IMG/VR virus record: IMGVR_UViG_3300030333_003696
Span: 1-39,819 of that record
Source of the DNA: a virus
Length of the DNA stretch: 39,819 nucleotides
Strand: one strand, 5' to 3'
Shown: positions 1-39,819 of the stretch, piece by piece
Position numbering within the stretch: the stretch's first letter is position 1
How the letters are laid out: each line of letters starts with the position of its first letter
Translations under genes and position numbers: made by a program
The notes under the pieces: generated by a model
Told to the model about the DNA's origin: nothing
Databases searched by the model: none
What the model saw: the letters and a program-made list of their open reading frames with translations, nothing else

Positions 1-68
1 CTCATCACCTTAACCAGCAGTTGCCAGTAAGTTTATTCAGTCACTCCCATGTTGCGTCCAACAAATAT

Positions 69-97
69 AGTATAACACCGACTCATATACTTGTCAA
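69..97 (-). promoter_or_regulatory. Sigma-70-type promoter reading left
   Basis: On the minus strand, TTGACA (97-92) is followed after exactly 17 bases by TATACT (74-69), an almost perfect sigma-70 promoter. Transcription would start near base 62 and leave the window on the left. The -35 box overlaps the stop codon of the minus-strand sulfotransferase-like gene, so it serves a gene beyond the left edge. Bases 1-68 hold no complete gene that I can support. A minus-strand ATG at 5-3 preceded by AAGG could be that gene's start, but only two further bases are visible. Confidence 0.6.
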
Positions 98-1029
98 CAC
101 TTCCAGTATTTTGGAATTGTCCCAAAGTATTCTTCCCAGTCATCATAAACAAATCCCATATACTTCAATGCCCACTCATAGAGTTCAGGTGTCATATCAT
201 CTTTATCAGAATGTTGATCCTGTAGTTCGGGCACCACAGGGGCATTGCTTCCTCTGTCAGGTACATATACATTCTGATGAATATTTTTGATGGGATATTG
301 TAGAAAGTCTGAAAGTTTCTCACATTGTTCCTCTTTACGAGACTCATCCCAGAACTCTTCCATGATGACAGGATATACATTCTCCTTTCCAAAGACTCTT
401 TCAAACTTCTGTATTCCCTGTACATAGTGTGCCATCTTCCAGTCATAGAGTCTCAGTGTCAATTGATTCATATCTTCGGGTCTTGGATTCGTTCCATTCC
501 TGAGAACTTCTTGAAAGTTTTTGATATGACTCTCACCTTTTCGAGTTCTTGCTCCCACTCTGGAGAAGTATCTACGTATCGGGTCACGTAACTGACAGGT
601 CATTCGGATATTGTCAAAGTGCTTCTTCATCTCCTGTCTCAGTTCCTGAAGAAATGATTCTGGTAGATACCAGTTATGATTGGTAAAGTCTCCTACAGCA
701 TGAAACCTGCCTTCTGCTCTCTTCGCAACATTACGAAAGTATTGAATGTACTTCTCGATTGTATATGGTTCATCGAGTAGGGCGTGTGCCTCTCCTAGAT
801 CAATAAGATCCCTACCAGGAACTCCTCTCTGCCAGAAGTGATTATGATCCATGTATACAATTTTCAAAGCATGATATCTGTAAAGACTTTTTGGAATCTT
901 ATGCATCATCACCAGATATCCAGTTTCTTTCTGATGTCCCGTATGGCAATATGGATTTGATTTGATGCAGGTATAATAGAAAGGAGTCGTACCAGAAAAA
1001 CTTGTACCTGCGTTGAAGAGGAAATCCAC
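94..1029 (-). CDS. Sulfotransferase-like protein (family copy A)
   Basis: Probable PAPS-dependent sulfotransferase of 311 residues, which would move sulfate from PAPS to an unknown acceptor. Residues 6-16 (NAGTSFSGTTP) look like the 5'-phosphosulfate loop, and residues 148-156 (RDPIRRYFS) match the 3'-phosphate-binding motif of the superfamily. It shares with five proteins further right an HTGHQKETGYL block (29-39), a GDFTNHN block near 113 and a C-terminal block NVYVPDRGSNAP...LQDQ. The start is GTG at 1029-1027, chosen because the paralogues begin at the same point before the loop. It is soluble, with no signal peptide or membrane segment. It points away from the next gene, with a 26-base AT-rich gap between them. 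The substrate is unknown. Confidence 0.7.
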   Translation of the reverse strand: MDFLFNAGTSFSGTTPFYYTCIKSNPYCHTGHQKETGYLVMMHKIPKSLYRYHALKIVYMDHNHFWQRGVPGRDLIDLGEAHALLDEPYTIEKYIQYFRNVAKRAEGRFHAVGDFTNHNWYLPESFLQELRQEMKKHFDNIRMTCQLRDPIRRYFSRVGARTRKGESHIKNFQEVLRNGTNPRPEDMNQLTLRLYDWKMAHYVQGIQKFERVFGKENVYPVIMEEFWDESRKEEQCEKLSDFLQYPIKNIHQNVYVPDRGSNAPVVPELQDQHSDKDDMTPELYEWALKYMGFVYDDWEEYFGTIPKYWKC

Positions 1030-1055
1030 GATATATAATATACTAAGTATTAGTT
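1030..1055. promoter_or_regulatory. AT-rich divergent intergenic gap, possible promoter
   Basis: This 26-base gap separates the minus-strand sulfotransferase-like gene from the plus-strand oxygenase-like gene. It contains TATAAT (1034-1039) and TATACT (1039-1044) on the plus strand and TATTAT-like sequence on the minus strand. The best -35 candidate for the plus strand, TTGAAG (1013-1018), is only 15 bases from TATAAT. Either gene could be transcribed from here, but no element is convincing. Confidence 0.3.
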
Positions 1056-1559
1056 ATGATCTTTATTGAGAACGCTATCTCTACAGATTTGGTGACTCGA
1101 TGTAATGCCGAGATTGATAAGTTCTTAGAAGAGAAGAAGTTCAAGGACTCCAATAACTCGGATACAACTAGAGTCGAACAACAATTCGGAAAACTCTGGG
1201 CACACGTATCAGAAGGAATCAAAGAAGAAGTATTAGCAGCACTGAGACCACACTTTCCCAGTGAGAGACCGAGATATACAGTACGCTATCAAATACACCG
1301 TATCGGCACTCAGGAGTTCTGGCATGATCATCCATATAGTTTCGCAGTCTCTCTCTATCTCAATGACTTTCCTGTAGAGTGGGGTGGTAGGTTCAAGTAT
1401 AAACCGAAGAATGGTCGTTGGAAAGAATTAGCAGTATCTCCCAAAGCAGGTATGATGGGACTTATCAATTATAATGAGGAGCACTGTGTGACTCCAATCC
1501 TTGAAACAGCAGAGTATTCAAGAAGAGCAATCAATATCAAAGCACATCGTAAAGCATGA
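1056..1559 (+). CDS. Fe(II)/2-oxoglutarate oxygenase-like protein
   Basis: A 167-residue protein with the layout of a prolyl-4-hydroxylase-like Fe(II)/2-oxoglutarate dioxygenase. WHDHPYSFAVSLYLN (from residue 89) and WGGRFKY correspond to the first iron-binding strand and the strand after it. NEEHCVTP near residue 147 supplies the distal histidine, and YSRRAINI supplies the arginine expected to bind 2-oxoglutarate. The usual HxD iron motif reads H90-D91-H92, so the expected Asp position holds His. It may hydroxylate a small molecule, sugar or protein; the substrate is not visible. Its last four bases (ATGA) contain the start of the SGNH-like gene, so the two are probably translationally coupled. 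Family assignment is fairly sure, activity less so. Confidence 0.6.
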   Translation: MIFIENAISTDLVTRCNAEIDKFLEEKKFKDSNNSDTTRVEQQFGKLWAHVSEGIKEEVLAALRPHFPSERPRYTVRYQIHRIGTQEFWHDHPYSFAVSLYLNDFPVEWGGRFKYKPKNGRWKELAVSPKAGMMGLINYNEEHCVTPILETAEYSRRAINIKAHRKA

Positions 1560-2095
1560 AGTTCTACTTTGATGGTTGCTCGAATACATGGGGTGCCGAG
1601 TTAGCAAAACCAGAGGTGTCTCGTTACAGCAAGTTAGTGTCTGACTTCTTTTGTGCCGAAGAACACAATATTGCCAAGAGAGGTGGATCAGATAAAAGAG
1701 TGCTGCGTAATTTACTTGAAACAGACTTATCACAGTATGACTATGTTATCGTACAACTTACATGTAAGAACCGCACTGAGTTCTGGAAAGAGCAGAAGCA
1801 GACTTGGATGCAGGTGAGAAAACCACCAGACAGAAAGAATTGGTGGCACTATTACTTCACAAACATATACACGGAGAAACTTGGTGATATAAATCAATTG
1901 ACGTATTATCATGCAATGAAGAATGTGTTGAAAGATAAGAAGCATCTCATCATTGGAATCAGTGGTTGGGGTCATGTTCTCCGAGCACCTGTGGATATCA
2001 ATTTTACTGATCATCGGATTGCACCTCTTGGTCATCCGAATGAAGAAGGTCACAAGCAAATCGCTAATGAGATTATAAAATGTATATCCATATAG
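1556..2095 (+). CDS. SGNH-hydrolase-like protein 1
   Basis: A 179-residue SGNH/GDSL-fold protein, an esterase/acyltransferase-type family. Block I is DGCSNTWGAEL (residues 6-16), with Ser as the likely nucleophile. IAKRGGSDKRV corresponds to the glycine block, and the C-terminal GHPNEEGH provides the His of the last block. The Asp that normally sits three residues before this His (DxxH) is absent, so it may use a Ser-His dyad or be inactive. It overlaps the upstream oxygenase-like gene by 4 bases and the next oxygenase-like gene by 16 bases. Two more copies lie at 4150 and 11618. Possible roles are removal or transfer of acyl groups on glycans. No signal peptide, so it is cytoplasmic. Confidence 0.6.
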   Translation: MKFYFDGCSNTWGAELAKPEVSRYSKLVSDFFCAEEHNIAKRGGSDKRVLRNLLETDLSQYDYVIVQLTCKNRTEFWKEQKQTWMQVRKPPDRKNWWHYYFTNIYTEKLGDINQLTYYHAMKNVLKDKKHLIIGISGWGHVLRAPVDINFTDHRIAPLGHPNEEGHKQIANEIIKCISI

Positions 2096-2682
2096 AGAAC
2101 TGGGTGCATGGTCAGGAAGACCATTTCATCAATAAGTATTCTGATGACTTCTTCTTTCGTGGTTTATACGATAGTGTTGAGTTGATGCCAGATCATCGAA
2201 AGTATATCAGCAAGCAAGATATTCTCAACGGTATACGCAAACATAAAAAAGTCAAAGATACCATGTATGGTAAACACTGGACTGGTTATTATAAAACTGA
2301 CGAAGGAGTATATCAAGACACAGAGTTACTCAAACTGTACACACCAAAACTTGTGGAGATTCTGAAAAAGATTCGACTCTATGGTACAGGTATATTTTCT
2401 TATAGTAGTATCTGGGGTCAATTAGCAAAAGAAGGTGTGCCATGTTATATCAAGGAACACAATCATTATAAGCATCCAAAGCAAATGCTCTCATGGGTAC
2501 ACTTTGTCAAAGTGCCAGAGCAGAAGTGTTTTTATTTTTGTAAGGATGGTAAAAAAGACTACCCAGTACATCAGAAGTCTGGAGATCTTATGGTCTTTCC
2601 CAGTTATCTGTATCACGGGGTAGATGAGAGAAAGAACCTAGAGGAACGATTTGTGATTGTCGGTAATATTATAATGCTTTGA
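2080..2682 (+). CDS. 2OG-Fe(II) oxygenase-like protein (2OG-FeII_Oxy_5 type)
   Basis: A 200-residue protein. Its C-terminal half resembles the putative 2-oxoglutarate oxygenases of PF13759/TIGR02466. The shared features are a His cluster EHNHYKHP, a strand SWVHFVKVP, then GDLMVFPSYLYHGV with the distal iron-binding His, and ERFVIVGNI with the candidate 2OG-binding Arg. The N-terminal half (about 1-110) is not recognised. It follows the SGNH-like gene with a 16-base overlap, so the first three plus-strand genes form one unit. Its last 45 bases overlap the tail of the convergent aldolase gene. Substrate unknown. Family assignment rests on pattern only. Confidence 0.6.
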   Translation: MYIHIENWVHGQEDHFINKYSDDFFFRGLYDSVELMPDHRKYISKQDILNGIRKHKKVKDTMYGKHWTGYYKTDEGVYQDTELLKLYTPKLVEILKKIRLYGTGIFSYSSIWGQLAKEGVPCYIKEHNHYKHPKQMLSWVHFVKVPEQKCFYFCKDGKKDYPVHQKSGDLMVFPSYLYHGVDERKNLEERFVIVGNIIML

Positions 2683-3396
2683 TAGTACGACACTATCAAT
2701 AGTATATGGTAAGAATGTATATCCCTCTTCTTTACGTTCTTCCAGTTCTTTGAGATCTGGTTGTACTACATGAATTCCTACAGGTATCTTCTTTTTGATA
2801 CAAGACTCTTTCACATGTTTGACAATCTCCTTGAAAGCATAACTGTCGAACTGTCCAGTAATACCGAAGGATGCTGAAAGATCATAAGGACCTATCAGAA
2901 CAGCGTCAGGATTCGTGTCAAGTATTGTATTGATATTATTGACACCAAGTTGAGATTCTATCATTGCGACTAGAAATGGTTTATCGTCAAGATGTCTCTC
3001 AAACTCCGCACCATACAGATTACCTCGACAATACCCGACCCCCCTCTTTCCCTCTGGTGGGTAATACATGACTTTCTTGATTTCATCTAACTCATGCCAC
3101 ATTTGAATATTAGGAACTATGATACCTGCTGCTCCTAGATCAAGTGCTCTGCGAGCAAGTATTGGATCTGCTTTCGGTAAACGGACAAAAGGTAATGTAT
3201 TATGAAGTTCTATCGCACGACAGATGTTTGTCAGATGATTCATACCTATTGAACCGTGCTCTAGATCTACTGCTACCCAGTCTAAACCAGAACTTCCTAA
3301 TATCTCTGCAATCTCACTAGACTTTATCTGCATCCATCCACCAACAGATGCTTTTCCCTCACCTAAATATTCTCTAAGTGCTTGTACTTTTATCAT
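2638..3396 (-). CDS. HpcH/HpaI-type aldolase
   Basis: A 252-residue metal-dependent class II pyruvate aldolase of the HpcH/HpaI family (PF03328), near the usual length. Reading order fits a complete barrel: DLEHG (44-48, catalytic His47), VRLP (Arg72), GAAGIIVPN (88-96), PPEGKRGVGYCRG (113-125), MIES (metal ligand Glu147) and IGPYDLSASFG (metal ligand Asp172). Relatives cleave or form 4-hydroxy-2-oxo acids from pyruvate and an aldehyde. All key residues are present, so it is probably active. It is a single minus-strand gene between plus-strand genes, and its 3' end overlaps the convergent gene by 45 bases. In this setting it could supply or destroy a sugar-acid precursor; that is inference. 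Confidence 0.88.
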   Translation of the reverse strand: MIKVQALREYLGEGKASVGGWMQIKSSEIAEILGSSGLDWVAVDLEHGSIGMNHLTNICRAIELHNTLPFVRLPKADPILARRALDLGAAGIIVPNIQMWHELDEIKKVMYYPPEGKRGVGYCRGNLYGAEFERHLDDKPFLVAMIESQLGVNNINTILDTNPDAVLIGPYDLSASFGITGQFDSYAFKEIVKHVKESCIKKKIPVGIHVVQPDLKELEERKEEGYTFLPYTIDSVVLSKHYNITDNHKSFL

Positions 3397-3412
3397 TTAC
3401 TTATTGTAGCAC

Positions 3413-4153
3413 ATGATTACTGTTCCGTCATACGAATGTGAGCAAGGATTGAATCTGTTTTTTGTACACATACCCAAAGCGGGTGGTACATCTTTTCATT
3501 TTCCTCTTGGTTATCTATTCTTCAATCATTATTCGGAAAATAAAAACTATGAATGTTATTATGCAAAGGAAGGAAACTTCAATTATGAGTTCAAGGGGGC
3601 AAAAAACTCACTGATACGCACTCATAGAATGGATTGGGAGGAGCATTATAAACCAGAGATGGGAATCAAGGTCGCATTTTACAGAAATCCAGAAGAAAGA
3701 CTGAAATCTAGCATCAGACATTGCCGACAATTTATAGAATATCAAGAATTTCGTAGACTAATAAGTAATCCTCCACCATATCAGAGGAGTCATATAGTAA
3801 ATCCCATATCTCAGGTCACAAAAAGTGGTAAATTAGACTATCTATTGGATATTTCACTGATGAGAGAGTTGCAATCTACAGTATTATCACGTTTTGGTTT
3901 CCCAAATATAGAATTACCAGAGAAATTGCAGATGACAGAGCATATTAGAGAGGGTGAAATGGATATATTATTCAGTTTATGTGAAAGAAGAGGTTATTTG
4001 GAAGAAGATGAGAAGGTTGATGGTGTACTAAAGGAGTTGCCTGAGTGTTTGAAGGTCGAAAAAACTAAAATAAGAGAGGAGACTATGGTTTTTGACGTGA
4101 ACACTAACAGAGGTCCTCTAGAAAATTCAGATAAAGTGCCTTATTTCAAGTGA
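3413..4153 (+). CDS. Sulfotransferase, Sulfotransfer_2-like
   Basis: A 246-residue protein with the classic eukaryote-like sulfotransferase 5' loop HIPKAGGTS (19-27) and a matching 3'-phosphate-binding motif RNPEERLKS (91-99). This resembles the Sulfotransfer_2 group, which includes heparan and chondroitin-type carbohydrate sulfotransferases and acts with PAPS. It is a different branch from the six-copy family around it and lacks that family's HTG and NVYYP blocks. The start codon is ATG, 16 bases from the divergent aldolase gene. Its stop overlaps the GTG start of the next SGNH-like gene (GTGA), implying coupling. A carbohydrate acceptor is the most likely substrate, by family only. Confidence 0.8.
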   Translation: MITVPSYECEQGLNLFFVHIPKAGGTSFHFPLGYLFFNHYSENKNYECYYAKEGNFNYEFKGAKNSLIRTHRMDWEEHYKPEMGIKVAFYRNPEERLKSSIRHCRQFIEYQEFRRLISNPPPYQRSHIVNPISQVTKSGKLDYLLDISLMRELQSTVLSRFGFPNIELPEKLQMTEHIREGEMDILFSLCERRGYLEEDEKVDGVLKELPECLKVEKTKIREETMVFDVNTNRGPLENSDKVPYFK

Positions 4154-4725
4154 TTTTATTTACAGGGTGTAGTATTACATGGGGAGATGAGTTAGAACAC
4201 CGTATCCAAGACAGATTTTCTAAGTCATATCCCAATATTTCAGAGCGTGGCATGTCAAATGACATGATGGTAAAGAAAACTATAGAGTTTTTAGACAAAA
4301 CACCGCATGTAGAGTTCGTTGTAGTGCAATTTACAGTGCCTAGAAGGGTAATGTACTACAGAAACGAGTGGAAAAACCTAACTCCATGGACAAAAAGCAC
4401 CGAGGCAAGAGTATATTACAAATATTTGGACTCTCAAGAGTCTAGAATGATGAATTTATGGAAGAATGTGTATATCTTAGACCAATACTTACAGGATATA
4501 CCTCACTATTTCTGGAGATTGGGTGAATATTCAGAAAAAGATGTGAAGGAAGACTGCGTTTTTAGAAAATTGTCACCTTGGAGTGATATGGTGACCTTAT
4601 ATGACCTGATCGGCACCCCTGATGGTAGTCCAGAGAACTACGTAACAGGTCACCCCAACAAACAAGGTCACGAATTGATCGCTCAACACCTCCAAGGCGT
4701 TGTTCCAAATTCATTATACCACTGA
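4150..4725 (+). CDS. SGNH-hydrolase-like protein 2
   Basis: A 191-residue SGNH-type protein starting at GTG within the stop of the preceding sulfotransferase gene. Block I is TGCSITWGDEL (residues 5-15). SERGMSND gives the glycine block, VVVQFTV a core strand, and GHPNKQGHELIA the C-terminal His block. The acidic residue normally three positions before that His is missing, as in the other two copies. Its closest relative in the window is the copy at 11618, which shares GCSITWGDEL and the RG.SND block. The final 43 bases overlap the tail of the minus-strand sulfotransferase-like gene. Likely cytoplasmic; possible esterase or acyltransferase on the same substrate as the coupled sulfotransferase. 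Confidence 0.6.
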   Translation: MILFTGCSITWGDELEHRIQDRFSKSYPNISERGMSNDMMVKKTIEFLDKTPHVEFVVVQFTVPRRVMYYRNEWKNLTPWTKSTEARVYYKYLDSQESRMMNLWKNVYILDQYLQDIPHYFWRLGEYSEKDVKEDCVFRKLSPWSDMVTLYDLIGTPDGSPENYVTGHPNKQGHELIAQHLQGVVPNSLYH

Positions 4726-5591
4726 TCATAGTATTTGGCAAGGCATTTTCGTCCATAAGTCAAGTCATCATCAGTCAAATCCTCTGCATCAGACACCCAT
4801 TGGTCTTGTAGGTACTCATGCTTGGGTGCTTTTGTTCCCATTTCAGGATAATAGCAGTTCGGCCATAGGTTTTTGATGTCGAACTGTAAAAATTTACTAA
4901 GTTTTGCTAAGCTATCGTTCTTACCACCCCAAAGATCTTCTGAAACGATAGTTGTGGTACTAAAAACAGACTTATAATACTTTATCCTCTTGACAAACTC
5001 ACAATTTATGCTATAATCTCCCTTATTAAGATAACTCCAGAAATAATCCTTGGAAGTTGGGTATTTTTTACGTAAATTTTCATCAGTTTGGTAATGGTGT
5101 GACAATTCTGAGTATAATCTGCGAACTGGGTCTCTAAAAATTATCAAAACTTTGATTTTGAAGTGTTTTCTCAATTCTGGAGCAATTTTTTGTAAAAAAT
5201 CCAAAGGAAGAGAAGCATTACTATTAGAAAAGTCGTGAACATAGGAATATTCGTGTTTGACTCTGTGATAATGTCTAGTATAATATTTGATATAGGTTTC
5301 TAAAGTTGGTTTTTGAAATAATTCATGAATTTCGTCAATATTTTGATGAAATGCATATTTGTTCTTCATTCCGTATGGTTTATCCCACACAGGAACCATA
5401 TAATCCGTTATAAGTTTTTCATACCACGGTTTTCTCCATTTCCAAGCATCTTTTGAGTAGATATGTGATAAAAGATGATCTTCTTTCAGAATTCCAGTGT
5501 GACTACACTTATTTGCACATTGTAAAGTCAAATGAAGTGGACTTGTCGCACTCCATCCTGTACCTGCACCAATAATCAAGGGAACTCGCAT
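4683..5591 (-). CDS. Sulfotransferase-like protein (family copy C)
   Basis: A 302-residue member of the window's sulfotransferase-like family. The frame stays open upstream to 5696, but the start is placed at ATG 5591-5589 because the protein then begins MRVPLIIGAGTGWSATSP, aligned with its paralogues, and does not run into the divergent gene. Motifs are a 5' loop at 8-18, SHTGILKED (30-38), HDFSNSN (119-125), the 3'-phosphate motif RDPVRRLYS (153-161) and a C-terminal NCYYPEMGTKAP...LQDQW block. It shares a C-terminus of FGT.P...C with copy A, the other minus-strand copy. Only 10 bases separate its start from the divergent copy D. Acceptor unknown. Confidence 0.72.
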   Translation of the reverse strand: MRVPLIIGAGTGWSATSPLHLTLQCANKCSHTGILKEDHLLSHIYSKDAWKWRKPWYEKLITDYMVPVWDKPYGMKNKYAFHQNIDEIHELFQKPTLETYIKYYTRHYHRVKHEYSYVHDFSNSNASLPLDFLQKIAPELRKHFKIKVLIIFRDPVRRLYSELSHHYQTDENLRKKYPTSKDYFWSYLNKGDYSINCEFVKRIKYYKSVFSTTTIVSEDLWGGKNDSLAKLSKFLQFDIKNLWPNCYYPEMGTKAPKHEYLQDQWVSDAEDLTDDDLTYGRKCLAKYYDQWYNEFGTTPWRC

Positions 5592-5600
5592 AAATTTATC
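5589..5600. promoter_or_regulatory. Palindrome in the 10-base divergent gap
   Basis: The two divergent sulfotransferase-like genes are separated by only 10 bases. The join holds the perfect palindrome ATAAATTTAT (5590-5599), close on both strands to the T4 late core NATAAATA. If it acts as a -10 element, either transcript would start at or just inside its gene. No ribosome-binding site is visible for either start. This is a suggestion from sequence only. Confidence 0.25.
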
Positions 5601-5601
5601 T

Positions 5602-6429
5602 ATGAAACCAATTTTACTGCTAAATTCTGGTACTGCATTCTCTGGAACGTCTCCTTTACACTTCACATTGTGCATGACAAACAAATATGCACACACTGGT
5701 CTATGTAAAGAGGATTTTTACCTATTTTCTCTTCAAGAAGGTATAGAGATTCCGTTCAAACCAGATACCACAGGAAAAAAACCACCAGAACTGACAATTC
5801 ACCATGGTAAAGAGATTTTAGACGGTGAAAGATCTATAGACAAGTATATTTCTTATTATAAGTCACTATCTGAGCATTTGACAGAATATAAAGCGGTTGC
5901 TGACTTCTCAAATCAGAATGCTTGCCTCACAGAAGAATTTATGTTGAGTATCAAGGACAAATTACTTGAAGTATTTGATATTAGGGTAATTATGGTCTTT
6001 AGAGATCCAGTGCGTAGATTATTCTCTGTAGCAAACAGAAATGCACCCACAGATGCACAAGATTACATCAAAAGAATGTGTGTAGGTAAATTAGAACCAA
6101 ATGCTTACTATTCTGACATATACACAAGGCATTGTAATGTATGGGGCGAAGAAAAAGTACATCCTATCATTATGGAAGAGTTTTGGGCAGGTGATACACA
6201 ACCACTTGCAGAATTCTTAGAATTTCCATTTACAAAGATACATCCAAACGTATATTACCCTGATATGGGGAGCAGAGCACCTCATTACCCTTATTTGATG
6301 GATCAGTGGTCATCTGACGTTGAAGATCTTGATCTTGCCACACAACGGTTTGTTTTAGAGCATATGGATCACGTATATTCAAATTTTGCTAAAACTTTTG
6401 GTAGAATACCTGAGGTATGGATGAAATGA
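5602..6429 (+). CDS. Sulfotransferase-like protein (family copy D)
   Basis: A 275-residue copy and the first of four tandem plus-strand members. The 5' loop is NSGTAFSGTSP (8-18). Then come YAHTGLCKEDFYL (29-41), VADFSNQN (99-106), the 3'-phosphate motif RDPVRRLFS (134-142) and the C-terminal signature NVYYPDMGSRAP...LMDQWSSDVEDL. It appears intact and is close to a consensus of the family. The end overlaps the next copy in an ATGA junction. It is predicted cytoplasmic and PAPS-dependent; the acceptor is unknown. No strong ribosome-binding site precedes the ATG. Confidence 0.72.
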   Translation: MKPILLLNSGTAFSGTSPLHFTLCMTNKYAHTGLCKEDFYLFSLQEGIEIPFKPDTTGKKPPELTIHHGKEILDGERSIDKYISYYKSLSEHLTEYKAVADFSNQNACLTEEFMLSIKDKLLEVFDIRVIMVFRDPVRRLFSVANRNAPTDAQDYIKRMCVGKLEPNAYYSDIYTRHCNVWGEEKVHPIIMEEFWAGDTQPLAEFLEFPFTKIHPNVYYPDMGSRAPHYPYLMDQWSSDVEDLDLATQRFVLEHMDHVYSNFAKTFGRIPEVWMK

Positions 6430-7265
6430 AACCTATACTGCACATAAACGCTGGTGTGGGGTGGTCTGCGACAAAACCTTTGTGTTATACCCTTGATGAT
6501 GTAGGATACGCTGTGTGCCCTAACAGAGGCAAGACAACAGAGTGTAATTTACTCTATTATCTGTATGAAAGGCAATACAAACCAGTTCATGCAAATTTTT
6601 ACTGGCATACCCTACACAAACACAGAGGACTGGACTTTGTAAGAAAGAATACAACGTTAGATTGGTATATTGAGTATATCAAGTCGCATATTGTAAAAAC
6701 TCATAAAGGTGTCAGTGATTTCTCTAATAGTAACACTGATTTACCATTATACTTCCTAAAACAGATTGCACCCGTATTAGAAAAGGAGTTTGACGTAAGA
6801 GTGACAACAATATGGAGAAATCCAGTTAGAAGGTCGTATTCTCAGATGTCTGCATGGTATAAAGAGAAATGGAACGATAGTTATGAAAAATATCCAGATA
6901 GTATCACATATTGGAGATCTCAACTTGATAGACCATCACATCTACTACCCGATTACGTAAAAGTCTATAATACTTGGTCATCTGCCTTCAAAAAGGTGTA
7001 TCCTGTAATAATGGAAGAGGTATGGGAGAATCCTTCAGATCTGTCAAAGTTTATAGGACATAAGATCGAAAAGATGCATGCAAACGTCTATTACCCAGAA
7101 AGAGGAACTCAAAGACCTGAAATACAAGGGTTGAAAGACCAATGGAGTTCAGACCTCCAAGATTTGACTGAAGAAGACTTACAGTACGGTAGAAACAAGT
7201 TAGATTGGATATATCGCAATTATAAACATCAATTCAAGCGAATACCAGAATCATGGCAAATATAA
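6426..7265 (+). CDS. Sulfotransferase-like protein (family copy E, divergent)
   Basis: A 279-residue copy. Two ATGs are possible (6417 and 6426). The second is preferred because GAGGT at 6412-6416 is then correctly spaced, the junction becomes ATGA, and the protein begins MKPILHINAGVGWSATKP like copy D. The 3'-phosphate motif is RNPVRRSYS (131-139), with Asn in place of the usual Asp. The SDFSNSN block (97-103) and the C-terminal NVYYPERGTQRP...LKDQWSSD block are kept. The HTG..KE..YL block of the other copies is replaced by an unrelated, Cys-containing stretch (about 28-46). It may bind a different acceptor. It overlaps the next gene by 13 bases. Confidence 0.68.
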   Translation: MKPILHINAGVGWSATKPLCYTLDDVGYAVCPNRGKTTECNLLYYLYERQYKPVHANFYWHTLHKHRGLDFVRKNTTLDWYIEYIKSHIVKTHKGVSDFSNSNTDLPLYFLKQIAPVLEKEFDVRVTTIWRNPVRRSYSQMSAWYKEKWNDSYEKYPDSITYWRSQLDRPSHLLPDYVKVYNTWSSAFKKVYPVIMEEVWENPSDLSKFIGHKIEKMHANVYYPERGTQRPEIQGLKDQWSSDLQDLTEEDLQYGRNKLDWIYRNYKHQFKRIPESWQI

Positions 7266-8206
7266 AGTTACTAATCAACGCAGGTACCGCATTTTCAGCA
7301 AGTTCGCCATTCCACTACACTTTATGTTGGGATAATCGATATGCACACACTGGACACTGTAAGGAGCATCAATATTTGCGTGGATTGGAAGAAGGACGTG
7401 AAATGTGCATAGATCCGACAATGACAAGTGGTCAATACTCAGATAAGAGAATAAACAGATTATTATCGGGTCAAACAAATAAACCAACAATATTAAACGC
7501 AGATTCTCCATATGTCAAGAATCTTTGGACGCAAGACGAGATAAACGAGTTTTTTCACTCAGAATTGCATATTGACAAATATATTCGGTATTATCGTAAA
7601 CATTGGGAAAATATCAAACAAGATTACCAATCAGTCGCTGATTTCTCAAATCAGAACGGATTATTGACAAAAGAGTTCCTACTGACAATAAAAGATCAGA
7701 TATTGGAATATTTCGATGTCAAGGTCACTATTATTGCTCGTGATCCAGTAAATCGGGCATTTTCGCAATATAACCGATATGTAAAGAAAAACCCAAATCA
7801 TTCTATAGATTTTATCGATTGGGACACTTTTCCCAACTATTCAAAAATATATAAAACCCATGCATCTATTTGGGGGAAAGAAAATGTAAGATTGGTTGTA
7901 ATGGAAGAATTAGACAACCCTGCGACTCAAAAAGAGGAATTGTCGCATTTGTCAGATTTTTTAGGTTATGATATAGTCAAAGTCCATGAAAACGTTTACT
8001 ACCCGAATATGCGATCCAATTACCCAAAACACAAATACTTACGAGATCAATACACAGATAATCACGATTTAGATCAAATCATGTATGAATTGTGTGTACA
8101 GAAAAGAAAAGATATATACAGAGACTTCCAAAATACTTTTGGATACATACCAACAGAATGGGGTAATTATGAGACGAATATGGCAGTGGATAAAAGGCGA
8201 ATATAA
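7253..8206 (+). CDS. Sulfotransferase-like protein (family copy F)
   Basis: A 317-residue copy. It shows the 5' loop NAGTAFSASSP (9-19), YAHTGHCKEHQYL (30-42), VADFSNQN (128-135), the 3'-phosphate motif RDPVNRAFS (163-171) and NVYYPNMRSNYP...LRDQY near the C-terminus. Relative to copy D it has roughly 30 extra residues between the HTG block and the ADFSN block, so the acceptor-side region is variable. The C-terminus ends with a basic tail. The last 38 bases are shared in another frame with the 30-residue microprotein gene. It is part of the tandem run that begins at 5602. Confidence 0.7.
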   Translation: MANIKLLINAGTAFSASSPFHYTLCWDNRYAHTGHCKEHQYLRGLEEGREMCIDPTMTSGQYSDKRINRLLSGQTNKPTILNADSPYVKNLWTQDEINEFFHSELHIDKYIRYYRKHWENIKQDYQSVADFSNQNGLLTKEFLLTIKDQILEYFDVKVTIIARDPVNRAFSQYNRYVKKNPNHSIDFIDWDTFPNYSKIYKTHASIWGKENVRLVVMEELDNPATQKEELSHLSDFLGYDIVKVHENVYYPNMRSNYPKHKYLRDQYTDNHDLDQIMYELCVQKRKDIYRDFQNTFGYIPTEWGNYETNMAVDKRRI

Positions 8207-8261
8207 ATTATGGAAACTTCGTCGTCAAGATCCTTACATCTACGAGGACGATGACGAGTAA
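8169..8261 (+). CDS. 30-residue microprotein, basic head and acidic tail
   Basis: An overlooked small frame of 30 codons. It starts with ATG at 8169, preceded by GGGGT, and ends with TAA at 8259-8261. The peptide has a basic, Trp-rich first half (MRRIWQWIKGEYKLWKLRR) and an acidic end (YIYEDDDE). It overlaps the preceding sulfotransferase-like gene by 38 bases and the next by 11 bases, bridging the only sizeable gap in the tandem run. The strongly non-random composition and tight fit argue for a real gene. Function unknown; an amphipathic membrane or protein-binding peptide is possible. It resembles in style, not in sequence, the 50-residue protein at 35867. Confidence 0.55.
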   Translation: MRRIWQWIKGEYKLWKLRRQDPYIYEDDDE

Positions 8262-9228
8262 ACCTCAACTCCTTCTTTTTGGAGGGTGGGGTCATTCTGC
8301 TTCTACACCGTTTTATTATACCCTTGGATTAGATAATAAGTATTGTCACGCAGGTCATAAGAAAGAAACAGGGTATCTAAATGAACTTGAGAACTATGAG
8401 TTCTTGGGTAGAGAAATGTGGGGAAGTGTTAGTGACCCATATGAAAGATTGATGACGACCAAGAAACCTCGTTGGGAGGTGCCTGAGGTGCTCTCTCGTC
8501 AATCAAAGTACAATAAGCATAGCGAAGAGTTTATACGTGACTGGGTGGCACCACCACCTAGTATAGAGAAGTATATTGATTATATGCTCATACATTATGA
8601 AAATATCAAAGATGACTACCAAGCAGTCGCAGACTTTGCGAATGCTACAGGATGGTTGCGAGAGCCATTCTTGGACAAGTACGCACCGATACTCAATGCT
8701 GTATTTGATATAAAGTGTATATTCATGTGTAGAGATCCTGTATACAGATCATATTCAGATTTCAGTGCGAAGTTTACATGTAATGATCCTAGTGGTAAAC
8801 TATTAAAAGAAGGACAACTATATCCAGACATGCCACTTGAGAAACAGTATGACTCAATACATGAGATGTTCAAAGGTGAACTGGATAAGAGTTGCACCAG
8901 ATTTTATGTGGACTTTTATGTCAAGTTCAAGAAGTATTTTAATACTATGCAATTAGTCATGGAGGAGTTTTGGGAACCTGATCTGCGTGACAGTCAATTA
9001 CAGAAGTTATCTAATTTTTTAGGATATCCCATTACAAAAATACATGATAATGTATTCTGGCCACCTACTACAGAGAAGTATGAACATCTCATGGATCAAT
9101 GGGGGGCAGTAGAAGACCCCATAACAGAAGACTTATATCAATATGGTAAGAACCTTTTGTTCCCCGTATATAAACAATGGAAAGATGAGTTTGGAGTACT
9201 ACCTGATGCTTGGGGGAAATACGTATGA
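8251..9228 (+). CDS. Sulfotransferase-like protein (family copy G)
   Basis: A 325-residue copy and the last of the family. The 5' loop region is GGWGHSASTP (11-20), followed by YCHAGHKKETGYL (31-43), VADFANATG (127-135), the 3'-phosphate motif RDPVYRSYS (161-169) and a shortened C-terminal block NVFWPPTTEKYEHLMDQW. The CHxGHxKETGYL block matches copy A best, so A and G may be closest relatives. About 55 residues are inserted between the HTG-type block and the central block. GAGGA lies two bases before the ATG. Its stop overlaps the next gene's start (ATGA). Acceptor unknown. Confidence 0.7.
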   Translation: MTSKPQLLLFGGWGHSASTPFYYTLGLDNKYCHAGHKKETGYLNELENYEFLGREMWGSVSDPYERLMTTKKPRWEVPEVLSRQSKYNKHSEEFIRDWVAPPPSIEKYIDYMLIHYENIKDDYQAVADFANATGWLREPFLDKYAPILNAVFDIKCIFMCRDPVYRSYSDFSAKFTCNDPSGKLLKEGQLYPDMPLEKQYDSIHEMFKGELDKSCTRFYVDFYVKFKKYFNTMQLVMEEFWEPDLRDSQLQKLSNFLGYPITKIHDNVFWPPTTEKYEHLMDQWGAVEDPITEDLYQYGKNLLFPVYKQWKDEFGVLPDAWGKYV

Positions 9229-10274
9229 TCAATTACTGGGCGATACCAAATATGGGTAAGATGCACATGATGCAACTTATTGAAATCAATGAAAAGACAT
9301 ATACAAAAATAAAACACCCATATTACTTTTACAAACAATGGCACGACCCTAATAATTACAAGAAAAGAATAGAAAAAACATTTGTGCTTAGAAAGGGACA
9401 ATCAATAATAGAGACACCAATAAAAACTAAAACGACATTTGGACAGGTGTCTGATACTGTAGCACCTGAACTTCACCCGTTTTTGAAAGATGTTCAAAAA
9501 AGTTCTATCGACAACACTAAACTATTTTCTAATACAAGTGAAGTAGGTGGTGACATGATGTCGTCATACTTTGGTGGTGTGAATGAGAGGAAACCTCCTG
9601 ATGACTTCATGAAAGATAAAGACCCTGTTGAAGTGTTTTTTACTGACAAGTGGTTCAAAGAGTTACAAAAGCATTTCCCAGTATCACCCTCTGGAAACTA
9701 TCTTGGCACGTTTTTAGAACCTTACCTCAAAACTAACCCTCAACTTACAAGGACGATTGTAGATGATTTATTAGATGTTGATATTATTTTTGATCCTTTC
9801 TCTCTCATGGGAAAATACATGCTTGGTTATATGAAAGGAGTAGAAGAGGAGAAAACTGAACTTGAGTTATATGTGTGTAAATTTTATCAATCAAGAAAAA
9901 ATGTCATACCATACAAAGAAGATCTAGTTGATTGTTTTGCAAGTAAACTCAAGAGATATCAAAAGGGAGATCTTATAGCAAAGTATAGAAGAGATAAAAG
10001 ACTTGTGTGGCAACAACTTGACCTTGTGGTAAAAAATCTAAGAAGAATTGAAAAATACCTACAAGACGCTGACATAGAAATAGTATATTTCAATATGGAT
10101 AGAGATGACTATAAAGAGGTCTTTGGGTTCGAGAAGAATGAATTACCACGAGATGCCACACATCCAGGCGATTATCCCGAACGAAAAGTATATGAGTCAA
10201 TTGCCAAGGAATATGTTACACTTAGAAATATGAAAGATATGAGGAGGCGAAACAGATTACGTGATTGGATTTAG
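9225..10274 (+). CDS. Unrecognised protein, island-associated
   Basis: A 349-residue protein that I do not recognise. The frame can be read from a TTG at 9210, but ATG 9225 is preferred: it sits in an ATGA junction and has GGGGGA about eight bases upstream. The protein is soluble, Lys/Asp/Glu-rich and lacks a P-loop, a GxGxxG motif or membrane segments. Visible features are a proline-rich YFGGVNERKPPDDF segment near 115, a hydrophobic DVDIIFDPFSLMGKYMLGYM segment near 180-200, and a very basic C-terminus. It sits between the last sulfotransferase-like gene and the carbamoyltransferase and overlaps the latter by 14 bases, so it probably belongs to the same pathway. Confidence 0.6.
   Translation: MINYWAIPNMGKMHMMQLIEINEKTYTKIKHPYYFYKQWHDPNNYKKRIEKTFVLRKGQSIIETPIKTKTTFGQVSDTVAPELHPFLKDVQKSSIDNTKLFSNTSEVGGDMMSSYFGGVNERKPPDDFMKDKDPVEVFFTDKWFKELQKHFPVSPSGNYLGTFLEPYLKTNPQLTRTIVDDLLDVDIIFDPFSLMGKYMLGYMKGVEEEKTELELYVCKFYQSRKNVIPYKEDLVDCFASKLKRYQKGDLIAKYRRDKRLVWQQLDLVVKNLRRIEKYLQDADIEIVYFNMDRDDYKEVFGFEKNELPRDATHPGDYPERKVYESIAKEYVTLRNMKDMRRRNRLRDWI
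10241..10247 (+). promoter_or_regulatory. Strong Shine-Dalgarno site of the carbamoyltransferase gene
   Basis: GAGGAGG is the clearest ribosome-binding site seen in the window. It supports the GTG start at 10261, which is otherwise inside the end of the upstream gene. The spacing of 13 bases is longer than usual, and no other in-frame start codon lies between. Most neighbouring genes rely on overlapping stop/start codons without such a site. Confidence 0.5.
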
Positions 10275-11637
10275 TGAAGGGTTTCATGACGCTGCAGTTG
10301 CTGTAGTCAATGATGGAAAGATTTGTTATGCTACTCACTCAGAAAGATATTCTAAAAGAAAGCATGATAAACATCTTGACATTACTGCTGCGTCTACAGC
10401 ACAACTTTTATGTAAAGATGGTAAGATAGCGTTCTATGAGAGACCATGGTTGAAAAGGACTAGACAGTTCTTTGCAGGTCAGAAAGCATGGTATAGACCA
10501 AGGCATCTATCACTCAAACCCACAGAGTATCATAGTCACCATAAGTCTCACGCAGCAGCAGCGTTCCAGACATCACCATTTGATGAAGCAGCGATAGTTG
10601 TTGTTGATAGTATAGGAGAGTGGGATTGTACATCTATATGGACTGCTGAGTATAAGCAAGGTCACGCTTGCTACAAGAAGAGATGGTCGCAGTGGTATCC
10701 GCAATCTATAGGTTTATGGTACTCTGCACTTACTAAGTGGGCGGGATTGCGTCCATTGGATGAGGAATACATCTTTATGGGTATGGCAGCGTACGGTCAT
10801 CCTGTGAATATGAATGTGGTTGAGAGACAGTTACACAGAAATAATCATAAAGGTGCGAGAATAGGTAACTATAAGAAAGAAGACATCGCAAAGAGTGCAG
10901 AGAGAATACTACAGTTAGAACTCAATACCATATTCGATAGAGCATCACAGTATAGTAAGCATATATGCTATGGGGGTGGTGTTGCCCTCAACTGTGTCGT
11001 AAACACTGGACTAAGGGAAATGTATAACCTATGGATTATGCCTTGTCCTGGTGACGCAGGGGGTGCTCTGGGTGCAGCATGTCTTGCCTATGGTAAGAAG
11101 GTTGCATTTAGTCCATACTTAGGATATAATATACAGAAGTTCTGTGATCCAAGGAGAGTTGTTGATGCACTCCTCGAAAAAAGAGTCGTGGGGGTTGCAA
11201 ATGGCCGTGCTGAGTTTGGTCCTCGTGCTTTGGGTAATAGAAGTCTATTGGCGGATCCGAGAGAAGCAAGCACTAAAGACTTAGTAAACGAAATCAAGAA
11301 AAGAGATAAGTTCAGACCTTTTGCACCTGCTGTATTGGAAGAACATGCACAGGATTATTTTGATATGCCAAAACAATCAAGGTATATGTCATATGTTTAT
11401 AAATGTAAGCAACCAAGGGCGATACCTGCCTGTATACACGTTGATAACAGTGCAAGGGTACAAACAGTCCCAGAGGATTCAGAAAGCATTCTAAGACCAA
11501 TACTAGAGTGTTGGTATAAACGCACTGGTTGTCCTGTGTTGTTGAATACATCCTTGAATATCAAGGGTAAACCTATGGTAAATACGATAGGAGACGCAAA
11601 ACTATTTGAAATGAAGTATGATGTCACTGTGTTTTAG
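10261..11637 (+). CDS. Carbamoyltransferase, NodU/CmcH/TobZ type
   Basis: A 458-residue O-carbamoyltransferase that would move the carbamoyl group of carbamoyl phosphate, via carbamoyl-adenylate, to a hydroxyl of a sugar or small molecule. The N-terminal Kae1-like domain carries GFHDAAVAVV, the metal-binding HHKSHA (93-98), VVDSIGEWD and the nucleotide-binding PGDAGGALGAA. The C-terminal domain has NGRAEFGPRALGNRSLLADP (314-333), KFRPFAPAVL and GCPVLLNTSLNIKGKP, all hallmarks of the family. It is shorter than the roughly 550-600 residues of many relatives but both domains are present. Start is GTG. Its end overlaps the third SGNH-like gene. Relatives decorate Nod factors, antibiotics and some polysaccharides. 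Confidence 0.9.
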   Translation: MIGFSEGFHDAAVAVVNDGKICYATHSERYSKRKHDKHLDITAASTAQLLCKDGKIAFYERPWLKRTRQFFAGQKAWYRPRHLSLKPTEYHSHHKSHAAAAFQTSPFDEAAIVVVDSIGEWDCTSIWTAEYKQGHACYKKRWSQWYPQSIGLWYSALTKWAGLRPLDEEYIFMGMAAYGHPVNMNVVERQLHRNNHKGARIGNYKKEDIAKSAERILQLELNTIFDRASQYSKHICYGGGVALNCVVNTGLREMYNLWIMPCPGDAGGALGAACLAYGKKVAFSPYLGYNIQKFCDPRRVVDALLEKRVVGVANGRAEFGPRALGNRSLLADPREASTKDLVNEIKKRDKFRPFAPAVLEEHAQDYFDMPKQSRYMSYVYKCKQPRAIPACIHVDNSARVQTVPEDSESILRPILECWYKRTGCPVLLNTSLNIKGKPMVNTIGDAKLFEMKYDVTVF

Positions 11638-12262
11638 TGGTTGTAGTATCACATGGGGTGATGAACTACAGAATAGATTGACTGAGAGATTCAGTCACGT
11701 TGTATCCAAACATTATGGATGCCGATGTGTAAATCTTGGTGAGAGGGGATCAAGTAACGACTCAATAGTGCGTAGAACTATATCTTACCTACAGAACAAT
11801 AAAGCTGACGTGGTGGTGATGCAGTTTACTGTGGTGCAGAGAATAGAATATTTTACGCAGTCGGCAGAAGTTGAGGGGTGGACTCCGCAGAAATTAGATA
11901 ATCAGAGTAAAAGAAATTACTATAAGTTGATGTACAATGATATAGTTGGATGTGAGAACTTATGGAAGAATATATTTTTATTTGATTCATACTGTAAGAG
12001 TGTAGGACAGAAGTACGTTTCTATTATTGCAGATCATTATGAACAGACTTTGGGTAAACCAAGAAGATATTATAAAAACGAAAAAGGGTACTGGAGGAGT
12101 TTATGTAAAGATTATGAACCACTTCTCATGCATAGACAACTTTTAGGTGAACTTGATGTGAGTCCTGATCACTACTCAATGAGAGAAAAAGGTGGACATC
12201 CAACCGCTAAAGCACACAAACTTATTGGAAATAAAATCATTGAGTTGATAGACGCTATATAA
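11618..12262 (+). CDS. SGNH-hydrolase-like protein 3
   Basis: A 214-residue SGNH-type protein. Block I is SGCSITWGDEL (7-17), the glycine block is GERGSSNDSIV, a core strand is VVVMQFTV, and the last block is GGHPTAKAHKLIG. As in the other two copies, the Asp three residues before the final His is lacking. Translation could start at either of two adjacent ATGs, 11618 or 11621; both lie inside the end of the carbamoyltransferase gene (17-20 base overlap). This repeats the pattern at 1556 and 4150, where an SGNH-like gene is coupled to a group-transfer or oxidising enzyme. Possible esterase or acyltransferase acting on the same product. Confidence 0.62.
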   Translation: MMSLCFSGCSITWGDELQNRLTERFSHVVSKHYGCRCVNLGERGSSNDSIVRRTISYLQNNKADVVVMQFTVVQRIEYFTQSAEVEGWTPQKLDNQSKRNYYKLMYNDIVGCENLWKNIFLFDSYCKSVGQKYVSIIADHYEQTLGKPRRYYKNEKGYWRSLCKDYEPLLMHRQLLGELDVSPDHYSMREKGGHPTAKAHKLIGNKIIELIDAI

Positions 12263-12273
12263 AGTGTTATAAT
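12245..12273 (+). promoter_or_regulatory. Sigma-70-type promoter before the glycosyltransferase gene
   Basis: TTGATA (12245-12250) and TATAAT (12268-12273) are separated by exactly 17 bases, one mismatch from full consensus. Transcription would start near 12280, about 15 bases before the ATG at 12295, and the intrinsic terminator at 13234 would end it. The promoter begins inside the end of the third SGNH-like gene. It suggests host-RNA-polymerase (early or middle) expression of a two-gene unit. Confidence 0.65.
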
Positions 12274-12294
12274 GATTATGACTGAACTGTAATT

Positions 12295-13047
12295 ATGGCA
12301 AAAGGATTCAAGGTGGTTTCAAAATCACCTAATGCAGAAGAAAAATCTTTTGATATTGAAAAGGCAAAAGAACTTCTGAAAGGTAAAAGTATTGTATTTT
12401 GTTTACCTGGTAGAGGAGTATCATACATCTTTCTAAAGAATTTTGTATCACTCTGTTTTGAGTTGGTACAGAACGGAGCAAATATACAGATAGCACAAGA
12501 CTACAGTTCTATGGTGAACTTTGCTAGATGTAAGGTTCTGGGTGCAAATGTGTTGCGAGGACCTGATCAATTACCTTGGGATGGTAAATTGAATTATGAT
12601 TATCAATTATGGATTGATAGCGATATAGTTTTTAGTAATGAAGCATTCTATAGAGTTCTTGCTTTAGATAAAGACATTGCAGGTGGATGGTACGCTACAG
12701 AAGATGGTAGAACAACTTCTTGTGCCCATTGGTTAGAAGAAGATGATTTCAAAGAAAACGGTGGAGTCATGAATCATGAGATGGTTGATGGTATAGTAAA
12801 ACGTCGTAAACCATTCACTGTTGATTATTCTGGTTTTGGTTGGTTGCTAATCAAGAAGGGTGTATTTGAACATAAAGAGATGACTTATCCATGGTTCGCT
12901 CCTCAGATGCAAGTATTTGACTCTGGTGAAGTACAAGATATGTGTGGGGAAGACGTATCATTCTGTTTAGATGCAATCAAAGCAGGGTTTGAAATTTGGA
13001 TTGATCCACAATGTAGAGTAGGGCATGAGAAAACTAGAATAATATAG
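12295..13047 (+). CDS. GT-A glycosyltransferase-like protein
   Basis: A 250-residue protein with the layout of a GT-A (Anp1/GT2-like) nucleotide-sugar glycosyltransferase. LPGRGVSYIF (about 39-48) resembles the N-terminal nucleotide-binding strand. WIDSDIVF holds the DxD-type metal motif (Asp108-Ser-Asp110), FGWLLIKK a core strand and GEDVSFCLDAIKAGFEIW (218-235) the acidic motif and following helix. CRVGHEK at the C-terminus may give the last metal-binding His. It would transfer a sugar to an unknown acceptor. It is the first gene of a two-gene unit with its own promoter, between the modification island and the baseplate genes, so both a DNA/virion and a cell-envelope acceptor are conceivable. 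No signal peptide. Confidence 0.72.
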   Translation: MAKGFKVVSKSPNAEEKSFDIEKAKELLKGKSIVFCLPGRGVSYIFLKNFVSLCFELVQNGANIQIAQDYSSMVNFARCKVLGANVLRGPDQLPWDGKLNYDYQLWIDSDIVFSNEAFYRVLALDKDIAGGWYATEDGRTTSCAHWLEEDDFKENGGVMNHEMVDGIVKRRKPFTVDYSGFGWLLIKKGVFEHKEMTYPWFAPQMQVFDSGEVQDMCGEDVSFCLDAIKAGFEIWIDPQCRVGHEKTRII

Positions 13048-13056
13048 ATACAGCGT

Positions 13057-13245
13057 ATGCAACTTATAAATGATATGGAATTGTATGACATATACATCAA
13101 AGGGTCACTAGAGTTCAAATCGATTACTGAAGAAGAAATGGAGGAAAAAATACAAGAACTGGCAGAGGATTATTACAAAGAAGGGTTCCCTCACCCTGAC
13201 GAAATAGAGGTTAGATACCTCGGACATGAAGACGACCCTCAATGA
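13057..13245 (+). CDS. Small acidic hypothetical protein
   Basis: A 62-residue acidic protein. A second in-frame ATG at 13075 would give 56 residues beginning MELYDIYIKGSLEF; neither start has a clear ribosome-binding site, so the start is uncertain. The middle (about 24-40, ITEEEMEEKIQELAEDYY) should be a charged helix, followed by GFPHPDEIEVRYLG, a likely strand. It reads as a compact helix-strand protein of the sort common in T4-like cyanophages, with no known function. Its stop codon lies within the stem of the downstream terminator. It follows the glycosyltransferase-like gene by 9 bases. Confidence 0.65.
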   Translation: MQLINDMELYDIYIKGSLEFKSITEEEMEEKIQELAEDYYKEGFPHPDEIEVRYLGHEDDPQ

Positions 13246-13258
13246 GGGTCTTTTTTTT
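13234..13258 (+). terminator. Rho-independent terminator
   Basis: A perfect 7-base-pair hairpin (GACCCTC at 13234-13240, loop AAT, GAGGGTC at 13244-13250) is followed at once by eight T residues (13251-13258). It would stop the sigma-70 transcript begun near 12280. On the minus strand there is no T-run, so it acts in one direction only. It marks the boundary before the late baseplate operon. Confidence 0.9.
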
Positions 13259-13260
13259 GC

Positions 13261-13278
13261 TCTAAATAATGATAAATA
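13261..13278 (+). promoter_or_regulatory. T4-type late promoter(s) before gene 25
   Basis: GATAAATA (13271-13278) matches the NATAAATA late-promoter core described for T4-like cyanophages (TATAAATA in T4). It lies 21 bases before the GTG start of gene 25 and directly after the terminator. A related TCTAAATA (13261-13268) sits just upstream. Late transcription by the phage sigma factor (gp55 type) is expected to begin here and read through the baseplate genes. Confidence 0.6.
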
Positions 13279-13299
13279 TACCCAGACTATAAAGATCTA

Positions 13300-13704
13300 G
13301 TGCCCGCACAGACTTTTTCGCAAGGATTCAAAGATATTTCTTTATCCTTTAAAAAACATCCAGTTACAGATGACATCTTAGTTTTGAAAAACGAGGATGC
13401 CATCAAACGCTCTGTGCAAAATTTAGTTCGTATACAATTAGGTGAAGTTTTCTTCAATAGATTGGTAGGTACAAGAATTACTGGTTCTCTTTTTGAACTA
13501 GCGACATCTAATTATGTTGATCCAATAAAGTCGGAAATAAGCACAACAATAGAAAACTTTGAACCAAGAGTTAGATTGACTGATGTCAGATTTGAGTCTA
13601 CACCAGACGAAAATGCAATTGATATTCAAATAGACTATGACATAAAGGGTTTATCTGCACCAGGTCAAACAATAAACTTTGTTCTCGAACCAACTAGGTT
13701 ATAA
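13300..13704 (+). CDS. gp25: Baseplate wedge subunit / sheath initiator gp25
   Basis: A 134-residue protein, matching T4 gp25 (132 residues) in length, position and motif. Gp25 has a lysozyme-like fold and sits in the baseplate wedge, where it helps hold gp6 and nucleates the tail sheath. The diagnostic EPR motif is at residues 88-90 within NFEPRVRLTDV. VRIQLGEVFFNRLVGTRI in the first half is also typical. Translation starts with GTG at 13300, 21 bases after the late-promoter core. The stop overlaps gene 6 by one base (TAATG), as in a tightly coupled operon. Confidence 0.93.
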   Translation: MPAQTFSQGFKDISLSFKKHPVTDDILVLKNEDAIKRSVQNLVRIQLGEVFFNRLVGTRITGSLFELATSNYVDPIKSEISTTIENFEPRVRLTDVRFESTPDENAIDIQIDYDIKGLSAPGQTINFVLEPTRL

Positions 13705-15815
13705 TGGCACTTCAACAATTCACAAACCTAAATTTTGAGGATATAAAGACCTCAATCAAACAGTATCTTAGAGAAAACTCTAATTTCTCTGATATGGATT
13801 TTGAAGGTTCTAACCTGTCCGTTATAGTAAATTTACTCGCATATAATTCATATACCACTGCTTACAATACTAACATGGTGGTCAATGAGACCTTCATTGA
13901 CAGTGCTACACTAAGAGAAAACGTAGTTTCATTAGCAAGAAACATAGGATACGTTCCACGATCTAGAAGAGCAGCAAAGATGATGGTGGACTATAGTATA
14001 ACTGGCATAAACACAACTTCAACATCTATTACATTTCAACCAGGCATGTTTGGAAACGGATCTGTCTCAAATGTCAATTACATATTCTCATTACCTGAGA
14101 AAGTTACTGGGACTGCAAATAAAGGTGTTGCTTATGGTTCGGTAGAGGTTTATCAAGGACAATTTTTAGAAACAAAATTTGTAAATAACACATCTCAAAC
14201 TAATCAAAGATTTATTATACCTAACAATGGTGTTGATACATCTACCATAAGAGTTGGAGTACGAGAAAACAACGCAAGCACTACTTCCACAGAATACAAA
14301 CTCGTTGATAATATAATTGGTGTAACATCGACATCTAACATATATCTCATACAAGAGACCACAGATGAGAAATATGAGATATTATTTGGTGATGGTATTT
14401 TTGGTTCTAAGTTAGATAATGGTAATATAATTGATGTTAGTTATATCAAGACAGAAGGTAGGAATGGTAATGGTGTTGCAAGACTTCAATTTGCTGGACA
14501 GATACAAAATCAAAATGGTGCTACAGAGAATGTAAGTGCAATACTTGATCCACAATATCCATCAGAGCAAGGTGATGATATAGAGGATACACGTAGTGTT
14601 AGATACTATGCACCAAAACTCTATTCTTCTCAACATAGAGCTGTAACTGCAAGTGACTACGAAGCAATAGTTCCCTCTGTATACTCTAATATAGAGTCAG
14701 TCAGTGCCTTTGGTGGTGAAGAACTAACACCTCCAAAATACGGTAGAGTTTATATCGCAGCAAAACCTAAGAATGGTTCTTTCTTATCGGAGTTTACTAA
14801 AAAACAAATACTTACATCTCTAAAAAATTATTCTGTTGCAGGTATTGTACCTGAAATCATCGACTTGAAGTTTTTATATGTGGAACTTGATTCATATGTT
14901 TATTACAATGCAAACTTTGTTGGTGATCCTGATAACTTGAAAACAAATGTCACAAATGCTATGACCACATTTGCAAGTGGTACAGAATTGAATAAATTTG
15001 GTGGTAGATTCAAGTATAGTAAAATTTTGTCTCTGATTGATAGAACAGATGATGCAATAACATCAAACATAACAACAATAAGGATGAGAAGAAATCTTGT
15101 TGCTCAAATCAACCAGTTTGCACAGTATGAAATATGTTTTGACAACACGTTCCACAGGAATCAGAAAAACTACAACATCAAATCAACTGGATTCAATGTA
15201 TCAGGTGTTTCTGGAACTGTATATTTCTCTGACCAACACACCTCAGGTGATAAGGGGTCATTGTTCCTATTCCAGATAGATTCAGATACAACTGTGAGAG
15301 TTTTATCAACCACATTCGGATCTGTAGACTATAAGAAGGGTGAGATAATAATTGATACAGTAAACATTGTATCAACTGTGCAATCTGACAACATTGTTGA
15401 GATACAAGCAGTGCCACAATCAAATGATGTATTAGCAAGAAAAGAACTATATCTACAATTTGATGTATCAAATAGTAATTTCTATATGAGAGAGGATCCT
15501 ATATCTTCAGGTGCTAATACATCAGGTACTAGATATGATCCACAATCAAGTTACAGTAATGGTGCAAAAGTGAGAGGTGCAATGATTACAAGCACGTCCA
15601 CTGGTAAGACATTAGTTGGTTATGTAAATGGACAACCTTATTACGGCCCTTATCATACCATGGAAAATGGAAATCTCATGACAGGAACAAATCATACAGT
15701 GAATAGTGTACGTATAACTAGCACCCCAACAAGTGCCATAGATACTTCATCTACACCTGTTTCTTCGACATCTACATCATCAAGTTCAACATCATCAACA
15801 AGTAGTGGATACTAA
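13704..15815 (+). CDS. gp6: Baseplate wedge protein gp6
   Basis: A 703-residue baseplate wedge subunit; T4 gp6 has 660. Gp6 dimers form the inner ring that frames the baseplate. The N-terminus is characteristic (LSVIVNLLAYNSYTTAYNTN about 44-63, then SLARNIGYVPRSRRAA about 76-91), and the central region (RAVTASDYEAIVPSVY) is baseplate J-like. The C-terminus differs from T4: about residues 630-665 contain GYVNGQPYYGPYH...GTNHT, a motif I associate with cyanophage structural proteins, and the last 25 residues are almost wholly Ser/Thr. AGG nine bases upstream supports the ATG. It shares one base with gene 25 and one with the next gene. Confidence 0.92.
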   Translation: MALQQFTNLNFEDIKTSIKQYLRENSNFSDMDFEGSNLSVIVNLLAYNSYTTAYNTNMVVNETFIDSATLRENVVSLARNIGYVPRSRRAAKMMVDYSITGINTTSTSITFQPGMFGNGSVSNVNYIFSLPEKVTGTANKGVAYGSVEVYQGQFLETKFVNNTSQTNQRFIIPNNGVDTSTIRVGVRENNASTTSTEYKLVDNIIGVTSTSNIYLIQETTDEKYEILFGDGIFGSKLDNGNIIDVSYIKTEGRNGNGVARLQFAGQIQNQNGATENVSAILDPQYPSEQGDDIEDTRSVRYYAPKLYSSQHRAVTASDYEAIVPSVYSNIESVSAFGGEELTPPKYGRVYIAAKPKNGSFLSEFTKKQILTSLKNYSVAGIVPEIIDLKFLYVELDSYVYYNANFVGDPDNLKTNVTNAMTTFASGTELNKFGGRFKYSKILSLIDRTDDAITSNITTIRMRRNLVAQINQFAQYEICFDNTFHRNQKNYNIKSTGFNVSGVSGTVYFSDQHTSGDKGSLFLFQIDSDTTVRVLSTTFGSVDYKKGEIIIDTVNIVSTVQSDNIVEIQAVPQSNDVLARKELYLQFDVSNSNFYMREDPISSGANTSGTRYDPQSSYSNGAKVRGAMITSTSTGKTLVGYVNGQPYYGPYHTMENGNLMTGTNHTVNSVRITSTPTSAIDTSSTPVSSTSTSSSSTSSTSSGY

Positions 15816-18800
15816 TGATCCAGACCTCGCTTACAAAAGTAAAAGTAAATGAGATAATTCAGAGTCAAATACCAGAGTATATTGACGCTGAGAATCCTCG
15901 TTTTGGTGAATTCATAAAACAATATTATATCTCCCAAGAATTTCAAGGTGGGGCAATGGATATTGCTGACAACCTTGTTGAGTACAAGGGTCTTGATTTT
16001 CTAAACAACGAAACACTCACTGGTTTCACATCTATCACTAGATACGTGAATAGACAAGACTCTACAATTTTTGTGGAGTCAACAACTGGATGGCCAAGAC
16101 AATATGGATTGCTGAAAGTAAATGATGAGATAATAACATATACGGGTATAGGTAGTACATCATTTACAGGGTGTACTAGAGGTTTCAGTGGAATAGAAAA
16201 CAATAAAAGAACAAATAATCCAGAGTATCTTACTTTTACTACCACAGGAATAGGAACTCATGGAGTAAATGCTAGGGTTACAAACCTCTCTAACATATTC
16301 TTGCAAGAGTTCATGAAGAAACTCAAAAAGCAAGTATCACCTGGTTTTGAAGAAAGAAATCTATTTAATAAACTAGATCAGTCAAATTTTGTAAGACAAG
16401 CAAAAGATTTTTACAAATCCAAAGGAACCGAGGAAGCATTCAAGATATTATTCGGTGCATTGTATGGTGAGAAGGTTGAAATGATTCAACCATCCAAATA
16501 TGTCATAAGACCGTCAGATGCAGATTATATTGTCAACGAAGTTTTACTGTGTGATTTGATATCAGGTAATCCATTTAAGATAAATGGGCAGAGTTTAGTT
16601 CAAGAGACCACACCTCTACAAACCAGTGGATCAATTTACAACGTGGAGAAAGCAGTTGTAGGTGGTAAAACATATTATAAGATTGCTATATCAAAAGGAA
16701 CAACCATTGGTAAATTCCAACAAGTTGGTAAAACTTTCATTACGAGAACATCACAACCTGGTGATAAAATACTATATGTAGACTCTACTGTAGGATTTGG
16801 TGCTACAGGCACAGTTAGATTTGAAAATAGAGATCTTTCTTACAAAGGTAAAAATTATACACAATTTTATGGTCTAGCACCACTGACAGCACCATGTGGT
16901 ATTGGTTCTACAGTCAAATCTGGTATCATAGCAACATCATACGAAGATGGTAATATTGACAAGGCAGTTACATTCAATATTTTAGGTGTATTGAATAATT
17001 TTGTTGGAGAAGCAATAAACCAACAAGAAGATGCAGATATTAATATAAAACATCTTGGTAAAAAAGAACAAGGATTGAAATATAAAACTTGGATTCACAA
17101 TACTGCTTCAACATATACAGTTGACTCATTCTTCTTCCAAAGTACAAATAATTACACCTTCAAATTAGTACAACAAGATTTTGATCTTTATGTTGATGAT
17201 GTAATCTTAGTTATCAATGTAAATGATGAAACAGATACACATCAAGGTAGTATTACATTTGTATCCGATTTAGATTCAAGTGAAAGAGTTATCAACGTAA
17301 ACACTGATGTATTAGACAATGATAAAAAATATAAAATAAAAAGAGAAATAAAAATAAGATCAAAATTCACTGCTGATGTACAGAATACGTATACTGATGG
17401 TGAATCTGTTTATGTTGCATCTAATAGTTTACCACATTGGTATATCAATCCACAAGAAAGAATAAGATCATTTAGAAATTCTGGTATTACTACTACTCAA
17501 GTAGAAATAGATATACCAGATCATAATTTACATGATGGTGATTTAGTAGTATACTCATCAGTTTCTCCAGGTACGACACTCACTTTTCTAAATGAAGGTG
17601 AAGCGTATTATATAAAAAAAGTCAATGATAGCACAGTCAAATTAGCATATACTGGAGAGAACGTAAGAAGAGGACAATTCATCACAGCATTTTATGGTGA
17701 TGATATAGGAGGAAATAAAACTCATATTCTGACACCATTTTCAGTATATGGTTATAAAATGGAGGGACAAAAATTACTCCGTAAGTTTAGTAAGCCTGAA
17801 TTTGGTAATACAAAAGATAAAACTATTCAAGGTGGTATAGGATTATTTGCAAATGGTGTAGAAGCATATTCTTACAAAGCATCTGATAAAGTTTATTACG
17901 GACCTTTGGAAAATGTAGAGGTATTGAATATTGGTTCTGATTATGATGTTATAAATCCTCCTAGATTATCTGTAACACAAGACGGACATACAGGTGCTGG
18001 TGCGTCTGTAATTGCACAAGTAGAAGGTACTTTACAAGAGATATTAGTTGATAACGAAGGATTTGATTATGAAGAGACACCAACTGTAAAAGTTTTAGGT
18101 GGTAACAATACAACAGCCAAAGCAAGTGCAAAAATGAAGTTTGTCCATCAGACTGTAGAGTTTGATGCCACTTCAACTGGTGGAGTTGTCAATACTGCAA
18201 CAGATAGACTTGTATTCCCTGCTCCACATGGATTCAAAGATGCAGAGGAGGTAATATACGATGCTAATGGTAGTAGTACTATAGGTATTGGTGTAACACC
18301 AGGTACACTGATTGATACTGCATCTTATTTTGTCGTAAAGTTAGATGATTTCCAAATACACCTATCAGAATCAAGAACTAAAGCACTTGCTGGTATTGGT
18401 ACAATACCTTTTATATCAAATGGTGGTGGATTACAAAGACTCAAGACAACAGCGAGAAGACAAAAGGTAGATAAGATAATTGTAGAAAACAAAGGATATT
18501 TTAAGAACAGAGAGTTACAAACACTTACAGGTATCAATACATTTACAGATACAATACATATTCCATCTCACGGATTTGAGGATTCAGAATTAGTCAAGTA
18601 CTCTTCTACTGTATCTGCTATTGGTGGTCTTACCAATAATAATCAATACTATGTTAATAAGATTGATGATGATAACTTCAGACTATCAAATAGTCAGACT
18701 CTCTCTAATTTTATATCTCTTACAAATGATGGTTTAGGAACTCATGTATTTCAAGATCCTCCCATATCTATTGATGTAAGTGGTAGACAGGGTATCTCTA

Positions 18801-21800
18801 CTACAAATGCTGCTGCTACTCCAATAATAAGAGGAACTATAAAATCTGTTCATGTAAGTGAGAAAGGTAGTGATTTTGGTTCTACAGTTATCAATGATAA
18901 CTACAAACCAATCATAGAACCTACTATTGGTAAGAATGCTTTCTTACAACCATTCATAGTCAATGGAAGAATAGATCAAATAATAATAAAACATGGTGGC
19001 GAAAACTTCTTCAGCACTCCAGACATCATTATTCTAGGTGATGGTGTAGGATGTAAAGCAAAAGCAAATGTTTCTAATGGATCTATTGTAAGTATTGATA
19101 TAATAACAAAAGGTGCTGGATACACACAAGCAAATACCACTGCTTTAGCAAAAACACCTGGTGAAGGTGCTATCTTCTCAAGTAATATAAGATCATGGAC
19201 TATCAACCAAGTAGAAAGATATGCTAAGTTTGGTGATGTAAACGAGGATGATGGATTTTTAGAAACACCAAGAAATACTGATTTAGGAAACCCATACGTA
19301 AACTATTACGTACCTAGATTACTAAGAGATTATAAAAATGACCTAGGACAAGACCACTCTCCAATTCTAGGGTGGGCATATGACGGAAACCCAATATACG
19401 GTCCTTATGCCATAGTAGATGGTAATTACAAGTATCTTGAGTCAAGTTATCGTAAGTTAGCAAGTCAAAGAGTTGACGGACCTAATATCAACATATACCC
19501 TGCTGGTTTCTTTATAGAAGACTTTACTTATGTTGAGGGAACTGGTGATTTGGATGAGCATAATGGTAGATTTGCTGCAACTCCAGAGTACCCTAATGGC
19601 GTGTACGCATATCATACAACCGTCAATCCAATACCAGTAAACAACCCTAACAGTCCCTTTGATGGTGTTAGAGAACCTGTATTCCCTTATATTATAGGTG
19701 ATACATACTACTCTAAATTACAAGAGTTCAACACATCATATAATTCGACTCAAGACTTAGATCCAGCAAGTCTAAACCTAGTAAGAAACACACAACCATA
19801 TAATATTGATGAATATGATTTCATCCCTAACTCAAATAGGAATGTAAAACTTACATCTAAGATAACAAATACCAAGAGTGGTGGAGTAGAAAGAGTTGAT
19901 ATAGTTACAGCAGGTAAAAATTATAACGTAGGAGACAGTTTAGTATTTGACAATAAACTTACAGATGGATTTGGTGCTATTGGTAAAGTAAGTCATATTG
20001 AAGGACCTGATATTACAAATATTACCTCTACTATCACAACTCTAGAAAATGTAGTTTTAGTATCTAATAATAGTGTTGTAACAGCAATAAGCACAAGTCC
20101 TCATGGTTTCTCCAATAATTCTGTTGTAGAAGTTATAGGTATATCGACCACTACACATTCTAATCTAAACTCTCAAGGTAGAATAGGATTGAAAGATGTG
20201 AATGCTGGTCTTGCTATGACAATGGGTACGTCTGCTGCTACAGGCATGACGACCAGTGTATTGATTGATGATTGGATACCTGATGTAATCAAAGGATACA
20301 AATTCAAGGTAAATGATATTGTAAAAATAGATGATGAGCAATTAAAAATATACAATTTTGATATCAAGAATAACAGATTGGAGATGATAAGAGCACAGAA
20401 TGGAACTACTGGGGTTGCTCATTCATTTGGTTCAACTATAACAAGGCTTGAAAACGAGTTTACATATACAATAAACAAACCTGTTGTCTTAGAGACACCA
20501 GAGGATGTCAGTTTTTACTTCAATGCTGAGACAGCAGTGGGCACAGGAAGTACTTTTGGTGTTGGAATCGGCACCACAGTCACTGTAGCTGGAAGAGGTG
20601 GAAATCAAACAACATCATTCTTTGGGAATGAGACAAAAGATATCTTTATACCAACAAGATCATTCTATCTACCGAATCACCCATTCAAAACTGGTGATAA
20701 AGTAGAATACAATCCTGGTGCTGGTACATCTATCAAGTATCAGACAAATGCCATGAGACATGTGAATGTTACTTTCACTAGACCTCTGCCACCTGAAGTT
20801 TTTGTTCAAGTAATAGACAACAATTTGATTGGTATTGTTACTTCTCAATCACATATAGGATTTGATACTAATAGAGTAATGCTTAGTGCCAATGTAGGTA
20901 TTGGTAATACTCATTTCTTCAAAACAAAGAAAGATGTAGTTACAGGCACAGTTAGAATAATCAATACTACCGCCACATCTAATAATCATACATTTAGACC
21001 TGGTGATAAGATAGATCTAACAGTTGTATCATCTGCTACATCCTCAGTGACTGCTGTATACGATCCTGGCACGAGATATGTAAGCATTGGTAGTTCTGAC
21101 AACCCACCAATCTCTCTAACTCTGGGGGATACCTTAGAGATTGATACCTCAGATGTTTCATTAAAAAATACTAAATTATCATTCTTCTTAGATAAAAATT
21201 ATAAGAAATCTTTTGTAGGAACAGGTAAATCTGCTATAGAAGTTGTCAATAGTGGTATATCTGGTAATGCAGGTTCAAGAACCTCCATACACTTTACTAA
21301 TCGTGTACCAGATGTATTGTATTACAAGTTCATACCATTACAGAATACAAAAGTTATTGAGACAAATACTGATATTGATAATTACTCAAAAGTATTTGTG
21401 AACCCAAGTAAATTTACTGGTGAGCATACTATATCAACTACAACGACAAATACATTTAGTTGGAACTTATTTGAACTTCCAGAAAGAGTCGGTTATTCAA
21501 GTGCATCACAACTTTCATATATTACAGACTCCTCTAATCTTACTGGTGGTGTAGCGAGAATATTATTACAAGGTGGTGGTACAAATTATAAAGATATACC
21601 ACAAGTATCTGTCGCATCAACCACTGGAACTTCTGCAAATCTTAAGGCATACGGTTCATCTATTGGTGGTATTGATAAAGTGCAACTTGTTGATACTGGA
21701 TACGATTATCCTTCAGACACAACACTGCAACCACAAGCAGCAGTGCCACAAGTACTATTTCTGAAAGATAACTTCGCTGTTGACAGTGTAGCAATCACAT

Positions 21801-24097
21801 CAACAGGTAAAAACTATCTACAACCACCTGATTTTGTTGTATATAATAGTAAAACCGATACAGTCAATGACAATGCTAAGTTTGAAGCAGAAATAGAGGG
21901 TGGTGCAGTATCAAAAGTCAAGATTGTTTCAGCTGGCGGAAACCTCAGCTCTGGGGACGTTGAATTACTTGCTGTAAACAATACTAACGGTGTTGGTATC
22001 ATAAGTGCCACTTATAATGCTCCTAACGTAACACTTAGATTACAAACACCTATTACAGGATTCAACACAGCGATACCACTTCCATTTTCTGTCGGTGATA
22101 AAGTATTTGTTGAAAACCTTGGAGTAAGCACAGGAAATGGATACAACTCAGCTGATTATTCATATCAATCATTTACACTAACAGGTATTGACACAGCATT
22201 TGGTAATGTAAATCAGGCAACAATCACATATCCAGTTGACAAAGATCCAGGTTCACATGATTTTGCTAAGTATGGAACTGTAGTAAAAGACAAAGATCTT
22301 GCTAAATTCAAAGTCAATCTTATTGAATCTAGTTTCTTGAATGGTGAACCAGTTGTATCATCTTCAGGAAAAGAAGCAAAAGTTATAATAGGTGAAGGTA
22401 AAACTAGAAATGTCCTCAGAGTCAGCACACTTGTAGGATTCAATACAGGTGATGTTGTTACAGGTAAGTTTTCTAAAGCAGGTGGTACTATAGAGTCTTC
22501 TCAAGAATACGAAGGATACTTTACACTTGATACATCAACAGAAAAACCATTTGGATGGCAAAGAGATACAGGTAAACTAAGTGATTTCTATCAGAGAGTA
22601 CAAGACAATGATTACTATCAAAATTTTGCATATTCACTCAAGAGTTTTGTAGGAATCAATAGTTGGAGTGAACCAGTTGACTCTCTTGCACATATTGCAG
22701 GTTTCAAAAAACACTCTGATCTTCTTGTCAATTCTGTTCCAACTACAGCACCACAACCTGCTGGAATATCATCAGGTGCTGGTGGTGTTGTAATTATTGA
22801 TGCAGAAGCATCACTACTTGATAAACCTAATTTTGATCTTGTAACTGAGAACACAAACCTTGATGAGAATATAAGTGATGAAGTTACATTCTCCTCTGGT
22901 AGATTTGGTGATGCAATTATATGCAAATCAAATAGAGTATTAGACCTTGATGATTTGAGTCCACAGTTCTATTCAGATCCTAATCTTATAAGGTCAGTAG
23001 AACTTGATACTTTTGATATGTTGACAGGTGGACCTGGTGGTGATGGTATAAACGCAATCAAATATTATGCACAAGTTGTTCTTGACACAGCGTTGAATGT
23101 ATCGTTCAATGCTACTCAATATTCTGAATTTGTTGTATTCCATGATGGCACCACTGCATATCTAAACACATACTCAGAACTTAGTGATGCAGGTGATTTG
23201 GGTGAGTTCACAACTGATGTAAGCGGTCCTCTTGCAAGTGTGTTATTTGTACCAAATAATTCATCATTCAGTTATGATATAACCTTCCATAAAGAAATTA
23301 TGACTAATGGTGTGGGGGTAGCATCCACATCATTTGGATTCCAAGAATACAAGGGAATGACAAAACAATTGAACGTATATGGTTCTGCAGTTACACAGGA
23401 AGTAGATTCTATCGATGCTACGATGTACAAATCAGGAAGTATATTTGTATCGGCAAGAGGACCTTTGGGTGAGAAGGAGATAGATGAATTTACATGGTTG
23501 GCAAACGGTTCTAATAATGTCGTATATACGAACTTCGGTAATATGGATGCCGATACTGATATTGGAACATTCCAAATCAACATGTTGAGTAACACATTGA
23601 AGTTGAGACACACATCTCCTGTAGGAATGGCAGTTACTGTATCAGCGTTATCAAGATCAGTGGGTATAGCACAAACTCATGCTAATACAGGCATCACTGG
23701 ACCTTACAAAGTTGGTGATTCAAGACTAAAGGGAACATTTTATCAGATCACTGCTAACGGATCTCCCTCTGAGTGTGTTGTGGCAAGTTCATTATACAGC
23801 AACTATACATCTCATAGATTCCATGTGGAAATCAATAACACAACTGATGGCACTTACTCAGTCTTTATAGTGAGTGCAAACTCATATGGTGGGAATGCTA
23901 CATTCAACAAATATAATAACTTATACACATCAGATGCTGAGAAACGTAATATGGAAAATACCAACATACATATTACAAGTAGTAATACTCAATTACGCTT
24001 CTTACCAAGAGCAAACAAAGCGTATACAGTAAGAGTTGCTGAATTAAAAATTGATAAACCAGACTCAGTGTCCGACGACGTAACTTTCAACCTATAA
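15815..24097 (+). CDS. Giant virion structural protein with YHYH-like domain
   Basis: A 2760-residue structural protein in the position T4 uses for gp7, between gp6 and gp8. The first 260 residues (PEYIDAENPRFGEFIKQYY; later DFYKSKGTEEAFKILFGALYG) look like a conserved cyanophage baseplate N-terminus. Residues about 1186-1296 form a YHYH-like domain: GWAYDGNPIYGPYAIVDG, DEHNGRFAATPEYPNGVYAY and FPYIIGD. The rest is built of repeated beta-rich modules, such as IV..GG.NY..PP followed by an Ala-rich strand, and HGF..G..V.Y blocks ending in YYV.K. No membrane segment or signal peptide. A wedge, spike or peripheral baseplate role is likely. It overlaps both neighbours by one base. Confidence 0.75.
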   Translation: MIQTSLTKVKVNEIIQSQIPEYIDAENPRFGEFIKQYYISQEFQGGAMDIADNLVEYKGLDFLNNETLTGFTSITRYVNRQDSTIFVESTTGWPRQYGLLKVNDEIITYTGIGSTSFTGCTRGFSGIENNKRTNNPEYLTFTTTGIGTHGVNARVTNLSNIFLQEFMKKLKKQVSPGFEERNLFNKLDQSNFVRQAKDFYKSKGTEEAFKILFGALYGEKVEMIQPSKYVIRPSDADYIVNEVLLCDLISGNPFKINGQSLVQETTPLQTSGSIYNVEKAVVGGKTYYKIAISKGTTIGKFQQVGKTFITRTSQPGDKILYVDSTVGFGATGTVRFENRDLSYKGKNYTQFYGLAPLTAPCGIGSTVKSGIIATSYEDGNIDKAVTFNILGVLNNFVGEAINQQEDADINIKHLGKKEQGLKYKTWIHNTASTYTVDSFFFQSTNNYTFKLVQQDFDLYVDDVILVINVNDETDTHQGSITFVSDLDSSERVINVNTDVLDNDKKYKIKREIKIRSKFTADVQNTYTDGESVYVASNSLPHWYINPQERIRSFRNSGITTTQVEIDIPDHNLHDGDLVVYSSVSPGTTLTFLNEGEAYYIKKVNDSTVKLAYTGENVRRGQFITAFYGDDIGGNKTHILTPFSVYGYKMEGQKLLRKFSKPEFGNTKDKTIQGGIGLFANGVEAYSYKASDKVYYGPLENVEVLNIGSDYDVINPPRLSVTQDGHTGAGASVIAQVEGTLQEILVDNEGFDYEETPTVKVLGGNNTTAKASAKMKFVHQTVEFDATSTGGVVNTATDRLVFPAPHGFKDAEEVIYDANGSSTIGIGVTPGTLIDTASYFVVKLDDFQIHLSESRTKALAGIGTIPFISNGGGLQRLKTTARRQKVDKIIVENKGYFKNRELQTLTGINTFTDTIHIPSHGFEDSELVKYSSTVSAIGGLTNNNQYYVNKIDDDNFRLSNSQTLSNFISLTNDGLGTHVFQDPPISIDVSGRQGISTTNAAATPIIRGTIKSVHVSEKGSDFGSTVINDNYKPIIEPTIGKNAFLQPFIVNGRIDQIIIKHGGENFFSTPDIIILGDGVGCKAKANVSNGSIVSIDIITKGAGYTQANTTALAKTPGEGAIFSSNIRSWTINQVERYAKFGDVNEDDGFLETPRNTDLGNPYVNYYVPRLLRDYKNDLGQDHSPILGWAYDGNPIYGPYAIVDGNYKYLESSYRKLASQRVDGPNINIYPAGFFIEDFTYVEGTGDLDEHNGRFAATPEYPNGVYAYHTTVNPIPVNNPNSPFDGVREPVFPYIIGDTYYSKLQEFNTSYNSTQDLDPASLNLVRNTQPYNIDEYDFIPNSNRNVKLTSKITNTKSGGVERVDIVTAGKNYNVGDSLVFDNKLTDGFGAIGKVSHIEGPDITNITSTITTLENVVLVSNNSVVTAISTSPHGFSNNSVVEVIGISTTTHSNLNSQGRIGLKDVNAGLAMTMGTSAATGMTTSVLIDDWIPDVIKGYKFKVNDIVKIDDEQLKIYNFDIKNNRLEMIRAQNGTTGVAHSFGSTITRLENEFTYTINKPVVLETPEDVSFYFNAETAVGTGSTFGVGIGTTVTVAGRGGNQTTSFFGNETKDIFIPTRSFYLPNHPFKTGDKVEYNPGAGTSIKYQTNAMRHVNVTFTRPLPPEVFVQVIDNNLIGIVTSQSHIGFDTNRVMLSANVGIGNTHFFKTKKDVVTGTVRIINTTATSNNHTFRPGDKIDLTVVSSATSSVTAVYDPGTRYVSIGSSDNPPISLTLGDTLEIDTSDVSLKNTKLSFFLDKNYKKSFVGTGKSAIEVVNSGISGNAGSRTSIHFTNRVPDVLYYKFIPLQNTKVIETNTDIDNYSKVFVNPSKFTGEHTISTTTTNTFSWNLFELPERVGYSSASQLSYITDSSNLTGGVARILLQGGGTNYKDIPQVSVASTTGTSANLKAYGSSIGGIDKVQLVDTGYDYPSDTTLQPQAAVPQVLFLKDNFAVDSVAITSTGKNYLQPPDFVVYNSKTDTVNDNAKFEAEIEGGAVSKVKIVSAGGNLSSGDVELLAVNNTNGVGIISATYNAPNVTLRLQTPITGFNTAIPLPFSVGDKVFVENLGVSTGNGYNSADYSYQSFTLTGIDTAFGNVNQATITYPVDKDPGSHDFAKYGTVVKDKDLAKFKVNLIESSFLNGEPVVSSSGKEAKVIIGEGKTRNVLRVSTLVGFNTGDVVTGKFSKAGGTIESSQEYEGYFTLDTSTEKPFGWQRDTGKLSDFYQRVQDNDYYQNFAYSLKSFVGINSWSEPVDSLAHIAGFKKHSDLLVNSVPTTAPQPAGISSGAGGVVIIDAEASLLDKPNFDLVTENTNLDENISDEVTFSSGRFGDAIICKSNRVLDLDDLSPQFYSDPNLIRSVELDTFDMLTGGPGGDGINAIKYYAQVVLDTALNVSFNATQYSEFVVFHDGTTAYLNTYSELSDAGDLGEFTTDVSGPLASVLFVPNNSSFSYDITFHKEIMTNGVGVASTSFGFQEYKGMTKQLNVYGSAVTQEVDSIDATMYKSGSIFVSARGPLGEKEIDEFTWLANGSNNVVYTNFGNMDADTDIGTFQINMLSNTLKLRHTSPVGMAVTVSALSRSVGIAQTHANTGITGPYKVGDSRLKGTFYQITANGSPSECVVASSLYSNYTSHRFHVEINNTTDGTYSVFIVSANSYGGNATFNKYNNLYTSDAEKRNMENTNIHITSSNTQLRFLPRANKAYTVRVAELKIDKPDSVSDDVTFNL

Positions 24098-27000
24098 TGT
24101 CTTTTCAATTAGGATCACTCAATAAACAATTCAATACTGAAACTGAAAGTTTTCAGAGGTCATTCAACTTGACACATAGAGGAGATCCAATCTTCTCTCA
24201 TGAGTTCAATGCTGGATCAAGTACTAATGTATTGTTAGGTGCTGATACTTTTGTTATTAAGAATCACTTTTACGTTACAGGTGAAGAACTAACATATGAT
24301 TCAACAGGTGGTACAGCCATTGGAATAGATCACAATAGCAGTGGTATAGGAGCTGACACATCTTTACCATCAAGTGTATTTGTAATCAAAGTAGACGAAG
24401 ATAGATTCAAAGTTGCTGCTTCTAAATCACTTGCTTTAGCAAATGATCCTATTGGTTTGACCACGGTGGGTGTAGGTTCTACGCATAGATTTACTGCACA
24501 AAAATTAGACACAAAGTGTCTAATATCCATAGACAATGTAATACAAACCCCACTTCTAAAAAACACAGGCACTGCAACTACCACAGCAAACACGATGTTG
24601 AATCGTGAGGTAAGATTTCATGATATAAGAGGATTCAAGCAATATGATTTGGTACAAATAGGTAATGAAATACTAAGAATACAAGTCATAGGATTTGGCA
24701 CTATGTCAAATAATGTCTTGCTTGATAGGGCATGGATGGGTACTTTTGAAGAACCTCATACTGGTAATACTACTGTCACAAAACTGGTAGGTGACTATAA
24801 TATAAGACAAAATAGAATACACTTTGCAGACGTTCCGTTTGGTGGCACAAGACAGAAAATAGGTGTGTCGTCTTCATCTATTGACGTTGCAAATAATAGA
24901 TTTACTGCTCTTACAGAAATATTTGACACTGGTACACAGGTAAAATTGAGATCTATCAACCCACCCTCTCCACTGTCAGGTAACAGAGACTATTACATAA
25001 TCAAGAATGCTACTAACAATTTTACTTTTGCAAACACAAAAGGTGATGCACTTACAGGGGTAGGGATTACACTTACATCTACAGGAATAGGTACACATAA
25101 TCTTTTAGTAGCAGATATTGTGGAAGGATCTGAATTTCAAGGAAGATCATTTATAAGAAGTGATTATTCAGGTAATTTTTTAATAGATGATTTATCCTCA
25201 GGGTTTACTGGTGTTGGTAAGACATTTACCATGACATCTGGTGGTAGTAATATAACTGGTATCAATACTGACTTTGGTGTCATCCTCCTGAACAACACAT
25301 TTCAAAAACCTGGCACTGACTACAATTATAATGAAGTTGGTGGTGCCACTTCAATTACATTTACTGGTAATAACATATCAGGTTTTACTGAAACTTATAG
25401 TACGTCTGATGTAAACGCAAACAGGTTGCCTAGAAGAGGAATTATATCTGGTCTTGGTAATACACAAGGATTCGGCTACCAGCAAACTAAAGCAGGTTAT
25501 GGAACTGCTGTTGTATCTGGTTTTGGTACTATAACTGTTGCTATGGGATATACTGGTTCTGGTTATAGAAGTGATGGTACACAATTCAAACTAAGAATTA
25601 TAGGAGGCAATCCAACTACGGGTGCAGCAGGTACATTCTCAGTACAAGACGGTAGAATCAAGAAAATCTTTATGGATGGAACACCTGGTGTAGGTTATAC
25701 ATGGACTAATGTTCCTTTAGTTGAATTTGATTCACCATATGGATATGATGATATAAAACTTATAAGTGCTAATACTGGTATTGGTGCATCTGTATCAATC
25801 AAAATAGGAATTGGTGATAGCATATCTGAAACAGAAATCACAAATACAGGATACGGTTTCACTGTGGGTGAACAACTTACTGTAGCAGGTATACCCACAA
25901 ACTTCAGTGCTGGCACTGATTTTCAACCTGCCATATTTACTGTGACTGAGACCAGTGATGATAAATTCTCTGGTTGGGTATTAGGTAAGTTCCAAATATT
26001 AGATGATTTCTCAGATGAATTTAATGGAAGTAAAACACAATTTACAATCACAGAAAATAATCAACCAATCAGTATTGAGACTTTACCAGGTAGTCCTATT
26101 AGTTTGGATGATATATTGCTAGTATTCATCAATGATGTTTTACAAAAACCAGGTATATCATATAAATTTACTGGTGGTACACAAATTAAGTTTACTGAAG
26201 CACCTGCACTAGGGTCATCATTGCAAGTATTATTCTATCGTGGTACTGATGCTGACATAGGAAGTGCAGAAGCAGTTGAAACTATTACTAAGGGTGACAC
26301 TATTACAATACAGAGTCCACCATCTAATAGATCAATATTGACTCAAAACCCAAGAACTATCAGGGAATCAGTTTCAAGAGATACATTACAAACTACAATA
26401 TACAAAAGTCAAGGAATTACTGCTGCTAAAAGTCCACTTAGACCAGTTACATGGAGAAAACAAGAGAATGATAAAATTGTTGATGGTGTAAAGGTAAGTA
26501 AATCAAGAGGTTTGTATGCTGGTCAAATTTTCCCTGCTACAAATATTATAGCTGATGTTGCCACCACTGACACTGTGGTGTATGGAAAATCTGGTATCAT
26601 AGGTTTTACTAAAACTGAAGATCCAAATACATCAACTTTTGGTGTCAAGATTGTAGACGCTGATAAGAATAATAGTGGATTTGGTACAACAACATTTACT
26701 AATCCTTATAAGTCTATCAGTGGTGTGAGTATGGAGGGAGATCAAGGTGTTATTGTTGGTGTGGGAGCAACAGCAAAGGGATTACAATTTGAATTTTCTA
26801 TACCATCTAATTCAGTATTGAGAGATAATGATTTTGGTGGATTTACAGAGACTGGCATTGGAACTGGTGATTACTTTGTAGTCAGTAGATCAAATGTTGG
26901 TAATGGTGTAACTGCTAGAACCACAAATGGATCAGCAGTTGTGGGTATATCAACAATTTGTCTTGATGGTGTTTATCAGGTAAGTCACATAACTAGAGTG

Positions 27001-27231
27001 GGATCTGGTCAAACTATCAGGGTACATACTGAAGTTTCGTCAGGTCATGGGGTGGTTGTCACTGGACTAAGTTCAGGTGCAGGTAACTACTATGGTGCAT
27101 ATTCTTACGCTAAATTTACAACTGGAGCAGTAGGTTTGGCATTCACTGTAAACACGTTGAATGGACTCACAGGACTAAACACAGCTCCACAAATCCAAAG
27201 GACAACGAAATTGTCACTGGATTACACATAA
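24097..27231 (+). CDS. Large virion structural protein, probable baseplate
   Basis: A 1044-residue, beta-rich, Gly/Thr-rich protein directly before gp8. Its length is close to T4 gp7 (1032) but I see no recognisable gp7 motif, so only position supports equivalence. The N-terminus (MSFQLGSLNKQFNTETESFQRSF) is followed by two HGF/YYV-type modules (about 50-135 and 255-340). Two copies of an ILLVFIN-VLQKPG-type module lie near residues 370-430 and 640-720. A Gly-rich region with GxGY repeats spans about 450-600. Early residues 168-230 carry a DLVQIGNEILRIQ...RAWMGT module. The stop codon lies within a late-promoter core for gp8. Confidence 0.7.
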   Translation: MSFQLGSLNKQFNTETESFQRSFNLTHRGDPIFSHEFNAGSSTNVLLGADTFVIKNHFYVTGEELTYDSTGGTAIGIDHNSSGIGADTSLPSSVFVIKVDEDRFKVAASKSLALANDPIGLTTVGVGSTHRFTAQKLDTKCLISIDNVIQTPLLKNTGTATTTANTMLNREVRFHDIRGFKQYDLVQIGNEILRIQVIGFGTMSNNVLLDRAWMGTFEEPHTGNTTVTKLVGDYNIRQNRIHFADVPFGGTRQKIGVSSSSIDVANNRFTALTEIFDTGTQVKLRSINPPSPLSGNRDYYIIKNATNNFTFANTKGDALTGVGITLTSTGIGTHNLLVADIVEGSEFQGRSFIRSDYSGNFLIDDLSSGFTGVGKTFTMTSGGSNITGINTDFGVILLNNTFQKPGTDYNYNEVGGATSITFTGNNISGFTETYSTSDVNANRLPRRGIISGLGNTQGFGYQQTKAGYGTAVVSGFGTITVAMGYTGSGYRSDGTQFKLRIIGGNPTTGAAGTFSVQDGRIKKIFMDGTPGVGYTWTNVPLVEFDSPYGYDDIKLISANTGIGASVSIKIGIGDSISETEITNTGYGFTVGEQLTVAGIPTNFSAGTDFQPAIFTVTETSDDKFSGWVLGKFQILDDFSDEFNGSKTQFTITENNQPISIETLPGSPISLDDILLVFINDVLQKPGISYKFTGGTQIKFTEAPALGSSLQVLFYRGTDADIGSAEAVETITKGDTITIQSPPSNRSILTQNPRTIRESVSRDTLQTTIYKSQGITAAKSPLRPVTWRKQENDKIVDGVKVSKSRGLYAGQIFPATNIIADVATTDTVVYGKSGIIGFTKTEDPNTSTFGVKIVDADKNNSGFGTTTFTNPYKSISGVSMEGDQGVIVGVGATAKGLQFEFSIPSNSVLRDNDFGGFTETGIGTGDYFVVSRSNVGNGVTARTTNGSAVVGISTICLDGVYQVSHITRVGSGQTIRVHTEVSSGHGVVVTGLSSGAGNYYGAYSYAKFTTGAVGLAFTVNTLNGLTGLNTAPQIQRTTKLSLDYT

Positions 27232-27234
27232 ATA
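27227..27234 (+). promoter_or_regulatory. T4-type late promoter before gp8
   Basis: CATAAATA fits the NATAAATA late core. It lies 33 bases before the ATG at 27267 and overlaps the TAA stop of the preceding gene, in one of the few real gaps (27232-27266) of the structural operon. It probably gives gp8 and the downstream DUF4815 gene their own late start. Confidence 0.55.
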
Positions 27235-27266
27235 ACAATTACGAACTAAAATAGTTTGCAAAAATA

Positions 27267-28808
27267 ATGCCAGCAGTCATCACCGACCAGATAAGAGTTT
27301 TAAATGCGTCGAATTTCGTAAGTGGAATCTCAACGACTGATAACAGTTATTATGTTTTTATAGGTCTACCAAATGCGACTTCTGTTGCATCTGATTGGAA
27401 TACGAGTACTCCATCACCTATCGATAACTTCGACGAACATGATAACAATTATGATACTCTAATATCTGCGAAAAAAATAACCTCAAATGATGTTTTGAGG
27501 GTAATTAGAAAAATTACTTGGTCAAGTGGAACGATATATGAGATGTATCGTCCAGATTATAGTATCAATAAAGTAAGTCCACAGTCTAGCTCTACAAGTT
27601 TGTATAATGCAAACTTCTATGTAATGAACTCTGACTTTAGAGTTTATGAGTGTATATACAATGGTGCACTTCCATCAAATAGTGGTGCAGGTGTTATATC
27701 ACTTGAAGAACCAACACACACTGACTTACAACCAAGACTTGAGAGTGATGGATATGTTTGGAAGTATCTTTATACAATAAAACCAAGTGATATTATAAAA
27801 TTTGATAGTGCGGAGTATATTCCTGTACCAGCAAACTGGGCAACAAACCCTGATGTAGCAGATGTAAGAAATGCTGCTGTTGATGGTAGAATTGAAACTA
27901 TAGTTATTGAGGATGTTGTCAATGCATCTTATCAATTCAATGGAACAAAGAACGCAGTTCCCATAAGGGGTGATGGACAGGACGGACTGGCATCTGTCAC
28001 ATTCATCAATGGTAAACCATCTGCTGTTCAGGTTACTAACGGTGGAAGTGGTTATTCATTTGGAACTTTAGATCTAGATGATGTTGTAACTGGTAGTGGT
28101 GCTTCTTTCTCTGTCATCGTGCCCCCACCTGGAGGACATGGTGCTGACATATACAGAGAACTAGGTGCGAATAAGGTTCTTGTATATTCAAGAATAGAAA
28201 ACAGTGATGTTACTAACCCAGACTTCCCTACAGGCAACCAGTTTGCTCGTATTGGTATCATAGAAAATCCTGAAGTGCATGGCAGTACAAATTTACTTAC
28301 TGCTTCTTCTGCTTCAGGTGTTTATGGATTGAGACTTGCTGGTGCTGCTACAACGAGTATGACAGTTGCAGTTGACGGACAAGTAACACAAACAGTTGGT
28401 GTAGGATCCACTGCTGTTGGACAAATTATAGGTTATGACCCAGTAACCAAATCACTACAGTATTGGCAAGACAGATCCCTTGCTACGAATGACTCCTCAG
28501 GAAATAAACCCACCTACGGATACAAACTAAATAGATTTACTGCGACACCTGCAACAGGTGGTACTACGAATATAATAGTAAGCACCACAGGAGGGGGAAC
28601 AGAAACCTTATCAATAGATACGGGTTTCACTGGAGTTTCCACCACAGTAAACTCAAGAACATATTATTTCGGTCAGACATATAATAATGGTCTTGCTAAT
28701 CCAGAGATCAAAAAGTACTCTGGTAACATGATCTATATTGACCAAAGACCAGAAGTGACTAGAGCAACTAACCAACGTGAAGATATTAAAATTATCTTAG
28801 AATTCTGA
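27267..28808 (+). CDS. gp8: Baseplate wedge protein gp8
   Basis: A 513-residue counterpart of T4 gp8 (334 residues), a dimeric wedge subunit that contacts gp7 and gp10. The N-terminal 200 residues hold the recognisable part: STTDNSYYVFIGLP, SPIDNFDEHDNNYDTLISAKK, NFYVMNSDFRVYECIYNG and DGYVWKYLYTIKPSD. About residues 235-290 (INGKPSAVQVTNGGSGYSFG, then GASFSVIVPP) appear to be an inserted copy of the GxGY module found in the giant neighbours, which would explain much of the extra length. NQFARIGIIENP resumes the gp8-like pattern. It follows a late promoter and precedes the DUF4815 gene by four bases. Confidence 0.88.
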   Translation: MPAVITDQIRVLNASNFVSGISTTDNSYYVFIGLPNATSVASDWNTSTPSPIDNFDEHDNNYDTLISAKKITSNDVLRVIRKITWSSGTIYEMYRPDYSINKVSPQSSSTSLYNANFYVMNSDFRVYECIYNGALPSNSGAGVISLEEPTHTDLQPRLESDGYVWKYLYTIKPSDIIKFDSAEYIPVPANWATNPDVADVRNAAVDGRIETIVIEDVVNASYQFNGTKNAVPIRGDGQDGLASVTFINGKPSAVQVTNGGSGYSFGTLDLDDVVTGSGASFSVIVPPPGGHGADIYRELGANKVLVYSRIENSDVTNPDFPTGNQFARIGIIENPEVHGSTNLLTASSASGVYGLRLAGAATTSMTVAVDGQVTQTVGVGSTAVGQIIGYDPVTKSLQYWQDRSLATNDSSGNKPTYGYKLNRFTATPATGGTTNIIVSTTGGGTETLSIDTGFTGVSTTVNSRTYYFGQTYNNGLANPEIKKYSGNMIYIDQRPEVTRATNQREDIKIILEF

Positions 28809-28812
28809 TACG

Positions 28813-31800
28813 ATGCCACAGAACACCAACCTAAACGTCAGTCCATATTTTGATGATTTTGACTCGTCTAAGAACTTCAATAGAGTTCTTTTCAAACCTG
28901 GCAGTCCAATTCAAGCGAGAGAACTTACCACACTACAATCTATCTTACAAGGACAGATAGAGAAGTTTGGTAAACATATATTCAAAGAGGGATCCATGGT
29001 GATTCCTGGTGTATTCAAATATGATAATCAATATACATCAGTCAAAATTGAGTCTACATTTTTTGGTGTTCCTGTAGAACTCTATTATGATAAATTAGTT
29101 GGTCTAAGTATAAAGGGTAAGACATCTGGTATCACAGCAAAGGTTGTCAAAGTATTACCATCATCTTCTTCTGTCACAAATAACACAACTCTCTACATCA
29201 AGTATGAAAAGAGTTCTGATGATTATTTGTCAGAACAATTCTTAGATGGTGAGACACTTACAACACTAGCAGATTTTACCTATGGCACAACAACAATAAC
29301 TAATGGATCTGACTTTGCCACTGCTATCAGTTCAGGTGCAACATCTATTGGTTCTGCATTTACAATCACCCAAGGTGTATTTTTTGCCAGAGGAGCATTT
29401 ATAGAAGTCTTACCAGAGACAATTATACTTGAACAGTATACAAACGCACCATCTTACAGAGTAGGTTTCAATGTTGTTGAGGAAATTATCACTGCTGTTG
29501 ATGATAATAGTTTATACGATAATGCTGCTGGATTCTCCAATTACACTGCTCCTGGTGCTGATAGGCTCAAGATTAGTCTATCACTTACTAAGAAAGAACT
29601 GACAGATTTTCAAGATGAAAGTTTCATAGAATTACAACGTCTAAGAGAAGGCGATACGAAGAAGATAATTGAAAATACATTATACAGTGAGATAGCAAAA
29701 GAATTAGCAAGAAGAACATATGATGAAAGTGGTGATTATTATGTCACTAAGTTTGATCTTGAGGCAAAAGAATGTTTGAATGATAGACACAGTGTGTTTG
29801 GAACATTCTTCCCTGAGACTAAAACAGATGAGGGTAACACACCAACCAAAGACTTATTCAATATAAGAGTTGGTCCTGGTAAAGCGTATGTCAAAGGATA
29901 TGAGACAAGATCAGTAGGATCAAACTATCTTGATGTACCTAAACCAAGAACAACTAGACTTGTAGAATCGTCTGCTGTACCCTTTGAAGCTGGAAACAAA
30001 CTTAGATTGAATAATACTTTGAATGCAGCACAGATCAAATTGTCTGCTGCAAATTCAGATTATATATCTTTACAGAAAGAAAGATTAGCATCTAACAAAG
30101 CAACAGCTCAAACAGAAATCGGGAGGGCAAGAGTATATGACTACAAACTCCAAAATGCAGGCTATGTTGACAATACCAGTGTATTTGAGATATTCTTATT
30201 TGATATACAAACAGATACAACTCTTACAGTCAACCAAGCACACACAATAGCGTTACCTGCTGCAATAGAAGGTAATAGAAGTGGTGCAAAAGGATTCCTG
30301 AAAACTGCAGTATCAAACTCTACAAGTGTAGTATTGAATCAGGTGTCTGGTAAATTTGTGACAGGTGAACAGATAATAATAAACGGTGAATTGAATGGTA
30401 GAGTAATAAATTCGATCTCAGAGTTTAATCTAAGTGATGTCAAATCAATTAGATCAACAGCAGCAAGTAGAACATTCTCTGCTGATGTTGTGCTTGAAAC
30501 AAAAAGAGATTTTACAGGTAGATCATTTAGTATCACAAGTGGTGGTGTAATCACCAGTGGTAGAACTGGATGGGTGAAGAATTTTAAAATTGGTGATGTT
30601 ATAGCATATAAACTTGGTGGAAAGACTGACGTAACATACAATGTTGTTAGTGCGGTCAGTCCACCTAACAATAATATAACTGTGGTTGCAGCACCAAATA
30701 CAATTTCAGGTATATGTCATAAGTCACTACCTAGTGCTACTACAACTGTAAATGACCTCAAGATTGTTGCAGGTAAACTAAGAGGTTCTACAAGTGGATT
30801 CCTCTATGCAGAATTAGCAAGCCCAAATATTGAATCATTAGATCTAACTGACTCTATGTTACAAATTAGAGTAGAGAATACAGGTCAAAGCACTGATGGT
30901 TCAGGACAGATGGATCTACCATCTTTGACAGGGACTGATCTTGTATATGCTCCATTCGATGAAGAGAGATATACAATAGTATACACTGATGGATCAATAG
31001 AAACTCTTACATCTGATCAAGTTGTATTGACAGGTGGTGGAAAGGGTGTGACAATATCTGGATTGACAGCATCACAGTCAGGAAATGTTGTGGTTCATAG
31101 CACACAACAAAAATCTAAAGTCAAATCAAAACAGAAGACACTACAAAGAAACGCTACAATAACTGTTACAGGATCAAGTAGAGGAAACTCTGGTACATCC
31201 ACAGGTATAACTGATGGTCTAACTCCCAGTTCAGTTTTTGGTAAGAGAGTTCAAGATAAGGAAATATCATTAGATGTACCTGATGTAGTATCAGTCGCTG
31301 CTGTATTTGAATCATCAGGAACAGGTGCACCCTCAATTCCAAACTTGACACTAGGTTCCTATAATGGACCTAATGGTGATAATGGCGATGTTATCATAGG
31401 TGAGATAGGCATTGGTAAGAGTTCTGGTGCTGCTGCTTTAGTTCTTGAAAGAAATGGTACAACTAAAGTCAATGTAATATTCAAAAACAGTAGTGCTTTT
31501 ATAGAAAACGAAGAAGTAACATTCCAAGAGAGTGGAGTAAGAGCAATATTATCTGATGTCAATACAGGAGATCCTAATATCCGACGTAACTTCGTTGTTG
31601 ACACAGGGCAAAGAGCAGAGTTCTATGATTATGGTAGACTTGTTCGTAAACAAGGATTCCCTGAACCACAAGGTCAGTTGAAAATATACTTTGATCATTA
31701 CACCATAGCATCTCAAGATTCAGGTGATATATTGACAGCTAATAGTTATGTGAAAGAAAACTATGATTTAGTACCTTCTCTTGATAACATAAGAAATACC

Positions 31801-34800
31801 GATGTTATAGATCTAAGACCAAGAGTAGCACCATATTCAGGATCAAGATCTCCATTTGAATTTGATTCAAGAGATTTTAGTGGTGGTGGACAAAATCCTA
31901 GTGTATTAGTTTCTAACGAAAATATAACTTTTGATTACAATCATTACATTGGTAGAATAGATAGATTGTTCATCAACAGAGACTCTACTTTTACAATCAA
32001 GCAAGGTACACCTGCTGTAAACCCAGTTGAACCAGAAGGTATATCAGAATCATTTGAACTTGCTAAGATTGAATTGAAACCATATGTTTACGATGCAAAA
32101 CGTGAAGTAAATATCCAATTTAGAGCAAACAAACGATTCACTATGAAGGACATTGGTGTCCTTGAGGATAGAATTGAGAGTTTAGAAGAAACTACATCAC
32201 TATCTCTATTAGAATCGAAGACAGAGAGTCTTGTTATAACTGATCCTACAACAGGATTGGATAGATTCAAAAATGGATTTGTAGTTGATCCATTCAACAA
32301 TTTTGATGTTGCTGACAAAACAGTTCCATTCTTAAAGTACGACATCAATGAAGGAAAACTCATTTCTAGAAAGTACACAGACAGTATTGATTTGCTTGTC
32401 GGTTCTTCTAGTGTTGTGGGTACTAATGGCACTCCAGATCTTACAATCGATCCCAGATATGCCACCGACTTAGGTTCACCTAATATTAGAAAAACAGGTG
32501 ATCTAGTAACTCTGAATTATACTGAGGTATTAGATAGGGAACAACCATTTGCAACAAGAGTAGAAAATATAAACCCATACATGATGAGAAGTTGGGCAGG
32601 TAATCTTAGACTGAATCCCGAATCAGATATATTTGTAGAGAGAGTATTTGAAGTACAAGATGATGGAATAGGTTTTTCAAATGACATCATAATCAATGAA
32701 GAGGCGATACCAAACATGAGAGAGCAGAATATTGCTTTCTTTGCTACTCGTTTGAAGCCAGGCACTAATCACTACAACTCGTTTGCTGGTGAGGATATGA
32801 TAGAAAACAATATTCGTACCATACCAAAACTATTAGAGGTAACACCCATACAAGGTGCTTTCCAAATTGGTGAGACTGTTCGTGGTTTAGCAGTATCAAC
32901 ACAAAATGCAAGTCAAGGAGCAGATCTTAGATTTAGATTAGCAGCACCTAATCATAAAGATGGACCTTTCAATTCTCCTACTGTTACATACCTTACTAAC
33001 CCATACTCACCAAATGTAGGTCTTTCATCTGCATATTCAGAAACATCTACTGTATTGAACATTGATATACAATCACTAAACCAGAAGTCAGATGGAAACT
33101 TCTTTGGTTTTGCTCTTGTAGGTATGAGATTAGTTGGTGAGACGAGTGGTGCTGAAGCAGAGATCAATCAACTAAGACTTATAACAGATGACATTGGTGC
33201 AGTCCAAGGTTCATATTACATACCAGAAGGAAGGTTTGAGAATGGCACAAACACTGCATTACTCTCTAGTCTTAGACCACAAGATTCATTTCCTGGTCTA
33301 AACTTCTCACGAGCTGCAGCAGATCACTTCTCAGAGGGAACACTGATAACAAATACTACCCTCGAAAGAACAGAGCCAGCACCTCCAGTTATACCAGCAC
33401 CTTTAGTTTTCAATATTACAAATATTACTCAGAATATTACTAATATTCAAAATACAGTTGTTCAGAACTTTATTGAAGAAGATGATGACCCATTAGCACA
33501 GACATTCCAAGTTGAAGAAAATCCTGGTATCTTTATGACATCAGTTGACTTCTTCTTTGCAACTAAATCTGAAACTATACCTTTAGATGTGAGAGTTGTA
33601 GATGTTGTCAATGGATATCCATCTAGAAATATAGTCAAGAATGGACAAGTTATATTAAATCCTGATCAAGTAAATGTGTCAGCAGATGCTTCTGTGCCAA
33701 CTACATTTACATTCCCATCTCCTATTTACTTACCTAGGGGAGAGTATGCTTTTGTTATTGTAACTGCGACATCTGAATATAATCAGTGGATTTGTCAAAT
33801 AGGTGAACCAGATATTTCTACTGCCGATAACACAGAGCTGGGACAAGTTATAGTAACAAAACAACCTTCTCTTGGATCTCTTTTCAAAGGTCAGACAGCT
33901 GGAACATGGACTCCTTCTCAGTTAGAGGACATGAAGTATATCGCAAGAAAAGCAAAGTTTGTAACATCTCCTGGCACTCTTAGAATGTACAACCCACAGT
34001 TGAGCACATTCGATAAGAGAAATGAATTACCTGAGAATCCAATAGAGACTTTCTCTAAGAGAGTTACTGTAGGATTAGGTTCTGCTATCGCTGCTAATGG
34101 TGCTGCTGTTGGATCTGTTATTACACAAACTTCAAACTCTACTGCTAGAGGTATTGTTGCAGAAAAATTATCACACCTAGATGCAGCAGCCCTGACACTT
34201 ACAAATGCAGGTACTGGATATGAGAATGGTGTTTATAATACTGCTGATTTGGTCACATTGACTGGATCAGGTTCAGGTGCTAAAGCAGATATTACCATAG
34301 TAAATGGTGTTGCAGTAGGTGCTACAGTTATATCATCACACACAGGAACTGGATATCAGGTAGGTGATACACTTACAGCTGCTCTTGGTGTCAAGGGTCT
34401 TGGTCAGAATCTTACACTGACTGTAGGTGTAACAACAGGAACTAATGCTCTTGTATTGACAAATAATACAGGAACATTTGATACCACAAATACGATTATA
34501 TCTGGTGGAACTACTTTACCTAATATAATACCTGCCACAGTAACTACAAACACAGATCAGTATGATGGTTTACACTTCAAAGTAACACATCCTAATCATG
34601 GTCATCACTCATCAAATAATACTGTATCCATAAATGGCATCACAGGTGACTCTGTGCCTACTAAAACAACAGTAGCATATGGTGTGAGTGCTACCAGTGT
34701 TGTAAGTGTTGCAAGCAGCATAGGATTCAATTTCTTTGAGGGTGCACAAGTAACAGCCAGCAATCCTGGTTACGCACTGATTGGTGATGAGGTTATCAAG

Positions 34801-35859
34801 TATACTTCTGTTGGTACAAATCAATTGAGTGGTACAATAACAAGAGGTAATGATAATACTTTTGCAAGAACATATCCTATAGGTACACCAGTTCAAAAAT
34901 ATGAACTATCAGGTGTATCGCTAAGAAAAATCAATACACAACATGCTCTCACGAACGTAACAAGTTCTATAGAGGATAAAGTTACTCTTGACTCTTATCA
35001 TGTCAAGATAACTGGTTCTGTTCTATTCAGTAAGGACAAACCTGGTGGCGGGACACGAGGAAAAGCAAGTAAGAATATACAGTTTGAGTCTATTACACCA
35101 AACATAGCACATAGTGTACCTAAAGGAACTGGATTAAATGCTCAAATTAGAACTACATCAGCCACAAGTATAAGTGGTGGTGAATCGTCATTCCAAGATA
35201 AGGGATTTGATTCTATATCTCTAGTCAATAAAACTGATTTCTTAGAACCAAGAATGGTTGCATCTAAAGATAATGAGACTGCTCAATTAGGAACATTACC
35301 TGGCGAAAAATCTCTAACATTTGATATGCAACTTAGCACAGAAAATGAGAATGTGTCTCCAGTTGTTGATGTATTCAAGAGTTCAATAATAACTTCTTCT
35401 TCAAGAATCAACAGCCCAATCGCTAACTATGCTACAAGTAATAAGGCAAATAATATAGATGATCCACATGAAAATCTTTATCTAACTAAGGTTATCAAAC
35501 TTGAGAACCCTGCCACATCATTGAAAGTATTGTTTGCTGCATTTAGACCACCTGCATCAGATATAAGAGTCTTGTATAGATTGTTTAGAGCAGACACTGA
35601 TTCAATAGACAAAGTATTTGAATTGATGCCTGGTTTTGATAATCTAGATGCTTCAGGATTTGTAATTGAATCTAAAAATAATAGTGGTAGACCTGATCGT
35701 AACATAGTTGCTAGTTTAGATGATCAATTCATTGAGTATGAATACACTGCAGATGATTTACCTCCTTTCACAGGATTCCAAATCAAAGTTGACATAGCAT
35801 CTACTAACCAAGCACAAGACCCAGAACTACTTGACTTCAGAGCAATAGCAGTGGCATAA
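28813..35859 (+). CDS. DUF4815-type giant virion protein
   Basis: A 2348-residue protein whose N-terminus is a clear DUF4815 domain: NVSPYFDDFDSSKNFNRVLF, QARELTTLQSILQGQIEKFG and KEGSMVIPG. DUF4815 proteins are large phage tail or baseplate proteins of T4-like cyanophages. Residues about 1116-1145 (DRIESLEETTSLSLLESK) should form a coiled coil, and about 1533-1552 (NITNITQNITNIQNTVVQNF) a short Asn/Ile heptad-like stalk. After it, DPLAQTFQV...TSVDFFFATK and YAFVIVTATSEYNQWICQIG look like a conserved receptor-side domain. Residues about 1795-2040 carry copies of the GxGY and DEVIKYT...TRG modules. A trimeric peripheral or fibre-like role is likely. No cleavage or frameshift is seen. Confidence 0.82.
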   Translation: MPQNTNLNVSPYFDDFDSSKNFNRVLFKPGSPIQARELTTLQSILQGQIEKFGKHIFKEGSMVIPGVFKYDNQYTSVKIESTFFGVPVELYYDKLVGLSIKGKTSGITAKVVKVLPSSSSVTNNTTLYIKYEKSSDDYLSEQFLDGETLTTLADFTYGTTTITNGSDFATAISSGATSIGSAFTITQGVFFARGAFIEVLPETIILEQYTNAPSYRVGFNVVEEIITAVDDNSLYDNAAGFSNYTAPGADRLKISLSLTKKELTDFQDESFIELQRLREGDTKKIIENTLYSEIAKELARRTYDESGDYYVTKFDLEAKECLNDRHSVFGTFFPETKTDEGNTPTKDLFNIRVGPGKAYVKGYETRSVGSNYLDVPKPRTTRLVESSAVPFEAGNKLRLNNTLNAAQIKLSAANSDYISLQKERLASNKATAQTEIGRARVYDYKLQNAGYVDNTSVFEIFLFDIQTDTTLTVNQAHTIALPAAIEGNRSGAKGFLKTAVSNSTSVVLNQVSGKFVTGEQIIINGELNGRVINSISEFNLSDVKSIRSTAASRTFSADVVLETKRDFTGRSFSITSGGVITSGRTGWVKNFKIGDVIAYKLGGKTDVTYNVVSAVSPPNNNITVVAAPNTISGICHKSLPSATTTVNDLKIVAGKLRGSTSGFLYAELASPNIESLDLTDSMLQIRVENTGQSTDGSGQMDLPSLTGTDLVYAPFDEERYTIVYTDGSIETLTSDQVVLTGGGKGVTISGLTASQSGNVVVHSTQQKSKVKSKQKTLQRNATITVTGSSRGNSGTSTGITDGLTPSSVFGKRVQDKEISLDVPDVVSVAAVFESSGTGAPSIPNLTLGSYNGPNGDNGDVIIGEIGIGKSSGAAALVLERNGTTKVNVIFKNSSAFIENEEVTFQESGVRAILSDVNTGDPNIRRNFVVDTGQRAEFYDYGRLVRKQGFPEPQGQLKIYFDHYTIASQDSGDILTANSYVKENYDLVPSLDNIRNTDVIDLRPRVAPYSGSRSPFEFDSRDFSGGGQNPSVLVSNENITFDYNHYIGRIDRLFINRDSTFTIKQGTPAVNPVEPEGISESFELAKIELKPYVYDAKREVNIQFRANKRFTMKDIGVLEDRIESLEETTSLSLLESKTESLVITDPTTGLDRFKNGFVVDPFNNFDVADKTVPFLKYDINEGKLISRKYTDSIDLLVGSSSVVGTNGTPDLTIDPRYATDLGSPNIRKTGDLVTLNYTEVLDREQPFATRVENINPYMMRSWAGNLRLNPESDIFVERVFEVQDDGIGFSNDIIINEEAIPNMREQNIAFFATRLKPGTNHYNSFAGEDMIENNIRTIPKLLEVTPIQGAFQIGETVRGLAVSTQNASQGADLRFRLAAPNHKDGPFNSPTVTYLTNPYSPNVGLSSAYSETSTVLNIDIQSLNQKSDGNFFGFALVGMRLVGETSGAEAEINQLRLITDDIGAVQGSYYIPEGRFENGTNTALLSSLRPQDSFPGLNFSRAAADHFSEGTLITNTTLERTEPAPPVIPAPLVFNITNITQNITNIQNTVVQNFIEEDDDPLAQTFQVEENPGIFMTSVDFFFATKSETIPLDVRVVDVVNGYPSRNIVKNGQVILNPDQVNVSADASVPTTFTFPSPIYLPRGEYAFVIVTATSEYNQWICQIGEPDISTADNTELGQVIVTKQPSLGSLFKGQTAGTWTPSQLEDMKYIARKAKFVTSPGTLRMYNPQLSTFDKRNELPENPIETFSKRVTVGLGSAIAANGAAVGSVITQTSNSTARGIVAEKLSHLDAAALTLTNAGTGYENGVYNTADLVTLTGSGSGAKADITIVNGVAVGATVISSHTGTGYQVGDTLTAALGVKGLGQNLTLTVGVTTGTNALVLTNNTGTFDTTNTIISGGTTLPNIIPATVTTNTDQYDGLHFKVTHPNHGHHSSNNTVSINGITGDSVPTKTTVAYGVSATSVVSVASSIGFNFFEGAQVTASNPGYALIGDEVIKYTSVGTNQLSGTITRGNDNTFARTYPIGTPVQKYELSGVSLRKINTQHALTNVTSSIEDKVTLDSYHVKITGSVLFSKDKPGGGTRGKASKNIQFESITPNIAHSVPKGTGLNAQIRTTSATSISGGESSFQDKGFDSISLVNKTDFLEPRMVASKDNETAQLGTLPGEKSLTFDMQLSTENENVSPVVDVFKSSIITSSSRINSPIANYATSNKANNIDDPHENLYLTKVIKLENPATSLKVLFAAFRPPASDIRVLYRLFRADTDSIDKVFELMPGFDNLDASGFVIESKNNSGRPDRNIVASLDDQFIEYEYTADDLPPFTGFQIKVDIASTNQAQDPELLDFRAIAVA

Positions 35860-35866
35860 TTGAAGT

Positions 35867-36019
35867 ATGAAGTTCCATTTTCCAAAAAGGAAGTTGTACG
35901 TATATTCTTTACGTCTTCAACGTTGGCCTGTAAAATGGTGGGATGAGAAGGTGGAAGCAAAACGTAAAGAGAAGGAACTCAGACGTAAAAGAATCGAATC
36001 ACTTTATCCTAAAAAATGA
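35867..36019 (+). CDS. 50-residue basic microprotein
   Basis: A 50-codon frame with ATG at 35867 and TGA at 36017-36019. The peptide starts MKFHFPKRKLYVYSLRLQRW, continues PVKWWDEKVEAK and ends in a Lys/Arg-rich helix (RKEKELRRKRIESLYPKK). It lies between the DUF4815 gene and the first halogenase-like gene and overlaps the latter in an ATGA junction, so it is likely translated. Its strongly basic, aromatic composition suggests nucleic-acid, membrane or protein contact, but I do not recognise it. Style recalls the 30-residue protein at 8169. Confidence 0.65.
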   Translation: MKFHFPKRKLYVYSLRLQRWPVKWWDEKVEAKRKEKELRRKRIESLYPKK

Positions 36020-37104
36020 AGATTAGTGTTGTTGGTGCAGGTAATGCAGGTTGCTTTACCGCACTACACTTTGGTTATTATACAAGACATGAAAAGAATA
36101 TAGAAGTAGAACTAATCTATAATCCAGATATACCTCCTGTTGCATACGGACAAGCAAGTATGCCTACTCAATTATTATTGCTTGGTGATAGTATGGGATT
36201 TGATTGGTACAATAATTTTGTGCATGCTATTCCTAAGAGTGGTATTGTATACGAAGGGTTTGGTAAAAAAAATTACGAATGGTTTCATCCATATCCTAGA
36301 AGTGTTGTAGCAATGCATTTCTGTCCATCAGAAACACAAGAGAGTATATTGCAATCTGGTTATTTTACAGTCAAAGAGGGTGATGTAGATCCTCTTGATG
36401 TAGATTCTGATTTTGTTATTGATTGTCGTGGTACACCTAAGGATTTTGATAATTATGAAGAGTTGAATAATCCTACGAACGCTTGTATATTAGCTAGACC
36501 TAATTGGGATACAAATGTTATTTGGAGTAGGCATGTAGCTACACCTGATGGGTGGGCATTTGTAATACCCACGAAAGAAGATGCTCCATCAAGAGATGGA
36601 AGTGTGGGTTATTGTTATAATAAAGATATCACTACACCTCAAGAAGCTGAAAAAAATATGCTTGAGATGTTTGATGTTGATATTATAAAACATACAACTT
36701 ATAAAAATTATGTTGCAAAAAATCCTGTAGTTGATAATAGAGTATTCTTGAATGGTAATAGATTATATTTCTTAGAACCCATGGAATCAAATGCTGTGGA
36801 GACATATATCATGTGGTCTAAGTACATCTTTGATTTCTTGAATGGTAGAAAAACTATTGAGCAAAGTAGTGCTGCAATCAAACATTACATTGAGGGGGTG
36901 CAAAACTTTATATTATGGCACTACCAATTTGGGTCTATATACAATACACCTTTCTGGAACTATGCCAAGGAATTGACATTTGAGGATCAAGAGTTTGATG
37001 ACACTCTTGCAAACATCTACACTAGGGGAGATGACAAGTACTTAGCGTACAGTCAATGGGGTAAGTGGAGTTTCAGAAATTGGCATAAAGGTATGGTATT
37101 ATGA
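36016..37104 (+). CDS. Flavin-dependent tryptophan-halogenase-like protein 1
   Basis: A 362-residue FAD-dependent halogenase-like protein. The FAD-binding GxGxxG is VVGAGNAGCFTAL (5-17). GQASMP (45-50) corresponds to the GEATVP-type strap. Lys74 in IPKSGI aligns with the catalytic Lys (Lys79 in PrnA) that handles hypohalous acid. WAFVIP (180-185) replaces the usual WxWxIP, with Phe for the second Trp, and LEPMES (253-258) holds the catalytic Glu257. It is shorter than tryptophan halogenases (about 500-540 residues). A related viral enzyme, VirX1 of cyanophage Syn10, was reported to iodinate varied small molecules. A flavin reductase is not seen nearby. It overlaps its paralogue by four bases. 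Confidence 0.82.
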   Translation: MKISVVGAGNAGCFTALHFGYYTRHEKNIEVELIYNPDIPPVAYGQASMPTQLLLLGDSMGFDWYNNFVHAIPKSGIVYEGFGKKNYEWFHPYPRSVVAMHFCPSETQESILQSGYFTVKEGDVDPLDVDSDFVIDCRGTPKDFDNYEELNNPTNACILARPNWDTNVIWSRHVATPDGWAFVIPTKEDAPSRDGSVGYCYNKDITTPQEAEKNMLEMFDVDIIKHTTYKNYVAKNPVVDNRVFLNGNRLYFLEPMESNAVETYIMWSKYIFDFLNGRKTIEQSSAAIKHYIEGVQNFILWHYQFGSIYNTPFWNYAKELTFEDQEFDDTLANIYTRGDDKYLAYSQWGKWSFRNWHKGMVL

Positions 37105-38195
37105 AAATTTCAGTGGTAGGAGCAGGTAATGCTGGATGCTTTACTGCTCTAAATTTTGGATGGACTACTAGAAAGAATAAAGATATTGAAGTAGAACTAA
37201 TACATGATCCTAATAAAATCTCGGAGAGAGTAGGGCAAGCAACTTTACCAGATGCTCTAATACTATTGCATAATAGTATGAGATTTGATTGGTATAATAA
37301 TTTCATGCATGCAACTCCTAAAGCTGGAATACTCTATGAAGGATGGGGAAAGAGAGATAAGTGGTTTCATGGTTTCCCCAGAAATCAAATGGCAATGCAT
37401 TACTGCCCATGGGAAATGCAGAAGACTGTATTAGAGTCTGGTCATTTCAAAGTAAAGGAGGGTAATGTAGATCCAAAGGATGTAGATGCAGATTATGTAT
37501 TTGACTGTCGAGGTAAACCTGATGACGAATCACAATATGAAGATCTTACCAATCCCATCAATGCATGTATTCTAGGTAAACCTAATTTTGATACCACTGA
37601 TGCACTATGGAGCAGACATGTGGCGACTCCTGATGGTTGGACTTTTGTAATACCTACAAACTCATCATCTCCATCTCATGACTACTGTGTAGGATATTTG
37701 TATAATAATAAAATTACTACAAAAGAGATAGCAGAGTACAATATGCTTGAGATGTTTGACGTAGAAGTGACAAAGCACATTACGTTCAAAAGTTATGTTG
37801 CAAAAAATCCTATTGAAGAAGGAAGAATATTCAAGAATGGTAATAGACTATTCTTCTTAGAACCGCTTGAATCCACCTCACTTGAAGCATACCTATCATG
37901 GACTAGGGAAATTATTGATTTTTTCAATGGTGTAAAAACACTCGAACAATGTGGTGACAATATAAGAAAGCATCTATTTCAATGTCAAAATTTTGTGTTG
38001 TGGCATTACCAGTTCAAATCTAAGTACAACACACCATTCTGGGAGTACGCTGAGTCTATCTCTCACTTTGAAGATCAAGAGTTTGATGACATGCTTGCCA
38101 ACATTTATACTAGAGGAGATGAAAAGTACCTAAACTATTCTCAATGGGGTAAGTGGAATTTTCGTAATTGGCACAAAGGAATGATAGCTAAATAA
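37101..38195 (+). CDS. Flavin-dependent tryptophan-halogenase-like protein 2
   Basis: A 364-residue tandem paralogue of the preceding protein, clearly derived by duplication: MKISVVGAGNAGCFTAL opens both, and YTRGD.KYL.YSQWGKW.FRNWHKGM closes both. GQATLP (45-50), catalytic Lys74 (TPKAGI), GWTFVIP and LEPLES are all kept, so both copies look competent. They differ most in the middle, around residues 35-60 and 185-205, and in the region after LEPLES that would line the substrate pocket. AAGGT twelve bases upstream of the ATG favours independent initiation in addition to the ATGA overlap. Substrate unknown; different specificities for the two copies is a reasonable inference. Confidence 0.82.
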   Translation: MKISVVGAGNAGCFTALNFGWTTRKNKDIEVELIHDPNKISERVGQATLPDALILLHNSMRFDWYNNFMHATPKAGILYEGWGKRDKWFHGFPRNQMAMHYCPWEMQKTVLESGHFKVKEGNVDPKDVDADYVFDCRGKPDDESQYEDLTNPINACILGKPNFDTTDALWSRHVATPDGWTFVIPTNSSSPSHDYCVGYLYNNKITTKEIAEYNMLEMFDVEVTKHITFKSYVAKNPIEEGRIFKNGNRLFFLEPLESTSLEAYLSWTREIIDFFNGVKTLEQCGDNIRKHLFQCQNFVLWHYQFKSKYNTPFWEYAESISHFEDQEFDDMLANIYTRGDEKYLNYSQWGKWNFRNWHKGMIAK

Positions 38196-38199
38196 AAAC

Positions 38200-38337
38200 A
38201 TGATCAATGCATGGGCACTTGCCTACGAAGTTTTAGAAGGCACAATAGATGAAACCTACCCAATCATCAAAAAAGATAAAGGTAGAAAATCACCCGACTC
38301 TGAAAAGAGATGTGAGGACAACAGCGATAGTCAATGA
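38200..38337 (+). CDS. Possible 45-residue protein overlapping the next gene
   Basis: A 45-codon frame with ATG at 38200 and TGA at 38335-38337. The first half (MINAWALAYEVLEGTIDETY) reads like a real helix, while the second half is a Lys/Ser/Asp-rich stretch. It overlaps the 71-residue gene by 89 bases in another frame, which is more than other overlaps here. It fills the gap after the second halogenase-like gene. It may be a real small gene, or only its first part may be conserved. No ribosome-binding site is visible. Confidence 0.35.
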   Translation: MINAWALAYEVLEGTIDETYPIIKKDKGRKSPDSEKRCEDNSDSQ

Positions 38338-38464
38338 GGACTCAACTGCTTACACTCGATACATGAGTGATAGAAGAGCACGTCTTTCTACTAAAGATGA
38401 GATTGACACATTACGTGCTGAGATAGATCTCTTGAAATCGCTAATTATGCAACAAAATAAATAG
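38249..38464 (+). CDS. Small coiled-coil hypothetical protein
   Basis: A 71-residue protein with a basic N-terminal half (KKIKVENHPTLKRDVRTTAIV about 8-28), a TAYTRYMSDRRAR segment and a C-terminal coiled coil (about 48-70, TKDEIDTLRAEIDLLKSLIM). The VENHPxLxRDxxTxAIVN pattern is one I associate with small cyanomyovirus proteins near structural genes, without known role. AAGG lies about twelve bases before the ATG. It is followed by a late-promoter core overlapping its stop. Confidence 0.7.
   Translation: MKPTQSSKKIKVENHPTLKRDVRTTAIVNEDSTAYTRYMSDRRARLSTKDEIDTLRAEIDLLKSLIMQQNK
38456..38463 (+). promoter_or_regulatory. T4-type late promoter candidate
   Basis: AATAAATA fits the NATAAATA late core and ends 19 bases before the ATG at 38483. 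It overlaps the TAG stop of the 71-residue gene. It would drive the small structural genes and the tail-fibre-like gene to the right. Confidence 0.45.
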
Positions 38465-38482
38465 ATATACTGAATAAGATCT

Positions 38483-38824
38483 ATGGCAGTACCATCAGTC
38501 AATATACAAATTGATAAAGGCACAGATTTCTCTTCTACTTTTGATCTAAGTAAGAGAGATAATTCTCCATTGGATCTAACACTTTATGATTTCCAAGCAA
38601 AAATGAGGAAGCATGCTTCAGCACCTGGTAATGTTGCTTTTGCTGCTACATATGGTGGACAACCTACTAAAGGTAATCTTACTATAAGTCTTACTGCTGC
38701 ACAAACTGGTATCATAACTGCTGGTAGATATGAGTATGATGTTTTGATTATAAACAGGAATAGTAATGTGAAGACTAAGGTTTTCCAAGGTCAAGCATTA
38801 GTAATTCCAACAGCATCACAATGA
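38483..38824 (+). CDS. Small virion-type protein
   Basis: A 113-residue protein of the type found beside tail-fibre genes in T4-like cyanophages. VNIQIDKGTDFSSTFDLSKR (6-25) followed by LDLTLYDFQAKMRKH and GRYEYDVLIINR resembles the immunoglobulin-like fold of baseplate upper or fibre-adaptor (BppU-like) proteins. It is all-beta and has no signal peptide. A late-promoter core lies just upstream. The next gene starts two bases after its stop codon. A structural role is inferred from context and pattern. Confidence 0.65.
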   Translation: MAVPSVNIQIDKGTDFSSTFDLSKRDNSPLDLTLYDFQAKMRKHASAPGNVAFAATYGGQPTKGNLTISLTAAQTGIITAGRYEYDVLIINRNSNVKTKVFQGQALVIPTASQ

Positions 38825-38825
38825 T

Positions 38826-39167
38826 ATGTCGATTCAAATTACAAAAGTCGGTATTGTATCAGACCATGCGGACACCAATCTTGACGGTCAACCAATCGTC
38901 GCATTTACTGTAGAGGAGGAAGGAGTGGCAAACCTAAGAGACATCACAGATATTATTTCTACAGCAGTGGGAACTGGTATAGGAACTAATTTTGTTTTAT
39001 CTTACGACCCCAATGCAGACAATTTTGTTTTTGTAAGTCCAGACTCTATTGTAGACTCTGCAGTTGGATCACTATCAGGTCCTGCTGGTTTTAGTACGAC
39101 TGTTGTAAACAATCTGGCTACTGAATTAGATGATAAAATTGATCTTGATGCTGGAACTTGGACATAA
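38826..39167 (+). CDS. Small hypothetical, probable structural protein
   Basis: A 113-residue acidic, beta-rich protein. I do not recognise a family. The N-terminal half (ITKVGIVSDHADTNLDGQP, then AFTVEEEGVANLRDI) looks like an immunoglobulin-type strand set. The C-terminal part (YDPNADNFVFVSPDSIVDSA) is followed by a fibre-like GPAGFSTTVVNN segment and DDKIDLDAGTW, reminiscent of tail-fibre linker sequence. It sits between the BppU-like protein and the tail-fibre-like gene, so a part in fibre attachment is plausible. Confidence 0.6.
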   Translation: MSIQITKVGIVSDHADTNLDGQPIVAFTVEEEGVANLRDITDIISTAVGTGIGTNFVLSYDPNADNFVFVSPDSIVDSAVGSLSGPAGFSTTVVNNLATELDDKIDLDAGTWT

Positions 39168-39169
39168 AA

Positions 39170-39177
39170 TCTAAATA
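39170..39177 (+). promoter_or_regulatory. Late-promoter variant before the tail-fibre-like gene
   Basis: TCTAAATA differs from the NATAAATA core by C for A at its second base. The same octamer occurs before gene 25 (13261-13268). It lies 23 bases upstream of the ATG at 39200, in a gap between genes. AGGAA at 39184-39188 is the ribosome-binding site. Confidence 0.4.
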
Positions 39178-39199
39178 CTACTGAGGAAATTTTTAAAAG

Positions 39200-39819
39200 A
39201 TGGCGAACCCTGTATTACAGTTTAAGAGAGGTAATCTCGCAAGTCTACCTGGTCTTCAAGCTGGTGAACCTGGTTTCACCGTAGACAAGTATGATTTATA
39301 TGTTGGTATAGACTCTACAACAAACAATAACCAATTTATTGGATCAGGAAGATTTTGGGAAAAAGGTAGTGCTACAGCAGCGTCTGGAGTAAAACTAACA
39401 GAAGCAAGAAATAATGGATCACATGCTATAACAATCAAAGCACCTTTATCGATCACAAGCAATCAAGACTATGTGATGCCAGCAGCTGCTGTCAATACTG
39501 GTTACTTGAAGTCTGATGGTTCTGGTAATTTATCATGGGATACAGCACCTAATAATGCACAAGCAGGTGGTTCAGGTGCTTCTGAGGTAAATGTCACTGG
39601 TGTCGGTACAGTCGCTTTCTTGAAGACTACCAACGTCAATGTGTCTGGTGTTGCTACGATGGCATCTGCACAGGTAGCAGATCTTACCTCTGGTAGAGTT
39701 GTAACAGCTGGTTCTAACGGTGAATTACAAGACAGTGGTAATCTAACATTCAACGGATCACAATTGAATGTTACAGGTAACATAAACTCAACTGGTAACT
39801 TCTCAGTGGGTGGTGACCT
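39200..39819 (+). CDS. Tail-fibre-like protein, truncated by window edge
   Basis: The first 206 residues of a protein that continues past the right edge. The N-terminus (LQFKRGNLASLPGLQAGEPG, then FTVDKYDLYVGID) is the typical start of phage fibre proteins that attach through a short beta domain. From about residue 55 it becomes low-complexity, rich in Gly, Ser, Asn, Thr and Val, with repeated VNVTGVGT/VNVSGVAT/LNVTGNI segments. These suggest a trimeric beta-helical shaft. It is probably a receptor-contacting or adaptor fibre. The ATG is supported by AGGAA upstream. Confidence 0.75.
   Translation, partial: MANPVLQFKRGNLASLPGLQAGEPGFTVDKYDLYVGIDSTTNNNQFIGSGRFWEKGSATAASGVKLTEARNNGSHAITIKAPLSITSNQDYVMPAAAVNTGYLKSDGSGNLSWDTAPNNAQAGGSGASEVNVTGVGTVAFLKTTNVNVSGVATMASAQVADLTSGRVVTAGSNGELQDSGNLTFNGSQLNVTGNINSTGNFSVGGD

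Follow-up and report, generated by a model that had tools for sequence, protein, structure and literature searches.

Six-copy family

Six ORFs within positions 94 to 9228 of the window (the whole stretch of 39,819 nucleotides analysed here) encode a single family of proteins with a predicted sulfotransferase fold, in which the donor-binding lysine or arginine of the 5' loop is replaced by an aromatic residue. The six proteins are 31-44% identical, align end to end and share more than 30 invariant columns; the family profile scored them at 374-429 bits, far beyond chance. A first-pass annotation had listed seven sulfotransferase-like ORFs, and all seven were recovered in place; the seventh, at 3413, does not belong to the family and is treated separately.

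Two copies lie on the minus strand, namely group a at 94..1029 (loop GTSFSGTTPF, 422 bits, in a tree clade with L016 and L038) and group C at 4683..5591 (GTGWSATSPL, 420 bits, 16 loci, dN/dS 0.11-0.22). The plus strand carries group I at 5602..6429 (GTAFSGTSPL), group D at 6426..7265 (GVGWSATKPL, 17 loci), group G at 7253..8206 (GTAFSASSPF) and group E at 8251..9228 (GWGHSASTPF, 11 loci). The start of the group C gene was revised from 5696 to 5591; its relatives begin at the same MRxPLI position, which lies 10 bp from the adjacent start codon or overlaps it. The group C and group I genes are arranged head-to-head, with start codons 10 bp apart. Four tandem genes with overlaps had been annotated; three of them do overlap, by 4 and 13 bp, but the fourth is 44 bp off.

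The family proteins consist of a single domain of about 300 residues. Most of the family is missed by Pfam, PHROGs and NCBIfam: the Pfam cut-off was reached by one of the six window copies (group G, Sulfotransfer_1, 22.0 of 22 bits), and a match to Sulfotransfer_1/3 at E 0.01 was obtained for 14 of 106 family members. No description of the family was found in the literature searched.

Predicted fold

The group G protein was modelled by AlphaFold2 with a pLDDT of 92.3. The best Foldseek match of the model was 6xl8 (3-OST-3; E 1e-6, prob 1.00), and VIA aligned the two with a Z of 16.8 over 222 residues at 3.1 Å; NDST1 followed at Z 16.4, and tyrosylprotein sulfotransferases (TPST) were lower, at Z 12.5. 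The top structural matches were PAPS sulfotransferases, and the sulfotransferase fold proposed before is thus borne out by structure prediction. An NTP kinase or another P-loop family was considered and rejected: kinases ranked below sulfotransferases in the fold search, and the Walker-A GK[ST] lysine was present in no member, so that neither an unrelated P-loop family nor the lack of a PAPS-binding fold, named in the first-pass annotation as evidence against itself, materialised.

The predicted fold resembles heparan sulfate 3-O-sulfotransferases (HS3ST1/3/5) and the NDST sulfotransferase domain (Sulfotransfer_1) over 220-230 residues (Z 16-17), including the order of elements, a catalytic Glu in a KExxxF-like motif and a 3'-phosphate motif RDP..R..S. 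It differs from these enzymes in a phage-specific C-terminal motif (NxYxPDxG..AP...DQW), in the donor loop and 3'-phosphate region described below, and in a sequence identity of only 11-17%. Among solved structures, the top sequence-profile match was an Alicyclobacillus sulfotransferase (3rnl, E 2.7e-8), limited to the middle third of the protein (positions 150-249). The family is assigned to the heparan-type/Sulfotransfer_1-3 branch of the sulfotransferase fold.

Donor loop and 3'-phosphate motif

It had been annotated that each copy keeps a recognisable 5' loop. This did not hold, as the PAPS-binding Lys/Arg is gone from all six copies and the position together with its glycines and threonine is all that can be recognised. 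Position 14, the site of this residue, is aromatic (Trp, Phe, Tyr or His) in 236/236 members and Lys or Arg in none, whereas the cellular relatives (n=24) carry Lys in 19 and Arg in 5 cases and HS3ST/NDST likewise have Lys/Arg. Recruiting bias was tested using loci found via other motifs and members missing the recruiting pattern; the result was the same, position 14 being aromatic in 125 members outside that pattern. A further change was found at position 167, which is Arg or Lys in 221/237 members and Glu (20) or Asp (3) in the cellular relatives (n=24); the RDPx[ED]R of the cellular relatives and of HS3ST/NDST is thereby turned into RDPxRR.

The 3'-phosphate motif, RDPxxRxxS or RNPxxRxxS, had been read correctly in the window copies. 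Its residues are conserved throughout (R163 in 232/237, S171 in 101/106), and the catalytic Glu of the 3-OST type KExxxF region is found in 209/236 members and in all six window copies. The changes of the loop and of position 167 alongside the kept Arg, Ser and Glu suggest concerted change rather than decay. In NDST1 the loop lysine acts both as catalytic acid and as PAPS anchor (PMC3733922). Its universal loss in the phage family means that sulfate transfer could be absent, and with an aromatic residue familywide at the donor-handling site, PAPS sulfate transfer is to be inferred rather than taken as given.

Source phage and gene neighbourhood

The window is a fragment of a T4-like (Kyanoviridae-like) cyanophage of the ocean. 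Its phage origin was confirmed by gp25, gp6 and gp7/8-type baseplate proteins; the nearest relatives of its gp6 are cyanophage gp6 proteins, and psbA/psbD were seen in records of array-bearing relatives. The baseplate wedge genes gp25 and gp6 lie at 13300..15815 on the plus strand, downstream of the array, which therefore sits in the T4-like baseplate region; in the synteny count gp25 was present in 64/76 array loci. The gp46-gp25 interval is a known insertion hot-spot (PMC3037559). At the other end, a manA candidate cis-regulatory RNA (RF01745) at 1..63 on the minus strand is incomplete, as it is cut by the contig end; a manA candidate was also close to arrays in 5/8 relatives scanned.

Between array and baseplate genes, all on the plus strand, lie a conserved protein (9210..10274; 14 loci), a NodU-type O-carbamoyltransferase (10261..11637), which adjoins the array in 64/76 loci, and a putative glycosyltransferase (12295..13047; phrog_1574, weak GT PHROG matches). 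The phrog_1574 gene occurs in 66/76 loci and is a constant neighbour of gp25 in about 100 cyanophages. Three SGNH-hydrolase-like proteins, encoded on the plus strand at 1556..2095 (motifs GCSxTWG and GHPNxxGH), 4150..4725 and 11618..12262, represent the second multi-copy family of the locus. A two-part system of array and SGNH genes was rejected, since their counts within 9 kb before gp25 were negatively correlated between lineages (Spearman -0.70), which argues that they are not paired. A 2OG-Fe(II) oxygenase (2080..2682, plus strand) and an HpcH/HpaI-type aldolase (2638..3396, minus strand) complete the neighbourhood described here. Synteny is taken as co-location of genes and does not imply a shared pathway.

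Carbamoyl- and sulfo-type enzymes also adjoin in rhizobial Nod-factor decoration (NodU carbamoyltransferase, NodH sulfotransferase). This is an analogy only; unlike the rhizobial system, the phage locus has far more sulfotransferase-like copies, and no lipo-chitooligosaccharide genes were seen in it.

The gene at 3413..4153 (plus strand) encodes a candidate Sulfotransfer_2-type sulfotransferase. The canonical loop (PKAGGTS, pattern PKxGGTS) and the RNPxER motif (RNPEER) would fit the earlier assignment to this type, but the profile match is weak and below the cut-off (16.4 of 22 bits), and that to a PHROG galactose-3-O-sulfotransferase (E 0.0028) is weak too. Relatives were found only in L003 (93%) and L046 (26-29%); the model, built from three sequences, reached a pLDDT of 28, the fold prediction having been unsuccessful because of too few relatives.

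Distribution in phages and cellular genomes

Uncultured cyanophages carry the family in several copies, with 76 IMG/VR loci and up to nine copies per record. The density that had been called unusual for a virus is thus not unique to the window, but is typical of its uncultured phage group. No cellular copy was found in a scan of 85,000 species genomes with two peptide patterns of limited reach, and when 400 Cyanobiaceae and 386 Cyanobacteriota genomes were searched with the profile, there was no family member among the matches, just distant canonical relatives. Judged from these searches, the family appears to be phage-specific so far.

The closest cellular relatives found were sulfotransferases of Cyanobiaceae, the family of marine Synechococcus and Prochlorococcus (e.g. 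L172-L181), which align over residues 2-251 and occur in 60/400 genomes, usually with one match per genome. In contrast to the phage proteins they have a GVGAQ[KR]xGTTW loop, and their scores against the family profile do not exceed 86 bits, compared to mostly 250-430 bits for family members. Those scanned match Sulfotransfer_1/3 above the cut-off; a GT25 LPS-type gene lies beside one, and a weak GT2-like glycosyltransferase gene beside another. A tblastn search with a host homologue against isolated phages gave no match. The source of the family is probably the sulfotransferases of its picocyanobacterial hosts.

In earlier reports, phage sulfotransferases are single genes, scattered and with no clear function (PMC10580990). 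The Sulfotransfer_3 proteins of S-SRM01 and of an OM43 phage described there are likewise phage-encoded and of sulfotransferase fold; the S-SRM01 protein differs in its canonical PRSGST loop, is present as a single copy in the genome and falls outside the six-copy family.

Orthologue groups and selection

The family was divided into 38 orthologue groups, and same-group repeats inside one locus (7/202) were rarer than expected by chance (permutation P 0.001; 0.014 without near-duplicates). The six window copies belong to six different groups, and in the tree each is closer to a gene of another phage than to its neighbouring copies. The copies represent many old orthologue groups, one copy of each, recombined between phages at a fixed site beside the baseplate genes. 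With dN/dS values of 0.07-0.22, the five testable window copies are under purifying selection. The suggestion of one enzyme per position is supported insofar as the copies form distinct groups, each conserved separately, and are no recent duplicates.

Proposed function and alternatives

The reading preferred here, in which we place middling confidence, is that of a phage-specific sulfotransferase-fold family with a rebuilt donor loop that decorates a surface glycan at several positions, together with the carbamoyltransferase and the putative glycosyltransferase. The proteins would still bind host-made PAPS: no APS kinase gene for PAPS synthesis was found in the records of 23 relatives, many of them fragments, and the enzyme is present in the host, to which PAPS supply would fall. 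Charge neutralisation may have passed to the gained arginine beside the 3'-phosphate motif and to the rebuilt loop. Each copy would sulfate its own position or sugar of the glycan, which may be host lipopolysaccharide or exopolysaccharide, or one on the virion, and the SGNH-type (acyl) enzymes may be partners along with the adjoining NodU-type and glycosyltransferase products. A likely benefit would be an altered surface, e.g. the exclusion of competing phages or lowered adsorption to debris, which would account for the mix-and-match turnover. A related formulation, put forward tentatively, is that of a phage-only branch in which an aromatic residue stands for the donor-handling lysine and the charge has moved to the new arginine. 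Phages would maintain this branch as a repertoire shuffled by recombination, with 38 groups and up to nine per contig, which marks a surface glycan or the virion in a variable pattern, possibly from a non-PAPS donor.

The loss of the loop lysine also bears on two further explanations. Fold and 3'-phosphate site may have been kept while sulfate transfer was lost, the proteins using another 3'-phosphoadenosine donor or catalysing a different reaction; the aromatic residue would then stack on donor or acceptor. The aromatic replacement in every member, the nearby change from Asp/Glu to Arg/Lys and the retention of the 3'-phosphate Arg and Ser and of the catalytic Glu would fit this; however, the nearest cellular relatives are ordinary sulfotransferases, the retention of the Glu in 209/236 members also counts against it, and we know of no alternative donor for the sulfotransferase fold, so that this explanation is considered rather doubtful. 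Non-catalytic binders, lectin-like or inhibiting host sulfotransferases or PAP and diversified for different ligands, would be compatible with the absence of the catalytic lysine and with many diverged groups of which each phage holds a single copy; they are unlikely, as pure binders would hardly retain the Glu and the 3'-phosphate motif at a dN/dS of about 0.1.

Other alternatives concern target and copy number. Sulfation of virion proteins (on tyrosine or a protein-bound glycan of tail fibres or baseplate) instead of host surface glycans is a possibility to be kept in mind, given the fixed site by gp25, gp6 and other baseplate-region genes and the presence of tyrosylprotein sulfotransferases among the structural matches. 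Glycan sulfotransferases were, however, clearly better matches than TPST, and the site may merely reflect the insertion hot-spot. That the six genes are recent tandem duplicates retained for gene dosage, as their tandem layout with overlaps might suggest, is highly improbable: recent duplication is ruled out for the window by the tree and the orthologue groups, and six distinct old groups with repeats below chance favour different targets over dosage.

Ocean cyanophages thus hold a whole family of such proteins as a mix-and-match set, inside a putative decoration locus by the baseplate genes. If active, the family would represent a viral combinatorial sulfation system and would give sulfate-transfer chemistry a second solution that dispenses with the 5'-loop lysine; if it does something other than sulfate transfer, a well-studied fold would have acquired a new activity.

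Family membership and gene starts

All seven ORFs that the first-pass annotation had placed between positions 94 and 9228 of the window were present. Six of them (94, 4683, 5602, 6426, 7253 and 8251) formed one family, as their description as paralogues had implied, with end-to-end alignment at 31-44% identity; a profile built on these copies matched exactly those six in the whole record. The dN/dS values versus relatives were 0.07-0.22 for five copies, and synonymous sites were saturated for the sixth. The start of the 4683 gene was corrected from 5696 to 5591, which leaves no overlap with the 5602 gene. The start codons of these two genes are divergent and 10 bp apart (window 5589-5604). The divergent ATGs overlap as the four bases CATG in four related loci (L010, L013, L016 and L017), where separate leaders fit only inside the neighbouring gene. 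The 3413 gene, previously called Sulfotransfer_2-like, was retained as a weak Sulfotransfer_2 candidate and placed outside the six-copy family; almost no relatives were found, and AlphaFold2 gave no usable model of its protein.

Fold and donor site

Structure prediction for the 7253 protein (AlphaFold2, alignment of 106 sequences, pLDDT 92.3) gave a predicted sulfotransferase fold. Heparan 3-O-sulfotransferase 3 ranked first with Foldseek (E 1e-6) and aligned over 222 residues at 3.1 A with VIA-align (Z 16.8), followed by the NDST1 sulfotransferase domain (Z 16.4) and by tyrosylprotein and cytosolic sulfotransferases (Z 10-12.5). A sequence-profile search was concordant with the fold (3rnl, E 2.7e-8). 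Pfam Sulfotransfer_1 or 3 was matched by 14 of 106 family members at E 0.01; most of the family would escape Pfam used alone.

The 3'-phosphate Arg and Ser are conserved in the family, as is the Glu that corresponds to the 3-OST-type catalytic base. The 5' loop, said to be kept in each copy, is not: its Lys/Arg is absent from all members. The best cellular relatives align without gaps across this N-terminal loop, which reads GVGAQ[K/R]xGTTW in cellular proteins versus G-x-G-[W/F/H/Y]-S-A-T-x-P in phage proteins. In the joint alignment, the loop position was K/R in 24/24 cellular proteins and aromatic in all phage proteins, and the residue after RDPx was Glu/Asp in 23/24 cellular proteins versus Arg/Lys in almost all phage proteins. 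Since the first set of phage loci had been recruited by a pattern on the tested loop itself, a second set was recruited by other motifs. In the 236 distinct members that cover the loop position, neither K nor R occurred there; the 125 of them that lack the recruiting pattern gave the same result. The equivalent lysine of NDST1, Lys614, is reported to serve as the catalytic acid and to anchor the donor (PMC3733922). The new arginine may compensate for the missing Lys/Arg.

Distribution and genomic context

The family was found in 76 IMG/VR loci, with up to nine copies per whole record. AG-345-D19, a virus from an extracellular-sort plate (PMC6122165), carries at least three. No match was obtained among cultured phage isolates in the collection searched, and no member in a pattern scan of genome contigs. 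Cellular relatives occurred in 60 of 400 Cyanobiaceae genomes; profile searches of Cyanobacteriota returned distant canonical relatives only, and no family members. Two host relatives have a glycosyltransferase-like gene next to them, an LPS-type GT25 gene in one case and a weak GT2 match in the other.

The window covers 39.8 kb of the 42.6-kb virus record and has the gene content of a T4-like cyanophage baseplate region, with gp25 (13300), gp6 (13704; closest gp6 proteins from cyanophages) and baseplate wedge proteins (24097 and 27267). The array lies upstream of gp25; in Synechococcus phages, variable genes are known to concentrate in the gp46-gp25 interval, a hot-spot for them (PMC3037559). 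The window also encodes a carbamoyltransferase and two tandem tryptophan halogenases (36016-38195). Two long array-bearing records contain psbA, one with a second Photo_RC gene, taken as psbD.

Among the 76 loci, gp25 and a NodU-type carbamoyltransferase each adjoin the array in 64, and a phrog_1574 protein in 66. The latter (window 12295-13047) has weak PHROG matches to glycosyltransferases; it is fixed next to gp25 in about 100 cyanophages. SGNH-hydrolase-like genes (window 1556-2095, 4150-4725 and 11618-12262) are also multi-copy (207 ORFs in fetched loci, maximum ten, in locus L038), and their number did not rise with the array in a count comparison between lineages. A conserved protein without family match (window 9210-10274) was found in 14 loci at 33-97% identity; similar-looking 'YWGG' proteins are encoded in locus L014 (740-1645, 4334-5089). 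The array-bearing relative L015 encodes a nucleotide-sugar epimerase (2829-3677; Epimerase/GDP_Man_Dehyd).

Candidate manA cis-regulatory RNAs (RF01745), tied to sugar metabolism in marine phages (PMC2864571), were detected at the window's array and at those of five of the eight relatives scanned. The window candidate (1-63, minus strand) is cut by the contig end and lies just after the 94-1029 gene. Those of L014, L017, L038 and L057 are full and that of L015 partial; the L057 candidate immediately precedes a family gene at 11292.

Repertoire and proposed function

The 202 full-length copies fell into 38 groups at 50% identity. Same-group repeats within one locus involved 7 of 202 copies, below chance expectation (permutation test, P 0.001; P 0.014 after removal of near-duplicate loci, remaining relatedness being ignored). 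The six copies of the window represent six groups, and in the tree every one of these groups also includes copies from other phages; for the 94 gene, identity to its nearest relatives is no more than about 50%. On the right of the conserved group C gene, different phages carry different genes (group I, D, N, F, O or b), while in many of them the junction shifts by no more than a few bases. This is how a shuffled repertoire of specificities would look.

The six genes belong to a multi-group sulfotransferase-fold family that is phage-specific and under selection and whose donor loop has been rebuilt. The label 'ordinary PAPS sulfotransferase' is unjustified, since a check for the loop lysine showed it to be missing; the best-supported reading is that the family would work like a PAPS sulfotransferase. 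An APS kinase is present in the host, and no phage APS kinase was found in 23 records; the donor would be PAPS made by the host. The groups may each act at their own position on a surface glycan.
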